DNA of 64,000 nt from Christiangramia fulva (GTDB lineage: Bacteria; Bacteroidota; Bacteroidia; Flavobacteriales; Flavobacteriaceae): positions 3,348,001-3,412,000 of the forward strand of contig NZ_CP028136.1 of the NCBI RefSeq assembly GCF_003024155.1, in the 5' to 3' direction. The translations under genes were made by a program, and so were the position numbers. A model generated the notes under the pieces. It was given only the letters and a program-made list of their open reading frames with translations. It searched no databases and was not told the DNA's origin. This document shows positions 1 through 64,000 of this stretch, one piece after another (position 1 is the stretch's first letter; every line of letters starts with the position of its first letter).

Positions 1-2
1 AA

Positions 3-572
3 GGCAAATTTGATGAAGAAACGGAGCAGTATCTTAAATTTTTGATAGAATCTTCATATTCCCTTAGAAATTATGTTGACGGAATTCTGAGTTTTTATCG
101 CAGTGACCACGTGCTTGAAAAAGATTATGAAGACGTGGATCTTCATAAAATGTTGAAAGGGATCGCCGATCTTTACCAGGTTGCCGATGATATCAAAATT
201 AATTATCCCGACGATGTTCTTTTAAGAAATGTCAATAAAGCAGCCCTCACCCAGGTTTTTATGAACCTTATAAGTAATGCCTTAAAATATAATGATAAGG
301 AAATCAGGGAGGTAAACATCAGTTTTAAGAAAAAAGAGAAATATTATATTTTTTCTGTAAAAGATAACGGCAAAGGTATTCCAAAAGACAAGTTCAAGGA
401 GATCTTTGAAATTTTCACCACTCTTGATGCTACCGACAGGCAGGGGAATCCCGGAAGCGGCATTGGCCTTGCGACCGTGAAAAAACTTGTTGAATCTATG
501 GGTGGTGAGGTAAAAATAGACTCCACTCCCGGCAAGGGCAGCACCTTTACTTTCAGCATAAAAAGAAGGTAG
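3..572 (+). CDS. Sensor histidine kinase, C-terminal part (5' end outside window)
   Basis: The reading frame is open from the first bases of the window, so the start lies upstream; a TTG at 42 is only an internal codon. The visible 189 residues hold the end of the dimerisation helices and a complete GHKL ATPase domain: N box (NLISNALKYN), G1 box (DNGKGIP) and G2 box (GSGIGLATVKKLVESMGG). It ends in KRR followed by a stop. By family knowledge it autophosphorylates a histidine located upstream and passes the phosphate to a response regulator. The signal it senses cannot be read from this fragment. Confident as a histidine kinase, not as to its role. Confidence 0.9.
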   Translation, partial: GKFDEETEQYLKFLIESSYSLRNYVDGILSFYRSDHVLEKDYEDVDLHKMLKGIADLYQVADDIKINYPDDVLLRNVNKAALTQVFMNLISNALKYNDKEIREVNISFKKKEKYYIFSVKDNGKGIPKDKFKEIFEIFTTLDATDRQGNPGSGIGLATVKKLVESMGGEVKIDSTPGKGSTFTFSIKRR

Positions 573-620
573 CGCAAATTCGCTATTCATTTTCTATATT
601 TGAGAAACCTTTTTGCTGAT

Positions 621-2540
621 ATGCATTTTCTACACCCGGAATTACTTTATGCTTTTTTCCTGCTTCTAATTCCGCTGATTGTCCATCTCTTCAGGTTACG
701 TCGTTTCCAGAAAGAGGATTTCACCAATGTAAAATTTCTAAAAAAGGTTATTCAGGAAACCCGCAAAAGTTCCCGGCTTAAAAAATTTCTTGTGCTTTTT
801 AGCAGAATGCTTCTGCTTGCCTGCATCATTATAGCCTTTGCGCAACCTTATATTCCTCATGGTCCAGCATCTTCCCGGGAACCCAAACGCCTTGTTTTTC
901 TTGATAATTCCTTTAGTATGCAGGCGCCTTTAAATGACGTGACCTTGCTAAAGAACTCTCTCAATAGACTTTATGAAAGTCTGGGTGAAAACCTACAATT
1001 TGATCTTTTCACTAATGACCGTGAGTATTTCAATTTAAGTGCTTCCCAGTTAAAAAAGGAGCTTCAAAATGTCAATTTTACTCAGGAGAGATACGACTTC
1101 AGACAGCTTAGACTAAAGGCTGAAAATTATTTCAGAAAATATCCCAATTCGAAAAAGGAATTTATCTTGATCAGTGATTTTCAGCAAAATTTAGAAATAC
1201 CAACTGAATTACCAAAGGATAGCATCAGCTATACCTTTCTGGCCCAGACACCGGGAGATTTCTTTAACAGCAGCATTGATACCGCTTACATCGCTTCCAG
1301 CGATCCTGAAAGCATCAATTTAAAGTTTGGTCTTTCCGCCAGCGGAAACAGCGAGGAAGATTTTGCTGTATCGGTTTATGACGGCGATAGATTGCTCGGA
1401 AGAAATACAGTTAATTTTTCGGAAGAACAAAATACAGAGATCCAATTCAGGCTTCAAAATGAAAAAATAAACAACGGAATTATAAAAATCGAAGATTCCG
1501 GCCTTCTCTATGACAATCGACTTTTCTTCAATATTGGCGAAAAACAGCCGGTTAAAGTCGTGGTTATTTCTGATGCTCCGGCCAGTTTCCTGGAAAAGAT
1601 TTATACAAAACCAGAATTTGAAATTTCGGTCTTTTCGCCTACCCGAATTGATTTTAACCAGCTTAATTCGGCTAATCTTGTAATTCTGAGTGAGGTAGAA
1701 AATATTTCGGCTTCCCTCCTTAATAATCTTAAGAACATACATAAATCCGGAACCAGTCTGATAATTATTCCTCCGGAAAAGGCAGAAAATTATGCGTCTT
1801 TGCTGAATAATTTAGGATTCCCGGATTTTGGAGAAATTGTTCCAGCAGATAAGCTAATAACTGAAATTGAATTTGATCACCCGCTTTTAAGCGACGTATT
1901 CGAAGACCGCGTAGAGAATTTTGAATACCCGAAAGTTTCTAAATCCTTCCCCTTTAATTCTGGCAATCCGGTTCTTCGTTTTGCTGATGGCTCTCCCTTT
2001 CTTTCAGCGAATAATAATGTATTTATTTTCACGGCACCGCTTAACCGGGAGAATTCAAATTTTCTCAATTCGCCTTTGGTTGTTCCTGTTTTTTACAGTA
2101 TTGGTTTACAGTCTTTTAAAACCAATGATTTATACTATTTATCTAATACTCAAAACAATATTGATATTCCTGTGAAGATAGAAAATGATCATGTCCTGCA
2201 CCTGGTGAAAAACGACCTGGACCTCATTCCACAACAGCAGAATTTCAGCAACAAACTTGAAATACTTATTCCTTCAGAAAATCTTCCAGCCGGAAATTAT
2301 AAACTGATAAATAATGAAAATGAAACAGGAACGCTGTCTTTTAATTATGGCCGGGAAGAAAGCAAGTTGAAATATGCTTCTCTTCAAAATCTTAAAAATG
2401 CAAGGGTCAAAAAAGATATCAACGACTATTTTTCTGCTGCAATTGCATCGTCTCATATAACGCTGCTTTGGAAATGGTTTGTTATTTTTGCATTGATCTT
2501 TTTAGCGATTGAAATGCTCCTATTAAAATTCCTCAAATGA
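621..2540 (+). CDS. BatA-type N-terminal domain membrane protein with VWA-like region
   Basis: About 639 residues. I chose the ATG at 621 rather than the TTG at 600, because family members begin at this point (MHFLHPELLYAFF). Residues 1-80 form the BatA domain: a hydrophobic helix, a basic loop (HLFRLRRFQ) and a second membrane helix. A von Willebrand-like stretch follows (LVFLDNSFSMQAP, ISDF), in which the MIDAS-like DNSFS is retained. A last membrane helix lies near the C terminus (WKWFVIFALIFLAIEMLLLKF), so most of the protein should be periplasmic. Its stop overlaps the next start in an ATGA, so the two genes are probably co-translated. Specific function unknown. Confidence 0.8.
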   Translation: MHFLHPELLYAFFLLLIPLIVHLFRLRRFQKEDFTNVKFLKKVIQETRKSSRLKKFLVLFSRMLLLACIIIAFAQPYIPHGPASSREPKRLVFLDNSFSMQAPLNDVTLLKNSLNRLYESLGENLQFDLFTNDREYFNLSASQLKKELQNVNFTQERYDFRQLRLKAENYFRKYPNSKKEFILISDFQQNLEIPTELPKDSISYTFLAQTPGDFFNSSIDTAYIASSDPESINLKFGLSASGNSEEDFAVSVYDGDRLLGRNTVNFSEEQNTEIQFRLQNEKINNGIIKIEDSGLLYDNRLFFNIGEKQPVKVVVISDAPASFLEKIYTKPEFEISVFSPTRIDFNQLNSANLVILSEVENISASLLNNLKNIHKSGTSLIIIPPEKAENYASLLNNLGFPDFGEIVPADKLITEIEFDHPLLSDVFEDRVENFEYPKVSKSFPFNSGNPVLRFADGSPFLSANNNVFIFTAPLNRENSNFLNSPLVVPVFYSIGLQSFKTNDLYYLSNTQNNIDIPVKIENDHVLHLVKNDLDLIPQQQNFSNKLEILIPSENLPAGNYKLINNENETGTLSFNYGREESKLKYASLQNLKNARVKKDINDYFSAAIASSHITLLWKWFVIFALIFLAIEMLLLKFLK

Positions 2541-3790
2541 AGCTACTCTTAAAATCGGTGACTATCATCGACCCCCAATCTGCTCACCACAAAAAGAAAA
2601 CCGATATTTTCATCAAAGACGGTGTCATCGGGAAGATCGGAAAGAATATTTCCGAAAAGGCTGACCAAGAAATTCAGGTTAAGAATCTGCATGTTTCCAG
2701 GGGCTGGTTTGACAGTAGCGTGAGTTTTGGGGAACCCGGATTTGAAGATCGTGAAACCATTGCTAATGGTCTGGAGACCGCTGGAAAATCAGGATTTACC
2801 GCCGTGGTTTTGAATCCTTACACCCAGCCGGTGCTGGATCACAGCGGCAGTATAGCTTCGGTAAGGTCTAAAGCTGCAGGGCATCCCGTAAGCCTTTATC
2901 CTGCGGGTGCTTTGACGATAAAGAGCGAAGGCAAAGAACTGGCAGAACTCTTTGATATGCAGGAAGCCGGTGCCGTTAGCTTTTTAGATTACAAGCTCCC
3001 AATGGAAAATCCGAATTTGCTTAAGATCGCCCTTCAATATGCACGAAATTTCAATGCCGTGGTACAAAGTTTTCCGCAAGAGAACAGAATTGCCGGCCAC
3101 GGAATGGTGAATGAACACAAAAAAAGTACTTCCCTTGGTCTCAAAGGAATTCCGAATCTTGCAGAAGAACTGCAGGTTACCAGAGATCTTTATCTTCTGG
3201 AATATACCGGTGGAAAGCTTCATATTCCCACAATTTCTACTGAAAAATCGGTTAAACTTATCAGGGAAGCTAAGAAAAAAGGCCTTGATGTTAGTTGTAG
3301 CGTAAGCGTGCAGAATTTGCTTTTAGATGACGGTGAACTGGAAGATTTTAATACCAATGCTAAATTGCTTCCGCCACTTCGCACCAAAACTGATGTAAAA
3401 GCATTGTGGAAAGGCTTAAAAGACGGAACCATTGATATGGTTACCAGTGACCATAATCCTATTGATGTGGAGCATAAGAAAGTTGAATTTGATAATGCGC
3501 TTTTTGGAAGTATAGGGCTGGAATCGGCATTCGGAGCTTTGGCCACAGCGGCGAATATCGAAGAAGTTGTTAAATTCCTTACCTCCGGAAAAGAACGTTT
3601 CAATATTCCTAATTTTGCCATTGAGGAACAAAAACCTGCAGACCTGAGTTTATTTATTCCTGAGGTTGAATATGAATTTTCAGAAAACGATATTCATTCT
3701 TCATCGAAAAACAGCGTATTCCTTGGTAAAAAGCTCAAGGGAAAAGCATGGGGAATTATTACAGGTAAGGGAATCATAAAAAATCAGTAA
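2537..3790 (+). CDS. Dihydroorotase-like amidohydrolase, probably non-catalytic
   Basis: 417 residues of the cyclic amidohydrolase superfamily, length typical of class I dihydroorotase (third step of UMP synthesis). Fold landmarks are present: an N-terminal beta sandwich (VTIIDPQSAHHKKKTDIFIKDG), GEPGFEDRETIANGLETA, and TSDHNP near residue 304. The metal-binding DxHxH is D59-S-S-V-S63, so both histidines are gone. The usual HCED region reads VVQSFPQEN and the later His strand reads LHIPTIST. This resembles the known inactive DHOase partners that support aspartate transcarbamoylase in some bacteria, but that role here is inference. ATGA overlap with the BatA gene; DUF4870-like gene follows within 4 bases. 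Confidence 0.8.
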   Translation: MKLLLKSVTIIDPQSAHHKKKTDIFIKDGVIGKIGKNISEKADQEIQVKNLHVSRGWFDSSVSFGEPGFEDRETIANGLETAGKSGFTAVVLNPYTQPVLDHSGSIASVRSKAAGHPVSLYPAGALTIKSEGKELAELFDMQEAGAVSFLDYKLPMENPNLLKIALQYARNFNAVVQSFPQENRIAGHGMVNEHKKSTSLGLKGIPNLAEELQVTRDLYLLEYTGGKLHIPTISTEKSVKLIREAKKKGLDVSCSVSVQNLLLDDGELEDFNTNAKLLPPLRTKTDVKALWKGLKDGTIDMVTSDHNPIDVEHKKVEFDNALFGSIGLESAFGALATAANIEEVVKFLTSGKERFNIPNFAIEEQKPADLSLFIPEVEYEFSENDIHSSSKNSVFLGKKLKGKAWGIITGKGIIKNQ

Positions 3791-3794
3791 GATC

Positions 3795-4118
3795 ATGAGC
3801 AGCTCACCAGAAGGAAAAACTACCGCCATAGTCGCGTATATCACGATCATTGGCACCATCATCGCTTATTTTATGAATCTCGATCCCAAAGATCCCTTCG
3901 CCAGCTTTCACATTCGCCAGGCCTTCGGTCTTCATATCACCTTTTACCTGCTGGGAGCACTTATGGGGATGGTCCACAGCGGCTTTATCGTGGGTGCTTT
4001 CTACGCTTTCTTTTTTGTTCTTTGGATTTACGGACTTGTAGCCGGTGTTCAGGGAGAAATGAAGGAAATTCCGATCTTAGGCCCTTTATTTCAGAAATGG
4101 TTTAGTACAATTTCATGA
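3795..4118 (+). CDS. Small membrane protein, DUF4870-like
   Basis: 107 residues with three likely membrane helices (AIVAYITIIGTIIAYFM, FGLHITFYLLGALMGM, FIVGAFYAFFFVLWIYGLVAG). The first loop has an FASFHIRQAFGLH stretch and the C terminus ends with IPILGPLFQKWF; both are typical of the DUF4870/Tic20-like family. It lies between the dihydroorotase-like gene and the esterase gene, sharing ATGA with the latter, so all four genes from 621 to 4777 look like one operon. Function unknown; no catalytic motif is visible. Confidence 0.75.
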   Translation: MSSSPEGKTTAIVAYITIIGTIIAYFMNLDPKDPFASFHIRQAFGLHITFYLLGALMGMVHSGFIVGAFYAFFFVLWIYGLVAGVQGEMKEIPILGPLFQKWFSTIS

Positions 4119-4777
4119 TGGCTGCAAATCTTTCTTTAAAACATCTCGTTCGGAAACCAAAAAAAGAAACCACTGCAAAAGCTCCTGCTTTGATCATGTT
4201 GCATGGCTATGGCAGCGATGAAAACGACCTGTTCTCTTTTGCTGAAGAGTTGCCAGATGAACTTTTCATCATTTCTGCCAAAGCTCCTTTTCGTATGCAG
4301 CCGTTTGGAAATGCCTGGTATGCCATTCACTGGGATTCTACCGATGGGAAATTCAGCGATGATCAGCAGGCCATTGAATCAAGGGAACTTATAAAGAAAT
4401 TCATAGATGAAGTGGTTGACAATTATCCTGTAGATCCTGAAAACATCAACCTTTTAGGTTTTAGCCAGGGAAGTATCTTAAGTTATGCCGTCGCGCTTTC
4501 TTACCCTGAAAAGGTCAAAAATGTGGTTGCACTCAGCGGATACATCAATGAAGCCATTTTGAAGGAAGGCTTTGAGAACAATGATTTTTCTCAGCTTAAG
4601 TTTTACTGTTCTCACGGTTCTCAGGATCAGGTGATCCCCGTGGAATGGGCCCGAAAAACCAAACCTTTCCTCGATAAGCTGCAAATTGAGAATTCCTATT
4701 CCGAATTTCCCGTAGGTCACGGCGTTGCTCCGCAAAATTTCTGGGAATTTCGAGAATGGTTAGCCACGAGGATATAA
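4115..4777 (+). CDS. Alpha/beta hydrolase of the carboxylesterase/phospholipase family
   Basis: 220 residues, the usual size of the Abhydrolase_2 (YpfH/acyl-protein thioesterase) family. Visible are the oxyanion region LHGYGSDENDL, the nucleophile elbow GFSQGS (catalytic Ser), an Asp in HGSQDQVIPVEWA and the His in PVGHGVAP. No signal peptide, so a cytoplasmic esterase or thioesterase is expected; the natural substrate is not evident. Its last 18 bases overlap the convergent gene that ends at 4760. Confidence 0.87.
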   Translation: MMAANLSLKHLVRKPKKETTAKAPALIMLHGYGSDENDLFSFAEELPDELFIISAKAPFRMQPFGNAWYAIHWDSTDGKFSDDQQAIESRELIKKFIDEVVDNYPVDPENINLLGFSQGSILSYAVALSYPEKVKNVVALSGYINEAILKEGFENNDFSQLKFYCSHGSQDQVIPVEWARKTKPFLDKLQIENSYSEFPVGHGVAPQNFWEFREWLATRI

Positions 4778-5254
4778 AAAGGATTTTTCAGCAGTGAAAT
4801 TCAGCTTTCCATCCTCTCCTACTTCATAAGACAAAAAGACCTCACCCCAGTAAGTACCATCGGTAAAATCGGCAATGATCCATTTATGATTAAGGATCTT
4901 TATGCGATTGATCCGCATATTGCCTTCCATCCCCGCATAAGGAATAAGCGGATTATCCTCGTGGGCCTTATTTTGACTGATAATGGCATCTTCAATTTTT
5001 GAAATCAGGTTTTTAGTATCTATTCTTCTTTTTTCAAAATAAGAAATGGCTTCTTCGTTATTAGAAAGATTGAAGTAGTCATTACTTTCTATAGCCAATA
5101 AACTGTCATTTTCTTTTTTTGCCGCTTCCAGATCATTTTCAAGGGCGGTTATTTTTTCATCTTTATCACTGAGGATGCGCTTGTCATTCACATAAATGAA
5201 AAGGATAGACAGAAGTGCAAAAATGAATAAATAGATTAGAATTCGTTTACGCAT
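4760..5254 (-). CDS. Conserved hypothetical protein with N-terminal anchor
   Basis: 164 residues. An N-terminal helix (ILIYLFIFALLSILFIYV) anchors the protein. A short charged coiled coil follows (KDEKITALENDLEAAKKEND), then a globular part containing DFTDGTYWGEVFLSYEV. The start ATG directly follows the TAA of the upstream metallo-hydrolase gene with no gap, so the two should be translated together. I recognise no function. Its 3' end overlaps the convergent esterase gene by 18 bases. Confidence 0.7.
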   Translation of the reverse strand: MRKRILIYLFIFALLSILFIYVNDKRILSDKDEKITALENDLEAAKKENDSLLAIESNDYFNLSNNEEAISYFEKRRIDTKNLISKIEDAIISQNKAHEDNPLIPYAGMEGNMRINRIKILNHKWIIADFTDGTYWGEVFLSYEVGEDGKLNFTAEKSFLYPRG

Positions 5255-6016
5255 TTAAATCTTGATTTTAAGATTATCATAGGCCAGGTGAACATTAGGG
5301 GGTAATTTCGCCTCCACTTCATCGTGAAAGCCAAGCAAATGGCTTATATGGGTAAGATAAGCCTTTTCAGGTTTCACCCTATCGATGAATTCCAGTGCTT
5401 CTTCAAGATTAAAATGGGAATGATGAGGCTCAACGCGCAATGCATTCACCACTAAAACCTTTAATCCCTGAAGTTTCTCCACTTCTTGATCTTCTATAGA
5501 TTTTAAATCGGTGAGATAGGCAAATTCTTCCATCCTGAAACCAAATACCTGCAGGCGGTTATGCCAGAATTCAACAGGAATAATGTTAAGACCGTGAAAA
5601 TTGAAAGCCTTGTTCTCAATTTCATGTTCCTGCACTCCGGGTGCGCCGGGATATTTATTTTCAGTAGTAAAAATATAATCGAAACGCTTGCGAAGGGCCT
5701 TTAAAACCCTTTTGTGTGCAAAAACAGGAATATCGCCCTGGCGGAAGAAAAATGGCCTGATATCGTCTAATCCCGCTGTGTGATCGTTATGCTCGTGGGT
5801 AAAAAGAATGGCGTCGAGATGCTTTACATTATTAGCCAGCATCTGCTGCCTGAAATCGGGGCCGCAATCGATTAGAATATTATAATCGTTCCATTTAACC
5901 AGTACAGAGACTCTCAATCTTTTATCTTTTGGATTCTTGCTTAAACATACCGGATGTTCACTCCCAATTATCGGGATTCCCTGTGAGGTTCCTGTGCCTA
6001 AAAATGTTATTTCCAA
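5255..6016 (-). CDS. MBL-fold metallo-hydrolase, PhnP-like
   Basis: 253 residues. Metallo-beta-lactamase fold with the zinc motif THEHNDHTAG, a downstream EPHHSHFNLEEAL histidine cluster, an acidic ligand at YLTDLKS and a final LTHISH. The start (MEITFLGTGTSQGIPIIGS) matches the PhnP subgroup, whose studied members cleave cyclic phosphodiesters. There is no phn operon nearby, so the substrate in this organism is unknown. It sits directly upstream of the small anchored protein gene on the same strand. Confidence 0.87.
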   Translation of the reverse strand: MEITFLGTGTSQGIPIIGSEHPVCLSKNPKDKRLRVSVLVKWNDYNILIDCGPDFRQQMLANNVKHLDAILFTHEHNDHTAGLDDIRPFFFRQGDIPVFAHKRVLKALRKRFDYIFTTENKYPGAPGVQEHEIENKAFNFHGLNIIPVEFWHNRLQVFGFRMEEFAYLTDLKSIEDQEVEKLQGLKVLVVNALRVEPHHSHFNLEEALEFIDRVKPEKAYLTHISHLLGFHDEVEAKLPPNVHLAYDNLKIKI

Positions 6017-6052
6017 AAGGTGTTATTTTTGACACAAAAGTAATTATATTTT

Positions 6053-6082
6053 TTTGTATGCCTAGCGCTTTTAGTACTTTTG
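6053..6082 (+). promoter_or_regulatory. Bacteroidota-type promoter
   Basis: A TTTG at 6053-6056 is followed after 18 bases by TACTTTTG at 6075-6082. This fits the primary sigma factor pattern of this phylum (TTTG, about 19 bases, TAnnTTTG). Transcription would start about 30 bases before the ATG at 6119. Confidence 0.6.
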
Positions 6083-6118
6083 GGGTACACAAAGAAATGT
6101 TCATCAAAAAGAAAAATT

Positions 6119-7585
6119 ATGCCAATTACCATAATGGGCGACAAGGAATTTGAAAATGTTCCTTCGATTAACAGTAAAGCCCTTCGCATCAATTTAAATG
6201 AAAATATCTACGGAACATTTTCAGAAATTGGTGCAGGTCAGGAAACGGTAAGAAACTTTTTCCGGGCCGGTGGTGCCTCAGGTACGATTGCGAAAGCAAT
6301 GAGTGCCTACGACAAGGATTTTAGCGATGCTATTTATGGAGTTGAAAGCGATCGCCGTTATGTCACCGAGGCACGTTTAAAAAAGATGCTTTCTCATGAA
6401 ACCCGCCTTATTGAAGAAAGAATTTCTCGCGAAAAACATCCCAATAAACTCTTTTTTACCTACGCCAACACGGTTGCAACCATCGATTTTGCCAAGAAAT
6501 ATAAAGGTCACGGATGGGTAGGCATTCGATACCAGGTGGAACCAAAAGAAGATTATAACGAAATTATTCTTCACATTCGTTTTCACGAAAACGACGCACG
6601 TCACCAGCAGAATACACTTGGAATTTTAGGTGTAAATCTTATTTACGGTGCCTATTACAAGTATGATAATCCTAAAAAATTACTTCGATATCTTTACGAT
6701 CATATTGATAAAGACCAGATCGAGATCGATACCATCAATTTTTCCGGGCCGCGATTTGAAAATGTGGATAACCGCCTTATGAGCCTTCAGCTCGTTAAGA
6801 ACGGGATGACCGAAGCGGTAATGTTCGGACCTGACGGAAATAACGTGCTGCCGGCAAAAATCCTTTACAAAAAGAATATTCTTGCTCTTCGCGGTAGTTT
6901 CAGGCCTGTTACCAAGGTAAATATGGATATGTACGAGCGCTCCAAAGAGATGTTCTTCAGGGAAAGTAAAGTTTCCAAAGAAAATACGGAGATCATTTTT
7001 GAGATCACACTTTCCAATCTTCGGGCAGAAGGGGAAATTGACGAAAGAGATTTTATGGATCGCGCAGAGTTACTTTGTTCCTTAGGCCAGACCGTAATGA
7101 TCTCGAATTTCCAGGAATATTATCGCGTAGTTGAATACTTCTCAAGATATTCGAAACAGCGCATGGGATTAACCATGGGAGTTCAAAACCTTATAGATGT
7201 CTTCGACGAAAAATATTACCGCCACCTGAGCGGAGGTATCCTGGAAGCTTTCGGAAAGCTGTTTTTTAAAGATTTGAAGGTTTACCTCTATCCGCTTAAA
7301 GATCCGGATACGGGAGAAATTACTACCAGTGAGAACGTGAAAGTTCATCCGCGAATGAAAGAACTTTACAAATTCTTCAAGTATAACGGACGCGTAGAAG
7401 ATATCACTGATTACAATCCCGAAATCCTGGATATTTATTCACGTGAAGTGTTAAAAATGATCAGTGAAGGTAAAGATGGCTGGGAAGATATGTTACCAGA
7501 GAAAACTACAAAAATGATCAAAGAGCAGAATCTTTTCCATTATAAAGAAAGCAAGAAGAAAGCTGAGAACACACAGAAAGTTTAA
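6119..7585 (+). CDS. Conserved cytosolic protein of unknown function, 488 aa
   Basis: The ATG at 6119 (MPITIMGDKEFENVPSINSK) is preferred over one at 6080, which would start at the promoter itself. The protein is soluble, without signal peptide or membrane helix, and highly charged. Notable stretches are GGASGTIAKAMSAYDKDFSDA, HIRFHENDARHQQNTLGILG and LTMGVQNLIDVFDEKYYRHLSGG. I remember close relatives in many Flavobacteriia, often with misleading database names such as TonB-dependent receptor; nothing in the sequence supports an outer-membrane role. Monocistronic: own promoter upstream and a terminator 22 bases downstream. Confidence 0.85.
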   Translation: MPITIMGDKEFENVPSINSKALRINLNENIYGTFSEIGAGQETVRNFFRAGGASGTIAKAMSAYDKDFSDAIYGVESDRRYVTEARLKKMLSHETRLIEERISREKHPNKLFFTYANTVATIDFAKKYKGHGWVGIRYQVEPKEDYNEIILHIRFHENDARHQQNTLGILGVNLIYGAYYKYDNPKKLLRYLYDHIDKDQIEIDTINFSGPRFENVDNRLMSLQLVKNGMTEAVMFGPDGNNVLPAKILYKKNILALRGSFRPVTKVNMDMYERSKEMFFRESKVSKENTEIIFEITLSNLRAEGEIDERDFMDRAELLCSLGQTVMISNFQEYYRVVEYFSRYSKQRMGLTMGVQNLIDVFDEKYYRHLSGGILEAFGKLFFKDLKVYLYPLKDPDTGEITTSENVKVHPRMKELYKFFKYNGRVEDITDYNPEILDIYSREVLKMISEGKDGWEDMLPEKTTKMIKEQNLFHYKESKKKAENTQKV

Positions 7586-7606
7586 GTTTTTTTTCTACCT
7601 AAAAGT

Positions 7607-7638
7607 AAAGCTGCTCACGAAAATGAGCAGCTTTTTTT
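7607..7638 (+). terminator. Rho-independent terminator
   Basis: Perfect 11-bp stem (AAAGCTGCTCA with TGAGCAGCTTT), 6-base loop and a T run on the + strand. It ends the 6119-7585 gene and separates it from the convergent murA gene. Confidence 0.9.
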
Positions 7639-7664
7639 ATTTATTTTTTTGCAAAGAAAGAGAT

Positions 7665-8978
7665 CTACTCCAGTCTTTCAATTTTAGCTCCAATAGCCTT
7701 AAGTCTTTCTTCAATATTTTCATAACCACGATCGATCTGTTCGATATTATGAATGGTAGAAGTGCCTTTCGCCGAAAGTGCAGCAATTAAAAGAGAAATA
7801 CCCGCGCGAATATCTGGCGAGGTCATGGTAGTCGCTTTCAACTGAGATTTAAAATCGTGTCCGATCACTGTAGCACGGTGCGGATCACAGAGAATGATCT
7901 TTGCTCCCATATCTATAAGCTTATCTACAAAGAACAGCCTGCTTTCAAACATCTTCTGATGCACTAAAATACTACCCCTGGCCTGAGTAGCCACTACCAA
8001 AATTATACTTAAAAGATCGGGGGTAAAACCGGGCCATGGCGCATCACTAATGCTCATGATAGAACCATCTATAAAACTTTGAACCTCGTAACCCTCAGTA
8101 TGGGCAGGAATATGAATGTCATCTCCCTTTTTTTCTACGGTGATCCCAAGTTTTCTAAAGGTAGTGGGTATTATTCCCAACATTTCCCAGTTCACATTTT
8201 TAATGGTGATCTCGCTGCGGGTCATCGCCGCAAGACCTATCCAGGAACCAATCTCAACCATATCAGGCAAAATCGTGTGCTCGCAGCCACCAAGTTTTTC
8301 AACTCCTTCAATACTCAAAAGGTTAGAACCCACACCGCTTATTTTAGCGCCCATGGAATTCAGCATTTTACAAAGCTGCTGCAAATAGGGTTCACAGGCC
8401 GCGTTATAAATAGTGGTAGTGCCTTTGGCAAGAACGGCAGCCATTACAATATTGGCGGTGCCAGTAACCGAGGCTTCTTCAAGAAGCATGAAATCACCTT
8501 TCAATCCATTTGGTGCTTCAACGCCGTAAAACCTTTCTTCTTTATTATACCGAAAATTGGCTCCAAGTTTCATAAAACCCTCAAAGTGGGTGTCCAGTCT
8601 TCGTCTACCAATTTTATCACCTCCGGGTTTGGGAATAAAACCTTTTCCGAAGCGCCCAAGTAAAGGGCCCACGATCATAATAGAGCCTCTTAAGCCTCCC
8701 CCGTCTTTTTTAAATTGTTCACTGGAAAGATACTCCTGATCTAAATTATCACTTTTGAAGCTATAACTTCCCTTGCCAAGTTTTTCGATCTTGACACCGA
8801 GGTTTTTAAGAAGAGTGATAAGTTTATTAACATCCAGGATATCTGGAATGTTGTTGATCCTGACTTCTTCTTCGGTAAGTAAAACAGCGCATAAAATTTG
8901 GAGAGCTTCGTTTTTTGCACCCTGAGGCTGTATCTCCCCGCTTAAACGATGGCCGCCTTCAATTTGAAAAGTTCCCAT
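7665..8978 (-). CDS. murA: UDP-N-acetylglucosamine 1-carboxyvinyltransferase, Asp variant
   Basis: 437 residues, the EPSP synthase-like double inverse alpha/beta barrel. It transfers enolpyruvate from PEP to UDP-GlcNAc, the first committed step of peptidoglycan synthesis. Visible: K22-N23 near the start (GAKNEALQ), GGLRGSIMIVGPLLGRFG, the active-site loop PGGDKIGRRRLD, and SPDIRAGISLLIAAL near the end. The loop residue that is Cys115 in E. coli is Asp121 here, the natural variant known to resist fosfomycin alkylation. It is followed by a DUF4290 gene upstream on the same strand, 14 bases apart, suggesting co-transcription. Confidence 0.96.
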   Translation of the reverse strand: MGTFQIEGGHRLSGEIQPQGAKNEALQILCAVLLTEEEVRINNIPDILDVNKLITLLKNLGVKIEKLGKGSYSFKSDNLDQEYLSSEQFKKDGGGLRGSIMIVGPLLGRFGKGFIPKPGGDKIGRRRLDTHFEGFMKLGANFRYNKEERFYGVEAPNGLKGDFMLLEEASVTGTANIVMAAVLAKGTTTIYNAACEPYLQQLCKMLNSMGAKISGVGSNLLSIEGVEKLGGCEHTILPDMVEIGSWIGLAAMTRSEITIKNVNWEMLGIIPTTFRKLGITVEKKGDDIHIPAHTEGYEVQSFIDGSIMSISDAPWPGFTPDLLSIILVVATQARGSILVHQKMFESRLFFVDKLIDMGAKIILCDPHRATVIGHDFKSQLKATTMTSPDIRAGISLLIAALSAKGTSTIHNIEQIDRGYENIEERLKAIGAKIERLE

Positions 8979-8992
8979 TAAAAGTCAGAGAT

Positions 8993-9631
8993 TTAGTGGC
9001 GTTTGCGGCCTCCTTTTCGGCCTGATTTTTTATTGCTTTTCGAGTATTTCTTTTTACCTCCACCCCGAATGAGATCTGAGGCTTCGCTAAGATCTTCATC
9101 GGCATTTTTAAGATTTAGCTTTCCATTGCTAAGTTCCTTTAGATGATCAAAAATGACCTTATCATCAACCGTATCGCGGTTCCAGTTCAGGTAAGACTTC
9201 TTCATATGATTGGCGATACTCAGTACCAAGGCTTCTTTAAGATCGCTCTCTTCCCAGTCTTTCACCTCGTCTATCATCTTCTTGATATTGTTTCCGTAGA
9301 AGCGATATTTGGGATTATTTTCAGGATAATCCAACCCCTCAGGTCTTTCGGCGAGCATTTCAGGCGTAGGTTTTGGAAAAGGAGAGTCCACATCAAGCTT
9401 AAAATCGCTGATGATGAACAGCTGGTCCCATAGTTTATGCTGAAAATCGGGAACATCACGTAGATGAGGATTCATATTACCCATTACCGAAATTATGGAC
9501 TGGGCAACTTTATTCCGTTCCTTATCATCTTCAATGCTTACGGCATGTTCCACCATTTTCTGAAGATGTCTCCCGTACTCGGGAATTATGAGTTTACTCC
9601 TTTCAGAGTTGTATTCTAATGCGTTGGTCAA
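8993..9631 (-). CDS. DUF4290 family protein
   Basis: 212 residues beginning MTNALEYNSERSKLIIPEYGRHLQ, a hallmark of DUF4290 in Bacteroidota. The body is helical and soluble. The C-terminal 25 residues are a strongly basic Gly/Lys/Arg tail (GGGKKKYSKSNKKSGRKGG), which may bind nucleic acid; that is inference. It lies just upstream of murA on the same strand, an arrangement I associate with this phylum, so a cell-envelope or growth role is possible but undemonstrated. Confidence 0.85.
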   Translation of the reverse strand: MTNALEYNSERSKLIIPEYGRHLQKMVEHAVSIEDDKERNKVAQSIISVMGNMNPHLRDVPDFQHKLWDQLFIISDFKLDVDSPFPKPTPEMLAERPEGLDYPENNPKYRFYGNNIKKMIDEVKDWEESDLKEALVLSIANHMKKSYLNWNRDTVDDKVIFDHLKELSNGKLNLKNADEDLSEASDLIRGGGKKKYSKSNKKSGRKGGRKRH

Positions 9632-9732
9632 AATTGAAATTTAATTTAGGTAATAAATTTTTGAAGAAATTCTCCTGATTGCAAAATACTAAATATTCAG
9701 TAAGAACTGCAAAATAATAAAGGTTTTGTGAA

Positions 9733-10026
9733 TTATAGCGAAATCACCCCTTCCACCTTTTTTGCCACCTCGCGGTATTTTTCAATGACCGCGTCGGGAT
9801 TTTTCATTCTTACATTTATAGAAACGCTGGTGTAGGTACCTTTTTTCGATTTTTTTGTTTCAATAACCGCACCAGTGTTATCAAAAATTTTCTCCACCTG
9901 GGAAATTTGCTCTCCTTTGGTAGGAACGATGAATTTATAAAGATATTCTGAAGGCCACATTGAAGTATCCTGAAGCTGCTTCTTTAATTTTGCGTAAAAT
10001 TCTTCTGAATCTTTCTTATCACTCAT
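9733..10026 (-). CDS. DUF493 family protein (YbeD-like)
   Basis: 97 residues from the ATG at 10026, chosen over an earlier in-frame ATG at 10059 because GGAGAAAAAT lies directly before it and the family starts near MSDKKD. It shows the DUF493 pattern: WPSEYLYKFIVPT, then TYTSVSINVRMKNPDAVIEKYREV, a small ACT-like alpha/beta fold. E. coli YbeD is the best-known relative; its function is unsettled. The promoter must lie in the gap shared with the divergent ATPase gene starting at 10108. Confidence 0.85.
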   Translation of the reverse strand: MSDKKDSEEFYAKLKKQLQDTSMWPSEYLYKFIVPTKGEQISQVEKIFDNTGAVIETKKSKKGTYTSVSINVRMKNPDAVIEKYREVAKKVEGVISL

Positions 10027-10107
10027 ATTTTTCTCCTTCTGTTTTATGCAAAGATACAAGGAATGATTACATTTTTATAATCAATTTCAATTGTCGAAAT
10101 TTGCCCT

Positions 10108-10641
10108 GTGAAAACAAAGAAAATTGTTATTACCGGCGGGCCTGGTACCGGAAAATCATCTATTGTAAAAGAACTCGAAAGAAAAGGTGAAACCTGTCTC
10201 CATGAGATTTCGAGACAAATCACCCTCGATGCCAGAAAAGATGGAATTGAGCAACTGTTCCTTTCGCGGCCATTGTTGTTTAGCCAAAAACTCCTGGAAG
10301 GCAGGTTGAAGCAATTCCATGAAGCCACCGCCTTTGAAGCCGATCATATTTTTATTGATCGCGGCCTGCCCGATGTAATAGCTTATATGGATTTTTTCAA
10401 TACTCCTTATCCCCAGACTTTTGTAAATACCTGTGGAAAGCACCGTTATGATGAAATTTTTTTTCTGCCCCCCTGGGAAGAAATTTATCAAAGTGATAAC
10501 GAGCGCTATGAAAACTTTGAAGAAGCCCTGAAAATTTCGTCTTATCTTTATAAAACCTATAAAGATTATGGATATAAGCCTATTGAAGTCCCAAAAGATA
10601 GTGTGGAAAAACGCTGCAGGTTTATTCTCGAAAATCTCTAA
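10108..10641 (+). CDS. NadR/AAA_28-type P-loop ATPase
   Basis: 177 residues from a GTG start. Walker A is ITGGPGTGKSSI at residues 8-19 and HIFIDRGLPDVIAYM is the Walker B/DRG-like region. This is the AAA_28 architecture, a small nucleotide kinase-like fold related to the C-terminal kinase of NadR. The substrate is unknown. Its stop is 8 bases before the recQ start, so recQ and fmt probably follow in one transcript. Confidence 0.8.
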   Translation: MKTKKIVITGGPGTGKSSIVKELERKGETCLHEISRQITLDARKDGIEQLFLSRPLLFSQKLLEGRLKQFHEATAFEADHIFIDRGLPDVIAYMDFFNTPYPQTFVNTCGKHRYDEIFFLPPWEEIYQSDNERYENFEEALKISSYLYKTYKDYGYKPIEVPKDSVEKRCRFILENL

Positions 10642-10649
10642 ACGCTAAT

Positions 10650-12551
10650 TTGCAACAGGAAGCTTTAAAAATACTCGAAAAATACTGGGGTTTTCAGGAA
10701 TTCAGGTCGCAGCAGGGCGAGGTAATAGAATCTATACTTTCGCAGAAAGATACTTTAACCCTATTTCCCACCGGTGGCGGTAAATCTTTGTGTTTTCAAA
10801 TTCCCAGCTTGATCCAGGATGGTATTTGCCTGGTAATTTCTCCACTGGTCTCTCTTATGGAAGATCAGGTAAACGCGCTGGCGCAAAAGAATATCAAAGC
10901 TATGGCCATTACCGGCGGTATTTCGTTTGATGACCTTGATCGCATGCTCGATAACTGCATCTACGGAAATTATAAATTCCTTTATCTTTCTCCGGAAAGG
11001 CTTCAGCAGGAAATTGTTCGGGAACGAATAAAGCAGATGCAGGTAAATCTTATCGCTGTAGATGAAGCGCATTGTATTTCCCAATGGGGCCATGACTTCA
11101 GGCCTGCCTACCGGAATATTGCGGAATTACGCGAACTTTTACCCGAAAGTCCCGTAGCCGCTTTTACGGCAACTGCCACAAAAGAGGTTGTTAAGGACAT
11201 TTGTAACCAACTAAAACTGAAGGATGCTGCGATTCATAAAAAATCTTATGAAAGATCTAATCTTAAGTATGAGGTAATTAGGACTGAAGATAAATCTTAC
11301 CGGTTAAGACAGATCCTGAAGGGAGATTCGGCCATTATTTATGTAAGAAGCCGAAAAGCCACGCAGGAAATTTCTGAGTTCCTCACAAAAAATAATATTA
11401 CCGCTGCACCTTATCACGGCGGTATGAAAAAAAATGAGAAATCGGCTATTTTCGAAAAATGGATGACCAATAAAACCAGCGTCATTGTTGCTACCACTGC
11501 TTTCGGAATGGGAATTGACAAGCCCGATGTTCGAACCGTGATCCACATCGATCTTCCGGAAAGTCTTGAAAGTTATTTCCAGGAAGCCGGACGTGCGGGA
11601 AGGGATGGTAAACTTGCAAGTGCTGTAATTCTCACCAATGATGCCGATATTCCTGTTTTAAAAAATCAGTTTTTACATAATCTTGCTTCAGTAGAAGACC
11701 TGAAACTGGTTTACAGAAAGTTAAATTCATACTTTGTCATTGCTTATGGCGAAGGTGAAAACACCGAGCATGATTTTAATTTCGCCGATTTCTGCCATCA
11801 GTACCAGTTCAACTCCAATAAAACCTATAATGCCATTCAGCTGCTGGATCGTTGCAGCATTTTGCGTTTTACCCAAAACTATAGAAAGAAAACAGAGATA
11901 CAGGTGCTCTTAAGCGGAGCACATCTGGATCTTTTTCTGGATGAAAACCCAAAATATGCTTCCTTATTAAGAACGATTTTGAGAAATTACGGTGGGATTT
12001 TTGAAAATCTCATCCCATTCAGCCTGGCGTCAGTTTCAGAAAAATCGGGAATTTCAGAAGAGCGAGCGATTGGTATTCTGGAGGAACTGGCCGAAAAGGA
12101 AGTGATCGATTTCAATTTTGCCAGGCATGATGCCAGTATTACATTTCTCGTTCCCCGTGAAGATAGCGCTACTATAAATCCGGTTATTCCTTTTATTCAG
12201 CAATATAACCAGTCAAAAAAAGAAAAGATCGAGGCGGTATTAAAATATGTTGCGAACGATACCAAATGCCGGCAACAGCAATTACTGGAATATTTCGGGG
12301 AAACTTCTATTCGCCCTTGCGGAAAATGTTCGGTTTGTGTTTCAGAAAGAAAAGAGCTGACAAAAAAAGAGATGAACGAAATTTATATGGGTATTGAAAA
12401 AATCCTTCAAACAGGTCACAAAACTTCAAGAGAACTGGTAAACGAATTGCCTTATGCCGAAGCTTCTGTAATAAAAGTCCTAAGTTTGCTGGTAGAAAAG
12501 GGAGTTTTGAAAACAACTGTAGATAATAAATACCAATTAGTTAAGAAATGA
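10650..12551 (+). CDS. recQ: ATP-dependent DNA helicase RecQ
   Basis: 633 residues from a TTG start, the only start that keeps the conserved N terminus (ILEKYWGFQEFRSQQ). Helicase motifs in order: 0 (FRSQQGEVI), I (TGGGKSLCFQIPSL), II with the RecQ signature DEAHCISQWGHDFRP, III (AFTATAT), V (VATTAFGMGIDKPDV), VI (QEAGRAGRDG). The zinc-binding part follows near residues 540-565 (KCRQQ, PCGKCSVC). A separate HRDC domain is not evident. 3'-5' unwinding in recombination repair is established for the family. The last 4 bases overlap fmt (ATGA). Confidence 0.95.
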   Translation: MQQEALKILEKYWGFQEFRSQQGEVIESILSQKDTLTLFPTGGGKSLCFQIPSLIQDGICLVISPLVSLMEDQVNALAQKNIKAMAITGGISFDDLDRMLDNCIYGNYKFLYLSPERLQQEIVRERIKQMQVNLIAVDEAHCISQWGHDFRPAYRNIAELRELLPESPVAAFTATATKEVVKDICNQLKLKDAAIHKKSYERSNLKYEVIRTEDKSYRLRQILKGDSAIIYVRSRKATQEISEFLTKNNITAAPYHGGMKKNEKSAIFEKWMTNKTSVIVATTAFGMGIDKPDVRTVIHIDLPESLESYFQEAGRAGRDGKLASAVILTNDADIPVLKNQFLHNLASVEDLKLVYRKLNSYFVIAYGEGENTEHDFNFADFCHQYQFNSNKTYNAIQLLDRCSILRFTQNYRKKTEIQVLLSGAHLDLFLDENPKYASLLRTILRNYGGIFENLIPFSLASVSEKSGISEERAIGILEELAEKEVIDFNFARHDASITFLVPREDSATINPVIPFIQQYNQSKKEKIEAVLKYVANDTKCRQQQLLEYFGETSIRPCGKCSVCVSERKELTKKEMNEIYMGIEKILQTGHKTSRELVNELPYAEASVIKVLSLLVEKGVLKTTVDNKYQLVKK

Positions 12552-13498
12552 GAGATCTGAGGATCGTTTTTATGGGCACGCCCGAATTTGCCGTTAAAAG
12601 CCTTGAAGCCATTTTAAAGGAAGGATTTAATGTGGTGGGAGTTGTGACCGCTCCAGACAGGCCTGCCGGAAGAGGCCGAAAGCTTCAGCAGAGCGACGTT
12701 AAACGTTACGCCGAATCGAAAAACTTAAAAGTATTACAACCCTCAAATCTGAAATCGGAGCAATTTCAAGATCAGTTAAAAGAGTTAAATCCAAATGTAC
12801 AGGTGGTGGTGGCTTTTAGGATGCTTCCCGAGAAAGTGTGGAAATTCCCCAAATATGGGACCTTTAATTTACATGCTTCCCTCCTGCCTCAGTACCGCGG
12901 TGCGGCGCCCATTAATTGGGCAATTATTAATGGAGAACAAAAAACAGGCGTTTCAAGCTTTTTTCTGGATGAAAAAATTGATACCGGATCTATAATTCTC
13001 CAAAAAGAACTGAAAATTTCAGAAAATGAAAATGTTGGCGAATTGCATGACAGGTTAATGGAAACCGGTGCCGACCTGGTGGTGAAAACACTTAACCTGA
13101 TTGCCAAAGACAAAGTGAAACCAACCCCGCAACTTCCATCTAAAAATCTGAGGCCGGCTCCAAAACTTTCTTCGGAAAACACTAAAATAGACTGGAATGA
13201 TTCAATTGAAAATATACATAATCTAATTCGGGGTTTAAGTCCATATCCCGTTGCCTGGTCATATCTTGAAAATTCTCCAAATGACGAATTCAGGGTAAAG
13301 ATCTATGATGGAGAGAAGATATACCAGGAACATCATTTGCCGAACGGTACTATATGTGTGCAGGGTGATAAATTAAAAGTTGCCGTGGACCATGGCTTTA
13401 TATTGATCAAAGAAATTCAGCTTCCCGGGAAGAAAAGAATGAAGACAAAAGACCTCTTAAATGGTTTTGATTTCGCCCCCGAAGCTAAAATGCGCTAA
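12548..13498 (+). CDS. fmt: Methionyl-tRNA formyltransferase
   Basis: 316 residues, standard length. N-terminal formyltransferase domain with VFMGTPEFAV, APDRPAGRGRKLQQSDVK, and the catalytic region NLHASLLPQYRGAAPINWAI with Asn-His and a downstream D in FLDEKIDTGSI. The C-terminal tRNA-binding beta barrel begins near residue 205. It formylates initiator Met-tRNA using 10-formyl-tetrahydrofolate. ATGA overlap with recQ indicates translational coupling. Confidence 0.97.
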   Translation: MRDLRIVFMGTPEFAVKSLEAILKEGFNVVGVVTAPDRPAGRGRKLQQSDVKRYAESKNLKVLQPSNLKSEQFQDQLKELNPNVQVVVAFRMLPEKVWKFPKYGTFNLHASLLPQYRGAAPINWAIINGEQKTGVSSFFLDEKIDTGSIILQKELKISENENVGELHDRLMETGADLVVKTLNLIAKDKVKPTPQLPSKNLRPAPKLSSENTKIDWNDSIENIHNLIRGLSPYPVAWSYLENSPNDEFRVKIYDGEKIYQEHHLPNGTICVQGDKLKVAVDHGFILIKEIQLPGKKRMKTKDLLNGFDFAPEAKMR

Positions 13499-13516
13499 AG
13501 CCTTATTAACACTGAT

Positions 13517-13550
13517 TTTGTTGCATTTTAATAAAAAACAATTATCTTTA
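13517..13550 (+). promoter_or_regulatory. Probable promoter of the HU gene
   Basis: TTTG at 13517-13520 and TATCTTTA at 13543-13550, close to the phylum pattern with a 22-base spacer, slightly long. It would give a long untranslated leader (about 125 bases) before the HU start at 13685. Confidence 0.4.
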
Positions 13551-13684
13551 TTAACAAATCCGCCAAGTTATTAACAAATAGAGGCTTTTGCCTTGCTATT
13601 ACTTGCGTGGCAAAGAATTCCGTATAAATTTGTATACCAGTTTAACAGAATGTTTAACCAACAATTAATTTTAAAATTCAAATT

Positions 13685-13957
13685 ATGAACAAAACAGATT
13701 TAATCGATGCAATGGCTGAAAACGCTGGAATTTCTAAAGCAGCAGCGAAAAAAGCATTAGAGTCTTTCCTTGAAAACGTAGAAAAATCTCTTAAGAAAGG
13801 AGACCGAGTATCACTAGTAGGATTTGGATCATGGTCAGTATCCAAAAGAGCTGCTCGTGAAGGAAGAAACCCACAAACCGGAAAAACCATTAAAATTGCT
13901 GCTAAAAACGTAGTGAAATTTAAAGCCGGAGCAGATTTACAAAAAGCTGTGAACTAA
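13685..13957 (+). CDS. HU-family DNA-binding protein
   Basis: 90 residues, exactly HU size. It begins [28 protein letters not shown] and carries the DNA-intercalating arm with the signature [21 protein letters not shown], then [21 protein letters not shown]. As a histone-like protein it bends and compacts DNA. It is probably a single-gene unit: its own promoter-like region upstream and a clear terminator about 20 bases after the stop. Codon use is more uniform than in its neighbours, as expected for an abundant protein. Confidence 0.95.
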
Positions 13958-13979
13958 TAATTTGTATTAGTAAATTCTT

Positions 13980-14007
13980 AAAGCCTTCCTAACAGAAGGC
14001 TTTTTTT
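13980..14007 (+). terminator. Rho-independent terminator after the HU gene
   Basis: 9-bp perfect stem (AAAGCCTTC with GAAGGCTTT), 6-base loop and a run of seven T on the + strand. Confidence 0.9.
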
Positions 14008-14077
14008 ATTTAAAATTTTAGTAATAGTATTGCTTTATTTGCAGGAAATATTTAGTTTAGACATAAAGACTGCTATT

Positions 14078-14638
14078 ATGATCGCAATAAAACCGACCAA
14101 AGGCCATCTTCTAGTTGCAGAACCCTCTATTATAGGTGATGTTTCTTTTAACCGCTCTGTGGTGTTACTTGCCGATCATTCCGATACCGGCTCGGTAGGT
14201 TTTATCCTGAATAAAATCCTCGATTTTACACTTAAAGACCTCATTCCCGATATAGACGGGGATTTTAAAGTATATAACGGCGGGCCCGTAGAGCAGGATA
14301 ATCTTTATTTCATTCATAAAATTCCAGACCTGATTCCCGACAGCATTGAGATCGCCAATGGGATCTACTGGGGAGGAAATTTTGAAGTGGTGATGGACCT
14401 TATCTCTAAAGGCCTTATCGATGATAAACAAATAAAATTCTTCCTGGGATATTCCGGATGGGATGCTAACCAGTTAGATGAAGAACTAAACAGTCATTCG
14501 TGGGTGGTCACCGTTAATGAAGATCACACAGAACTTCTTGAAAAACCCTATAATTCCTATTGGAAAGACAAGATGCTCGAGCTGGGAGGTGAGTATATGT
14601 TGTGGTCTAATTCTCCCGAAAATCCAACTTACAATTAG
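14078..14638 (+). CDS. YqgE/AlgH family protein
   Basis: 186 residues. The ATG at 14078 (MIAIKPTKGHLLVAEPSI) is preferred over a TTG/ATG 48 bases upstream, because the family begins with this GxLLxA segment. Conserved YqgE features: DVSFNRSVVLLADHSDTGSVGFILNK, YNGGPVEQDNLYFIH, FFLGYSGWDANQLDEEL and the closing W. The family fold is known but its biochemical role is not. It overlaps the convergent aminotransferase gene by 4 bases. Confidence 0.92.
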   Translation: MIAIKPTKGHLLVAEPSIIGDVSFNRSVVLLADHSDTGSVGFILNKILDFTLKDLIPDIDGDFKVYNGGPVEQDNLYFIHKIPDLIPDSIEIANGIYWGGNFEVVMDLISKGLIDDKQIKFFLGYSGWDANQLDEELNSHSWVVTVNEDHTELLEKPYNSYWKDKMLELGGEYMLWSNSPENPTYN

Positions 14639-15480
14639 GCTAATCTCGCCTGTACATTCAGTTTACCAATCAATTCCTTAGCTACCTTATAGGAATATTC
14701 TTTTTTGCGGTACTTGCTTACGGGCTGAATTCCCATGGCCACATTAGTAATGAAAATTTCGTCGGCTTTTTGTAGCTCAAAGGGTGATATTGAAGTTTCC
14801 TGAAAGTTATAATCTTCCATTTTTTTCAGAATATTGATCAGCTGTTTCCGAATTATTCCGTTTAAAGCCCCGTCGGTAAGCGGTGGCGTTTTGATCTCAT
14901 TTCCTTTTACCAGAAATATATTTCCGTTAAGGGCTTCCACTACATTTTTCTTTTCGTTGATCAGCAAACAATTATCATAAGAATTCTCACGGGCAAAAAT
15001 ACTTCCAAGGACATTTACCGCGCGATTGTTCGATTTGATGGTAGAAAGCAAGCCACTGGTAACGTAATGATCTTTGAAAAGTTCGATTTCATAAAAATCT
15101 TCTTTCAGCAAATAAAAGGAGCTTTCCATTTTTTCAGTGCTTATCACATAACCAATTTCCCTGGTAGCGGGAGTATAATATCCTCCCTGAAGGCGATAAA
15201 CAGCAAAACGAACCCTGGCAGCCTGCTGAGAAAGTTGGTTCGTTTCAATAATTTCCAGGATCTCTTTTTCCAAAAATTCGGGAGAAAACTGAGCGGGGAT
15301 CTCCATTCTCATGATACGCATGGAAGCCATTAGCCGGAAATAATGGTCTTCCCAGAACATAATTTTACCGTTGATGACGCGTATGGTCTCAAAAACCGAA
15401 TCACCGTAAGCAAAACCACGATTAAAAACCGATAATTTAGCTTCCTTTTCGTCGACTATTTTTCCTTCCAGATTGATCAT
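14635..15480 (-). CDS. PLP-dependent aminotransferase class IV
   Basis: 281 residues of fold type IV, the branched-chain aminotransferase / D-amino acid aminotransferase / 4-amino-4-deoxychorismate lyase family. Visible: FNRGFAYGDSVFETIRV near residue 20, YRLQGGYYTP, the PLP lysine in STIKSNNRAVNVLG, then EALNGNIFLVKG and the phosphate-binding TDGALNGIIRKQL. The sequence alone does not settle whether it transaminates or acts as lyase. The start codon directly abuts a terminator hairpin of the upstream gene, which leaves almost no leader. Confidence 0.87.
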   Translation of the reverse strand: MINLEGKIVDEKEAKLSVFNRGFAYGDSVFETIRVINGKIMFWEDHYFRLMASMRIMRMEIPAQFSPEFLEKEILEIIETNQLSQQAARVRFAVYRLQGGYYTPATREIGYVISTEKMESSFYLLKEDFYEIELFKDHYVTSGLLSTIKSNNRAVNVLGSIFARENSYDNCLLINEKKNVVEALNGNIFLVKGNEIKTPPLTDGALNGIIRKQLINILKKMEDYNFQETSISPFELQKADEIFITNVAMGIQPVSKYRKKEYSYKVAKELIGKLNVQARLA

Positions 15481-15505
15481 AAAAAAACCCCGTTTTTAGC
15501 GGGGT
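15481..15505 (-). terminator. Terminator of the START-like gene, abutting the next start codon
   Basis: Read on the minus strand: ACCCCG / CGGGGT 6-bp stem with 7-base loop followed by seven T, which run straight into the ATG at 15480. It lies 27 bases after the stop of the gene at 15532-15918. Confidence 0.8.
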
Positions 15506-15531
15506 CAAAGGTACTATTTATAAAATTGTTT

Positions 15532-15918
15532 TTAAACTGAACCTAAAATAGATTTAAGGTCTGATATCATATTTTCCCAAAGCATCTTTCCTTCATCTAT
15601 TTCATCTTCTTCGGCAAAATCGGTGATCATAAGTGAAACATCCTTGGTAATATCGTCAACCTGAATGCGCATTTCAAAAAAATAAGGGGTATCCTCATCG
15701 TCTACCCACTTGAATTTAATGCGCTCATCGTTCTTTTTGCTAACGAGTTTAGCCTTCTCTTCACTACCTTCCCAAATAAAAGTAAAAAACTCACCCCGTG
15801 AGTTCACATTATCGGCATACCATTCGCTTAAACCTGAGGGAGTTGAAATATACTGGAATAATAATGAAGGAGAAGCCTGGATAGGAAATTCCATTTCGTA
15901 TTTGATCTTTTCTTCCAT
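15532..15918 (-). CDS. START-like / SRPBCC domain protein
   Basis: 128 residues. The pattern FPIQASPSLLFQYISTPSGLSEWYADNV followed by alternating beta strands (FTFIWEGSEEKAKLVSKKND, IKFKWVDDE) and a final helix (MLWENMISDLKSILG) fits the START-like helix-grip fold of the AHSA1/SRPBCC superfamily, in the small form common in Bacteroidota. Such proteins bind hydrophobic ligands or act as cochaperones; the ligand is unknown. The transcript ends at the hairpin just downstream. Confidence 0.85.
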   Translation of the reverse strand: MEEKIKYEMEFPIQASPSLLFQYISTPSGLSEWYADNVNSRGEFFTFIWEGSEEKAKLVSKKNDERIKFKWVDDEDTPYFFEMRIQVDDITKDVSLMITDFAEEDEIDEGKMLWENMISDLKSILGSV

Positions 15919-16000
15919 TTCTGATTAATTAGTTTCGGGCAATATAGATATTAATTGGAAAGATTAAAAGAAATCAAAATAAATAATTCAGAAAATAAAG

Positions 16001-16031
16001 TTTGCGCCAAAATAAATAGTTTTTATATTTG
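16001..16031 (+). promoter_or_regulatory. tRNA promoter of the Bacteroidota type
   Basis: TTTG at 16001-16004, exactly 19 bases, then TATATTTG at 16024-16031: a full match to the phylum consensus. Transcription towards the tRNA gene starting at 16100. Confidence 0.8.
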
Positions 16032-16099
16032 CACCCTCGTTGACAAAATGAGCGTAAGAATGTTTTTATGGCAGCGCTCATGCAGGTTTACAGCGAAAT

Positions 16100-16173
16100 G
16101 GCGAGGTAGCTCAGTTGGTTAGAGCGTCGGATTCATAACCCGGAGGTCCCGAGTTCAAATCTCGGTCTCGCTA
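16100..16173 (+). tRNA. tRNA-Met (anticodon CAT)
   Basis: 74 bases. D arm AGCTC-AGTTGGTTA-GAGC, anticodon CAT at 16134-16136 in the loop TTCATAA, T arm CCGAG-TTCAAAT-CTCGG, and acceptor stem GGCGAGG. CCA is not encoded. A CAT anticodon could also be the lysidine-modified tRNA-Ile; I favour elongator Met, without certainty. Its 3' end (16132-16174) is repeated at 28469-28511, marking it as the integration site of the island that follows. Confidence 0.9.
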
Positions 16174-16174
16174 C
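16132..16174 (+). repeat. attL: 43-bp direct repeat within the tRNA 3' end
   Basis: The 43 bases from the anticodon loop to one base past the tRNA are identical to 28469-28511, same orientation. Together they bracket 12.3 kb with mob genes and a tyrosine recombinase. The intact tRNA is on this side, so integration preserved gene function. Confidence 0.9.
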
Positions 16175-16184
16175 TTGTAAAATA

Positions 16185-16215
16185 AGGGGTTTCGATTTTT
16201 CGAAATCCCTTTTTT
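16185..16215 (+). terminator. Terminator supplied by the island for the tRNA transcript
   Basis: 11-bp stem with TTTT loop (AGGGGTTTCGA / TCGAAATCCCT) followed by T6. It differs from the analogous hairpin at 28522-28556, so the island seems to carry its own terminator next to its left end. Confidence 0.8.
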
Positions 16216-16224
16216 CTTTCCCAG

Positions 16225-16244
16225 GTACAACATAGGTACAACAT
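16225..16244 (+). repeat. Paired 9-bp direct repeat (likely integrase arm site), left
   Basis: GTACAACAT occurs twice with an 11-base period (16225-16233, 16236-16244). The same pair, in the same orientation, is found at 28345-28364 just upstream of the integrase start. One helical turn spacing near both island ends suggests recombinase arm binding sites; this is inference. Confidence 0.6.
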
Positions 16245-16377
16245 TTTAAAAAATGAACCTATTTCTTATAAAATTATCTCATATACCTTTAATTGATTAC
16301 AATTCATAACTGAAAAAATTAAATAGCTAATTTTGACCTTTTTTGTTTCCTAGCCCTAGGGAAGTTTGTGCCTGAAA

Positions 16378-16680
16378 TCAGAATATAAGAAGGTATGACA
16401 CAAGAGCACAATTTATTATTATTGAAATTATGAAAACTATCACCGCCCATTTCGGATATATCTTTGCATCCTCCATTAAATTCTCCATTTTTCGATGAAA
16501 CTTTTCCAGATTTTTTCTGTTTTGCTCCATTTGATCTTCATGAGTTTTTAGGAATGCTTCTAATTTGGATACATCAATTTCTATTTTTTGTTGCTGTAGC
16601 TTTTCCATTTTTTTTACCAACTGTTCATACCGGTTGATCTCTTCGATCATCAGTGTCATTAGTTCTTCTACTTTTGCCAT
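16378..16680 (-). CDS. Small coiled-coil membrane protein of the mob operon
   Basis: 100 residues. Long amphipathic, coiled-coil N-terminal part (EEINRYEQLVKKMEKLQQQK and onward) and one C-terminal membrane helix (WAVIVFIISIIINCALVSYLLIF). It follows the relaxase gene by 12 bases on the same strand, so it is probably the last gene of the mobilization operon. I recall similar small proteins beside Bacteroidota relaxase genes; role unknown, possibly anchoring the relaxosome at the membrane. Confidence 0.7.
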   Translation of the reverse strand: MAKVEELMTLMIEEINRYEQLVKKMEKLQQQKIEIDVSKLEAFLKTHEDQMEQNRKNLEKFHRKMENLMEDAKIYPKWAVIVFIISIIINCALVSYLLIF

Positions 16681-16692
16681 TTTTTTATGATT

Positions 16693-17559
16693 TTACATTC
16701 CTAAATCCATCCCTTTTGATATTGTTTTTTTGACAACCTCTTTGGCTATTTTGAGTGGGAGATTCCCAGCAGCATCCAATCCCTTCCCAATCATTTTTGC
16801 CGCCAATTGTTTTCCGATCTCTTCATACCGTTGCTGGTTTTTATCCAGTTGCTTTGCAATGTTGCCCATGCTCATGCTCCTGTGAATTTCACTTCCTTTT
16901 AAATTGTATTTATCAAATTCAAAACGAAATCCTTGCAGCTTCTCTGCTTTATTGATACAAGGGATCACTTTAACACCATTGTAGCGCATAGCCTCTTGGT
17001 ATCTTTCGAAGGTGTTAGGTCGAAAATTTTTTAAAGCAATATCATGTCTTCTTTTGATCTCTGCGCGGATATCTTTCAAATTAATTAGCTTCTCCATTTG
17101 TACCTCTTTTACTGTCTCCAGTTTATGTTCCTGTGCAACCTTTTCAGCCATCTGCTGACTACGCTTTCCAATAAAACTATCGTTATAGGCCTGCCCCTGG
17201 TAATTGATTCGGTTTACATATAAATGAATATGCTTATGCTCCTTATCTTTGTGAATAAAGGCTATGGACTGACGATCTCCCAGGTTCATCTTCTCCACAA
17301 AAGATTTACAGATTTCCTTTAGTTGTTTGTTACTAAGTTTTTGACCATCTTCGATAGTAGGACTCAAGACAAAGGAGAGAGTATTTTTCTGACAGTTTTC
17401 ATTTAGATCCTGTATGGCTTGAAACTCTTTTGTTATTTCTTTAGGGGTTTCCCCAATGAGTTCCTGTTTAAAAACTACCTGAGCTTCTTTTTCCTGGTTC
17501 CATCCATAGGTCATGGAGGCCCGGGTGTGGCTAATGGATTTTCCTTTTCCAATCATCAT
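16693..17559 (-). CDS. Relaxase / mobilization nuclease
   Basis: 288 residues. It begins MMIGKGKSISHTRASMTYGWNQ and has the metal-binding triad H108-x-H110-x-H112 in HKHIHLYVNRI, the motif III of MobA/VirD2-type relaxases. These enzymes nick oriT and stay covalently linked through a tyrosine; Y18 in MTYGW is a candidate. The helical C-terminal tail (to residue 288) has no primase or helicase signature, so this is a minimal mobilizing relaxase that would need the conjugation machinery of another element. 4-base overlap with mobC upstream. Confidence 0.88.
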   Translation of the reverse strand: MMIGKGKSISHTRASMTYGWNQEKEAQVVFKQELIGETPKEITKEFQAIQDLNENCQKNTLSFVLSPTIEDGQKLSNKQLKEICKSFVEKMNLGDRQSIAFIHKDKEHKHIHLYVNRINYQGQAYNDSFIGKRSQQMAEKVAQEHKLETVKEVQMEKLINLKDIRAEIKRRHDIALKNFRPNTFERYQEAMRYNGVKVIPCINKAEKLQGFRFEFDKYNLKGSEIHRSMSMGNIAKQLDKNQQRYEEIGKQLAAKMIGKGLDAAGNLPLKIAKEVVKKTISKGMDLGM

Positions 17560-18041
17560 ACAATTTTTTGAAGGTGAGACTTGATATCTTCCGCCAGTTT
17601 ATAAACCGCACCTGAAAGACGAGGATCTTTCTTACGGAACATATTTCCTATCCACTTGAAGTTGTTATGGAATTGCAGCAGGGTTTTATAGATAGCAATT
17701 TGATCATCAGAAAGCCTTTCGGTTATTTCTAATCCGAAAGCACTTCTTCTGCAATATTCGCTAAGGGTTAATCCGCTCTTTTTAGCTTTGATCAGCAGTA
17801 ATTTCTTTTCAAAAGATGAGCATCGAAATTTAACGAGATCACCTTTCCCCCTAAACCTCTTTTTTTCATTGCGACCATCGGGAGCAATCAAGATTGTGTC
17901 CACAGACACACATCTTGAATTACTGAATTCAGACGATAAATTATCTCCTGAATCCTCAGGATCTTTGGGTGGACTTTCAGTTTCTTCAAAAGGAATTTTA
18001 AGCTTGAAAAGATTAAGCTGGGAATCGTTTTTTTTCTTCAT
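17556..18041 (-). CDS. MobC-like relaxosome accessory protein
   Basis: 161 residues. The first 65 residues are a low-complexity charged linker; then KFRCSSFEKKLLLIKAKKSGLTLSEYCRRSAFG fits the ribbon-helix-helix of MobC-type proteins, followed by helices (LLQFHNNFKWIGNMFRKKD). Such proteins bind oriT and help the relaxase open the strands. First gene of the mob operon; its start faces the structured intergenic region, which is where the oriT is expected. Confidence 0.8.
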   Translation of the reverse strand: MKKKNDSQLNLFKLKIPFEETESPPKDPEDSGDNLSSEFSNSRCVSVDTILIAPDGRNEKKRFRGKGDLVKFRCSSFEKKLLLIKAKKSGLTLSEYCRRSAFGLEITERLSDDQIAIYKTLLQFHNNFKWIGNMFRKKDPRLSGAVYKLAEDIKSHLQKIV

Positions 18042-18082
18042 GGCGATTGATTTTAAAACACGAAAATCAAATCAACCGAAAG

Positions 18083-18190
18083 AGGCTTGAGGTTTATTCC
18101 GAAGGAACTTAAACCTTCAAGCTTCTTTTACCATGTCATGGTGAAAACGGGCCGAAATTTTTAAGTCGAAGACTTCTTAAATTTCGAGCC
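18083..18190. other. Candidate oriT with three inverted repeats
   Basis: Next to mobC lie three hairpin-forming repeats in about 108 bases: GCTTGAGGTTTA with TAAACCTTCAAGC (one-base bulge, 18085-18122); ACCATG-T-CATGGT at 18130-18142, extendable by weak A/T pairs; and CGAAATTT / AAATTTCG (18153-18160, 18179-18186) enclosing AAGTC / GACTT. Position and structure fit an origin of transfer; the nick site cannot be assigned by eye. Confidence 0.55.
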
Positions 18191-18265
18191 TGTTTGAGTA
18201 ACCTTTTTTTTGAAAAGTCACTTTCTAAAAGTACAAAATTTAATAAATCCGATTCCTCTATGGAT

Positions 18266-18339
18266 GACTCTTAATTGTTAATTTTTGAAAAGCATTTTTT
18301 GAATCATTATTCCTAAAAATACCTTTTCAATTGAGAGTC
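18266..18339. repeat. Imperfect inverted repeat
   Basis: GACTCTTAATTG (18266-18277) pairs with CAATTGAGAGTC (18328-18339) at 11 of 12 positions, and the bases inside (GAAAAGCATTTTT / AAAAATACCTTTTC) also partly pair. Possibly a terminator-like or recombination structure; nothing else is visible in this A/T-rich stretch. Confidence 0.4.
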
Positions 18340-18456
18340 CGTAAAAATGAATAGCCGGAAGGTTAATTGGGAAAATATACTTTGAACCTATCGAAATAAT
18401 AATTATTTTTTCATTTAATTGTTTAAATGTTTATTTATTAATGGTATGTAGTCCCT

Positions 18457-18480
18457 TATTGGGACACCGGTGTCCCAATA
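18457..18480. promoter_or_regulatory. 24-bp perfect palindrome with GGGACACC half-sites
   Basis: A perfect 24-bp palindrome centred on ACC/GGT (arms TATTGGGACACC). The half-site GGGACACC recurs at 18515-18522. Looks like a dimeric repressor operator or replication-protein site between mobC and the cargo genes. Confidence 0.55.
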
Positions 18481-18603
18481 CAGGACAAGTAATCTTATAG
18501 GTTGTACCCGATACGGGACACCTCTTTCTCATTTAGGACCACAAATAAACTTCCTGTTTTCACCCTTACTTTTTTAATAATTCGTTCACTTAAAAAATCG
18601 ACT

Positions 18604-18672
18604 ATGCAAACTGAATTTAAAAGAGAAGAGCTTTTTTACTTAGCCTGGGAGAAACCAATAACATGGTTTTGA
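18604..18672 (+). pseudogene. Fragment resembling the N terminus of a small HTH protein
   Basis: A 22-codon frame beginning MQTEFKREELFYLAWEKP and stopping at TGA. It resembles from memory the REELYELVWSKP opening of a DNA-binding protein common on Bacteroidota mobile elements, and the rest is missing. Could be chance; no homologous continuation was found in the next bases. Confidence 0.35.
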
Positions 18673-18727
18673 AAAAATTACCTGCTCTTAACGCAACCAT
18701 TTGTATTTTTTTACATCTTAATTAAAA

Positions 18728-19510
18728 ATGATCATAGTGAAAAGAATATATATCATCCTGACTTTTTTGGCTGCAGTGAGTTGTAGTACAAATGAGGAGA
18801 TTAGCGTGGTAGATACTGACATTAATTTTATGCCCGTAGAGGTATATAATAACTGGAACCTCTCAGAAATTCCTTCACTAAAACTATTACTCACAACATT
18901 AAAGAACTACCCCTGTAGCAATTACAGCATCATCACAGAACAAACCATAGATAACGATGAACTGATTATAAGGTTCCAGGAAATCTATGCTCCGGGCAAC
19001 TGTTTGACATCAATAGGTCCTGCAAGATCATATATAGATTTACCCGAGAACATACATGAAGTAATCTTCATAAATGGAAATGAAACTGATAAATATTCTA
19101 TAGAAGTTGGCCAGGAGAAGATTTTTATTCAGCCTGTTGAAAACAGCTTTACACATACTTTATACAATAACACTTTCCGATATCCCGAAAATTCTTTTGC
19201 TTATGTATGTGGTACAAATACCGATAATACCGAGGTTTATGAAGAATTTTTAAATATTCTGAAACAGAATGAAAATTTTACGGAGTTTGAATTTCAAGGT
19301 GAAGGTAGAATTCCTTACCCAGATAGTTCTAGTGGGCACTGGGTTAATCATCCATCAAAATTTTTTAAATACTCAGATTATGACGAATATAAAAATATAA
19401 AAGGCTTACTTGAAAATTTTACATCAGAGAATATTGAGGAAAATTCAGGTGTTACAATTTCCATCTATGGCTGGGATAATATAAGTTTCCATAGTTGGCT
19501 TAATAACTAA
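18728..19510 (+). CDS. Uncharacterised lipoprotein, 260 aa
   Basis: Signal peptide IYIILTFLAAVSC with a lipobox Cys at about residue 20, so an outer or inner membrane lipoprotein. The mature part is acidic and Asn-rich, with Cys in KNYPCSNYS, GNCLTSIGPARSY and FAYVCGTN. I recognise no family. Isolated gene within the island; low G+C and unlike the core genes in composition. Confidence 0.7.
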   Translation: MIIVKRIYIILTFLAAVSCSTNEEISVVDTDINFMPVEVYNNWNLSEIPSLKLLLTTLKNYPCSNYSIITEQTIDNDELIIRFQEIYAPGNCLTSIGPARSYIDLPENIHEVIFINGNETDKYSIEVGQEKIFIQPVENSFTHTLYNNTFRYPENSFAYVCGTNTDNTEVYEEFLNILKQNENFTEFEFQGEGRIPYPDSSSGHWVNHPSKFFKYSDYDEYKNIKGLLENFTSENIEENSGVTISIYGWDNISFHSWLNN

Positions 19511-19653
19511 AAGACTATTCCCAATCATAGCAATTGCGGGTTTAGAAAAAAGAACTAATTTAATTTTTATAATAGGCCAAAGCGTTGAGACGACAAATCA
19601 GCTTCCCTACTCCATGGCATGTGTCATAAAATGATGACGTTACCACCATTATT

Positions 19654-20298
19654 ATGAAAAATTTTTTGATAATAGCATTAATTTTAATTCAAACTATAGC
19701 CTTTGGTCAAAATGCTCAAAAATGGAGGCTTGGAATTGAGACATCGATCGAAAATTTGTCCATTCCGCGAAATAATTATGGACAAAAGTATATTAGGACA
19801 GATGAAAGTATAAATGGATATTCTGTCAAATTTGATCAAAAAAATTATAGTATTGGATTACGAGCTAAATATTCTCTTAAAGAAAAATTAGACCTATCAT
19901 CAGGAATTTCATATTCAAATAAAGATTTCTCAGGAAGATATAACTGCGCTACCTGTGACTTTATAGGAATTTTCCCTGAGACAACTATAGAACAAAGGTT
20001 TTTAACTATTCCATTATCAATTGAATACCTATTTTTAAAAGGAAAATTTAAACCTGCTTTGGAAGGAGGATTCGAGAATAACTTTAAATTAAAAAATGAT
20101 ATAAAGAAAATTAGTAATAACTATTTTTTAGAAGCTTATTTAGGAGTTTCAATTAATTATGCTTTAATGGAGAAATGGATTTTAAATGTAGGTTATAATT
20201 ATCAAAAATCTATTTCGCATCTCTATAAAACAGATGAAAGTGAGCTAAGAACAAATAGTTTCTTTTTACGAATTAGTTATTTATTAAAATCACGGTGA
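19654..20298 (+). CDS. Outer membrane beta-barrel protein
   Basis: 214 residues. Signal peptide MKNFLIIALILIQTIAFGQ, then alternating aromatic/hydrophobic strands (KNYSIGLRAKYSLKEKLDLSSGISYSN, FLTIPLSIEYLF, EAYLGVSINYALMEKWILNVGYNY) and a terminal strand NSFFLRISYLLKSR, all typical of small OmpA/porin-like barrels in Bacteroidota. Ligand and function unknown. Probably a cargo gene of the island. Confidence 0.75.
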   Translation: MKNFLIIALILIQTIAFGQNAQKWRLGIETSIENLSIPRNNYGQKYIRTDESINGYSVKFDQKNYSIGLRAKYSLKEKLDLSSGISYSNKDFSGRYNCATCDFIGIFPETTIEQRFLTIPLSIEYLFLKGKFKPALEGGFENNFKLKNDIKKISNNYFLEAYLGVSINYALMEKWILNVGYNYQKSISHLYKTDESELRTNSFFLRISYLLKSR

Positions 20299-20526
20299 GT
20301 ACCAGGGAAAACCGCAATGGCGCTTTCATAACTCCGCGGCACTTATAGTTAACCGCATGTCGAAGTGCATTTTATAAGAAGAATCCCAATTCAATAAATT
20401 AACGCAACCAACTATAATTTTAGTTCTTCCATAGACCTAAAGAATCCAAATAAATGGCTTTCCTTAATAAAAGGATATTTAAAGCAACTATTTATAAGAA
20501 ATAGCATCTACTTTAAAAAAATAATC

Positions 20527-20868
20527 ATGAAAAAAATCTTTTTATTTATTTTTTTCGGACTGATACTTCTTAATTTTAGTTGTTCAAAGGACGATGAAGG
20601 ATCAAATGAATATATTTCTGTTTTATATAATCAAACCTATTGCAGTGATCCATGGGGTTATTCCAATGATAAACTTGAATTAGCAAATAAAGTAAGAGAT
20701 TATTTTATTACAGAAAATATTGAAGTATTTGATGTAAAAGTAGACAATAAAGGAACTGCACAAGACTGCAATGCTTGTATGTGTTTAAGCGGGGTAAGGA
20801 TTTTACTTAAAGTAAAAAACGGTGATTTAATCCCTTTTAAGGAACATGGATTTAAAGAATATAACTGA
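20527..20868 (+). CDS. Small lipoprotein, 113 aa
   Basis: Signal peptide MKKIFLFIFFGLILLNFSC with lipobox Cys, followed by SKDDEGSNE. The mature part has a cluster of cysteines (YCSDPWGY, QDCNACMCLSGVRILLKV), which could form disulfides or bind metal. No family recognised. It ends about 70 bases before the broken integrase copy on the other strand. Confidence 0.65.
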   Translation: MKKIFLFIFFGLILLNFSCSKDDEGSNEYISVLYNQTYCSDPWGYSNDKLELANKVRDYFITENIEVFDVKVDNKGTAQDCNACMCLSGVRILLKVKNGDLIPFKEHGFKEYN

Positions 20869-20939
20869 TTAAGTAAAATAGTCAATCTTAAAATTTCCGT
20901 CTTAATTCAAGCTGTTGCTCCCATGTAAAATGAAAAAAA

Positions 20940-21340
20940 TTAAAAATCCAAAACATGATTCAATGCCTTATCCGTCTCTTGATTCATAAAATTAGATTGG
21001 TACATCATAGTCGTTGTAACAGAAGAATGCCTATATAATTTCTGTAACATCTGGATAGGAATTTTATCTCCTGAAATATTTCCAAAGCTGTACCGCGCAA
21101 TTTGCATAGTCAGCTTTTTATCAATTTCTAGTTGTTTAGCTATCCGGCATAATTGCCGGTTGAAATTTCGGTGATGGTTTTAATTCTAATCCTAACAAGA
21201 AAGTCATCTGTAAGATCAATTCCTATTAATTCAGAAAAAACGAGTAAAGTTTCTTTACATTTAATTCTTTTATAACTTTCAAGGATTTCATGTGCTTTTG
21301 ATGGAATCTGTAATGATACTAATTTGTCATTCTTTTTCAT
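20940..21340 (-). pseudogene. Degraded C-terminal copy of the island integrase
   Basis: On the minus strand this stretch matches 27096 to about 27500 closely: MKKNDKLVSLQIP at the upstream end and ALNHVLDF before the stop. One G is missing in the codons equal to RNFNRQLG (TTTCGGTG instead of TTTCGGGTG), so the frame breaks after residue 59 or so. The catalytic Arg region and everything upstream are absent. It is a relic of an earlier integrase gene, not a functional recombinase. Confidence 0.85.
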
Positions 21341-21516
21341 TCTATAGTAAAAAGGCTAAACCGAATTTTAACAAAAGCTTTGTATAGATATATAGATTTT
21401 TTTATATTTAAAGACATTGATTATTTTAAAGAGGAAGGTTGCAGGTAACAGCGGAACTTTCCTCTTTTATATTAATCTTTCAGGAAGAAAACATCTCTCC
21501 AAGTCCCACTTTTATT

Positions 21517-22167
21517 ATGGAATATGAAAATAAATCAGGTAAATATTACAACAAAAGCCGGCCGGAAATGCAGGCGTTACTTCCAAAAAATGCGAGCAAA
21601 ATTTTAGATGTAGGCTGTGGTGAAGCCAGAATGGCTGAGGAATTAAAGAAAAAATTTAGCATTGAAGTTTGGGGAATTGAATTTATGGAATCAGAGGCCA
21701 GTATCGCAGCTCAGAAATTAGATTATGTAATTAATGATACCATTGAAAATAGTATGAAAAAACTTCCTGATAATTATTTTGATACAATATTTTTTAATGA
21801 TGTTCTAGAGCATTTAGCAAACCCTAATGAAGTTTTAAAAAATATCAGATCAAAATTGACTAAAGATGGGAAGATAATTAGTTCTATCCCTAATGTACGA
21901 TACCATAAAGTCTTTCAACAATATCTCTTTAAAAAAAATTGGAAGTATGAACGTGCTGGAGTTATGGATTTTACTCATCTACGTTTTTTCACCTCTAAAT
22001 CTATAAAAAAATTATTCGAAGATGCGGGTTATGAAATCCAGTATCATAAAGGAATTAATAAGACTAAATCTTTAATGCCTTATATTTATAATATATTCCT
22101 CTTTTCGACTGCAATAGATATGTTCTATGTTCAATTCGCAACCATCGCAAGGAAAGCGACAAAGTAA
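21517..22167 (+). CDS. Class I SAM-dependent methyltransferase
   Basis: 216 residues from the ATG at 21517 (MEYENKSGKYYNKSRPEMQ), preferred over an upstream TTG-type start at 21439 without homology signs. Motif I is ILDVGCGEARM, motif post-I VWGIEF, motif II around DTIFFNDVLEHLANP, then ISSIPNVRY. The pattern VLEHLANPNEVLKNI is common in methyltransferases linked to polysaccharide or natural product genes. No partner genes are nearby, so the substrate is unknown. A hairpin terminator follows. Confidence 0.87.
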   Translation: MEYENKSGKYYNKSRPEMQALLPKNASKILDVGCGEARMAEELKKKFSIEVWGIEFMESEASIAAQKLDYVINDTIENSMKKLPDNYFDTIFFNDVLEHLANPNEVLKNIRSKLTKDGKIISSIPNVRYHKVFQQYLFKKNWKYERAGVMDFTHLRFFTSKSIKKLFEDAGYEIQYHKGINKTKSLMPYIYNIFLFSTAIDMFYVQFATIARKATK

Positions 22168-22189
22168 AATCTAAAACTTCTTCATATAA

Positions 22190-22218
22190 AAGATTCCCGC
22201 CTAAATTGCGGGAATCTT
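22190..22218. terminator. Perfect 11-bp hairpin, likely terminator
   Basis: AAGATTCCCGC / GCGGGAATCTT with a 7-base loop, 22 bases after the methyltransferase stop. No strong T run follows on either strand, so termination efficiency is uncertain. Confidence 0.55.
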
Positions 22219-22444
22219 AAAAACCAAACACCACACCTAATTCAAATTTAAACTAAAATATTAGGTAAATGTGAGTGTTTGCAAAAGGTAATTAGTTTAT
22301 TCCAAAATTAAAATAAAATTACCTTATTAATTGACTGTAAGGAATTAATTTAGATTCTTTGGTAAAGTATTATATCTTTCCACTTGCCAGCAGAAAGCAA
22401 TTGTACCTCCGGATCCAAATCGATGAAATCATTTTCAGTCACTT

Positions 22445-22789
22445 CTATTTCTTGTTTTTATTTCTAACAACTTTTTCAGAATATTGAAGGAAATTTTTAT
22501 GTGCGTATCCACAATTCCCTTTTTGACATAATAAATAAAAAGCCCCTATGGAATCAAGGGGTTTTATCTTTGTTCCTTTCAGAATCATCTCTAATTTTCT
22601 TCCGAAATTATTAGGGGTACTTTTTAAATGAAAATCTTTTTTGGCAATAAAATAAATATCATCAGGAAAAGACGTCAAAGATAAAGATTCAGGTTCTCGA
22701 GGTAATGGATCCTGTTCGGTGTAATTAATCTCTTGTGAATTAGCAAACCCCAAAAAAAGGGAAAAAATAATAAATAAATAGTACTTCAT
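22445..22789 (-). CDS. Secreted SH3-like protein, 114 aa
   Basis: Signal peptide MKYYLFIIFSLFLGFANSQ. The rest resembles a bacterial SH3 domain: DIYFIAKKDFHLKSTPNNFGRKLEMILKG, then KIKPLDSIGAFYLLCQKGNCGYAHKNFLQYSEK, where CGYAHKNFL matches the typical GWVHKKYL end. Such domains bind peptidoglycan or peptides in the periplasm. It lies 10 bases downstream of the hypothetical gene ending at 22800, possibly one unit. Confidence 0.65.
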   Translation of the reverse strand: MKYYLFIIFSLFLGFANSQEINYTEQDPLPREPESLSLTSFPDDIYFIAKKDFHLKSTPNNFGRKLEMILKGTKIKPLDSIGAFYLLCQKGNCGYAHKNFLQYSEKVVRNKNKK

Positions 22790-22799
22790 TTTACTAAAA

Positions 22800-23156
22800 T
22801 TAATCTTCTATAAATTTTTTATGATCCTTTAACCACTTGCGGATCTTTGATCTTTTCTTTTTAGAAATAGATTTGGCGTTTTTTATTTCATATTGACCGT
22901 TTCCTCGATCGGAAACAACAAACTCCTTGTTGATCGAGGTTATAGGAATACCTAAAAATTTTATTTCCTCTTCAGCAAGAATTTTATATTTCTTGTTCTG
23001 AGGTTTTGAAATCGCCTTTAATCTCACTATTCTTTTTTTATGAAAGAGGTCACAAGGACTATGCCGGGGCCTCAGGTAAAATTTTAATAAAAACAAAAAA
23101 ATAGGAAGTTTTGGAACGATATTTTCTTGATCATGTAAAACGCTGGCATGAATCAA
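22800..23156 (-). CDS. Hypothetical basic protein, 118 aa (start uncertain)
   Basis: A minus-strand frame whose second half looks protein-like (KILAEEEIKFLGIPITSINKEFVVSDRGNGQYEI, then a Lys-rich tail KKKRSKIRKWLKDHKKF). The first 40 residues are less convincing, and the start overlaps the divergent gene at 23148 by 9 bases, so the true start may lie downstream. No family recognised. Confidence 0.4.
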   Translation of the reverse strand: MIHASVLHDQENIVPKLPIFLFLLKFYLRPRHSPCDLFHKKRIVRLKAISKPQNKKYKILAEEEIKFLGIPITSINKEFVVSDRGNGQYEIKNAKSISKKKRSKIRKWLKDHKKFIED

Positions 23157-23627
23157 TTAAAAGAAGTTTTAATATTTCAGCTTAATTATTTGAATACATT
23201 AGAAAAAGGGATGCAAGAATCTGTACCTTCTTTGTTGAAACAGGTTACCAACCAAAATTTGCGTTCTATTATTGAAGAAGTACGGGAGAATTCTAAAGAC
23301 CATCAAAATGAAATTCAAGATTTAATCCAATCCTTGGGTTCGGACGTTGCATCTTATTCTAACTCTATTCTAGAATGTTTACTTCAAGAAGCTCATCATA
23401 AATGTAGAAAGGAGAATAGCTCATTAAAAAACATTCATATATTTAACTTTTTTTTCTATGCTATTTCTCATAAAATTGCAGCCTTTGATATAGCAAAAGA
23501 ACAATCCAGAGACCTTAATATCAATGACGCCTCCATTGCACTAATGAACATTCTTGATGACGCAGTTTTAATCCAGGAAGAATTAAAACAGGTAAGAGCT
23601 ACTAATCTTCATTGGATAATAAATTAA
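23148..23627 (+). CDS. YciF/DUF892-like ferritin-like helical protein
   Basis: 159 residues, all helical: LKEVLIFQLNYLNTLEKGMQE, LRSIIEEVRENSKDHQNEIQDLIQSLG, a hydrophobic helix HIFNFFFYAISHKIAAFDIAKEQ and a last helix with DDAVLIQEELKQV. Spacing and the E...E/H pattern fit the YciE/YciF (DUF892) four-helix bundles, which are stress-induced in enterobacteria. The family assignment is from pattern, without an alignment. It begins a plus-strand series with the exporter and TerC genes. Confidence 0.6.
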   Translation: MNQLKEVLIFQLNYLNTLEKGMQESVPSLLKQVTNQNLRSIIEEVRENSKDHQNEIQDLIQSLGSDVASYSNSILECLLQEAHHKCRKENSSLKNIHIFNFFFYAISHKIAAFDIAKEQSRDLNINDASIALMNILDDAVLIQEELKQVRATNLHWIIN

Positions 23628-23667
23628 TTATAATGAGGTTATGGAATTCCTCTAAAATAATATTAGC

Positions 23668-24132
23668 ATGAGAAACGACATCCTTTTAGAGGAAGCCTTT
23701 ATAGCTATCTTATGGAGCCTATCTCCTCTAGGAGAGGCCAAAGTTGGTATTCCTATGGCTTTATTACGTGGCATTGATCCAATTTTCACCTTGATTTCAT
23801 GTTTCATCGCCAATGCCCTTGTTTTTCCTCTAATGATGTTTTTTTTAGATAAGATAAATAAACCATTATTCAAGTGGCGACCTTATAAAAGGTCTGCAAT
23901 TTTTGTTGCCAAGCGAGCAAAAAAAGGGGCTGGAAAAGGAATTAAAAAATATGGTTTTATTGGCCTGATTTTTTTCGTAATGCTTCCTATTCCTGGTACT
24001 GGGGTATATGCGGGCACAATTGCTTCCTATTTATTTGGAATACACAGACAAAAAGCCTTTTTAGCTAATACTATAGGAATATTCATATCTTGTGTTTTAG
24101 TTTGGTCCTCTGCCCTTTTCTTGAACAATTAA
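23668..24132 (+). CDS. Small multidrug export-type membrane protein (COG2426-like)
   Basis: 154 residues, four or five membrane helices. Diagnostic stretch SLSPLGEAKVGIPMALLRGIDP near the start and MLPIPGTGVYAGTIASYLFGI in the middle, both characteristic of the COG2426/Sm_multidrug_ex family. Transported compound is not known; the family name itself rests on little experiment. It is 26 bases upstream of the terC-like gene, same strand. Confidence 0.82.
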   Translation: MRNDILLEEAFIAILWSLSPLGEAKVGIPMALLRGIDPIFTLISCFIANALVFPLMMFFLDKINKPLFKWRPYKRSAIFVAKRAKKGAGKGIKKYGFIGLIFFVMLPIPGTGVYAGTIASYLFGIHRQKAFLANTIGIFISCVLVWSSALFLNN

Positions 24133-24157
24133 TTTATAAATCTTTATAGAACTTTCT

Positions 24158-24871
24158 ATGGAAATATTTCTACAACCTGATACTTGGATCGCTTTACTCA
24201 CACTCACATTTCTTGAAATAGTTCTAGGTATCGACAATATAATTTTTATTTCCCTTGTTGCTGGAAAAGTCCCCAAAGAAAATCAGAAGAAAGCGCGTTT
24301 GGGAGGCTTATCGATTGCTCTTGTAATGAGAATTTTACTTCTTTTAAGTATCACGTGGATTATCGGTTTGACTAAACCAGTATTAACTCTTATAAATTTT
24401 GAACTGAGTTGGCGAGATATAATTTTAATATCAGGTGGAATATTTTTATTGATTAAAAGTACTTTAGAAATTCATCATAAGGTGGAAGCAAAAGATCAGG
24501 AAAATTCTACTAAGATAGGTTCTTCTCTGTCCTTTTCTTCAGCGATTATTCAAATTGTTCTTTTAGATATTGTTTTTTCCTTTGATTCCATACTTACAGC
24601 CGTGGGGCTCACAGATAAACTTATATTGATGATTATCGCAGTTATAATAGCAATTATTGTAATGATGATATTTGCCAAACCAGTCGGAGAATTTGTAAAC
24701 CAACATCCTACCATTCAAATATTAGCGTTGTCATTTCTAATTTTAATAGGAGTTATGCTAATCGTTGAAGGTGCTCACTACCATGTCCCTAAGGGATATA
24801 TCTATTTTGCCGTATTTTTTTCATTGGCCATTGAAATGTTGAATATGAGATATAGAAAGAAAAACACATGA
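24158..24871 (+). CDS. TerC family integral membrane protein
   Basis: 237 residues, seven predicted membrane helices. Signature FLEIVLGIDNIIFISLVAGKVP with the paired acidic residues in the membrane and the second-repeat counterpart LLDIVFSFDSILTAVGL; GMLIVEGAHYHVPKGYIYFAVFFSLAIEMLN-type end. TerC-like proteins are implicated in tellurite resistance and Mn/metal handling at the membrane. Cargo of the mobilizable island; its stop shares ATGA with a 26-codon frame. Confidence 0.9.
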   Translation: MEIFLQPDTWIALLTLTFLEIVLGIDNIIFISLVAGKVPKENQKKARLGGLSIALVMRILLLLSITWIIGLTKPVLTLINFELSWRDIILISGGIFLLIKSTLEIHHKVEAKDQENSTKIGSSLSFSSAIIQIVLLDIVFSFDSILTAVGLTDKLILMIIAVIIAIIVMMIFAKPVGEFVNQHPTIQILALSFLILIGVMLIVEGAHYHVPKGYIYFAVFFSLAIEMLNMRYRKKNT

Positions 24872-24948
24872 CTTTGAAAGCTTTATTAAAACGAAATTTT
24901 GAGAGAAATTCAGAAGATGTGACAGTTACGTTGTTTAATTATTCTTAA
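24868..24948 (+). CDS. Possible 26-residue peptide coupled to terC
   Basis: An ATG overlaps the TGA of the TerC gene (ATGA). The frame MTLKALLKRNFERNSEDVTV... ends at TAA 24946-24948, four bases before the next gene. It is amphipathic and basic at the start. Only coupling and position support it; it may be a spacer that keeps ribosomes moving to the next gene. Confidence 0.3.
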   Translation: MTLKALLKRNFERNSEDVTVTLFNYS

Positions 24949-24951
24949 AGC

Positions 24952-25257
24952 ATGATTAAATTTTTTAATCGCCTCTGGCTTATATTCATCGCTCTAATTG
25001 TTCTAATTTCCTCAAGATATTTTTACATTGGATTAGATCCAAATCTGAAGGAACTATACGAATCTTTTTACCTCAACTTTACAAGACGAATTGCAATTTT
25101 CGGAATATTAGGAATATTTTTTCTATTTCTTTTATTACTAATAAATTATTCGTTCTTAAATAAAAAATTGCAATCTCTAAAATTCCTGGCCGTAACAGGA
25201 GTAATCATAATATTTCTTTCCTCCTTTGTTGGAACTGCTTTATTATTTCTATCTTAA
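24952..25257 (+). CDS. Small membrane protein, 101 aa
   Basis: Three hydrophobic helices (LWLIFIALIVLISSRYFYIGL, IAIFGILGIFFLFLLLLINYSFL, LKFLAVTGVIIIFLSSFVGTALLFL). No family recognised. It follows TerC on the same strand and ends 1 base before the stop of the convergent GldJ-like gene, so no room for a terminator remains between them. Confidence 0.6.
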   Translation: MIKFFNRLWLIFIALIVLISSRYFYIGLDPNLKELYESFYLNFTRRIAIFGILGIFFLFLLLLINYSFLNKKLQSLKFLAVTGVIIIFLSSFVGTALLFLS

Positions 25258-25258
25258 G

Positions 25259-26842
25259 CTAATTGGACACAGTTTTAAGGTTCTTTTTTGGACCTAAGTA
25301 GCTCATTGCATTTCTAAAACCTATATAATCTGCACCTAAATCCTGATGGTAAAACCGTCGTTGAGAAGGATCTAACCAATAAGCTCTGTCTTTCCAACTT
25401 CCCCCTTTTACAACCCTTACTTCATTATTGATTAAAGTAGTTCTGTCTAGCACATTTCGAGTGCTTTTAATTTGCTTATCATATAAAGGCGAATCATACA
25501 TCCTCTTTGAAGGACTGTTTATTTTTTGGAAATCCTGATAAAATCGAGTGGATCTTTTATCACCGCTTAAGTAATTCCTATTATCAGCACGAGAATAATT
25601 AATGCGCATATAGGTATCGGAAGAATCTACATTCTTTTTTAAAATTTCACCCGGAAGCTGCATAGCAAAGATTTCTCCTGTAATTAATGTATCATAGGGT
25701 ATTTGCTCATTACTAACTATTTCATAGGAGCCATTTTTCTGAACTTTCTTTTTATATACATTTCCCCTAAAGTAATTAAAATCATTGTAGTTATCCATGA
25801 TGGTTGGCCTATAGACATCTGCTACCCATTCGGCAACATTTCCAGCCATATTATAAAGACCAAAGGCATTTGGAGAAAATGATTTCACCGGAGCTGTAAT
25901 TGCTGCTTCATCTTCATTCCAGCCGGCAATACCGCCATAATCACCATCACCTTGTTTAAAATTGGCCAAATGGCTAGGTCCGTTCCCAGTGAAAAGGTTA
26001 TCTGTAGTCCTGCCATTCCAGGGATACATTTTTCTTCCCTTAAATGAATTGTATTCCCTAATTCCAACGAGACTCTTTGCTGCATATTCCCATTCTGCTT
26101 CTGTGGGTAGCCGGTACTGAGGGTATAATACACCATCGGTTAACGTAGCATAATCAACTTCTTCACCCTGCAGGCTTTTAATCGCTTTAGAAGGTGCATT
26201 AATATAAGTATCAGTATCAAAACTGAATCCTTTGGCATAATCCATTCGCTGTTTATGTTCTAGATAACCTTTCCTGTCCAGCATCAATTCGTTCAATCTA
26301 TCAGTCCTCCATCGACTAAATTCTACTGCCTGAATCCAACTAACACCTACAACAGGATAATCGGAATATGCTGGATGTCTTAAATAATTATTTACAAGAT
26401 GCTCAGCATAGCCAAGCCTATTTCTCCAGACTAAAGTGTCAGGTAACGCACTTTTATAAATATTTTTATATCGAGGATTTTCAGGGGGGAAAACTTTTTT
26501 TAACCAATCAAGATATTCTAGATACATCCGGTTTGTTACCTCCGTTTCATCCATATAAAAAGATCGAACGGTTTGTTGTGTAGGGCCATTATTCCATTCG
26601 TGAAGAGGATCATCTTGCACCCTTCCCATAGTAAAGGTGCCTCCCTCAATATAAACCATTCCTGGCGGCGTTTCCAACGGATCATAATTTTCATTATTAT
26701 ATTGAAAACCTCCATCTTCATCATTAATTTTCCATCCGGTTGCCCTTGAGTCACTTTCGCGTCCACTTAGGGTATTACAGCTAAAAAAAAGAATTGACGA
26801 TGCGGACAAAAAAATTTTCAAAAACAATCTTGACTTAACCAT
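25259..26842 (-). CDS. GldJ/GldK-like SUMF1-domain lipoprotein (paralogue on the island)
   Basis: 527 residues. Lipoprotein signal (ASSILFFSC), then ATGWKINDEDGGFQYNN, which matches the start of the mature GldJ family. The formylglycine-generating enzyme-like (FGE-sulfatase) domain follows: PPGMVYIEGGTFTMG, DETEVTNRMYLEYLDWL, YRLPTEAEWEYAAKSL, AFGLYNMAGNVAEWVADVY and VVKGGSWKDRAYWLDPSQRR. GldJ and GldK are essential parts of the gliding / type IX secretion apparatus; the FGE cysteines are not visible. No other gld gene is near, so this is probably a second copy on mobile DNA. Confidence 0.83.
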   Translation of the reverse strand: MVKSRLFLKIFLSASSILFFSCNTLSGRESDSRATGWKINDEDGGFQYNNENYDPLETPPGMVYIEGGTFTMGRVQDDPLHEWNNGPTQQTVRSFYMDETEVTNRMYLEYLDWLKKVFPPENPRYKNIYKSALPDTLVWRNRLGYAEHLVNNYLRHPAYSDYPVVGVSWIQAVEFSRWRTDRLNELMLDRKGYLEHKQRMDYAKGFSFDTDTYINAPSKAIKSLQGEEVDYATLTDGVLYPQYRLPTEAEWEYAAKSLVGIREYNSFKGRKMYPWNGRTTDNLFTGNGPSHLANFKQGDGDYGGIAGWNEDEAAITAPVKSFSPNAFGLYNMAGNVAEWVADVYRPTIMDNYNDFNYFRGNVYKKKVQKNGSYEIVSNEQIPYDTLITGEIFAMQLPGEILKKNVDSSDTYMRINYSRADNRNYLSGDKRSTRFYQDFQKINSPSKRMYDSPLYDKQIKSTRNVLDRTTLINNEVRVVKGGSWKDRAYWLDPSQRRFYHQDLGADYIGFRNAMSYLGPKKNLKTVSN

Positions 26843-27095
26843 ACCTTTTTATTATAAGAAAAAGGAATTTTCGAGAATTGATGTTAATTCTTTTTCAAAT
26901 AAAATTTAAAAATTGTAAAAGAAGCGTAGATTGAAGGACAAAAAAGATGAATTTAATTTTATTTATCTGGTTGGAATCCTCCTCATTGTTTGTTTTCAAA
27001 GATTAGGAGGTTGGTGTAATATTATTTCCCTAGCATAAAAAAAATGAAATTTTGACGCCTTTAGTTGCTCCTCTTCATAATTCTGGTTTAATAAT

Positions 27096-28301
27096 TTAGA
27101 AGTTCAAAACACTATTTAAAGCCTTATCCGTTTCCTGGGTCATAAAATTTGATTGGTACATCATAGTCGTTGTAACAGAAGAATGGCGATACAATTTTTG
27201 AAGCATCTGGATAGGAATTTTATCTCCTGAAATATTTCCAAAGCTGTGCCGCGCAATATGCATAGTCAGCTTTTTATCAATTTCTAGTTGTTTAGCTATT
27301 CGGCCCAATTGCCGGTTGAAATTTCGGGTGATGGTTTTAATTCTAATCCTAACAAGAATGTCATCTGTAAGATCAACTCCTCTTAATTCAGGAAAAACAA
27401 GTTCACTTTCTTCGCTTCTAACCTTTTTATAGGATTCCAGAATCTCCTGTGCTTTGATTGGAATTTGAAGGGAGACTAATTTGTCATTCTTCTTCATACG
27501 GTAATACAGCCTTCCATCTTTTAAATCAGTCCATTTCAACTGGATAATGTCAGTAATACGAACCCCAGCAAAATAAAAGCTCAGCAACCAAACGTTAAGT
27601 GTATGCCGATTAGCCTCATTTAAACCTGTGGCATTCTCTAATTTTCTAAGTTCCTCAACTGTTAGTCCTATTTTTTTAGCTTCAGGAATTTTGATTTGAT
27701 ATTTCCCCTTTCCGAATGGATAATCATTTCGATCCGCCTTATTCGCTGATAATGCTAGATTATATATAGCTCTAATACAGATCATAAAATTGACCACAGT
27801 TCTTTTTGCCCTATGCTTTTTGAATTGAAGATAAGAAGCAAAACTCTTTAGCAATGGAACATCGATCTCATGAAATTCAATTCCGTTCCCGGCAAAATTT
27901 AAAAATTGCTCTACTCTGTTCTTCTCGGTTTTATATTGATTTATCTTTTTCCTGGATTTTATATTATTTAAATAAATAGCTGCCATGCTTTTAAAGTCAC
28001 TATTATTTTCCCTCCTGATAGCCTCCTTAAGCTTTCCTACCGATAATTTTCTTTTAATTGATTCATTCTCAAGAAGCTTTTCATTTGCTTCATGTAATTT
28101 GCTTAAAATGAGATGGTTTAACCTCAATGCATTTGGATGAGATTTTTTTACACGAGACCTCCTTTCATCCCAGTACAACTTTTCAATATATTGACCAGTA
28201 TATAAGTAGGTCGTGCGCCTATTCCGGGTAATTCGAATTGCGATTGGAAATTCACCTGATTTGTTCGATTTTTTACGGAGAGTAGCACTTATAGAAGACA
28301 T
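27096..28301 (-). CDS. Tyrosine recombinase / integrase of the island
   Basis: 401 residues from the ATG at 28301 (MSSISATLRKKSNKSGEFPI); an earlier in-frame ATG at 28364 would translate the GTACAACAT repeats and is rejected. N-terminal arm-binding domain (to about 90), SAM-like core-binding domain (100-190), then the catalytic domain with R248 (FAGVRITDI), H348-x-x-R351 (HIARHSF), H373 (LYRHSS) and the nucleophile Y382. The gene reads inward from the right island end, 167 bases from attR, as expected for a gene that integrates the element at tRNA-Met. Confidence 0.93.
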   Translation of the reverse strand: MSSISATLRKKSNKSGEFPIAIRITRNRRTTYLYTGQYIEKLYWDERRSRVKKSHPNALRLNHLILSKLHEANEKLLENESIKRKLSVGKLKEAIRRENNSDFKSMAAIYLNNIKSRKKINQYKTEKNRVEQFLNFAGNGIEFHEIDVPLLKSFASYLQFKKHRAKRTVVNFMICIRAIYNLALSANKADRNDYPFGKGKYQIKIPEAKKIGLTVEELRKLENATGLNEANRHTLNVWLLSFYFAGVRITDIIQLKWTDLKDGRLYYRMKKNDKLVSLQIPIKAQEILESYKKVRSEESELVFPELRGVDLTDDILVRIRIKTITRNFNRQLGRIAKQLEIDKKLTMHIARHSFGNISGDKIPIQMLQKLYRHSSVTTTMMYQSNFMTQETDKALNSVLNF

Positions 28302-28344
28302 ATATTTTTTATAAATTATCCTCTCTAAATTTACCAAAATTTGG

Positions 28345-28364
28345 GTACAACATAGGTACAACAT
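28345..28364 (+). repeat. Paired 9-bp direct repeat (likely integrase arm site), right
   Basis: GTACAACAT at 28345-28353 and 28356-28364, identical to the pair at the left end of the island. Lies between the integrase start and attR, and may also affect integrase transcription. Confidence 0.6.
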
Positions 28365-28468
28365 TTGGCCATTTTGCTTGATATTTAATGAATGTAAGTA
28401 AAATTAAATTTGATTCAATTAATTGATTTTGTGTTAATTACACTGTTTTTATAACACTCTTTTGATTT

Positions 28469-28511
28469 TTCATAACCCGGAGGTCCCGAGTTCAAATCTC
28501 GGTCTCGCTAC
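28469..28511 (+). repeat. attR: 43-bp copy of the tRNA-Met 3' end
   Basis: Identical to 16132-16174. Only the 3' part of a tRNA is present (no D arm, no acceptor 5' strand), so this is not a gene but the right junction of the island. Confidence 0.9.
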
Positions 28512-28521
28512 AAGTAAAATC

Positions 28522-28556
28522 AAGGCTTTCGAGAAATCGAGAGCCTTTTGTTTTTT
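28522..28556 (+). terminator. Hairpin next to attR
   Basis: 11-bp stem with GAAA tetraloop (AAGGCTTTCGA / TCGAGAGCCTT, one G-T pair) and a T-rich tail. It takes the same position relative to the tRNA end as 16185-16215 and may be the tRNA terminator of the neighbouring element or of the original chromosome. Confidence 0.7.
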
Positions 28557-28562
28557 CATCTA

Positions 28563-28582
28563 GTACAGAATAAGTACAGAAT
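28563..28582 (+). repeat. Paired 9-bp repeat outside the island (GTACAGAAT)
   Basis: GTACAGAAT at 28563-28571 and 28574-28582, again with 11-base period and 52 bases past the tRNA repeat. Related to, but different from, GTACAACAT. It suggests the left end of a second element of the same integrase type. Confidence 0.5.
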
Positions 28583-29112
28583 CTCATTTTTTTTAATAAA
28601 TAAATAAGAGCCATATAGAAAATCTCCGTTTGATATCAATTGAAACGGAATTTTATATTTATTCCGGAAATTAACTCTAGAAAGTAACCATTAATTTTCC
28701 ATCGTTAATAAGATTCAAAATTTTAGTAATTAAGATCCAATCTTGAATCACTGCCCATTACTTCCCTGGAATAGCTCAGCATGCCTGAAACCTGATAGCT
28801 ATGAAATACATCCTCTTCCCTATCGTAAAAAGTTCTTATATATATCCCTTAGAGATGTAGCTTTAAAAAATTCCTAAAAGTAAAGCAGTGAAGAAATGCG
28901 AAACGTTAGATTCTTGAAATAATCACACAAAATAAAAAATCAGGGTGCAAACATAGCCTATAACAATGAATTACACCCATTAATTAGAGTGAAAGAGCTT
29001 TTTAAAGGAAGGGTGAATTACATGTAATTGGAGCTATTATTTTAAGGCTATTAGGATAATTGTCTAAAAGGAGTCATCATTTAAAGGAATGCTATAAAGC
29101 ATAGTAACTCAT
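28583..29112. other. Gene-free A/T-rich stretch
   Basis: 530 bases without a credible frame on either strand. One short inverted repeat, TCCGTTT / AAACGGA, lies near 28630-28650. It ends at the hsdR stop. Probably non-coding junction DNA of a mobile element. Confidence 0.5.
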
Positions 29113-32100
29113 TTACACCGTTCTATTCTTCTTAAAATTCTCCGCTTGTTCAAATATTTCTTCATAAACTTCATCTCGCTCTACCGGTGGATAACCGTGT
29201 TCATCGAGTAATAAAATTAGCCCCACTTTTAAGGCAGATTTAATGTCGTTTCTTTTGCTCCAGTCCGGGAATTTCGCCTGTTCGTCCACTAAATCTTTTA
29301 TAGCTTTTGAAAGCTCGATGAGCTTATTTTCGGGATATTGAAAATCATACTTTACACAGAGCTCTCTTAAAATATCATAGAAAGCTTTTTCTTCAAAATC
29401 AATTCCCAACTTTTCCCCGGCCGAAAACTCTTTTTGTACCTGCCAGATTAGGTCTGTGAGCTGCTCTGCCATCTCTTCGTAGACCTCTCCGCGTAACACA
29501 TCACCTTTTCTCTCATTGTATCGTGAGACGAGGCCTTCCATCTTTTTAGAAAAATCTACTCCTTTTACCTTGTTCACTTTTTTAATCTCTCCAATAGCCC
29601 TGGCCAGTAAGTGCTGTAAAAGTTTGATTTTAGTATTGGGCAATTTGATCTTATCGATTTTTGCCAGATAATCCTCATCAAATATATCCTGCTGACTATT
29701 GGTTTGATCACCCATTTTAAAGATTTCCTCCACGCCTTCACTTGCCAAAGCATTTTTAATCATTTCCCTTACTTTGGCATTCATCTGGGCGGTATCCGGT
29801 GCATTTCCCCTGGTGAGCTTAAAGACTATAGACTTTACAGCTAAATAAAAATGAGTATAATCCCGTTCTTGTTGGGTTAATTTCTCACTTCCAGCACAAA
29901 TATCATAGGCGGCTTTCAGGCGTTTCACCAAATCCATAAAGCGTGTTTCCAGCTCCTTAGTTTGCTGCACGTATTCAACGGCCTGGTTCAGGTTGTTTAG
30001 CTGGCTTAAAGGATCTCCATGGAAATAATCGGTACTATCGAATTTGTGAAAAATCCTGGCCAGTAAATCCAGGTGGTCCCTAACTATCTTCAGGGACTTT
30101 TCAATATCTTCGAAATTCTGACGCTCACCCTTATTGTATTTGGCAAGAGCTAAGTTCATTTGTTTCTTAATACCAATATAATCTACTACCAGTCCTTTGT
30201 TTTTGCCCTGGAATTTCCGGTTTACCCGGGAAATCGTCTGGATAAGGTTATGTTGCTGGATGGGCTTATCGATATAGATACTATCCAGAAACGGCACATC
30301 AAAGCCTGTGAGCCACATATCGACGACAATGGCAATTTTAAAATTCGATTTCTCATTTTTAAATTGACGGTCCAGCTCTTTCCGGTACTCTTTTGTTCCT
30401 AAAAGATCATACATTTCTTTTGGATCGTCTTTTCCCCTTGTCATGATCATCTTTATCCGCTCAATAGGCTTGAGTTGCTTCCAGTCTTTTTCAGTTAAAT
30501 CGGCACCTTCTTCTGCCTTTCTAATCTTTGCCCATTCCGGTCTTAATTCGATGATGTTCTTATAAAGCTCGTAAGCTATTTCACGACTGCTACAAACAAA
30601 AATTGCTTTTCCTTTTACGGTAGCACCTTCCTCTAGTCTTTTTTCATAATGATTGACAAAATCTTCTGCTATGGCCTGTAAACGATCCGGATCACTCAAA
30701 ATGGCATTAATGTTAGCCGACTGTTTTTTACTCTCTTCTACCTGGTACTCATTCGCACCTTCTTCCTCAGCTACCCGGTAATATTCCTCAATTTTCTTTA
30801 ATTCCCTGTTCTCAAGGGCCACTTTCGCTGCCCTACCTTCATATACAATACGTACTGTAATTTCATCTATTACAGATTCTGTCATTGTATATTCATCTAC
30901 CACCTTCCCAAATACATCTAAAGTAGCATCGATTGGCGTCCCGGTAAAACCTACAAAAGTAGCATTAGGCAAAGAATCGTGAAGGTACTTAGCAAAGCCA
31001 AAAGTTTTCTGTACCCCTTTTTCTGTGATTTTTATTTTCTGGTCAAGATTGGTCTGGCTCCGGTGAGCTTCATCAGATATACAAATAACATTGCTTCTAT
31101 TCGTAAGTAACTCGGTATCTTCTGTAAACTTATGTATAGTGGTAAGGAACACGCCTCCACTTTCCCTTCCTCTAATCCGTTTGCGTAAGTCTGCACGGCT
31201 TTCTGCACTGACGATAGCATCATCCCCAATAAAGGCTTTGGCATTGGTAAATTGGCCTGTAAGCTGATCATCCAAATCGGTTCGATCAGTAATCAAAATA
31301 ATAGTAGGACTTTCAAAATGATCACTTCTCATTAAAAGCCGGGTTAGGAAAAGCATTGTAAAACTTTTACCGGAACCAGTTGCTCCAAAATAGGTGCCTC
31401 CTTTTCCGTTTCCGTTAGGTTTTTGGACTTTCTGAATATTTTCAAATAGAGCCCTGGCCGCATAATACTGGGGATAGCGGCACACGATCTTTTCGTCTTT
31501 CTTGGAACTGTCCGGTAAATAAATAAAGTTTTTAATGATGTCCCGCAGCCTGTTTTGATGCAACATTCCCTGGATAAGGGTGAACATACTATCGATACCA
31601 TCAACTTCCTTTGCCAATCCTGCGATCCTGCGCCAGGCATAAAAGAATTCATAAGGCGCAAAAAATGAACCTGCTTTGGTATTTACACCATCACTAATTA
31701 CACAAAATGCATTGTATTTAAAAAGTTCAGGTATGTCCCTTTGGTAACGCACTGTTAATTGAATATAGGCGTCATAAATGGTGGTATTTTCCTGAATCGC
31801 CGTTTTGAATTCGAAAACAACTACCGGAATTCCATTAATATAAAGAATCCCGTCAGGAATACGTTTTTGGGTTCCGGTAATTTCCAGCTGATTAACGAAC
31901 TTATAAGTATTTTGGTTGTCTTCTGAATAATCAATTAAATAGATCCAGATATCTTTTTGAGAACGGTCTTCCCGCTTTAGCGAAAAACCATCAGAAAGCA
32001 TTTGCATAAATTCTTTGTTGCTTTCATAGAGGTCTGATGCCGGAAGAGTTTTAAGTCTAAGAATAATGGAATCTATTTCATTTTTAGTAATCCCGTTTTT

Positions 32101-32253
32101 CCGGTACCTTGTCAATAGAAATTCCCGAAGATCACTTTCAATGAGCACTTCATCTTCCTTTCGTGAGATAGTGCCTCCTAATTTATGCTTATAATCTTCT
32201 TGTTCCAGCTGGTTGGCAAAAACGCTTTCCAGTTGTGCTTCGGTAAATTTCAT
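29113..32253 (-). CDS. hsdR: Type I restriction enzyme, R subunit
   Basis: 1046 residues, typical size. N-terminal PD-(D/E)xK nuclease (PDGILYINGIPVVVFEFKTA), then the SF2 translocase: Walker A GATGSGKSFTMLFLTRLL, motif II CISDEAHRSQ, motif III FTGTPID, motif VI QTISRVNRKFQGKNKG, and a long helical C-terminal domain that binds the methylase core. It cuts unmethylated DNA after ATP-driven translocation. Last gene of a five-gene minus-strand operon; 4-base overlap with the AlbA-type gene upstream. Confidence 0.96.
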   Translation of the reverse strand: MKFTEAQLESVFANQLEQEDYKHKLGGTISRKEDEVLIESDLREFLLTRYRKNGITKNEIDSIILRLKTLPASDLYESNKEFMQMLSDGFSLKREDRSQKDIWIYLIDYSEDNQNTYKFVNQLEITGTQKRIPDGILYINGIPVVVFEFKTAIQENTTIYDAYIQLTVRYQRDIPELFKYNAFCVISDGVNTKAGSFFAPYEFFYAWRRIAGLAKEVDGIDSMFTLIQGMLHQNRLRDIIKNFIYLPDSSKKDEKIVCRYPQYYAARALFENIQKVQKPNGNGKGGTYFGATGSGKSFTMLFLTRLLMRSDHFESPTIILITDRTDLDDQLTGQFTNAKAFIGDDAIVSAESRADLRKRIRGRESGGVFLTTIHKFTEDTELLTNRSNVICISDEAHRSQTNLDQKIKITEKGVQKTFGFAKYLHDSLPNATFVGFTGTPIDATLDVFGKVVDEYTMTESVIDEITVRIVYEGRAAKVALENRELKKIEEYYRVAEEEGANEYQVEESKKQSANINAILSDPDRLQAIAEDFVNHYEKRLEEGATVKGKAIFVCSSREIAYELYKNIIELRPEWAKIRKAEEGADLTEKDWKQLKPIERIKMIMTRGKDDPKEMYDLLGTKEYRKELDRQFKNEKSNFKIAIVVDMWLTGFDVPFLDSIYIDKPIQQHNLIQTISRVNRKFQGKNKGLVVDYIGIKKQMNLALAKYNKGERQNFEDIEKSLKIVRDHLDLLARIFHKFDSTDYFHGDPLSQLNNLNQAVEYVQQTKELETRFMDLVKRLKAAYDICAGSEKLTQQERDYTHFYLAVKSIVFKLTRGNAPDTAQMNAKVREMIKNALASEGVEEIFKMGDQTNSQQDIFDEDYLAKIDKIKLPNTKIKLLQHLLARAIGEIKKVNKVKGVDFSKKMEGLVSRYNERKGDVLRGEVYEEMAEQLTDLIWQVQKEFSAGEKLGIDFEEKAFYDILRELCVKYDFQYPENKLIELSKAIKDLVDEQAKFPDWSKRNDIKSALKVGLILLLDEHGYPPVERDEVYEEIFEQAENFKKNRTV

Positions 32254-33593
32254 TCCTGTCTGGCTTTTCTTCCCTTCTCAGTTAACCTATACTTCTGTTT
32301 ACTGCTTTTGGGTTTGTCCGGTATTGTTAATTCTACAAAACCCTCTTCTAAGGCGGGGTTTAAATAATTAATTCTAAAGTTTTTCCTATCCGAAAGCCCT
32401 AAGGAGTTTTGCAATTCGGTTCTACTGACTTCGCCGTTAATGACGTTTAAAAGTTCTTGTACTTGGGGGGTGACTTGCGGGGTAACTTGGGGGGAGACTT
32501 GCGGGGTCTCCCTATAAACATCATCTGCCGCAGGAAATATCATCCGGAGGAAATTATCAGAAAAACGGAAACATTCTTTGCTGTACGATTCCAGTATTCT
32601 GGGAATTCCCGAACCTAATTGCTCTACCAGGTCCAGATCTTTATAAATACGCATCAGCTCCTTGTTCCGGGGAATTGAAAAGCCTTCGAAAAACTCATTT
32701 TTACTTAAGCCATCAGGTAAAGAACCTGCGGAAGTTATTTCGATGCGATCATTAAAGATCTCAAATTTTGGTGCTATTTCGCGGGTATAGTCATTATGGA
32801 CAAAGGCATTTATAATTGCTTCCCTAAGTGCAATGGCATTCCATAGACGATGTTCCTTTCGTTCTTTCTGAGTTATTTGTGTGATGGTGCGGTTTTCCAG
32901 GCTTATTTTATCCAGTACACTCTTAGTAGCTTTCACAAGGGAACAATAACCGTATTCGTTGCTTTCCATTAAATCTACTCGCGTGTCACCCTTATATTTT
33001 GCGACCTTTACGGAAAGGTTATTTTCATCGGCCAGCAAATAAGCGGCGTAATTCAAATCACCCTCGATGGTTGTAAGCTCTAAATTCTTCCTGAACTGTT
33101 TATTAAGGGGTTTTTGTTTTTCCTGGTAATAAATATGAAGCTGCTCAAAGTTTAGATCCTGGCGATGGGCTTTTATTTTCCCTATGGAATTCCGGGTACG
33201 AGAGGCAAAAAGTTCCTCAATTTGTTTCTGCGACATCGGTTCTGCAGCAGAACCCAGGCGTATAAAACAGCCTTTTTCACTCATCCCGTATTTTTTGAGA
33301 TGGTATGGTTTCTCAGAACCGCTGGCTACAATAATCTTTAAAATTTCTTTCCCATCCCTTTCTTCGCTTACAATATCAAACAGTCCGAGGGCTGAAGGAC
33401 GAATGTTGTTTTTTAACCGGTCTTTTATTTTTAACTGGTTGCTATCGGCATCCTGAACGCCAACTGTCCTACCTTCTTTATCTATGCCTATATAAATTAT
33501 GCCACCTTCTCTGTAATTCAAAAAAGCCACAACTTCTTTCTCCAGTCCTTCGGAAAGTTCACGCTTATATTCTATACGATTGGTTTCGGACAT
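32250..33593 (-). CDS. AlbA_2/Schlafen-type DNA-binding ATP-binding protein
   Basis: 447 residues. N-terminal AlbA_2 domain (EGLEKEVVAFLNYREGGIIYIGIDKEGRTVGV), a central part with HATPase-like ALREAIINAFVHNDYTREIAPKFEI and EQLGSGIPRILESY, and a C-terminal winged helix (VNGEVSRTELQNSLGLSDRKNFRINYL). Between them stands a tandem PQVT repeat (see repeat at 32457-32507). Proteins of this family sit in many type I restriction loci and are usually taken as regulators; its exact act here is unknown. Overlaps hsdR by 4 bases and follows the NTPase gene by 3. Confidence 0.85.
   Translation of the reverse strand: MSETNRIEYKRELSEGLEKEVVAFLNYREGGIIYIGIDKEGRTVGVQDADSNQLKIKDRLKNNIRPSALGLFDIVSEERDGKEILKIIVASGSEKPYHLKKYGMSEKGCFIRLGSAAEPMSQKQIEELFASRTRNSIGKIKAHRQDLNFEQLHIYYQEKQKPLNKQFRKNLELTTIEGDLNYAAYLLADENNLSVKVAKYKGDTRVDLMESNEYGYCSLVKATKSVLDKISLENRTITQITQKERKEHRLWNAIALREAIINAFVHNDYTREIAPKFEIFNDRIEITSAGSLPDGLSKNEFFEGFSIPRNKELMRIYKDLDLVEQLGSGIPRILESYSKECFRFSDNFLRMIFPAADDVYRETPQVSPQVTPQVTPQVQELLNVINGEVSRTELQNSLGLSDRKNFRINYLNPALEEGFVELTIPDKPKSSKQKYRLTEKGRKARQE
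32457..32507 (-). repeat. 12-bp tandem repeat encoding PQVT units
   Basis: About four units of a 12-bp sequence (sense TCACCCCGCAAG-like) encode SPQVTPQVTPQVQ in the AlbA-type gene. Units differ slightly (acttgggg, acttgcgg). In-frame unit changes would alter linker length without breaking the gene. Confidence 0.7.
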
Positions 33594-33596
33594 TTT

Positions 33597-36500
33597 TTAT
33601 TTTCTAAATGTTGTAACTTGAATATGGTCTTTTTTTTCTTTGATTTTAGATATTTTGCCTTCTTGTTTTAAATACTGAAAAAAACTGAGTAGAAGGGCAG
33701 TGTTTTTAAAGTATGGCATAGGACCTTTTTCATTTAATTGCTTATAATCTCCCCCTAAAGAACTTAAAAAGGATGTTATAAATTCTTTATCAAAGGGAGT
33801 AAGATTGTTCATGAAAAGCTCAATTTTCTCATTAGTCTTTAATGCAGATTTTATTAGAATTGAAGAAATATTTGAATCAGACAATTTTAGTTCTTTGTGT
33901 TTTAAGGCCATTTTTCCTATTAAAGAAAGTGCCTTCTGATCCGAAATAGCGTTATCGGCTTCGAATTTTTCTATTAATTTTATTTTATGAGAATCAGTTA
34001 ACATAGAATTTCCCAGGATTTCCGCCAAATCTGATTCTGATAGAACTATTTCTGAATATATTTTAAAGAACTCTGAAATATTCAGGATAATAAAAATGAG
34101 ATGTATGGGAGAAAAACTTGATCTTAGTTTGTTATAATTTTCTTGATTAAATGATAATTTTAGCTCATTTACTAATGCTTCTACTTTTTTAAACGATAAG
34201 CTTTCAAAGCTTAACTCTTTAAATGCTAGTGGTACTGTTTTTAGATAAGAAATATATAATTCATCGAGAATCTTATTGTTTAACAAGAAATCACGTCTGA
34301 AACTTAAAAGTTCCTTATCTGTTGGAATAGAGTCTTTTACTAGGTTTTTAGTAATTTTTGGATTATTTAGGAAACCAGTAAGTGTTTCCGAAAATTTATT
34401 TTCATTTTCTTGATACTTAAAGATTACATTTTTCCATGTTGGTTCTATCTTTAAATTCTCAATTAAAAAATCACTCAACTCCTTAGAATCTTCTAATTCA
34501 GAAAGGGAAGGCAATAAAGTTTCAGTTTGAGTTATTATACTTTCTTTACTTGTCTTTTTGATGTTTGAATTGTTTAGTAACTTTAGTAGATAGGCCTGTT
34601 TTTCTTTGAAGTTATCTTTGAGCTTTAAATAAACCGCATTTATGTACTCCTCTATATTCTTTTCTACATATTCAATTAATCTATCACAACCAGACAATTT
34701 AATGGCTGCATAATTACTGTGATTAAAATCCTCCTCTCTATATTCACCAAATTCCTTGATCATTATCCTTAACATAGGAGGATTGATTTCATAGTTATTC
34801 ATAGAATATATGTATTCCCTTATTTCCTTACGGGATTCATCCCATTTTAAGGAGTTGAATTTGAGGTCAAACTCATCTATGATTTCAATTTGTCTCTTCG
34901 AATCACTAACTATTGATAAAAAATCCGATTTTGCATTTAGTACAGCTTCTAGTTGGGAGGTCGAAGCAATGTTTTCAATATCTTCAATTTCAGCATTGTT
35001 TAGAATAAGGGAGAGATAATTTGATTTTTCACCGTCCGTAAGCGAGCTATCTTCTTCGATAAATTTCCAAATACCTATCCAACTTTTGCATAAAGTTTTT
35101 ATGAGTACCCCCGAATTTTTATCCTCTTTGATATAAGAGTAAATAAATTTGACAGAATCATTTGATTCGTTTGACAGCTGCTTAAAAAATAATTCCTTTT
35201 TCAAGGGAAATTTTTTACTCTTTAAAAACTGGTCTAGAAGACTATAATTTAAAACAGATCTCCTTTCAAATTCTGATTCACTTATTTTTTTAATAACATT
35301 CTCTACTTCATCCAGTTTATAATCAAATTTACTATCCATTTCATTCCTTACATTCATCAAAAACCAGTGATCTCTTTCAGTAATACTTCCCGGATAGAAA
35401 TAGGAAATATAATTAAGATAATCTTCAGCTATATAGCCATTACGAACTAATAGAATTATCAGCTGTTCCTGTTTGGAAGGTTGTGAAGACAAAGAAATTT
35501 TTTTGTTCTTTAAAAGATATTTTATCTTGGCATTTTTAATTCTTCTATTTTCTTCCTCATTCTGCTTTAACCTAACTCTAATATCTTTAACCCTCCCGGC
35601 ATTTTTGTTTTCAATTTCAGTTTTTCTATCCGAGTAAGACTTATCCGGATCAAGACGTGATTCTACATCAGAAAATTTAAAATTGAATTCTCTATTATAT
35701 TGATTTTCTCTATAGCTTATAGATCCATTTTTTAAATTCTCAAAATTTTCATCTTCTAACATTTGTTCCACGGAGTAATTTTTATTCGCAATACGGAAAT
35801 GTGAAAGGTTGTTAGCATTTTTCATATATTCCATAAGGTAAATGCGCCTCAATTCCTCCAAATTTTTAGGTAGAACCCTTTCTAAATTGTCTAACTCCAT
35901 TTTTAATCTAGAATTCTCTTCTTCAATTTTCCGACTAGCATCATTTATCCAACTCAACTTATTCTCTACAAGGTTTTTATAAAGAATACCTTGATTTTTA
36001 CCTAGCATAACAAAATCTTCGGGATAAATATTCTTATAAACGATTATTGCAAAAAGTTTATTCTGATATTTTTCACCTTTAAATTTTTGAAAATAAATAT
36101 GGAATTCGTTTACAATATTGTAAAGAAGCCGCATATCATCTACATAAAATGCGACCTGATCTATCAATTCTGTGGATAAAGAATACTCAAATTTTTCTAA
36201 TGCCCGAGTTAATTGTTCATTGGAATTAGAGTAGTTGATAACTGGTATAACGGGAATTATAAAGTCGAAAAATTTAGTCCGGTCTTTGTCCTTAAACATT
36301 TCATCGCGTATAGCATAAATAAAAGTTACGGTACGATTAATCGATTTTGAATTATTTATTAGAAGATTTATTTCTCGAAGTTTTGTGAAAATTTCTGTTT
36401 GCTCAAAACGGTCCAGATCCTCAATAATTACAACATTATATTCTGTTACTTCAAAAAAATATAAAATTTCATCCAGATGATTGTTGAGGATAGATTTGTC

Positions 36501-37226
36501 TATTTTATCAGCCACCTGGATTTCAAGATTCTGGAAATTTAATTTACTAATCGTGAGTTTTTGAGAAAATCCTACCACAGCACGTAGGAAGTAAAATGAA
36601 AGAACTAAACCTCCAATAGCCAACAAACCCTGTATAGTATATGCGAACCATATTTTTGGTTCTGGCAAATTAATTAGGGTTCTAAGGAAATGGAAATTAA
36701 AAAAAGTGTACAATACAGAGATAAGTCCGAATAATAACCAGGTTGTTTCCTGAACTTCCTGGGGATTCAAACTTCTTATTTTCTTGAACCTGGAATCGGG
36801 TATATTATCGTATTCTTCATGATAAAAGATTTGTTGAAGAATGCTTAATTCTACTAATCGAAGCTGATCATTTTTTGAAAGTTTGTCACTATTTATATTT
36901 TCACTTCTTAAATGTGCATATCTATCAGTGTCATTCTTTTTCTCTTCTTTAAAAGTTGCCAATGAAATATTTAAAAATTTTAAATTTTCATTTTTATTGG
37001 TTTCCTGAAAAGTTTTTAAAATGCTGCTTTTGCCGGAACCATAGGTTCCAGATAGCGCGATATTTTTAATGTCTTTTTCTTTCCGATTAGACAGAGCCCA
37101 CTCTAAAGAATCACAGTAGAATTTATGCTTTTCAGGATCACTAACAGGAGAAAGAGAGTTAAAAGGGATATTTTGTTTCTGATCCTTATTCTCCGGATTC
37201 ATTTGTAAATTTTTACTCATAGGCAA
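33597..37226 (-). CDS. YobI/KAP-type membrane-associated P-loop NTPase
   Basis: 1209 residues. Near the N terminus FNSLSPVSDPEKHKFYCDSLEWAL leads to Walker A NIALSGTYGSGKSSILKTF. Two membrane helices follow at about residues 155-225 (WLLFGLISVLYTFFNF, IQGLLAIGGLVLSFYFL). Walker B is YNVVIIEDLDRFEQTEIFTKLREINLLIN, with FIYAIRDEMF after it, the pattern of the YobI and KAP families of predicted signalling NTPases. The last 800 residues are helical and Ser/Lys/Leu-rich, with no domain I recognise. Location inside the hsd operon suggests a defence role, perhaps abortive; that is inference. Confidence 0.82.
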   Translation of the reverse strand: MPMSKNLQMNPENKDQKQNIPFNSLSPVSDPEKHKFYCDSLEWALSNRKEKDIKNIALSGTYGSGKSSILKTFQETNKNENLKFLNISLATFKEEKKNDTDRYAHLRSENINSDKLSKNDQLRLVELSILQQIFYHEEYDNIPDSRFKKIRSLNPQEVQETTWLLFGLISVLYTFFNFHFLRTLINLPEPKIWFAYTIQGLLAIGGLVLSFYFLRAVVGFSQKLTISKLNFQNLEIQVADKIDKSILNNHLDEILYFFEVTEYNVVIIEDLDRFEQTEIFTKLREINLLINNSKSINRTVTFIYAIRDEMFKDKDRTKFFDFIIPVIPVINYSNSNEQLTRALEKFEYSLSTELIDQVAFYVDDMRLLYNIVNEFHIYFQKFKGEKYQNKLFAIIVYKNIYPEDFVMLGKNQGILYKNLVENKLSWINDASRKIEEENSRLKMELDNLERVLPKNLEELRRIYLMEYMKNANNLSHFRIANKNYSVEQMLEDENFENLKNGSISYRENQYNREFNFKFSDVESRLDPDKSYSDRKTEIENKNAGRVKDIRVRLKQNEEENRRIKNAKIKYLLKNKKISLSSQPSKQEQLIILLVRNGYIAEDYLNYISYFYPGSITERDHWFLMNVRNEMDSKFDYKLDEVENVIKKISESEFERRSVLNYSLLDQFLKSKKFPLKKELFFKQLSNESNDSVKFIYSYIKEDKNSGVLIKTLCKSWIGIWKFIEEDSSLTDGEKSNYLSLILNNAEIEDIENIASTSQLEAVLNAKSDFLSIVSDSKRQIEIIDEFDLKFNSLKWDESRKEIREYIYSMNNYEINPPMLRIMIKEFGEYREEDFNHSNYAAIKLSGCDRLIEYVEKNIEEYINAVYLKLKDNFKEKQAYLLKLLNNSNIKKTSKESIITQTETLLPSLSELEDSKELSDFLIENLKIEPTWKNVIFKYQENENKFSETLTGFLNNPKITKNLVKDSIPTDKELLSFRRDFLLNNKILDELYISYLKTVPLAFKELSFESLSFKKVEALVNELKLSFNQENYNKLRSSFSPIHLIFIILNISEFFKIYSEIVLSESDLAEILGNSMLTDSHKIKLIEKFEADNAISDQKALSLIGKMALKHKELKLSDSNISSILIKSALKTNEKIELFMNNLTPFDKEFITSFLSSLGGDYKQLNEKGPMPYFKNTALLLSFFQYLKQEGKISKIKEKKDHIQVTTFRK

Positions 37227-38436
37227 AAGATGTTTTTTCTTGTTCTACCCTTGCCATTTTGGAAAGTAGAAGATTTTGAATTTCAATTAAATAATTATTT
37301 TGTTTTGCTTTATTTTCAACTAATGACATAATTGAGTTAATAAATTGATCAAACAATTCAACTAATTCAGCCGAAGGTACTATTGAAGGAAAGTTTAGTA
37401 ATGTCTGTCCATCGAGATTGGGAAAAGTAGATCCGGTTGTATATGACAATAGCTCTTCTAGACTATATTTATATAATTCATCAACAAATCTTTGTGATTG
37501 AATCCCTCTGAAGCTACAAACTCCACGACCTAAACAATAGATCCCATCACTTTTAACAAATCTACCTACTGTACTTCCTCTGACGCATATAATCAATTCT
37601 CCCTTCTCACAAATTTTAGTTGGTGCCGTAGTCCATTTACTTTTTTCTGTAAAAAAATCACCGAATTCTACAGGACCATTAATTAAGGGAGTTCCATAAC
37701 CATTTTGATTATATGTATTTCCTTTTGGAGATTGTCCCATCTTCACCTTTACATGGTCTTGAAAAGTTCCATTTGACCACCCCTCAGGAATCTCTTTATC
37801 CAGCTCCTCATTATAAACCATTTTTCCGCCGGAAGATTTATAAGGCTTTCCTTCTTCATTTGGAAATTCAAAATCCAAAAACCAATATTTATATAAAGCC
37901 TGTGCTGTCTCTTCTAGTTTTTGGTTGAGTTGCTTATTTAACTCAATACGGTTTTTTATCACATTGTATTCCCTTACAATTTCCCGCTGTATCTCTATGG
38001 AAGGAACGGGGAGTTCAATACTGCAAAAGGCATCCCAGGCTAAACCTCCCCTAACGTCAGCATCCGTATAGAACCAGGCATTTCTATCAAATTCAGCACG
38101 ACTAAACCACATCATCAAATATTCAGGTAATAATATAGAAGTATCCTTTATTTCAAAGACATCATATGCAGGTGATATTATAAAAGGTTCTTCATTTTCT
38201 GAAAGTGCAATTGGTATTCTATAATCCCTGCCAACGTGCATTCGGTTACAGGCAAATTGCCCAGGTCTTACAATTAAATATCTTGATAGATTAGTGCCTA
38301 CTACATTGGCTACTGAAGGCATAAAAAACTTATCTATATTAATACCTAAAAGTTCAGAATATCTATCTTCTGAATTTCGGACTTTTAGTTTTTGTATGTA
38401 ATCTCCAATAGGTTTATAGTTTGATTGCATACCCAA
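37213..38436 (-). CDS. hsdS: Type I restriction-modification specificity subunit
   Basis: 407 residues with two target recognition domains: the first ends with the coiled-coil FYTDADVRGGLAWDAFCSIELPVPSIEIQREIVREYNVI plus helical spacer (KNRIELNKQLNQKLEETAQALYKYWFLDF), the second runs from WSNGTFQDHVKVKMGQSPKGN to a matching FPSIVPSAELVELFDQFI. Each domain reads half of a bipartite DNA site; the site cannot be predicted. Overlaps hsdM by 23 bases and the NTPase gene by 14. Confidence 0.93.
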   Translation of the reverse strand: MGMQSNYKPIGDYIQKLKVRNSEDRYSELLGINIDKFFMPSVANVVGTNLSRYLIVRPGQFACNRMHVGRDYRIPIALSENEEPFIISPAYDVFEIKDTSILLPEYLMMWFSRAEFDRNAWFYTDADVRGGLAWDAFCSIELPVPSIEIQREIVREYNVIKNRIELNKQLNQKLEETAQALYKYWFLDFEFPNEEGKPYKSSGGKMVYNEELDKEIPEGWSNGTFQDHVKVKMGQSPKGNTYNQNGYGTPLINGPVEFGDFFTEKSKWTTAPTKICEKGELIICVRGSTVGRFVKSDGIYCLGRGVCSFRGIQSQRFVDELYKYSLEELLSYTTGSTFPNLDGQTLLNFPSIVPSAELVELFDQFINSIMSLVENKAKQNNYLIEIQNLLLSKMARVEQEKTSFAYE

Positions 38437-39979
38437 GCTCTTTAAAAACCTCTAATAATTCCTTTTTGGATTGCTCTTCTTCTTTTAGCAAATCTGTCAG
38501 TTCAGTTTGTAAACCTGCCATTTTGGAGTCAAAATCGATGTTTTCATCGCGGTTTACAAATTCAATATATTTGCTGGGCACCAGTGAGAAATCTTTCTTT
38601 TTAATATCTGTTTTGGTAGCACTGTAGCAGTATTCCGGGATATCTTTATAATCGGTGTTTTCCTGTTGCCAATCGTGGTAGGTTTTGGCAATATCCTGTA
38701 TATGCTTTGGACTAAACTGAGTGAATTTCTTTTCAAATGGTTCTCCAATCTGCCGCAAATCCATAAACAACACTTCTTCCTGCCGGTCCCGGTAATGCCT
38801 TTCTTCATCGCCAATAGAACGGGAATGTGCGGTTTTATTCCTGTTAAGGATCCAAACGGTTACACTTATATTAGTCGTATAGAACATATTTTGTGGTAGG
38901 ATCACTATGGCTTCAACCAGGTTGTTCTCCACCAACTTTCTCCTAATTTTATATTCTTCACCACCACCGGAAAGGGCACCATTGGCCAGAATAAATCCGG
39001 CAACGCCATCATCTGAAAGTTTGGAAATCATATTTAGGATCCAAGCGTAGTTTGCGTTACTTTTTGGAGGTACCTCATAACCCTGCCAGCGTGGATCATC
39101 AATTAATTCCTGCGGCCCACGCCAGTCCTTTTGATTAAAGGGTGGGTTAGCCATAATATAATCTGCTTTCAGATCTTTATGCTGATCATTGCTAAAGGTA
39201 TCGGCCGCTTTTTCACCCAGATTAGCAGATATTCCCCGAATGGCAAGGTTCATTTTTGCCAGTTTGTAAGTAGTATTGGTGTACTCCTGTCCGTAAATTG
39301 AAATTTCCCGTTTGCTCCCGTGGTGGCTTTCAATAAACTTGATAGACTGCACGAACATTCCACCAGAACCACAGGCCGGATCATAAATAATCCCTTTATA
39401 GGGCTCGATCATTTCAGCAATAAGGTTTACAATACTTTTTGGTGTATAAAACTCTCCCTTTCCTTTCCCTTCCGCCAAAGCGAATTTAGATAAGAAGTAT
39501 TCATACACACGCCCCACAACATCCTGGGATTTGTCTTTTTGGGTATCTATTTTATTTATGGTATCCAGCAAGGAAGCCAACTTACTTTTATCCAGTCCTA
39601 AGCGGGAAAAATAATTATCCGGCAATGCACCTTTTAGAGAGGGATTATTCTTTTCGATCTGGTTTAAGGCGGTATCAATCTTTAGTGCAATATCGTCTTG
39701 CTTCGCATTTTTAATGAGATAGTTCCACCGTGATGTTTCTGCTAAGAAGAAGACGTTCTTCATATTGTAGAAGTCTTTCATCTCAAGGTACTTTTCTTTC
39801 CCTTCGGCAATTAGCTCCTCACGGCGCACTTCAAATTTATCACTGGCAAATTTCAGGAAGATAAGTCCCAGTACTACGTGTTTATATTCAGAAGGTTCAA
39901 TGGAGCCACGTAATTTATTCGCAGCATCCCACAGGCTTTCTTCAATAGATTTTTCTTTGGTAGTTTTCTTTTTGGCCAT
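38414..39979 (-). CDS. hsdM: Type I restriction-modification methylase subunit
   Basis: 521 residues. N-terminal helical HsdM_N domain (SLWDAANKLRGSIEPSEYKHVVLGLIFLKFASDKF), then the N6-adenine methylase: motif I YDPACGSGGMFVQS and catalytic motif IV MANPPFNQKDW. It methylates adenine in the target and forms the core with HsdS. First gene of the operon; the promoter should lie in the 315 bases between it and the XRE gene. Confidence 0.95.
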   Translation of the reverse strand: MAKKKTTKEKSIEESLWDAANKLRGSIEPSEYKHVVLGLIFLKFASDKFEVRREELIAEGKEKYLEMKDFYNMKNVFFLAETSRWNYLIKNAKQDDIALKIDTALNQIEKNNPSLKGALPDNYFSRLGLDKSKLASLLDTINKIDTQKDKSQDVVGRVYEYFLSKFALAEGKGKGEFYTPKSIVNLIAEMIEPYKGIIYDPACGSGGMFVQSIKFIESHHGSKREISIYGQEYTNTTYKLAKMNLAIRGISANLGEKAADTFSNDQHKDLKADYIMANPPFNQKDWRGPQELIDDPRWQGYEVPPKSNANYAWILNMISKLSDDGVAGFILANGALSGGGEEYKIRRKLVENNLVEAIVILPQNMFYTTNISVTVWILNRNKTAHSRSIGDEERHYRDRQEEVLFMDLRQIGEPFEKKFTQFSPKHIQDIAKTYHDWQQENTDYKDIPEYCYSATKTDIKKKDFSLVPSKYIEFVNRDENIDFDSKMAGLQTELTDLLKEEEQSKKELLEVFKELGYAIKL

Positions 39980-40294
39980 TATTCAGATTCGGGTATGTAG
40001 TAAATAATTATGCTTCCGAGGTAGGGTGGGGAAGCCGTGGCAATTTAGCAAAAATCTTTCTAATGTTAAAGGATTCTAAAGATGAGAAAATGAGTATTTG
40101 AATTGCCAAATATTGTTTGTTCGACACACGATTGATAGGTTAAAGTAGTAAGGACATCGACTTGTAAACTTAACTGTTTTCTTTCCGGGGTTCCAAAAAT
40201 TAAATTTTTTATCAATACATTATTTGCGATCACAAGTCTTATATACGCAATTTATTGGTTATTTTCCACTCCGATTTAGCGGGATAAACGCAAA
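39980..40294. other. Intergenic region upstream of hsdM
   Basis: 315 bases with no credible gene. It must contain the promoter of the restriction operon and the end of the regulator transcript; no clear TAnnTTTG match in the minus orientation was found by eye. Confidence 0.5.
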
Positions 40295-40555
40295 TTAATC
40301 GTAGTCAAATAACTCTGTAACAGAAACCTCTAAAACTATTGCCAAGGCAATTAATGTTTCAAAAGTAGGATTTGCCTCCCCCCTCTCTATTTCACCTATA
40401 GTTTTTTTAGATAAAAGGCCCCTTCGATCACTCAGCTCTTGCTGTGAAATATTTCTATTTGGATATTCAAGACTAACAATTCTTTCTCTTAATGACCTTA
40501 TATGCTTGCCAAATCTTATTTTATGTTCACTGAATTTTAAGGTATTCTCAATCAT
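40295..40555 (-). CDS. XRE-family HTH regulator
   Basis: 86 residues. HTH_3 fold: IRSLRERIVSLEYPNRNISQQELSDRRGLLSKKTIGEIERGEANPTFETLIALAIVLEVSVTELF, nearly the whole protein. It stands upstream of hsdM on the same strand, like the small controllers of many restriction-modification systems. A 26-bp near-palindrome ends 30 bases upstream of its start, suggesting autoregulation. Confidence 0.88.
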   Translation of the reverse strand: MIENTLKFSEHKIRFGKHIRSLRERIVSLEYPNRNISQQELSDRRGLLSKKTIGEIERGEANPTFETLIALAIVLEVSVTELFDYD

Positions 40556-40584
40556 ACTATAAAATTCTAGGTTAAAAACAAAAA

Positions 40585-40610
40585 TTATGGTAACCTATAA
40601 GGTACCATAA
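40585..40610. promoter_or_regulatory. Palindromic operator upstream of the XRE regulator
   Basis: Arms TTATGGTA / TACCATAA around a 10-base centre that is itself partly symmetric (ACCTATAAGG). It lies 30 bases upstream of the regulator start, in its promoter region, and just before the plus-strand promoter-like elements at 40623-40649. Confidence 0.65.
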
Positions 40611-40641
40611 AATAATTTTTATTATATTTGATTCATTATAA

Positions 40642-40649
40642 TATATTTG
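40642..40649 (+). promoter_or_regulatory. Plus-strand promoter -7 element
   Basis: TATATTTG, a full match to TAnnTTTG; a second copy is at 40623-40630. A T-rich stretch about 21 bases upstream may serve as the -33 element. Transcription would run into the folded region starting at 40694. Confidence 0.5.
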
Positions 40650-40693
40650 CGAAACTTCTTTAAGTAAAATATTAGAAGCATTCGCTTTGAATC

Positions 40694-40802
40694 TCGAATC
40701 GAAAACTGGTAATTTTTAGTACACGAGATGATAGGTGAAGTGCTCACGACCCGGGCGTGGGCTCACTTATTGTGTACAAGGTATACCAGTACCGCGATTC
40801 GA
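40694..40802 (+). ncRNA. 109-nt nested stem structure, candidate structured RNA
   Basis: Five nested perfect stems, from outside in: TCGAATCG/CGATTCGA (40694-40701, 40795-40802), ACTGGTA/TACCAGT (40705-40711, 40784-40790), GTACAC/GTGTAC (40719-40724, 40772-40777), AAGTG/CACTT (40738-40742, 40764-40768) and CACG/CGTG around ACCCGGG. Thirty base pairs in one register can hardly be chance. It matches no riboswitch or RNA class I can name. A promoter-like TATATTTG lies 45 bases upstream and a T run (40822-40827) follows. Confidence 0.6.
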
Positions 40803-40963
40803 TAAGTTGAGCTTTCACGCCTTTTTTGTATTTAGGTGTTTCCTGCTCTACTTATTTTTAAAGCATTTGTTTCTTCACTAAAAAGACGTCGCTACAATTA
40901 ACCCTACATTTTAAACAAAGGTCAAAGCGGCCGGCATTCCCTACGGAGTGTTTTTATAAAGCT

Positions 40964-41076
40964 TGTTTACGGGAACGAGGTAAATTCCGCTAATAATCCC
41001 GTGGGATACTGTAAACAGTTTATTGTATTACAGTAGTTGGGTGGGCAAAAGCCAATTCTCATGTAGAGATGGCTTT
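40964..41076 (+). ncRNA. Second structured part of the susC leader
   Basis: TGTTTAC (40964-40970) pairs with GTAAACA (41011-41017); ACGGGA (40969-40974) pairs with TCCCGT (40997-41002), so the two stems compete for two bases. Next comes a clear hairpin, AAAGCCA / TGGCTTT (41048-41054, 41070-41076) enclosing TCTC / GAGA with loop ATGTA. The alternative pairings recall a switching leader; no ligand class is recognised. Confidence 0.45.
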
Positions 41077-41183
41077 GGGAACGGTGATTTTTTGCTCCAA
41101 TTTAATAGTTTGTTTAGCCAATAAAAAAATGCTTATGGAAAAAAGAAAAGTGAACACTCGTTTTGACGGGTAAAAGCAAAAAA

Positions 41184-41218
41184 GCCTTCCCTTGAGATTG
41201 CAGTCGTACAGGGAAGGC
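41184..41218 (+). promoter_or_regulatory. GC-rich hairpin just upstream of susC
   Basis: GCCTTCCCT (41184-41192, last base mismatch-tolerant) pairs with AGGGAAGGC (41210-41218) across a 17-base loop. It lies 45 bases before the ATG and is not followed by a T run, so it is more likely a leader stem than a terminator. Confidence 0.6.
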
Positions 41219-41263
41219 CTAAGCTTTAATAAAACAAATGTTTCATTTAACTAATGTAAAATT

Positions 41264-44263
41264 ATGAAAAATTTTTACAAGCGGGGCATGCTTATCATCA
41301 TGTTCCTCTTAGCCATGGCCTTATTGGTCATGTTAGCGATGGGTCAAGCCAAAGCGGCAACACCCTCCTCCTCCACTCTTCTATTTTACCAGCAGGACAT
41401 AAGTGGTACCGTTACGAATACTAATGGTGAACCTCTATTGGGAGTTACAGTTCAAATTAAAAATAAAAATCAAGGAGTAAATACAAATTTGGATGGAGAT
41501 TATTCTATCTATGCCTCTCCCGGGGACACACTTATTTTTTCATCTATTGGATACAAAACCCGCGAGGTATCGGTAAATAGTCAAACTACTATTTCTATAT
41601 CCTTACAGAAGGATGTAGCTTCACTCAATGAGGTACAGATTAATGCTGGCTATTATAATACAACTCGAAGAGAAAGTACAGGGAATATTTCAAGGGTAAC
41701 CGCAGAGGAAATAGAGAACCAGCCGCTGGTAAGTCCGCTACAGGCTTTACAAGGAAGAATGGCTGGGGTAGAAATAACAACAAATGCTTCCTCTCCAGGG
41801 GCTGCATCTAACATACGTATAAGGGGTGTTAATAGCTTACGTGAAGAAGGAAATTTTCCATTATATATAATTGATGGTGTTCCTGTTAACTCCATCCCAT
41901 TGGAAAGTACCAGTCTTCTGGGTAATGTAGGCATCGATCCTTTAAACAACCTGGATATTAATAATATTGAGAGCATAGAGGTTCTAAAGGATGCCGATGC
42001 CACCGCGATCTATGGTTCCCGGGGGGCTAATGGCGTCGTTTTGATTACTACCAAAAAAGGACGGATGTTAGGAACGGGACTGGAAGTCGGATTCTATTAC
42101 GGGGCCGCCACAGTACCAAATCGCCTGGATTTATTAAATACTCAAGAATATCTCGATGTAAGACGTAGAGCTCTTCAAAATGATGGCGTAGAACCAACTG
42201 AAAGAAATGCTTATGATCTATTGGTTTGGGACCAGGATCGATATACCGACTGGCAAGAGTTCCTATTTGGTGGAACTGCTGAAACGGCTAATGCGAATAT
42301 CGCCTTTACTGGAGGAAGTGAGCGGACATCCTTTCGATTAGGAGGATCCTACTTTACACAGGGAACCATCTACCCTGGAGATTATGATTACAGAAAGGTA
42401 ACCGGAAATTTAAATCTGAACCATACCTCTAAGGATAACAGGTTTCAATTAAATCTTGCGGTTAACTATGGTGTGGACAGAAATAACCTGGTCGGCAATG
42501 TGGATTTCAATGCCAGCACCATATATCTTGCTCCTAATGCACCAAAAATCTTTAATGAGGATGGTAGTCTGAATTGGGAAGACTGGGGAGGAGCGGGATT
42601 AAAAAACCCATTGCAGGGGTATTTTAATAACACCTCCACAAACTCCGACAATTTGATTTCAAATATTGGTCTGTCCTATGAAATTGTAACCGGACTACGG
42701 TTAAAAACTAGTATGGGATACACCTATTATAATTCCAGTGAATTACGTGAACAACCCAGACGCTCCTACGATCCTTCTGAATCCATAACTAATAAAGCCA
42801 ATCATTTAAAAGCTGATAGACGGTCCTGGATCGTGGAACCACAAATTCTATACAATCAGGCTTTCGGCAAATTAAATCTGGAAGCATTAGCAGGTGCAAC
42901 CTTTCAGGAAAATAATAGCATTCGTGAAAGTTTCCTGAGTGATGGATACGCCTCTGAATCACTTATAGGAAATATCGGTGCTGCGGAGAAGATCATCAAT
43001 GCTAAGCGTGATAATACGGATTATCGATATGCAGCCATATTTTCACGGTTAGGATTTAACTGGGATAGAAAATATTATCTGAATCTTACGGGTAGAAGGG
43101 ACGGTTCGTCAAGGTTCGGTCCGAACAATCGTTTCGCTAATTTCGGGGCTATTGGTACTGCATGGATATTTTCAGAGGAACCATTCATTAAAAACAATCT
43201 TCCATTTCTGTCTTTTGGAAAACTACGAGGTAGTTATGGTACTACCGGTAATGATCAAATTGGAGATTATGGATATCTGGACGCCTATGAGGCTACCAGG
43301 GGCCCGGGCGGACTCTATCCAACAGGCCTGGCAAACCCTGACTATTCCTGGGAAATCAATAAGAAGTTAGAGGCAGGTATGGAATTAGGCTTTTTGCAGG
43401 ATCGTTTTCGGCTAAGTCTAAGTAGGTATCTGAACCGCTCCTCCAATCAATTGGTAGGCTATCCCCTGCCCTACTTAACCGGTTTTACCACCGTCCAGGC
43501 CAATTTACCTGCAACCGTCGAAAATTCAGGTTGGGAGATCACGTTTAATAGCATAAACGTTGACAATGATAAATTTAAATGGGATACTTCCTTTAATCTG
43601 AGTTTCCCGGAAAATGAACTGGTAAGCTATCCGGATATTGAGCAATCATCTTATGCAAATACCTACAGGGTAGGACATCCGTTGAACATCTCATTATTAT
43701 ATGAATATACGGGTCTGGACCCTGAAACCCGTTTCTATACCATCCGTGACGTAAACGAGGATGGCCGATTTGATTACCAGGATAGGATAGTCATTCAGGA
43801 CAGAAATCGAAAATTCTTTGGAGGCCTTAATAACAACCTTACCTATAAATCTATTTCTCTTCAATTTCTTTGGGAATTTGTAAAACAGGATGGGTTTTCT
43901 AGCGGTTTTTCGGCAGGTAATATTGGTAATTCTAGTGATGTGATTCTAAGCTCATTAGATGGTGTAGGGCCTTATCAGCAACTCTCACAGTCGGTAGCGG
44001 CCAGCAGAGCTTATAATTATGTACTTAGTACCACCTTCCCTATGCATGACGCCTCCTATTTAAGGCTGAAGACATTGTCTCTGGCGTACCAGCTTCCTTT
44101 AAAGTTTACAAATTCCATAGGTGCAAAAAATTGGAAGCTGTATGTGAGGGGGCAGAACTTACTCACCCTTACCGATTATGAAGGACTGGATCCGGAAAAT
44201 CCTTATTCAGTCGCTATCGGTAACCTGAGAACTCTAACAGGTGGGATGCACATTAACTTTTAA
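41264..44263 (+). CDS. SusC/RagA-type TonB-linked outer membrane transporter
   Basis: 999 residues. Signal peptide with a long hydrophobic run (LIIMFLLAMALLVMLAMGQAKA), a carboxypeptidase-like beta sandwich (ISGTVTNTNGEPLLGVTVQIKN to ISISLQKD), the plug (PLQALQGRMAGVEITT, IRIRGVNSL, YIIDGVPV, DATAIYGSRGANGVVLITTKKG), then a 22-strand barrel ending in TGGMHINF. It imports a large ligand with its SusD partner, powered by TonB. The peptidase next door points to peptides rather than glycans as ligand (inference). First gene of a three-gene unit. Confidence 0.94.
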   Translation: MKNFYKRGMLIIMFLLAMALLVMLAMGQAKAATPSSSTLLFYQQDISGTVTNTNGEPLLGVTVQIKNKNQGVNTNLDGDYSIYASPGDTLIFSSIGYKTREVSVNSQTTISISLQKDVASLNEVQINAGYYNTTRRESTGNISRVTAEEIENQPLVSPLQALQGRMAGVEITTNASSPGAASNIRIRGVNSLREEGNFPLYIIDGVPVNSIPLESTSLLGNVGIDPLNNLDINNIESIEVLKDADATAIYGSRGANGVVLITTKKGRMLGTGLEVGFYYGAATVPNRLDLLNTQEYLDVRRRALQNDGVEPTERNAYDLLVWDQDRYTDWQEFLFGGTAETANANIAFTGGSERTSFRLGGSYFTQGTIYPGDYDYRKVTGNLNLNHTSKDNRFQLNLAVNYGVDRNNLVGNVDFNASTIYLAPNAPKIFNEDGSLNWEDWGGAGLKNPLQGYFNNTSTNSDNLISNIGLSYEIVTGLRLKTSMGYTYYNSSELREQPRRSYDPSESITNKANHLKADRRSWIVEPQILYNQAFGKLNLEALAGATFQENNSIRESFLSDGYASESLIGNIGAAEKIINAKRDNTDYRYAAIFSRLGFNWDRKYYLNLTGRRDGSSRFGPNNRFANFGAIGTAWIFSEEPFIKNNLPFLSFGKLRGSYGTTGNDQIGDYGYLDAYEATRGPGGLYPTGLANPDYSWEINKKLEAGMELGFLQDRFRLSLSRYLNRSSNQLVGYPLPYLTGFTTVQANLPATVENSGWEITFNSINVDNDKFKWDTSFNLSFPENELVSYPDIEQSSYANTYRVGHPLNISLLYEYTGLDPETRFYTIRDVNEDGRFDYQDRIVIQDRNRKFFGGLNNNLTYKSISLQFLWEFVKQDGFSSGFSAGNIGNSSDVILSSLDGVGPYQQLSQSVAASRAYNYVLSTTFPMHDASYLRLKTLSLAYQLPLKFTNSIGAKNWKLYVRGQNLLTLTDYEGLDPENPYSVAIGNLRTLTGGMHINF

Positions 44264-44274
44264 ATACAATCAAG

Positions 44275-45678
44275 ATGAAATTCAATTATAAAATATCATA
44301 TAACATATGGCTAATTCTTCCATTACTTTTCTTCTCCTGTGAAGATTTTGTGGAAGTAGACGCACCTGATAACAAATTGGTGAGCGATGTAGTATTTAGT
44401 AATGATGCTACCGCGGAAAGTGCCATGACCGGAATTTATAATCAGTTATTTTTGACGGATTTTGCAAACGGGCAAAGAACAAGCGTAACATTCCTTTCCG
44501 GTTTATCAGCTGATACTTTCCAGAATATCTCTAGTTCAAATATAACCCGGATGGAATTCGAGCAGCACGAAATAACTGCTGATAATCCCGGGAACCTCGA
44601 TATCTGGGCCAGTGCCTACAACTTAATTTATCTGACGAATTCTTTATTAGAAGGGCTGAATAATTCAGAACAGATCAGTTCCGATTTAAAAACACAGCTT
44701 GAAGGTGAGGCACGATTCATAAGGGCATTTTCGTATTTCTACCTGGTGAATCTGTACGGGGATGTACCTCTAATCATTTCAACCAATTATCATGAAAATC
44801 AATTAGCCACAAGGACATCTACTGCAGGAGTCTACGAGCAAATTATAAGTGACCTCGAAATAGCTGTGGATTCACTGGGTTCCGAATACAAAAATGGTGA
44901 AAGAACTACTGTAAACAAATTTGCAGCGGCATCGCTATTGGCACGGGTGTACTTATATCTGGAAGACTGGGAGGCGGCCGAAAGACTGAGTAGTGAGGTA
45001 ATTGACCAAAATGGAACCTATGAGATCTTACAGGATTTTGACCAGGTATTCCTGGCAAACAGTAAAGAAGCTATTTGGCAAATCTCTCCTCTGGGAGGAG
45101 GTGGCCAGATCACCAATACCAATGAAGGAAGCCTTTTTATCATAGATCCCATCTTTTCCTTTTTTGCAGTAATTAAAATGGAGGAAGATTTCGTGGAGCA
45201 ATTTGACCAGGAAGATCAAAGACTATCAAACTGGATAGGATTCAACGAAGAATTGGATGCCTATTTTCCATTTAAATATAAGGTCTGGAGTAGTAATGAG
45301 TTTCCGATAATCGAATACTCCATGGTTTTAAGATTAGCAGAACAGTATTTGATTCGCTCAGAGGCAAGGGCCAAACAGGGAGATCTAGCCGGTGCTATTG
45401 AGGACCTGGATGTTATAAGAATGAGAGCAGGACTCGCATCTGTTGAGGAGAATGATCCGGGAATTGGTCAGGATGCATTACTGGATTTGATAATGGCGGA
45501 ACGGCAGAAAGAGTTATTTGCCGAATGGAGTCATCGCTGGCTGGATTTAAAAAGAACCGATAGAGCAAATGAAGCCCTTGGAAGCAATCCTCTCTGGGAA
45601 CCAACCGATATGTTGTACCCAATACCCTCCCAGGAAAGGGAGAAAAACCCTAACCTAAGTCAAAATCCTGGTTATTAA
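44275..45678 (+). CDS. SusD/RagB-type surface lipoprotein
   Basis: 467 residues. Lipoprotein signal (ILPLLFFSCEDFVEVDAP) and the TPR-like SusD fold: EGEARFIRAFSYFYLVNLYGDVPLI, KFAAASLLARVYLYLEDWEAAERLSSEVI, YLIRSEARAKQGDLAGAIEDLDVIRMRAGL, and ERQKELFAEWSHRWLDLKR. It forms the lid that captures ligand for the SusC barrel, 11 bases downstream of it. Glycan enzymes are absent from the neighbourhood. Confidence 0.94.
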   Translation: MKFNYKISYNIWLILPLLFFSCEDFVEVDAPDNKLVSDVVFSNDATAESAMTGIYNQLFLTDFANGQRTSVTFLSGLSADTFQNISSSNITRMEFEQHEITADNPGNLDIWASAYNLIYLTNSLLEGLNNSEQISSDLKTQLEGEARFIRAFSYFYLVNLYGDVPLIISTNYHENQLATRTSTAGVYEQIISDLEIAVDSLGSEYKNGERTTVNKFAAASLLARVYLYLEDWEAAERLSSEVIDQNGTYEILQDFDQVFLANSKEAIWQISPLGGGGQITNTNEGSLFIIDPIFSFFAVIKMEEDFVEQFDQEDQRLSNWIGFNEELDAYFPFKYKVWSSNEFPIIEYSMVLRLAEQYLIRSEARAKQGDLAGAIEDLDVIRMRAGLASVEENDPGIGQDALLDLIMAERQKELFAEWSHRWLDLKRTDRANEALGSNPLWEPTDMLYPIPSQEREKNPNLSQNPGY

Positions 45679-45691
45679 TAAAATCGATATT

Positions 45692-48541
45692 ATGAATTTC
45701 AAACTATATATTTTCCTATTCCTAATCATTTCAGGAGTAGGCCACGTAAAAAGTCAGAATCAAAAGCTTATACAGCAGCATGATACCATTCCTTTAAATC
45801 CCGAAGTACGTTATGGAAAACTGGATAATGGATTTACTTATTATTTACTAAAAAATGATAATCCGGAGAACAAGATACATATGAGACTGGTCGTGAAAGC
45901 GGGTAGAATGCATGAAGATAAAGATCGATTGGAATATGCCCATCTTTTAGAACATTTAGTGGCTGGAAGCACCAAACATTTTCCAAGTGTCCATGATTTT
46001 ATGAATAAGATTGGGGGGTATAGTAATGCCAATGTGGGATCTCGACATACAAACTATTATGCTAAAATACCTTCAGGAGATAAACTGGTCATCAAAAAAA
46101 CTTTACAGCTACTACGAGACTGGGGCCAGGTGAATGAATACAAACCTGATCAAATAGAGGTGCAACGTGCAGCGGTAGAAGGGGAATTCAGAAATTTAAA
46201 CCCCCATCGGCAGTGGGTTGGAAAAAAAATAGAAATAGAAACTCTGAATAACCTATCCTATAAAATATATGATGATAAAAAACACATTGATAATCTTAGA
46301 AATTTTAACTCTAAAGCTTTTAAGAGGTTTTATAAAGACTGGTACCGGCCTGACCTGGAAGCAGCGATAATTGTTGGAAATATAAACCCTGATACTATAG
46401 AGGCCGAAATCAAACAATTATTCTCTGATCTAAAAATTCCTGCAAAAAAGAAAGATGCCAATGCCAGAGTGCTTAATCACACCATTAAGCTTGAGGGAAA
46501 GAATTTCTTTACAACAGTAAAAGATAGTACTAGTGATGAATTAGCTCTGAACATAATTCACACCGCACCGAATTTTGCACAGGCTCCTAAAAGCACCAAA
46601 GATTATAAAAATATGTTGGTGCAACAGCTCTACACTTTAATGATCGAGGAAAAAGAAGACCAACTGAAACAACAGTTTAATCCCCCTTTTGAAAATTTCG
46701 TGACAAACCACGGGGTAAATCATTTACCAGACTGGCAGTTAAAGGGATTTAAGATGAATTTAAAATTGGATTCAGATAATATAGAGCAACAGAAATCAGA
46801 TTTTCAAAATGGTCTGATAGCCTGGAAAAGAATGCAATCCGGATTTAATAAGAAAGAATTAGAAGCGGCCAAAGAAATTATTATACAAGAATATGATAAT
46901 GAAAGCCATTTGAATTCTTCCTCCTTAGCAATAGACTTAGAGATGCATTTCTTTTATGGTAAAGCAGCTCCTAAGCCAGAAGTAAAAATAAATATCATAT
47001 CAACCATTCTTGCTGAAATTGATCTTAATGATATTCAGGATTATCAGCAGCGATATGAAAATCTGAGCCATAACGTTCATTATATATTCTTTAAAGGCAG
47101 AGGCGTGAATGTCCCTAACGAAAAGGTATTAAAACAATGGATCCAAGAAGTGGATAACATGTCTTTAGAGCCAATTATCGAAAATAAACCTATACACGCT
47201 CTTGCCAATTTTGTAAATATTCCGACTTCAAAAGAAAAGGAAGTCGTCAGGGAAACTGAAAATATGATTGGCGTTACTACCATTGAAATGGCTAATGGTG
47301 TAACGTTAATACTTAAACCAACGAAGCCTCGTAAGAAAATGTTTGAGAATCAGGTTTCCATTCAGGCTTTTCGCCCTAACAGATTTCCACTGAAAAATCG
47401 ACAAGAATACCTTTCGGCCAAAATAGCGCCTGAATTAGTGCAATATACCGGCGCTGGCCCCTTTAATAAGTTTGAGTTGGATAGGTTTAAGAAAGAAAAA
47501 GGTATTGAGCTTGGATTTCGTACTACGACTGACAATCAAATGATCTATGGTCAATCCAAACTTGAGGAGTTACCGGAATTTTTTAACCTGCTCTATCTTT
47601 ATTTAGATCAGCCCCGAAAGGATCAGGAAGGATTTGAGGCCTGGAAAGCTTTGAAAAATGATGAACTTGAGGGAAAGGCTATAAAAGGATCAGAAAATTT
47701 CGTCACTGAAAAGATTAAATATGTTTGGTATCCAGAGTTACCCCACTTAAAAAAGGAAGATCTTAAAACAATGAATATGGACGGTCTCTTACAGTCATTC
47801 AAAAAATGGAATTCGGGTATTGAAGACTTTACTTTTATTGTAACCGGCGATTTTGATAAAAACGAAATAACACCATTATTAGTTAACACTTTATCCGCAT
47901 TTCCAGTAGTAAACGATAAAAATAAGATGGTCACCTCTAAGCAGAATTTAAAATTTCCCTTACAAAAGATGGAGCATAGTCTTGAATACAAAAGTATAGA
48001 TCAGGTGTTTACCAACATTTATTTTCCGGTAAAAGTTCCTAAAGATTTAAAGACTGAAATTGTACTTCAGTTTTTGAATGATGCGCTACATAAAGAGGTT
48101 TATAAAAGATTACGTAATGGTTGTTATGCCCCCAGTGCAATTGGAGAATGGTTGGATTATAATAATGGAATTTTTGCCTTTCACATACAATTTGACAGTG
48201 CCCTGGGAAATGAAGATCGTATGCGGGAATATGCGATGGAGGCATTTAGGGCTGTAAAGGAAAAAGGAGTTGATGGTGAATGGTTAAAAGCAGCAGCTTC
48301 CAACGAACTAAGGTCGTTTGAAAGGAAGTTTGAAAGTTTTGGTTATTCTAATTTATGGCCGGATTATTTACAATCAAAACTGGAAAAAGGAAAGGATCCC
48401 GAATTTGATATCCTTACTACAGGAACATTACTTGAACATTTTATTGACTCGAACGATTTAAATGCTGCCGCTCAAAAATATCTAATAGAGGATTACAAAC
48501 AGGTGTTCCTGGGATATCCTGAGGAATATGAACTAAATTAG
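45692..48541 (+). CDS. Secreted M16 family zinc peptidase
   Basis: 949 residues, signal peptide MNFKLYIFLFLIISGVGHVKS. Two M16 halves: the first has the inverted zinc motif H84-x-x-E87-H88 (YAHLLEHLVAGSTKHF) and the third ligand in AAVEGEFRNL (about residue 163-165); the second (from about 560) lacks it, as usual for pitrilysin-type enzymes. It cleaves peptides in the periplasm or at the surface. Thirteen bases downstream of susD, so the transporter and peptidase act as one unit. The hairpin at 48597-48628 follows. Confidence 0.92.
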   Translation: MNFKLYIFLFLIISGVGHVKSQNQKLIQQHDTIPLNPEVRYGKLDNGFTYYLLKNDNPENKIHMRLVVKAGRMHEDKDRLEYAHLLEHLVAGSTKHFPSVHDFMNKIGGYSNANVGSRHTNYYAKIPSGDKLVIKKTLQLLRDWGQVNEYKPDQIEVQRAAVEGEFRNLNPHRQWVGKKIEIETLNNLSYKIYDDKKHIDNLRNFNSKAFKRFYKDWYRPDLEAAIIVGNINPDTIEAEIKQLFSDLKIPAKKKDANARVLNHTIKLEGKNFFTTVKDSTSDELALNIIHTAPNFAQAPKSTKDYKNMLVQQLYTLMIEEKEDQLKQQFNPPFENFVTNHGVNHLPDWQLKGFKMNLKLDSDNIEQQKSDFQNGLIAWKRMQSGFNKKELEAAKEIIIQEYDNESHLNSSSLAIDLEMHFFYGKAAPKPEVKINIISTILAEIDLNDIQDYQQRYENLSHNVHYIFFKGRGVNVPNEKVLKQWIQEVDNMSLEPIIENKPIHALANFVNIPTSKEKEVVRETENMIGVTTIEMANGVTLILKPTKPRKKMFENQVSIQAFRPNRFPLKNRQEYLSAKIAPELVQYTGAGPFNKFELDRFKKEKGIELGFRTTTDNQMIYGQSKLEELPEFFNLLYLYLDQPRKDQEGFEAWKALKNDELEGKAIKGSENFVTEKIKYVWYPELPHLKKEDLKTMNMDGLLQSFKKWNSGIEDFTFIVTGDFDKNEITPLLVNTLSAFPVVNDKNKMVTSKQNLKFPLQKMEHSLEYKSIDQVFTNIYFPVKVPKDLKTEIVLQFLNDALHKEVYKRLRNGCYAPSAIGEWLDYNNGIFAFHIQFDSALGNEDRMREYAMEAFRAVKEKGVDGEWLKAAASNELRSFERKFESFGYSNLWPDYLQSKLEKGKDPEFDILTTGTLLEHFIDSNDLNAAAQKYLIEDYKQVFLGYPEEYELN

Positions 48542-48596
48542 AAAAAGTCTTATCACTCCTGATTTCCAGTCTTGTAGGCTTTTATATTTAATAAAA

Positions 48597-48628
48597 ATAT
48601 CACCTCGGGCATAAGCCTGAGGTGATAT
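48597..48628 (-). terminator. 14-bp hairpin terminator
   Basis: ATATCACCTCGGGC / GCCTGAGGTGATAT with ATAA loop and one G-T pair. Read on the minus strand it is followed by TTTTTATT, so it ends the transcript of the small gene at 48696; on the plus strand it may also stop readthrough from the peptidase gene. Confidence 0.8.
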
Positions 48629-48695
48629 CTGATTTAATCCAGAGCTCAAAATTAAAGAGCCCTTGAGAAATTTAAGATGCTAATACTTCCAAATT

Positions 48696-48986
48696 TTATG
48701 GATCGATAAGTACAGCCTCTTCACTAGCGCTATCTTTTGGTAGTGTGTCATCCATTTCATCATACACAGCATATTCGGTGCCGTTCTGCGTAAATTTCAC
48801 TTTACAGGTGTTTCCAGTCCCCGGACAATCCTGCTCATCTATGGCTCGCCATGATCCATTAAATAGGATATAATCGCTGGCAACGGCTTCATCAGGTTGC
48901 TCTTCAATTTTACTTCCATTGATTGTAAAGGACATCCCAAATACAACGAGAAGTGCCATTATTGGAATTAAAAATAGCTTTTTCAT
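48696..48986 (-). CDS. Small exported Cys-containing protein, DUF6520-like
   Basis: 96 residues. Hydrophobic start (MKKLFLIPIMALLVVFGMSF) and a mature part with SWRAIDEQDCPGTGNTCKVKFTQNGTEYAVYD: two cysteines nine apart, then an acidic tail (DEMDDTLPKDSASEEAV). I recall such proteins (DUF6520) beside RagA/RagB-peptidase loci of flavobacteria; function unknown. Whether the signal is cleaved is unclear. It is convergent with the M16 peptidase gene and could be its substrate, a signal or an immunity factor (inference). Confidence 0.75.
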   Translation of the reverse strand: MKKLFLIPIMALLVVFGMSFTINGSKIEEQPDEAVASDYILFNGSWRAIDEQDCPGTGNTCKVKFTQNGTEYAVYDEMDDTLPKDSASEEAVLIDP

Positions 48987-49218
48987 AATATAAATATTTA
49001 AAGTATACCTACTCTTTGAAGGATTTTCGGCTTCTCCTACTTTCTGCGCAAAAAGATTTTGATAATTCTTTTAAGAGTGTAAACATTCCAGTGTCTTACT
49101 GAAATGAGAGCAGTAAATAACCTAAGGATATAAACTTTATTACTGTCTTATTTTACAATAGTAAATTTCACCAAATACCTTCAAATAAAATGGTTGCTAA
49201 AGCCGATAAGCTGTTCTA

Positions 49219-50142
49219 TTATAGAATCGACCGCTGATATTCTCTTCTGTACTGAGAGGGTGTCTGCCCAAATTGTTTGCGGAAATTCTTAGAAAAATGA
49301 GAATGATCCTTGAAACCGCATTTTTGAGTTATTATGGAAATGGGTAGTTCCGTATTTCGGATTAAAAGAGCTCCTTTTTCAAGTCTTTTTTCCATGTGAA
49401 ATCGATAGATGGTTGTGCCATACATTTTCTTAAATCCTTCCTTGAGTTTCGTTTTGTTGGTTCGATGGATTAGCCCTAATTCTTTAAGGGAAGGCAGCTC
49501 GGTATGGAGATTTCTGAGCACATAAAGCCGTACCTGTTTTAAAAGTATTTTTGTTGCGGCACTCTCCTTTTTTTCTGAGTTGATGGAATGAGCTGTACTG
49601 CTTGCTTTCTTGGTGGGGGCCTCCCCATTAGCAAACCGAAAAGCTGTAATTGCATATGTACAGGATGGATCTACTCCCACCATCCCCTGAATAATGCAGG
49701 GACATCTATACAGGCCTTTACCTTCAATAATAAAGTCAACAGGAACAAATTGCTGATAAACGCTTCCTGGGTCTGAATCAAGTTCGTCCATCAACGCTTG
49801 TATAGAATTTTTTGAAAGAATTTCAGATACCGGACGGTCACACATATCCTGTTCCCATTTTAAAATTTCAGGAGTGCCGGAAGAATATGAGGTAATATGA
49901 AAATTCTTATCTAAGAATATTACGAATTGTATTTCCGGTTGCTTTTTTTCCTGATTTGCCCCAAAACAAAAATTATATATCTCCTCAGACATCATATTTA
50001 GCAGAACGGAAATAGTATCAATGGGATCCCTGCGATCGGACGGTTCCTGACGAAACATAAAGTTACCGCAGGCAATTTCGATGATCTGGTTATATAAAGA
50101 ATTGAACCTCATTTTGTCTTCGTTATTGAATGCATATTCCAT
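49219..50142 (-). CDS. AraC-family regulator with PAS-like N terminus
   Basis: 307 residues. N-terminal PAS-like segment (IQFVIFLDKNFHITSYSSGTPEILKWEQD) ending about residue 175, then a Lys/Ser linker, and the HTH_18 domain at about 205-300: LPSLKELGLIHRTNKTKLKEGFKKMYGTTIYRFHMEKR, ITQKCGFKDHSHFSKNFRKQFGQTPSQYRR. No membrane helix. Probably the activator of the SusC/SusD/peptidase and PLP-enzyme genes; the structured leader may be its target. It follows the STAS-like gene by 20 bases. Confidence 0.85.
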   Translation of the reverse strand: MEYAFNNEDKMRFNSLYNQIIEIACGNFMFRQEPSDRRDPIDTISVLLNMMSEEIYNFCFGANQEKKQPEIQFVIFLDKNFHITSYSSGTPEILKWEQDMCDRPVSEILSKNSIQALMDELDSDPGSVYQQFVPVDFIIEGKGLYRCPCIIQGMVGVDPSCTYAITAFRFANGEAPTKKASSTAHSINSEKKESAATKILLKQVRLYVLRNLHTELPSLKELGLIHRTNKTKLKEGFKKMYGTTIYRFHMEKRLEKGALLIRNTELPISIITQKCGFKDHSHFSKNFRKQFGQTPSQYRREYQRSIL

Positions 50143-50162
50143 AACTCTTATATTAAAGATTA

Positions 50163-50531
50163 CTATTTATAGTCTTGCAGGAACAAAAGGGCTTTGTTCT
50201 TATCTCTAAATACCCGGGTCGGATAAGCCGGGCTGCTTGTTTTTATAAATAACTGCGTAATGGCCATCGAATGATCGTCTTTCACCAGTAACGCCAGTGC
50301 TTTGGTCATATAAGCACCTTCTATCGCCAGATAATCCCTGGCTTCCTTTTGTGCATTGGTAACAGCTCGCAGATCGCAAAATATCGGATATGAATTTTCA
50401 TTTTGCAACTGCAAACGTTGACTAACGATCTCTTTGGCCATACTCCTATTGATCTCATAAATTTCTTTATAGACAAAGAATAAGATCCCATCGGAGATCC
50501 ACATTTTTGCATATGTTCCATCCACAATCAT
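50163..50531 (-). CDS. Small STAS/SpoIIAA-like protein
   Basis: 122 residues with the pattern of an alpha/beta domain: AKMWISDGILFFVYKEIYEINRSMAKEIVSQRLQLQ, PIFCDLRAVTNAQKEARDYLAIEGA, ALALLVKDDHSMAITQLFIKT, RVFRDKNKALLFLQDYK. This resembles the SpoIIAA-like/STAS small proteins of Bacteroidota, but the identification is by pattern only. Likely co-transcribed with the AraC-type gene. The 223-base gap to the divergent PLP-enzyme gene probably has both promoters. Confidence 0.6.
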   Translation of the reverse strand: MIVDGTYAKMWISDGILFFVYKEIYEINRSMAKEIVSQRLQLQNENSYPIFCDLRAVTNAQKEARDYLAIEGAYMTKALALLVKDDHSMAITQLFIKTSSPAYPTRVFRDKNKALLFLQDYK

Positions 50532-50754
50532 CCTGTAAAGATTTGGATATCACTAATATATAATAAAATTTTATAAAGGCTTATCAGAACATCTTAAGGC
50601 GCATTAAATACTATGATTTAAAATTATACTCATAGCATTTACCGGCATTTGGATGAAAAGCCGAATAACTGTTCTGAAAAGACCTTTAAGAGTAACGGTT
50701 AGATTTATAATAAATAATTGTTATAGTTTGAAATACAATTTCAAATCGAAAGTT

Positions 50755-53163
50755 ATGGCAAAAATTACCCACAACAATTTTCTCGATACCGTAGATGAAG
50801 TAATTACCAATGCAACTAAAGCAGGAGTTTTACATTTGCATGCTGAGGGATCAGGATTGAATGGACGGAAAATAAAAGTTAATGGAATAGAATCCTTTCA
50901 TTTCGGAACCACGGGCTACCTGGGTCTGGAACAAGACCAGCGTCTTAAAAATGCTGCTATAGATGCCATTCAAAAATATGGTACTCAATTTCCACTTTCA
51001 AAGACTTATATCTCTCATCCATTGTATGCGGAGTTAGAAGAAAAAATAGAAGCCATCTACAACAATCCAATTCTTATAACCAAGAACAGTACGTTAGGTC
51101 ATATCGCGGTTATACCAACTGCGGTAAGGGATGAGGATGCGGTAATCTTAGATCACCAGGTGCACTGGAGTGTTCAAAATGCGGCCCAATTCCTTAAAAT
51201 TAGAGGTATACCTGTAAGCCTAATTCGCCATAATTCCATGGACATGCTGGAAGACCGAATAAAGAGATTATCCGGGAAGGTTAAAAAAATATGGTATATG
51301 GCAGATGGGGTTTATTCCATGTATGGTGATTATGCCCCCATAGAAGATCTTATCTCCCTTTGTGAAAAATATCCTCAGCTGCACTTGTATTTTGATGATG
51401 TGCATGGCATGAGCTGGAAGGGACATAACGGTAGTGGCTATGTAATGGAAGTCCTAAAAGAACTCCCTGAAAAAATTTTATTATTTGGTACTTTAAGCAA
51501 AACCTTTGGAGCCTCGGGTGCAGTCTTGGTTTGTCCAGATCGAAAACTCTTTAGAAAAATTAAAAATTTTGGTGGCCCCCTCACCTTTTCTGCCCAACTG
51601 GAACCCAGCGCTGTTGCTGCGGCAAGTGCTTCGGCAAACATTCATCTTTCTACCGAAATATATTCACTACAAAAGGCACTACAGCTCCGGATAAATTATT
51701 TTAATGAATTGCTTTCAAAAACCAACATGCCCTTAATTTCAAAGAACGACTCCCCGGTTTTTTATATTGGTACGGGCTTACCCGCCACCGGCTATAATTT
51801 TGTGAAACGAATGCTGGATGAAGGATTCTTTGTAAACCTGGGATTATTTCCAGCGGTTCCTGTGAAAAATACCGGGGTAAGAATTACGATTTCCTGCCAC
51901 AATGAATTAGAAGATATTAAAGCCCTGGTGAATGCCCTGGAGTATCATTATGAAAAAGCGCTAAATGCAACGAATAACACTTTGGAAAGGGTTGGCAAAG
52001 CTTTTAATATAAACGTGAAGCCTACTACAATAAAAGAAAAATCAGATTCAAATATATCAGTGACTTATGCCGAAAGTATTGAGAACATAGATACAGATTT
52101 ATGGAATAAACTTCTTGGAAGTCAAAATATGCTTAATAAAAATGGTCTTCAATTTCTGGAAAAATGTTTTTCCCATAATGACCAAAAAGAGCATAACTGG
52201 AACTTCCATTATTTTATAATTAACGATCAGAAGGATGATCCAATTTTAGCTACATTTTTAACCAGCGGCTTATGGAAGAATGATATGCTTGCACCGGAAT
52301 CGGTATCCAAAGCCATAGAGCAAGACAGGGAATCCAATCCCTATGCGATGACTACTAAAGTACTGTCTATGGGATGTCTCTTTACCGAAGGTAGTCATTT
52401 GTATTTAGACCACAAGCATTCACAATCTGAGGAAGCTATCAAAGAACTCTTATTAAGAATCGAAGCGCTGGGAGAAAGACTAAGAACTGGAATGTGCGTT
52501 CTGCGCGATTTTAAGAAATCTACAGCCTTAGCAGAAGTTTTCCAAAAGGAAGGTTATATTCCCGTCTCCATGCCAGATTCCTGTGTAATTAATAATTTAG
52601 ATTGGAACAGTGAAGAAGAATTTCTGGAAACATTAAGCTCCCGGTCTCGAAAACATTTCAGAAAAGAGGTACTGCCGTTTGAAGATAAGTTCCATATATC
52701 AATTTTAGACTCCCCTACTCCTGAAAAAATTGATACCTATCATGAACTCTATAAAAATGTGAAATCAAAAAATTTTGGATTAAACACCTTTACCTATCCG
52801 AAAAAAGTATTTCAAAATATGGCATCCGATAAAAACTGGGAGTTCATCGAATTAAAACTTCAAAAAGAAAACCAGATTGTAGGCGTTATGTTCTGTTACA
52901 AAAATAAAGAAGGTATATACGTCCCCAATTTAATCGGAATGGATTATGACTATGCCAGGGAGTATCAGGTATATCGTCAATTATTATATCAGACCATAAA
53001 AAGGGCTAAGAATTTAAACTTACAGAAAATAGATTTAGGTTTTAGCGCCTCCTTTGAAAAACGAAAATTTGGTGCAACCATAATTGAGAAACAGGCTTTT
53101 ATTCAAACTTCCGATAATTTCCTGTTAGAACAATTGGACATGATGAGAAATGAGATTTCATAA
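50755..53163 (+). CDS. Fused alpha-oxoamine synthase-type PLP enzyme and GNAT acyltransferase
   Basis: 802 residues from the ATG at 50755 (MAKITHNNFLDTVDEVITNA), chosen over a frame start at 50653 that adds an odd basic extension. Residues 1-415: alpha-oxoamine synthase fold, with FHFGTTGYLGLEQDQRLKNAA, D214-D215-V-H217 (YFDDVHGMSW), and the PLP lysine K249 in FGTLSKTFGASG. These enzymes condense an acyl thioester with an amino acid. Residues 440-800: FemAB/GNAT-like part (SRSRKHFRKEVLPFEDKF, GVMFCYKNKEGIYVPNLIGMDYDYAREYQVYRQLLYQTI, KIDLGFSASFEKRKFGAT). A two-step product, condensation then N-acylation, is a plausible inference; the substrate is unknown. Followed by rteC at 53241. Confidence 0.85.
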   Translation: MAKITHNNFLDTVDEVITNATKAGVLHLHAEGSGLNGRKIKVNGIESFHFGTTGYLGLEQDQRLKNAAIDAIQKYGTQFPLSKTYISHPLYAELEEKIEAIYNNPILITKNSTLGHIAVIPTAVRDEDAVILDHQVHWSVQNAAQFLKIRGIPVSLIRHNSMDMLEDRIKRLSGKVKKIWYMADGVYSMYGDYAPIEDLISLCEKYPQLHLYFDDVHGMSWKGHNGSGYVMEVLKELPEKILLFGTLSKTFGASGAVLVCPDRKLFRKIKNFGGPLTFSAQLEPSAVAAASASANIHLSTEIYSLQKALQLRINYFNELLSKTNMPLISKNDSPVFYIGTGLPATGYNFVKRMLDEGFFVNLGLFPAVPVKNTGVRITISCHNELEDIKALVNALEYHYEKALNATNNTLERVGKAFNINVKPTTIKEKSDSNISVTYAESIENIDTDLWNKLLGSQNMLNKNGLQFLEKCFSHNDQKEHNWNFHYFIINDQKDDPILATFLTSGLWKNDMLAPESVSKAIEQDRESNPYAMTTKVLSMGCLFTEGSHLYLDHKHSQSEEAIKELLLRIEALGERLRTGMCVLRDFKKSTALAEVFQKEGYIPVSMPDSCVINNLDWNSEEEFLETLSSRSRKHFRKEVLPFEDKFHISILDSPTPEKIDTYHELYKNVKSKNFGLNTFTYPKKVFQNMASDKNWEFIELKLQKENQIVGVMFCYKNKEGIYVPNLIGMDYDYAREYQVYRQLLYQTIKRAKNLNLQKIDLGFSASFEKRKFGATIIEKQAFIQTSDNFLLEQLDMMRNEIS

Positions 53164-53240
53164 TTGATATTGTAATCGCGGTCCTTACCTAGTCTTTAAA
53201 ACCAAACAATTTGAAGATCCCGTTACCACACTATTTTTTA

Positions 53241-54095
53241 ATGATTCAAGGTAATAATAAGATGTTTGATGACGTAATACATGAGTTTCACAATAGTTTG
53301 AACACTAAGGTGGTACCAATCCCTCATCCCTTAAAAAAAGCGGATAAAGGGATTGATATTTCAAATCACACCCTTTCTAAATTAAAAGAGATTGTGGAAA
53401 AAGAGGATTTTGAAAACACCCCGGACGAGATCGAATTCTTTAAAAAAATCAAACCCTGTCCTATGAGCTATCTCATCTATTTCTCAGAAGTACGATCCTG
53501 TGAGACTCGTAAACCTAAAGCAGGTAAGAATTTTCAATTTCGATTTTTTGAAAAGGAACTACGTAAGATCAATAAGTTCTTTTATAAGAATAATGATTTT
53601 GTCCAATATATGGAACAAGGGCATGAATACCTGGATCACCAGCTTTTTACTAGGAACCATCGTAAGAACTATCCTTTCACTCCCATGATCAATTACTACC
53701 AGTATCCTGAATTTTCAAGCTCTCATGATATGCTATGGGCAAAGATCCAGGCTATGTATCGGCTCATCCATTTCATTAGAGAAGCAATGGAAACTCTACG
53801 ACCAGGAAAACAAAGTGGTTTGATGGATAAAAAACATAAGGTCATGCTGTGGTCAGGGTCAAAAACTTCACTGGTAGAACTTATCTATGCCTTATACGCC
53901 AATGGAGATCTTAACCATGGTACTGTAGATATCAGCACAATCACTTCTTCTTTTGAGGATTTCTTCAATATCAAACTGGAGAACATCTACAAAACCTACT
54001 CTGAAATAAAGTCCCGAAAAGGTCCCAGAGCAAAATATCTTCATAATCTTATCCTGCGTTTGGAAGCTAAGATGAACCAGGATGATGAAAAATGA
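53241..54095 (+). CDS. rteC: RteC-like regulator of a conjugative element
   Basis: 284 residues from the ATG at 53241; an in-frame TTG at 53211 is possible. It matches the RteC family by size and patterns: LKEIVEKEDFENTPDEIEFFKKIKPCPMSYLIYFSEVRSCE, FFEKELRKINKFFYKNNDFVQYMEQGHEYLD, KVMLWSGSKTSLVELIYALYANGDLN. In CTnDOT, RteC binds inverted repeats and activates the excision operon. Here it stands before an intergenic region with inverted repeats and an excisionase-like gene, which fits that role. Confidence 0.85.
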   Translation: MIQGNNKMFDDVIHEFHNSLNTKVVPIPHPLKKADKGIDISNHTLSKLKEIVEKEDFENTPDEIEFFKKIKPCPMSYLIYFSEVRSCETRKPKAGKNFQFRFFEKELRKINKFFYKNNDFVQYMEQGHEYLDHQLFTRNHRKNYPFTPMINYYQYPEFSSSHDMLWAKIQAMYRLIHFIREAMETLRPGKQSGLMDKKHKVMLWSGSKTSLVELIYALYANGDLNHGTVDISTITSSFEDFFNIKLENIYKTYSEIKSRKGPRAKYLHNLILRLEAKMNQDDEK

Positions 54096-54127
54096 ACTTT
54101 TCGTAGTTACGAGTTACTACGAAAAGT
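54096..54127. promoter_or_regulatory. Inverted repeat, candidate RteC/Xis site
   Basis: ACTTTTCGTAG / CTACGAAAAGT, 11 bp each arm around TTACGAGTTA. The 15 bases TTTCGTAGTTACGAG (54099-54113) recur inverted at 54238-54252, ahead of the excisionase-like gene. Confidence 0.6.
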
Positions 54128-54237
54128 CCAAGAATTGCCGTATAAAATCAATTTTCTAATAGTTTGGTTTATAATTCTAAGCAATACTTTCCCAAAAAAG
54201 ACCATACTATAGCAATAGATATTAAATGTTAAATTTT

Positions 54238-54252
54238 CTCGTAACTACGAAA
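54238..54252. promoter_or_regulatory. Inverted copy of the TTTCGTAGTTACGAG site
   Basis: CTCGTAACTACGAAA, exact reverse complement of 54099-54113, 124 bases apart. The stretch between has no gene. Confidence 0.6.
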
Positions 54253-54377
54253 CCTATAGGGAAAGATATCCATCAAACTGTACCAATTTAGTAGAACGAA
54301 AGTCAAACTATGATAGGGGCTATCAATTAAAAAGCTTTAACCATTTGGTAGTCCCTTTCTATTAAAAATGTTCTATT

Positions 54378-54662
54378 ATGCCAACAAGTATTATTACCAC
54401 AGACGATCTTCGAGAATTCAAAATGGAATTACTCGAAGAATTAAAAACCCTTTTTTCCAAACAAAATTCCGGGATACTGAAACGCTATCTTAAATCCTCA
54501 GAGGTTATGGATCTGCTTCAAATTAGTCCGGGAACTTTACAAAACCTTCGAATCAATGGCACGTTGCCCTACACCAAAGTGGGCGGGATTATTTACTATG
54601 ATGTCCAGGAGATCCACCGGGTGATGGATGAAAACAGAGTAAAACACAATTTTGATCTATAA
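54378..54662 (+). CDS. Excisionase-like HTH protein
   Basis: 94 residues. MerR/HTH_17-like core: LKRYLKSSEVMDLLQISPGTLQNLRINGTLPYTKVGGIIYYDVQEIHRVMDENR, the pattern of Xis and of Bacteroides CTn excision proteins. The N terminus is helical (ITTDDLREFKMELLEELKTLF). It is the first gene after the RteC-site region and 3 bases before the next gene. By family it binds DNA to direct excision or to regulate transfer. Confidence 0.82.
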   Translation: MPTSIITTDDLREFKMELLEELKTLFSKQNSGILKRYLKSSEVMDLLQISPGTLQNLRINGTLPYTKVGGIIYYDVQEIHRVMDENRVKHNFDL

Positions 54663-54665
54663 AAG

Positions 54666-55418
54666 ATGAATTATATTAAGCAACTCAATGCAGCTTTTGA
54701 AAAATTCTTTTTTGACGAGCGCCTAAACCCAACGCATATTAGTTTGTATATGGCTCTTTTTCAGGAATGGAATAGTAGTCGGTTTGCAGATGTATTTTTT
54801 GTCAACCGCAGAGAACTGATGCGCGTAGCCAAGATAGGTTCAAAATCTACCTATCATCGCTGTATAACCGATCTTGACTCCTGGAATTATCTCTCGTATT
54901 TTCCATCAAACAATCCTTACAAGGGAAGTAAAATTAAGATGTCCATTATCGGGACAACAGATGAACCGGTTACGGGCGACTACGATCCCATATTGGAACA
55001 GCTTGCGGAACAGTACTATCCCAAAGAAGAACCAGTTGTGTACCAGCACCATCCCATCAATGGACAAGCTGTGGACCCACACCGTCCCGCCAGTGGACAA
55101 GCATTGGTACCTTATATAAACAATACTAAACAAATAAACATTCATAAACAGCCAAAGGGCAGGCAGGACGTTTTAATTTTTTTTAAAGAAAAAAGATTTA
55201 ATGCTGATGAAGGAAAAAAATTCTTTGATCATTACCAGTCCAATAATTGGAAAACAAGTGATGGAAACGAGGTAAGGGACTGGAAAGCCTTAGCGATCCA
55301 TTGGATGGATAGAACCGAATTATTCAACGAAGATAGCAAGGAAATAAAAGAGGAAGTGTCCCATCATCAGGACAACCTCAAGACCACTAAAACCAAGGAT
55401 TATGCACAACCCCTCTAA
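54666..55418 (+). CDS. Replication-type winged-helix protein of a mobile element
   Basis: 250 residues. N-terminal winged-helix part, with LNPTHISLYMALFQEWNSSRFADVFFVNRRELMRVAKIGSKSTYHRCITDLDSWNYLSYFPSNNPYKGSKIKM, a pattern of initiator-like DnaD proteins in Bacteroidota elements. A Gln/His/Pro linker with near-repeated units (HHPINGQAVDPHRPASGQALVP) divides it from a C-terminal helix part with FFKEKRFNADEGKKFFDHYQSNNWK. It overlaps the DnaC-type gene by 17 bases. Confidence 0.72.
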   Translation: MNYIKQLNAAFEKFFFDERLNPTHISLYMALFQEWNSSRFADVFFVNRRELMRVAKIGSKSTYHRCITDLDSWNYLSYFPSNNPYKGSKIKMSIIGTTDEPVTGDYDPILEQLAEQYYPKEEPVVYQHHPINGQAVDPHRPASGQALVPYINNTKQINIHKQPKGRQDVLIFFKEKRFNADEGKKFFDHYQSNNWKTSDGNEVRDWKALAIHWMDRTELFNEDSKEIKEEVSHHQDNLKTTKTKDYAQPL

Positions 55419-56058
55419 AATAATCGAAGGCGGCGTAGAATATTCTTTAGGCAGGTTTGATGGAAAATCCGTGCAGTATGATTTTCCGAAAATCCTGGTG
55501 TATCTGAATGCGAAAGGTAAGATCCTCTTTGGTGAAAAGTTTAAAATTTACAAAAAGGATAAAGATATCTTATTAAAGCTATGCTCCTACTTCATCAAGG
55601 ATAAGGAAAATTGCAAAAAATTTGATATTGACCTAGATAAGGGACTCTTACTTACCGGTCCCGTAGGATGTGGTAAAACAAGTCTTATGAAACTCTTACA
55701 TTTTTTAGTACCACACCAACGAAAATATGTAGTGATGCCCTGCCGCAATATTGTTTTTGCCTTCAATCATTTAGGATATAAAACCATAGAAGATTATGGA
55801 GAAAGTAGTTTTTTCTGTTTTGATGATATGGGTGTAGAACCTATCGGGCGGCATTATGGAAAAGATTGCAATGTGATTGGGGAAATCCTGCTCTCTCGCT
55901 ATGATCTTTTTCTGGAGACCAAAATGAAAACCCATGCTACTACTAATTTAAATGCAGAGGAGTTGGAAGAACGCTATGGAAATAGAGTACGCAGCCGGAT
56001 GCGGGAATTGTTTAATTTGATTGCTTTTGACGAGAAGGCTGGGGATAAGAGGAAGTAG
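55402..56058 (+). CDS. DnaC-like AAA ATPase
   Basis: 218 residues. Walker A LLTGPVGCGKTSLMKLLHF, Walker B-like SFFCFDDMGVEPIG, then ILLSRYDLFLETKMKTHATTNLNAEELEERYGNRVRSRMRELFNLIAFDEKAG, the typical C-terminal end of DnaC/IstB-type helicase loaders. With the winged-helix protein it looks like a replication module of the element, loading the host helicase. Starts inside the end of the previous gene, same operon. Confidence 0.82.
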   Translation: MHNPSKIIEGGVEYSLGRFDGKSVQYDFPKILVYLNAKGKILFGEKFKIYKKDKDILLKLCSYFIKDKENCKKFDIDLDKGLLLTGPVGCGKTSLMKLLHFLVPHQRKYVVMPCRNIVFAFNHLGYKTIEDYGESSFFCFDDMGVEPIGRHYGKDCNVIGEILLSRYDLFLETKMKTHATTNLNAEELEERYGNRVRSRMRELFNLIAFDEKAGDKRK

Positions 56059-56140
56059 AAGTTTATTATGTAAATCTTAATTTGAAACTAATTTTTATAA
56101 GGATTACAAGTTTTCACATCTAATAATTTTTTAATTTCAC

Positions 56141-56148
56141 TACTTTTG
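56141..56148 (+). promoter_or_regulatory. -7 element before the AAA ATPase gene
   Basis: TACTTTTG, full match to TAnnTTTG, only 11 bases before the TTG start at 56160. Transcription would begin almost at the start codon (leaderless or nearly so). No clear -33 element. Confidence 0.45.
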
Positions 56149-56159
56149 TTAAAAACAAT

Positions 56160-57143
56160 TTGGCAGCAGCAGAAAAAATAAAGGCATTATTACAGAGCTA
56201 TGGTGACGAAGACGACAACCGTTTTTACACCACTGCAATGCAGATTGCGGCTGCTGAAGCCAAACAAGGGCACACCAAACTTGCTGAGGAACTGAAACAT
56301 TTGATTGATAAAATCAAGACTAAAAGAAAGGTAGATTCAGTTTCAAAAACAAGAATTCTTCCTGTTAATGAAGCCCAAAGAGAATTAAAAGATTTACTTG
56401 AAGTTTTTCGGCCTCATATCAAAACCAAAGATATGGTTTTGACTAAAGAGGTATCTGAGGCTATTAAGCGTATTTTATCTGAACAAAGAAAATTTGACCA
56501 ACTCTTACAGCATAATTTACAACCAAGACGTAAACTAATGCTAGTTGGTCCACCTGGTTGTGGAAAGACTATGACGGCCAAGGCTCTCGCAGGCGATTTG
56601 GAAATTCCATTGTTTATTATCCGATTGGATGGTTTGATTAGTCGTTATATGGGTGAATCTATTGCTAAACTCAAATTAATTTTCGATTCTATGTATCAAC
56701 ATAGAGCTGTGTATCTTTTTGATGAATTTGATTCCATAGGTTCTAATCGTAGTTACGGCAACGACGTTGGGGAAATTAAAAGAGTCTTGAACAGCTTCTT
56801 GATGAATATTGAGAAAGATGAATCGAATAGCTTGTTGATAGCCGCAACCAATATACCGGAAGCTCTGGACAAAGCTTTATTCAGACGCTTTGATGACATT
56901 ATACAATATCCTTTACCAAGCGATAAAGAAATTGCAGAACTTATTAAAGTTCAGCTTAAAGGGTATTCACTCACTAAAGGCAAGACCATAAATGCTTTGG
57001 CAAAGGAAGCAGTTGGATTGAGCTTTGCAGATATTTCCAATGCCTGTAAAGATGCTATTAAGGAAATGATTGTGAACAATTCCGATAAAGTTTCATCAGC
57101 CACACTTCATAAATTTATTCAAAACAAAAAGACCCAGTTTTAA
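56160..57143 (+). CDS. ietA: IetA-like AAA ATPase
   Basis: 327 residues from a TTG start (LAAAEKIKALLQSYG); helical N-terminal part to about 110 (IAAAEAKQGHTKLAEELKHLIDKIKTKR), then AAA ATPase: Walker A G130-PPGCGKT-137, Walker B YLFDEF at 185-190, sensor 1 IAATNIPE, arginine finger region ALFRRFDD. It is paired with a subtilase gene 7 bases downstream. That two-gene combination is the ietAS system, first described as a plasmid stability / incompatibility pair in Agrobacterium and later listed among anti-phage systems. Confidence 0.82.
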   Translation: MAAAEKIKALLQSYGDEDDNRFYTTAMQIAAAEAKQGHTKLAEELKHLIDKIKTKRKVDSVSKTRILPVNEAQRELKDLLEVFRPHIKTKDMVLTKEVSEAIKRILSEQRKFDQLLQHNLQPRRKLMLVGPPGCGKTMTAKALAGDLEIPLFIIRLDGLISRYMGESIAKLKLIFDSMYQHRAVYLFDEFDSIGSNRSYGNDVGEIKRVLNSFLMNIEKDESNSLLIAATNIPEALDKALFRRFDDIIQYPLPSDKEIAELIKVQLKGYSLTKGKTINALAKEAVGLSFADISNACKDAIKEMIVNNSDKVSSATLHKFIQNKKTQF

Positions 57144-57150
57144 ATCGTAG

Positions 57151-59616
57151 ATGCCTAGAAACTTAGAACACATAATTCTTTCTGGGTATGTATCTACCGA
57201 GTCTTACACAAGCCCAGATACTGGACGAAACCAAGTGAATCCTATTGATAGAAATAGAGGTGCTCACGGTAATTCTCTACGTGCTCAACTTGGTATGGCC
57301 GTAAGGTCCTTCAGAGATGATTCCAATACTGATTTTGTATATCTAGAATTCATTTCCGAAAAAAATTGTTTGTTGGCATTTGATAGTTTTGAGGACGGAA
57401 GAGCCGGCGACCATCGCTTTGTTTCATCAAAATTGGAAAAAGTTGTAATAGATGGTCATGAATATGAGCAATATCGAGCTTGTGTATTTTTAAACACAAA
57501 AGGAATATCGAAATTTCTAAATAAAATTGAAGTATATCTTAATCCTGATAAAGATACCCCAAAGGGGAATCCTAAAAATGCTCCTCTACTCAACAACATC
57601 AGCAACATTCAGCAAGCCACATTAGTCAGTTTTTGGCAAGAAGATGAAATTGAATTTCCCCACCTGGATGAAGAAATCTGGTGGGAAGTCTGGTTACGTC
57701 GCGAAGATACCCAGAACGATGCCCGTGAAGATGACGACGTAATGAATATGCTTACAGATAACGTCATCGTTGTAGCTGAACGAAGGTTACTGTTCCCAGA
57801 ACACATTGTGCGTTTGGTAAGATGCACAGCTAGGGAATTATCGACTACTATTTTATATACTGATAAATTGGCAGAGTTAAGGAAGCCTAAAGAAGCTGCC
57901 GATTTTTTTACAGGTCTTAACAGTGATGATGCTAATGACTGGATAGAAGACCTAAAAAACCGGACAATCAATAGAACTACAGATAATTCCGTAATTATCT
58001 GCATTATGGACACTGGGGTTAACCGAGGACACCCTCTTTTGCAAGACTTTTTACCAGATGGAAATATGGACTCGGTAAATCCTGAATGGGGAAATGCCGA
58101 CACCGATAGTCTCGGACACGGAACACCAATGGCCGGAACAGCATTATATGGTGACCTAACAGATTTACTACAAGACACCTCAAACATTGAAATTTTCCAT
58201 CGTCTGGAATCCATAAAACTAATTCATCCGAACAATCCTCATCAACCAGAATTGTATGGTGCGGTAACTGAAGAAGCAGTTGCCAGAGCGATTATCTTAA
58301 ATTCAGAAAATAAACGGATTCTTACTATGGCCGTTACTGCTACGGATGGGCGAGACAAGGGAAAACCTTCTTCTTGGTCAAGTTCGGTAGATAAAATAGC
58401 ATTTGGAGAATCGGGAACATCAAATGGTAAATTTCTATTCTGTATTTCTAGTGGCAATACTATTATATTCAACCCTAACGAATATCCCCAAAGAAATTTT
58501 GAAGAATCCATTCACGACCCAGCCCAAGCCTTTAATGTTTTGACAATTGGCTCATTTACCCAAAAGACCATTATTGACCAAGCCCAATTTATAGGGGCAA
58601 CCCCACTTGTTCCAACTGGCGGAATGTCGCCAAGCAATAGCACTTCCCTGATGTGGGAAAACAGTTGGGCTTTAAAACCTGAATTGGTTATGGAAGGTGG
58701 TAATTATGGGGTTCATAATGATGGACTCATAGATCCAGATTCATTAAGAGTGCTTTCGGTTGGAAAAAACTTTAGAACTGAACCATTGCATAGCTTTGGC
58801 GATACAAGCGGTGCCACTGCACTGGCATCTAGATATGCTGCAATGTTAACCTCGCAATATCCGACACTATGGCCTGAAACTATTAAAGGGCTTCTAGTAC
58901 ATTCGGCAGACTGGACAAATGAAATGCTTGGCAATAGAAAAATCCAAGAGTTAAATAACGCAGAGCAACGAGATTTACTACGAACTTTTGGCTATGGCGT
59001 ACCTGACTTTCAGAAGGCGGTTCGAAGCGCCAACAACTCACTTACGCTAATTGCTCAGGAAACTTTAAGCCCGTACATTCTTGACAAGGGAACAGTCAAA
59101 ACTAATGAAATGCATTTGCATGATTTGCCTTGGCCCTCAGAAGTATTGACTGGTCTTTTTGATAGTGAAGTAACTCTTACCGCCACGCTATGTTATTTTA
59201 TAGAACCTAATCCCGGAAACAAACAATATAGCAAATCATACTACTATCAATCCTACGGTTTGAGGTTTAAAATGATTGATTCCGGTGAATCTGTTGGGCA
59301 TTTTCGTGAAAGAGTAAACAGAGAAGCGAGATTGGAAGACCAAGGTGGCTCGTATTCTGGTGAAAGTTGGATTCTCGGTAATAAAGTTCGAGACAAAGGT
59401 TCAATCCATAAAGACATTTGGAAAGGAACTGCTGCCGACCTGGCCACAAGAAACGTGATTGCTATTTTTCCGGTTAATGGATGGTGGCGAACACGAAAAA
59501 AACTAATGAGGTACAACAATCAAGTTCGTTACAGCTTAATTTTATCGATAGAGTCCCCGGATGACACAGTTGACCTTTACAATCCTATTCTCAATCAAAT
59601 AGACATTCTGATATAG
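57151..59616 (+). CDS. ietS: IetS-like subtilisin family peptidase
   Basis: 821 residues, no signal peptide, so cytoplasmic. An N-terminal domain of about 270 residues without a known fold precedes the S8 domain: D287 (CIMDTGVNRGHPLL), H323 (LGHGTPMAGTAL), oxyanion N436 (SSGN), S553 (GDTSGATALASRYAAML), so the catalytic triad is complete. The C-terminal part (from about 640) is beta-rich (SEVTLTATLCYFIEPNPGNK). With IetA it is thought to be a toxin-like protease held in check by the ATPase; the target is unknown. Confidence 0.85.
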   Translation: MPRNLEHIILSGYVSTESYTSPDTGRNQVNPIDRNRGAHGNSLRAQLGMAVRSFRDDSNTDFVYLEFISEKNCLLAFDSFEDGRAGDHRFVSSKLEKVVIDGHEYEQYRACVFLNTKGISKFLNKIEVYLNPDKDTPKGNPKNAPLLNNISNIQQATLVSFWQEDEIEFPHLDEEIWWEVWLRREDTQNDAREDDDVMNMLTDNVIVVAERRLLFPEHIVRLVRCTARELSTTILYTDKLAELRKPKEAADFFTGLNSDDANDWIEDLKNRTINRTTDNSVIICIMDTGVNRGHPLLQDFLPDGNMDSVNPEWGNADTDSLGHGTPMAGTALYGDLTDLLQDTSNIEIFHRLESIKLIHPNNPHQPELYGAVTEEAVARAIILNSENKRILTMAVTATDGRDKGKPSSWSSSVDKIAFGESGTSNGKFLFCISSGNTIIFNPNEYPQRNFEESIHDPAQAFNVLTIGSFTQKTIIDQAQFIGATPLVPTGGMSPSNSTSLMWENSWALKPELVMEGGNYGVHNDGLIDPDSLRVLSVGKNFRTEPLHSFGDTSGATALASRYAAMLTSQYPTLWPETIKGLLVHSADWTNEMLGNRKIQELNNAEQRDLLRTFGYGVPDFQKAVRSANNSLTLIAQETLSPYILDKGTVKTNEMHLHDLPWPSEVLTGLFDSEVTLTATLCYFIEPNPGNKQYSKSYYYQSYGLRFKMIDSGESVGHFRERVNREARLEDQGGSYSGESWILGNKVRDKGSIHKDIWKGTAADLATRNVIAIFPVNGWWRTRKKLMRYNNQVRYSLILSIESPDDTVDLYNPILNQIDILI

Positions 59617-59653
59617 GTAGGTATAGGGTTAACAGTCGCTATCAAAATCTCTT

Positions 59654-60318
59654 TTAATATTTCTCATATAACTCTCTAGTAACCTTTGAATTTTTAATTA
59701 AAAATTCCCATACAGCTAAAGCCATCCCCGTAATAGCTTCTGCCTTTTGGGAAAATTATTCTCATCCCCAATACTCAAAAACCGCAATTCTAACAGCACA
59801 GAAGGACAATAATCTACCGTTTCCCGTTTTACCTGAAAATTTGCAAACTTCACTCCCCTACTTTCAAAACCCAATTTCTTATTTAGGTCATCTTGCAACT
59901 GAAAAGCAAGCCAAGTGGACTCATTTGAATAATTAGATGTAGCATTCGCCACATAAACTTCCATCCCTCTAGCATTTGGATTGTTCGAATGATTGCAATG
60001 CAGTGAAATAAACATATCCACATTTAGACCCTTGGCCAGCTTAGTTCTATCCGATAAGGAAATCAAGGTATCACTATACCGGGTCAAATAAATATCGATT
60101 GGCGATTCGGATATTTCATTAAATCTCAGAATTTCCAGGGCAATTTTCAACACCCCATCCTTTTCCTGAATACCATTAATTCCAATGGCAACTGAATCTT
60201 TCCCGTCGTGTCCCGGATCAATGATAATTATATTTTGATTCTGAGATCCCTGCCCGAAAATGATACACATTTTCAGGAGCAAAATCACAAAACTGACGTT
60301 TTTGAGTGGTCTTTTCAT
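59654..60318 (-). pseudogene. N-acetylmuramoyl-L-alanine amidase, frameshifted near its 3' end
   Basis: The first frame (59716-60318, 200 residues) has a signal peptide (FVILLLKMCIIFGQGS), the zinc motifs IIIDPGHDGKDSV (His), E in GINGIQEKDG and SLHCNHS (His), and GMEVYVA, the Amidase_3 fold. It ends NNFPKRQKLLRGWL, but in the next frame the typical family end AEAITGMALAVWEFLIK continues to YEKY and a stop at 59654-59656. One missing A in the run CCCAAAAGG (about 59758) explains the break. Amidases in transfer regions open the wall for conjugation. Confidence 0.75.
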
Positions 60319-60508
60319 TTTCAGTTTTCAGGTTATCAACAACTTACCTATTGATATTCATAGAATTTAATGTCAAATAATAGCAACGAAATTGAAATAA
60401 AACCAAATAATATTTTATTCACAAATAACTGATTTTCAATTATTTAAAACTATTAATGTGTAATTTTTCTTTAACGAAAACAACATCAAAAATCTAAACT
60501 TTTCCGTT

Positions 60509-60796
60509 ATGAAAAAATCAATCTTTTTGGCAACGTTTGCTTCCCTACTTTCAACATCACTTTTTGCACAGATTGGTGGAATTGAAGATTCCGTTAATGA
60601 TGTTTCTGATACTATTAGGAGCATCTTCCCTATTATCCTGGGGGTCATCTTCCTTATTGGATTTCTTTTTAATGCCGGTCATTTCTTTGGAGAAAATTCC
60701 GATCTCAAAAAAGGAATCACCAGGGTACTGGTCTTTGTTCTCATTGCCGGCGCTGTCGTAGGTATTTTTTCCTATCTGATAACCATTGTGGTATAA
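60509..60796 (+). CDS. traE: TraE-like conjugation protein (VirB2-type)
   Basis: 95 residues. Signal peptide MKKSIFLATFASLLSTSLFAQ, short spacer (IGGIEDSVNDVSDTIRSIF) and two membrane helices (PIILGVIFLIGFLFNAGHFF, VLVFVLIAGAVVGIFSYLITIV). Size, order and topology fit DUF4134/TraE of CTnDOT-type elements, a VirB2-like pilin candidate. It is the first gene of the plus-strand tra operon. Confidence 0.72.
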   Translation: MKKSIFLATFASLLSTSLFAQIGGIEDSVNDVSDTIRSIFPIILGVIFLIGFLFNAGHFFGENSDLKKGITRVLVFVLIAGAVVGIFSYLITIVV

Positions 60797-60825
60797 GATC
60801 CTGAAGTAATAAGGAACTAAGCGTT

Positions 60826-61110
60826 ATGAAAAAATTTGAGGTTTATAGGAATATGAGAAAGAAGGCAATCATTTTTGGATTGCCTTTATCCCTGTTCGCA
60901 CTGATGATGGTATCCATAATAGCTTCTCTTCTGGTCGTCATCTTTTCTTTCAGTTTTGGGAATATTAGTGGGGTATTCCTTTTCAATTCGGTTTTATACA
61001 TCGCCTTGATCAGGTCAGTGAATAATCCTCAAATATTTCATGTGGCCAAATTATTCCCAAAAATCATAAGTAATAAAAAAAATTCCGGCTTCGACTATGA
61101 AAAAGATTAA
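60826..61110 (+). CDS. traF: TraF-like conjugation protein (VirB3-type)
   Basis: 94 residues with two membrane helices (IIFGLPLSLFALMMVSIIASLLVVIF, GVFLFNSVLYIALIRS), basic N terminus (MKKFEVYRNMRKKA) and a KIISNKKNSGFDYEKD tail. Fits the DUF4133/TraF (VirB3-like) protein that sits between TraE and the VirB4 ATPase in these elements. Overlaps the TraG gene by 14 bases. Confidence 0.75.
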   Translation: MKKFEVYRNMRKKAIIFGLPLSLFALMMVSIIASLLVVIFSFSFGNISGVFLFNSVLYIALIRSVNNPQIFHVAKLFPKIISNKKNSGFDYEKD

Positions 61111-63511
61111 CCTATCAGCCCATAATCCTATTGTAGATATTCGAGACAATATCATTTTTGCCAATAATGGTAATGTGGTTTTGTGTTATGAAGTGACCTT
61201 ACCAGAGATATACTCCCTATCTGAAAAAGATTTTGAAGATATACATGGAGCATGGTTTCAGGCACTTAAATCACTACCGGTAGGAACTGTGGTCTATAAG
61301 CAAGATATTTATTTAAAGACAGCCTATTCGTGTGAGAAATTACCAGGCGAATCCTTTTTAGAAAAAGCCACCCATGATCATTTCAAAGGAAGAGGATATA
61401 TGCAGCATCGCAGTTTTCTCTTTTTTATCCTGCCCAAAAATAAAGCCCTTAATAACTCCAAATATGTCAATCCATTTAGAAATATCTCAAAGGGCATTGT
61501 CAGGGAATTAGATGAAAGTGTACACAGCTTTACAGCTGCAATTAGCGATTCGGTTTCATTTATCAATAACAGTCGTAAAATAGATCTCATCCCACTAGGA
61601 AGGAAAGGTATAGAGCGCCTGACTAACAGCTATTTCAATGGTTTCAATAAAGGCTTTGACACCGATATCTTACTGGATAAGAAAAATGTCAATATTGGCG
61701 AAAACTATTTTGACACCATGGCCATCAACAGCGAACTCTGCTTTGGCGAAAGCGTACAAAGTAGTAAGACCAATGAAAAATTCACTTCGGATGATTTTGT
61801 GTTCCATCAGGGATTTATTGATGGTTTAGGGCTCACCCTGAATGAAAATCATATGATAAACCAGATCATATACCTGGACGACAAACATAAATGGCGCAGG
61901 CTGCTGGATAAAAAAGTGGAGGAATTAAAAAAGAGTTCCAATTTCGGATCTCAAAACAAAATAGTCCTGGGGAAAATACAGGATACTCTGGATCGGATCA
62001 ATGGGGATGAAAATTCCAGAATCATACGCGGTCATCTAAACATCATCTATTGGGATCGGGACGCTAAAAATTTGGATAGAATTACTTCCAAAATAAAGAC
62101 CGAATTCAAAGAGCTGGACATTATACCCTACTATCCCGGAGGTGAAGAACGTAAAAATTATATACTAAACAGTTATTGCTGTTTTTCGCCCAATTTCTCC
62201 AATGAAGATCTCTATGTAACTGATTTAAAACATGCCCTGTGCCTGTTTATTAATAATACAAATTATAAGACTGATCCTACAGGTATCATCTTTAATGACC
62301 GGGAACATAATATCCCTGTACTTAAAGATGTCTGGGACGAGAAAAAGAAACGGATCAAAGCTCGGAATTTTGCCATTTTTGCTCCCACTGGTGAAGGCAA
62401 ATCCTTTTTGGCTAACAACATCCTGAGACAATATTTTGAAAGTGGGATACGCCTGGTCATTATTGACCTGGGAGGATCCTACACTAAATTTGCTAAACTA
62501 TATCCGGGACAATATACTGTCCTTCGCTATGAGAGTGGAAAGAGTCTAGGTATCAATCCTTTCTACATCAATAATAAAAATGATCTAAGCCCGGAACGTC
62601 TGGAAGATTTGTCGGTATTCCTATTCGAATTATTTGCTTCTGATCTGAAAGTAACCAAAGCGCAGTCGGTTTCCATCAAAAAGATATTACGCCACTATTA
62701 TATAAACACACCTGGGAATCATTCTTTGGATAGCTTTTATCACTTCATCGAAAGCAACCAAAAAGAGCTGTTGAGCAAACTCAAAATCCATCCCGACTAC
62801 TTCAACATTACGAACTTCTTACATATCATGTCGGAGTATGTTGGCGATGGTCTATATAGTTTCCTATTTGAAGTGAGCGAAGATCAGACCTATAAAATCG
62901 AAGATAAACGTCTGATCGTTTTTGAACTGGATGAAGTAAAGGATAACAAGGAAATCCTTTCGGTAATGTTGAAGCTGATCAAGTCGGCTATACAAAGAAC
63001 CATATGGAAGAATCGTTCGGAAAAAGGAATCATACTTTTTGATGAGTTTGCCAAACAGCTAAAATTTGAAAACGTACTGGAGAGCGTAGAATTTTATTAT
63101 CAGGCTATTCGTAAACAGAACGGTGCTATCGGAATCATTTTACAATCGATCAACCAGCTTCCCAATAATTCCACTTCAGCGAGTATTCTGGAGAACACAC
63201 AGGTGATTTACAGCCTCCATAACGAAAAAGGATATGAAGAGCTGGTAAGACGTTTAAACCTCTCCAAACATGATCTTAACCAGTTAAAATCTATTAAGAA
63301 CAACCTTACCGGATCCAGAAAATACACAGAGATCTTTATAAAGATTGGAAAACAAAGCAATGTGTTCCGTCTCGAAGTACCCATGGAAGTTTATGCGGCA
63401 TATCTGACTGATGGGTCAGAAAATGATAAAATAATGGCGCTTTATGACCAACATAACTCCATGGAAAAAGCAATTACAGAATTTATTAATCCTAAAAACA
63501 GGAAATCATGA
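61097..63511 (+). CDS. traG: TraG-like VirB4 conjugation ATPase
   Basis: 804 residues. N-terminal part (INLSAHNPIVDIRDNIIFANNGNVVLCYEV) typical of TraG of Bacteroides elements; the ATPase domain has Walker A FAPTGEGKSFLANNILR at about residue 430, Walker B ENRIILFDEF-like (GIILFDEFAKQL) at about 650, and ILQSINQLP after it. It powers pilus assembly and substrate transfer. 4-base ATGA overlap with the next gene. Confidence 0.92.
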   Translation: MKKINLSAHNPIVDIRDNIIFANNGNVVLCYEVTLPEIYSLSEKDFEDIHGAWFQALKSLPVGTVVYKQDIYLKTAYSCEKLPGESFLEKATHDHFKGRGYMQHRSFLFFILPKNKALNNSKYVNPFRNISKGIVRELDESVHSFTAAISDSVSFINNSRKIDLIPLGRKGIERLTNSYFNGFNKGFDTDILLDKKNVNIGENYFDTMAINSELCFGESVQSSKTNEKFTSDDFVFHQGFIDGLGLTLNENHMINQIIYLDDKHKWRRLLDKKVEELKKSSNFGSQNKIVLGKIQDTLDRINGDENSRIIRGHLNIIYWDRDAKNLDRITSKIKTEFKELDIIPYYPGGEERKNYILNSYCCFSPNFSNEDLYVTDLKHALCLFINNTNYKTDPTGIIFNDREHNIPVLKDVWDEKKKRIKARNFAIFAPTGEGKSFLANNILRQYFESGIRLVIIDLGGSYTKFAKLYPGQYTVLRYESGKSLGINPFYINNKNDLSPERLEDLSVFLFELFASDLKVTKAQSVSIKKILRHYYINTPGNHSLDSFYHFIESNQKELLSKLKIHPDYFNITNFLHIMSEYVGDGLYSFLFEVSEDQTYKIEDKRLIVFELDEVKDNKEILSVMLKLIKSAIQRTIWKNRSEKGIILFDEFAKQLKFENVLESVEFYYQAIRKQNGAIGIILQSINQLPNNSTSASILENTQVIYSLHNEKGYEELVRRLNLSKHDLNQLKSIKNNLTGSRKYTEIFIKIGKQSNVFRLEVPMEVYAAYLTDGSENDKIMALYDQHNSMEKAITEFINPKNRKS

Positions 63512-64000
63512 AAAAGCAAACTCAAACTTTGATTTTAGTAATGGCTATAGCCTTATTATTGCCTGCACGCGCTGCGTGCCAGGGAATGCCCGTTTATGAT
63601 AATACCAATTTTATCAGTCTGGTAAAATCCCTTGTAGAATCAGCAAAACAGACAGCAAACCTGGTAAAGACGGTTAATTTTCTAAAAGCTCAAAAAGAGA
63701 ATATAGAAAAGGTCAATAGTGTCATTCAGGATCTACAGGCTGTTCGGGAGATCGGACGAAATAATCAGCGATTGATCAGCGTCATGCAGAATGACCTTCG
63801 AGACATTCTGGATTCTCCGTATATCGAACCCGATGAAGTAACCAGGGTCACAGAATCCTTTGATGCCGTGGTAGAAAATTCCCTGGCAACCATGGATTTT
63901 ATCGATGAGATCTTATCCAGTGACCATTTAAAAATGAGTGATGCCGAGCGAGCCGAGGTATTAAAACAAAAAGAACTGGAAAGCCAGGAAATGGTGAATG
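63508..64000 (+). CDS. traI: TraI-like conjugation protein (VirB5/DUF4141), 3' end outside window
   Basis: Open to the end of the window, at least 164 residues. Starts MKKQTQTLILVMAIALLLPARAACQ, a signal peptide, then helical, polar sequence (ESAKQTANLVKTVNFLKAQKENIEKVNSVIQDLQAVREIG). Position directly after TraG and its coiled-coil pattern fit TraI/DUF4141 of CTnDOT-like elements. ATGA overlap with traG. The transfer region evidently continues to the right. Confidence 0.75.
   Translation, partial: MKKQTQTLILVMAIALLLPARAACQGMPVYDNTNFISLVKSLVESAKQTANLVKTVNFLKAQKENIEKVNSVIQDLQAVREIGRNNQRLISVMQNDLRDILDSPYIEPDEVTRVTESFDAVVENSLATMDFIDEILSSDHLKMSDAERAEVLKQKELESQEMVN

Follow-up and report, generated by a model that had tools for sequence, protein, structure and literature searches.

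What is the 12.3-kb segment that lies between a tRNA-Met gene and an exact copy of that gene's own 3' end, and is it a mobile element? The segment, called E1 here, sits in a window of 64,000 nt of Christiangramia fulva DNA (NZ_CP028136.1, 3,348,001-3,412,000, + strand), and coordinates below are those of the window unless stated otherwise. The host is a marine, Gramella-like bacterium. Judged from sequence, E1 is very likely (probability roughly 0.88) an IME that was put into the 3' part of tRNA-Met by a tyrosine integrase through site-specific recombination, and would thus be a new IME of a known kind.

Borders and gene content of E1

ARAGORN finds a single tRNA in the window, tRNA-Met(cat) at 16100-16174 on the + strand. 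The part that runs from its anticodon loop to its 3' end is a 43-bp core, and the repeat finder places the second core 12,337 bp further on (16132 to 28469). A whole-genome search allowing up to 3 mismatches agrees, with three exact copies of the 43-mer, all on the + strand (16132, 28469 and chromosome position 3527703), while the reversed 43-mer, used as a control, has no match. The 3' half of the tRNA is restored by E1, which has a G+C content of 32.6% against 39.2% in the left flank. The features are as follows.

16100..16174, +: tRNA-Met (CAT), the target gene (ARAGORN)
16132..16174, +: left att core, 43 bp, anticodon loop to tRNA 3' end (exact repeat)
16182..16214, +: terminator-like hairpin behind the tRNA, between core and arms, putatively element-borne (fold z = -4.55)
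16224..16244, +: left arm-repeat pair GGTACAACATA/GGTACAACAT, 49 bp past the core
16378..16680, -: DUF6730 protein, MbpC-like (Pfam 4.6e-22; NCBIfam MbpC 20.4 bits, below the cut-off of 200)
16693..17559, -: relaxase, MobA/VirD2 domain, MbpB-like (Pfam Relaxase 2.3e-29; NCBIfam MbpB 92.8 bits, below the cut-off of 400)
17556..18041, -: relaxase accessory protein MbpA, NikA/MobC-like (NCBIfam MbpA 98.7 bits, cut-off 90; Pfam NikA-like 1.6e-17)
18078..18195, no strand assigned: candidate oriT, two long hairpins upstream of mbpA
18728..19510, +: protein without a Pfam family, its start resembling that of a lipoprotein (by eye)
19654..20298, +: outer-membrane beta-barrel protein (Pfam OMP_b-brl 1.7e-08)
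20527..20868, +: small protein with a lipoprotein-like start (by eye), no Pfam family
20934..21349, -: 3' fragment of a second E1-type integrase gene, truncated and with a broken frame (DNA repeat and tblastn)
21439..22167, +: SAM-dependent methyltransferase (Pfam Methyltransf_23 3.8e-24)
23148..23627, +: DUF892 protein
23668..24132, +: putative small multidrug export protein family (Pfam 5.2e-33)
24158..24871, +: TerC family membrane protein (Pfam 5.5e-47)
25259..26842, -: GldJ paralog (gliding lipoprotein family), cargo (TIGR03524 714.2 bits, above the equivalog cut-off of 458.2)
27096..28301, -: tyrosine recombinase/integrase (Pfam Arm-DNA-bind_5, Phage_int_SAM_5, Phage_integrase; listed ORF to 28364)
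28344..28364, +: right arm-repeat pair, 105 bp ahead of the core
28469..28511, +: right att core, doubling as left core of the next element (exact repeat)
28518..28583, +: left end of the next, ICE-like element, with its own hairpin (z = -3.62) and arm pair AGTACAGAATA/AGTACAGAAT

The initial annotation had described a mobilizable island with exact borders at the tRNA-Met 3' end, a 43-bp repeat in the same orientation on both sides, a MobC/relaxase pair, a structured intergenic region and a tyrosine recombinase next to the right repeat. Each of these is present. The description was incomplete in missing that the island belongs to a larger array and that a truncated second integrase lies inside it.

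Which genes would serve transfer? The relaxase ORF is intact, and the three mob genes resemble an MbpABC module without being classed as a member, MbpA scoring above its NCBIfam cut-off and the other two below theirs; nothing relevant stood among the papers listed by a literature search on mbpA, mbpB and mbpC. The DNA of 18050-18199, next to mbpA, is rich in hairpins (fold z = -6.28 on the + strand and -5.03 on the - strand). The two hairpins are kept in a sister element of 18.1 kb, inserted in tRNA-Leu(tag) on the same chromosome, which has a 53-bp repeat and both arm pairs, with the same arms as E1; its mob module is 88% identical to that of E1, and 18042-18547 is 87% identical to its counterpart there. 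A 51-bp motif within mbpA found no support as oriT; similar copies of it occur with no relaxase match nearby. A Pfam scan of the 15 larger ORFs of the unit found no T4SS or coupling-protein families, and neither Pfam nor NCBIfam named an excisionase among the scanned ORFs of the 12.3 kb. As far as these 15 ORFs go, E1 combines a relaxase and the absence of a full conjugation machine with its own integrase and flanking att repeats, features that are expected of an IME.

The integrase has an arm-binding (PF17293), a core-binding (PF13102) and a catalytic domain (PF00589), which place it among the arm-binding-domain tyrosine recombinases; IntCTnDOT is a subgroup of these in the classification of PMC8138268. 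The listed ORF begins within an arm repeat. Its true start is likely to be the internal Met at 28301, because the resulting 401 aa equal the length of six related integrases.

Arm repeats and occupation of the tRNA-Met site

What would this integrase recognise? The arm repeats are paired, spaced by 11 bp, and found on both sides of the core at near-constant distances. Left arms lie 47-50 bp after the core in the genus copies, and the nearest right pair lies 104-106 bp before it in all 14 copies, out of 16, that have a recognised pair; five copies have a third arm repeat, the outer pair being at 116 with the inner pair also present. In the integrase tree, the 11 rows that group with the E1 integrase (support 85/95) have GTACAACATAGGTACAAC, and the nine rows of a second clade, E2 (99/99), have GTACAGAATA.GTACAGAA. 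L090, outside both groups, has no arm pair, and one genome (G005) has a single mixed pair, GTACAACATAGGTACAGAA. The scan covered the integrase loci other than L025 and L088 (24% and 27%), both of which fall outside the two groups. E1-type arms are found beside the cores of several tRNA genes. Arm class therefore appears to track the integrase clade and not the tRNA, with modest support for the E1-type group, which opens the question whether these integrases evolve their recognition of arm sites independently of that of tRNA cores.

The terminator-like hairpin behind the tRNA also seems to arrive with the element. The origin of the hairpin is less certain for E1 than for E2, because host hairpins of two congeners (G006 and G019) resemble that of E1.

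These observations suggest a mechanism. The integrase would probably bind the arm-repeat pairs (11-bp spacing) that flank the core, the GTACAACAT pairs being its predicted targets. Strand exchange would take place where the tRNA gene encodes the anticodon loop, and the element would supply a terminator-like hairpin behind the restored 3' half. An excised circle might then travel through conjugation machinery provided by another element by means of MbpA, the MbpB-like relaxase, the MbpC-like protein and the hairpin oriT candidate. The obvious helper would be the neighbour on the right.

The third exact core copy lies outside the window, 151,234 bp to the right of the second, and E1 is therefore the first unit in a tandem array that spans no less than 163.6 kb. 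The remainder is ICE-like: it encodes a MobB relaxase above its cut-off, and TraK-, TraM-, TraN- and MobC-like proteins below theirs. This 151-kb neighbour appears to be a composite of two parts whose internal border has been lost, as an internal border in E1 also appears to have been. Circles of 12,337 bp for E1, 151,234 bp for its neighbour and 163,571 bp for the two together are predicted. The right end of the array is less clear than the left, because flank synteny resumes only 14.9 kb past the third core with one congener (G015) and at about 24 kb with genomes whose site is vacant. The first 14.9 kb have no ORF match to the 12 flanks compared, and these comparisons gave no support for a third core directly bordering host flank. 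Genes near tRNA-Met in the vacant genomes sit about 190 kb away in the host genome.

How is the same site filled in related species? Among 24 genus genomes, 10 have a vacant site, with no arms behind tRNA-Met, 13 are occupied (11 with an E2-type and two with an E1-type left end), and in one the contig stops. The flank of an occupied genome (G011) has 12 ORF matches in common with that of a vacant one (G016). Further 43-bp copies occur in many congeners, and in at least seven besides the host such a copy lies 70-261 kb downstream, sharing contig and strand with the first. E1-type and E2-type elements follow one order in G000 and G017 (the latter from separate contigs) and another in G013. The genus thus offers a natural series at one tRNA hotspot: vacant, one element, two in either order, and fused. 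Among the papers listed by a literature search on Gramella genomic islands at tRNA-Met, none was relevant.

The initial annotation had looked to related genomes for an uninterrupted site, which the 10 vacant genomes provide. It had also tied the 43-bp repeat to mobile DNA, and this holds for most of the extra copies, arm repeats preceding 14 of the 16 second or third cores checked. The exceptions are G013r, whose arms are one base off the search pattern, and G006, whose core-like copy lacks a complete pair of arms. Two loci stand outside this count: L066, cut at a contig end, and L073 (in G005), a 39-bp core-like match of 97% with no arms in 4 kb.

Integrase remnant, GldJ cargo and alternative readings

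Has E1 always been one element? The remnant at 20934-21349 divides the unit into a part with the mob genes and a part with the cargo and the intact integrase. Its DNA is 89% identical to 27090-27327 and 80% to 27320-27506, and tblastn against the resident integrase gives two pieces, of 92% and 75%. Since a truncated second integrase lies in the unit, E1 is probably a chimera of two fused elements. Two related elements would have integrated in tandem, and a deletion would then have taken out the att site between them together with most of one integrase gene. The remnant could instead be a local duplication of the resident integrase 3' end in a single, never fused element. It is indeed closest to the resident gene among the relatives found, the best of which in other genomes reach 78%, below its 92% piece and above its 75% piece. 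However, the homology begins exactly at the integrase 3' end (20934 against 27090), and the same limit is seen with the E1-type integrases from G013 and G017, as expected of different elements with only the integrase gene in common; we regard duplication as unlikely. The fusion history, if correct, raises the question whether stacked elements become single mobile units through the loss of internal att sites.

A related doubt is whether E1 can still move by itself. It might be a decayed, immobile former IME beside an ICE-like neighbour that alone moves and may drag E1 along in cis, through recombination between the first and third cores. The truncated integrase gene and the lack of a recognised excisionase fit such decay, but the right-hand integrase is an open frame in which R, H-xx-R, H and Y segments, which we take to be the catalytic motif, are seen in the alignment. 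Moreover, both arm pairs of E1 are intact and the two outer cores identical. A review of IMEs (PMC5704250) reports that decayed elements in tandem are frequent. An immobile E1 is possible, if rather doubtful.

It could also be asked whether the region is ordinary chromosome with a chance tRNA fragment, GldJ and TerC being matched in all or nearly all genus genomes. This is extremely improbable and already largely refuted by the vacant sites; the arms and the integrase are present, and the host has a separate gldJ (477523) as well as a TerC match (827821). At E 1e-100 there are two gldJ matches in the host and one in each of the other 23 genus genomes, none of which has a detected island-type paralog. 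A chromosomal origin argued from gldJ alone was rejected on these grounds.

The IME reading makes gldJ a cargo gene. The island GldJ is intact and differs at 39 of the 247 columns that are invariant in 58 core GldJs. No donor could be traced: the best match outside the host genome, among the matches listed for 397 family genomes, is 61%, and the best gldJ segment in the 80 kept loci, again among matches listed, is 58%. The second gldJ of G100 and G319 was rejected as the same mobile lineage; it adjoins the first copy and groups apart from the island copy. The tree holds the 64 of 69 chosen loci that passed an ORF filter (L130, L152, L157, L254 and L256 were dropped); a second-copy genome, G425, is absent from it, and the tool flags the place of one long row as unsure. 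A defence-system scan of four cargo proteins gave no match, and among the papers listed by literature searches no title or abstract start concerns mobile or island-borne gldJ. It is a distinctly long shot that the element's GldJ is functional and neofunctionalised, co-assembling with or replacing chromosomal GldJ in the gliding track, so that the element affects gliding, type IX secretion or sensitivity to phages relying on this machinery. Mobile DNA would then be modifying a core motility machine. Can mobile DNA alter the gliding track?

Comparison with known systems

Bacteroidetes IMEs described in PMC5704250 also occupy tRNA 3' ends: NBU1 in tRNA-Leu, NBU2 in tRNA-Ser and Tn6031 in tRNA-Pro. 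E1 is like them in its tyrosine integrase and target, and like NBU1 and NBU2 in having a relaxase. Compared by description, it differs in its tRNA-Met target, 43-bp core, Mbp-type mob genes, GldJ and TerC cargo, and place in an array. The 10K island of Riemerella anatipestifer (PMC6764341) is likewise a small Flavobacteriales tRNA island with exact repeats (53 bp, in tRNA-Arg) and a tyrosine integrase, and its excision to a circle is reported; its tRNA and cargo are different, and the main text of that paper does not mention a relaxase.

In the Islander classification (PMC4383910), E1 falls with islands whose core starts at the anticodon loop (subsite A) and which leave a tRNA fragment at the far end, and does not differ in principle from the class with an anticodon-centred crossover. 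A table in that paper lists 3919 islands and, next to them, four tandems with at least three members. The array resembles the tandem accretion of ICEs, IMEs and CIMEs described in PMC5704250, where elements with similar targets stack in one tRNA gene, can move singly or together, and commonly decay. It differs from that description in that two internal borders seem to have been lost, and in that the order of E1-type and E2-type elements varies between congeners.

The tRNA-Met target, its cores and its arm repeats

The window spans bases 3348001-3412000 of a single-contig, 4.38-Mb genome and holds one tRNA gene, a tRNA-Met(cat) at 16100-16174. A repeat search of the window found the 3' part of this gene unchanged at 28469-28511, as the initial annotation had claimed; with exact 43-bp cores at both ends, the 12.3-kb island (the unit) is real and its borders are correct for its present form. 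A whole-genome search allowing up to 3 mismatches found three exact copies of the core, all in the same orientation, and no match to the reversed control pattern. The third copy is further right, at chromosome 3527703; its spacing from the second is 151,234 bp, and an ICE-like island fills the interval.

The first and second cores are each followed directly by a terminator-like hairpin: fold z is -4.55 for the first hairpin, equalled or bettered in 0 of 200 shuffles, and -3.62 for the second, equalled or bettered in 2 of 200. Behind each hairpin comes a short repeat pair with 11-bp spacing.

Paired repeats beside the cores
Behind the first core and its hairpin: left arm pair of the unit, GGTACAACATA GGTACAACAT
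Close to the integrase gene on its upstream side, with 105 bp between the pair and the right core: right arm pair of the unit, GGTACAACATA GGTACAACAT
Behind the second core, recurring before the third: arm pair of the next element, AGTACAGAATA AGTACAGAAT

The 11-bp spacing and the nearly fixed distances are as expected of arm-type integrase binding sites, and the unit integrase has an N-terminal arm-binding domain (PF17293); the paired repeats are therefore taken as putative sites of this type. Such repeats precede 14 of the 16 second or third core copies examined in the genus. Genome G005 has, distant from the tRNA, a 39-bp segment that matches the 3' part of the tRNA at 97% (L073, G005:C1:1819074); no arm repeats lie within 4 kb of it.

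Is the same site found empty in related genomes? Across 24 genus genomes, C. fulva included, with arms sought within 130 bp behind the tRNA, ten have the uninterrupted site that the initial annotation proposed to look for, with a hairpin present and arms absent. An E2-type left end, the class of the next element, occupies the site in 11, and an E1-type end, the class of the unit, in two (C. fulva and G017); in G009 the contig ends at the site. The order of elements varies: G013 carries an E2-type element first and an E1-type second, while C. fulva, and likewise G017 when read across contigs, has the opposite order. The flank past the far core of the occupied genome G011 and the flank behind the tRNA of the vacant genome G016 have 12 mechanical-ORF matches in common. 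In C. fulva, none of the ORFs in the first 14.9 kb past the third core matches the 12 flanks used for comparison, and the ORF after these matches genome G015. Genes that vacant genomes have close to the tRNA, a few kb away at most, sit about 190 kb away from it here, near 3551541-3559178. This leaves some 15-24 kb between the third core and the resumed flank synteny. The third core is followed, at 3527745-3528180 (L009), by an ORF that by eye looks GIY-YIG-like. A partial duplicate of the tRNA 3' end, the hairpin and the beginning of this ORF lies at 3528051 and retains only 27 bp of the core.

Mobilization genes and cargo

The initial annotation named a MobC/relaxase pair in the unit. MbpA, above its NCBIfam cut-off, is found in the left part together with an MbpB-like relaxase and an MbpC-like protein, these two scoring below their cut-offs. 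The structured intergenic region of that annotation corresponds to two long hairpins upstream of mbpA (fold z -6.28). A sister element of 18.1 kb at tRNA-Leu(tag) on the same chromosome (1691267-1709460; L131, L132) has the arms of the unit at both ends and a mob module 88% identical over 2.1 kb, including the stretch upstream of mbpA; its cargo is potassium-transport/uptake-like (by eye).

Inside mbpA (window 17867-17917) lies a 51-bp double-hairpin motif. Copies with 0-1 mismatches are confined to this genome's two mob modules, and at ten genus places examined the likeness is 86-93%; some of these stand directly behind a recombinase-like gene of about 400 aa (by eye) or near HTH-like genes. 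A cluster at window 18414-18527 containing the palindrome GGGACACCGGTGTCCC recurs at 514736 and 4311485 on this chromosome (79% and 77% identity), there inside an ORF resembling window ORF 54666-55418 (by eye).

Among the genes of the ICE-like part are those for a MobB relaxase that passes its cut-off, for TraK-, TraM-, TraN- and MobC-like proteins below curated cut-offs, for a TraG P-loop protein (within the window) and, further right, for a second MobB/MobC-like pair. This neighbour could act as a helper for the unit. It also carries a type I restriction system (window 29113-39979) whose subunit genes are separated by genes for a YobI/Tmn-like ATPase and a Schlafen-AlbA protein.

Genes for a methyltransferase, a DUF892 protein, a small multidrug export protein, TerC and GldJ lie in the right part of the unit. 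Against TIGR03524, whose cut-off is 458.2 bits, the GldJ paralog reaches 714.2 bits, and it shares 62% identity with the separate GldJ of C. fulva. The other genus genomes have one GldJ match each (23 of 23 at E 1e-100, three of these genomes being 67-90% complete). The GldJ sequences of congener G003 and Gramella sp. AN32 are identical, which points to Gramella (Christiangramia) as the probable genus. Among the matches listed, its best hit in 397 family genomes is 61%, and none of the named loci retained for comparison is nearer. On a 65-row tree it is the sole row flagged as long (2.35), and it deviates at 39 of 247 columns (two by gaps) that are invariant across 58 distinct other GldJs; each of these 58, left out in turn, deviates at no more than two. 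Genomes G100 and G319, of another genus, each have two adjacent gldJ genes (L253, L257, L255, L258), the second pair on a common long branch (0.69); these second copies deviate at 12 and 15 of the invariant columns. The frame of the paralog is intact and a lipoprotein-type N terminus is kept (by eye). The plainer of two readings of this divergence is a hitch-hiking gene under relaxed selection; the bolder is a changed function. A 2025 model places GldJ, GldK and GldN together in the moving gliding track (PMC12635249).

Integrase groups and probable loss of internal borders

The integrase tree has 23 rows: 11, the unit integrase included, form one group (support 85/95), nine form the E2 clade (99/99), L090 falls outside both, and L025 and L088 are still further out. 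Arms were scanned in 21 rows, the distant L025 and L088 being left out and further listed matches lying outside the count. A GTACAACA-type pair stands at the integrase in 11 of 11 rows of the unit's group and a GTACAGAA-type pair in all nine E2-clade rows; the scan found no pair at the L090 integrase. E1-type arms adjoin cores of tRNA-Met, a second CAT tRNA (CTCATAACCCGAAGG...), tRNA-Leu (CTTAGGATCTAG...) and a tRNA with TTCAAAATCC, kinds assigned by eye except tRNA-Leu(tag), an ARAGORN call in the C. fulva genome. The second CAT tRNA is also the site of one member of the E2 clade, L082. Since the tree groups match the arm types and the cores come from several tRNAs, arm class tracks integrase group, while the tRNA target differs within a group.

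Within the unit, positions 20934-21349 hold a broken remnant of a second integrase gene, its 3' part. In two pieces, it is 89% and 80% identical to the resident gene in DNA, and 92% and 75% in protein. The homology starts exactly at the integrase 3' end, a limit also seen with the integrases of E1 type in G013 and G017. The unit is probably a fusion: on this reading a second element was present, and its integrase, the att site inside the unit and its partner end have been lost. The ICE-like part has an internal integrase with an intact 443-aa frame (3475984-3477315) and arms in front of its start; a region scan allowing 14 mismatches found no core at the expected distance of about 105 bp beyond them. 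It is read, on this pattern, as marked by a similar border loss.

Strand exchange and comparison with known islands

Cores beside E1-type arms start at the anticodon loop. In the occupied genomes G003 and G018 (L051, L050), the tRNA-Met T-arm is GGGGGATCGTGCCCCCC instead of CCGAGTTCAAATCTCGG, and G018 keeps the ordinary T-arm in a core copy that adjoins a host-type hairpin on a separate contig. The divergent T-arm was apparently brought by the inserted element, and these T-arms together fit a model in which strands are exchanged at a point before the T-arm and the element supplies the tRNA 3' half.

The unit is an IME in a tRNA gene, inside an accretion array, and elements of this kind are already known. 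Less ordinary are the hairpins that the elements carry with them, the altered GldJ, the uncoupling of arm class from tRNA target, and internal borders that appear to have been lost more than once. An anticodon-centred subsite is known for tRNA islands, as described in PMC4383910, and agrees with the position of exchange proposed here.
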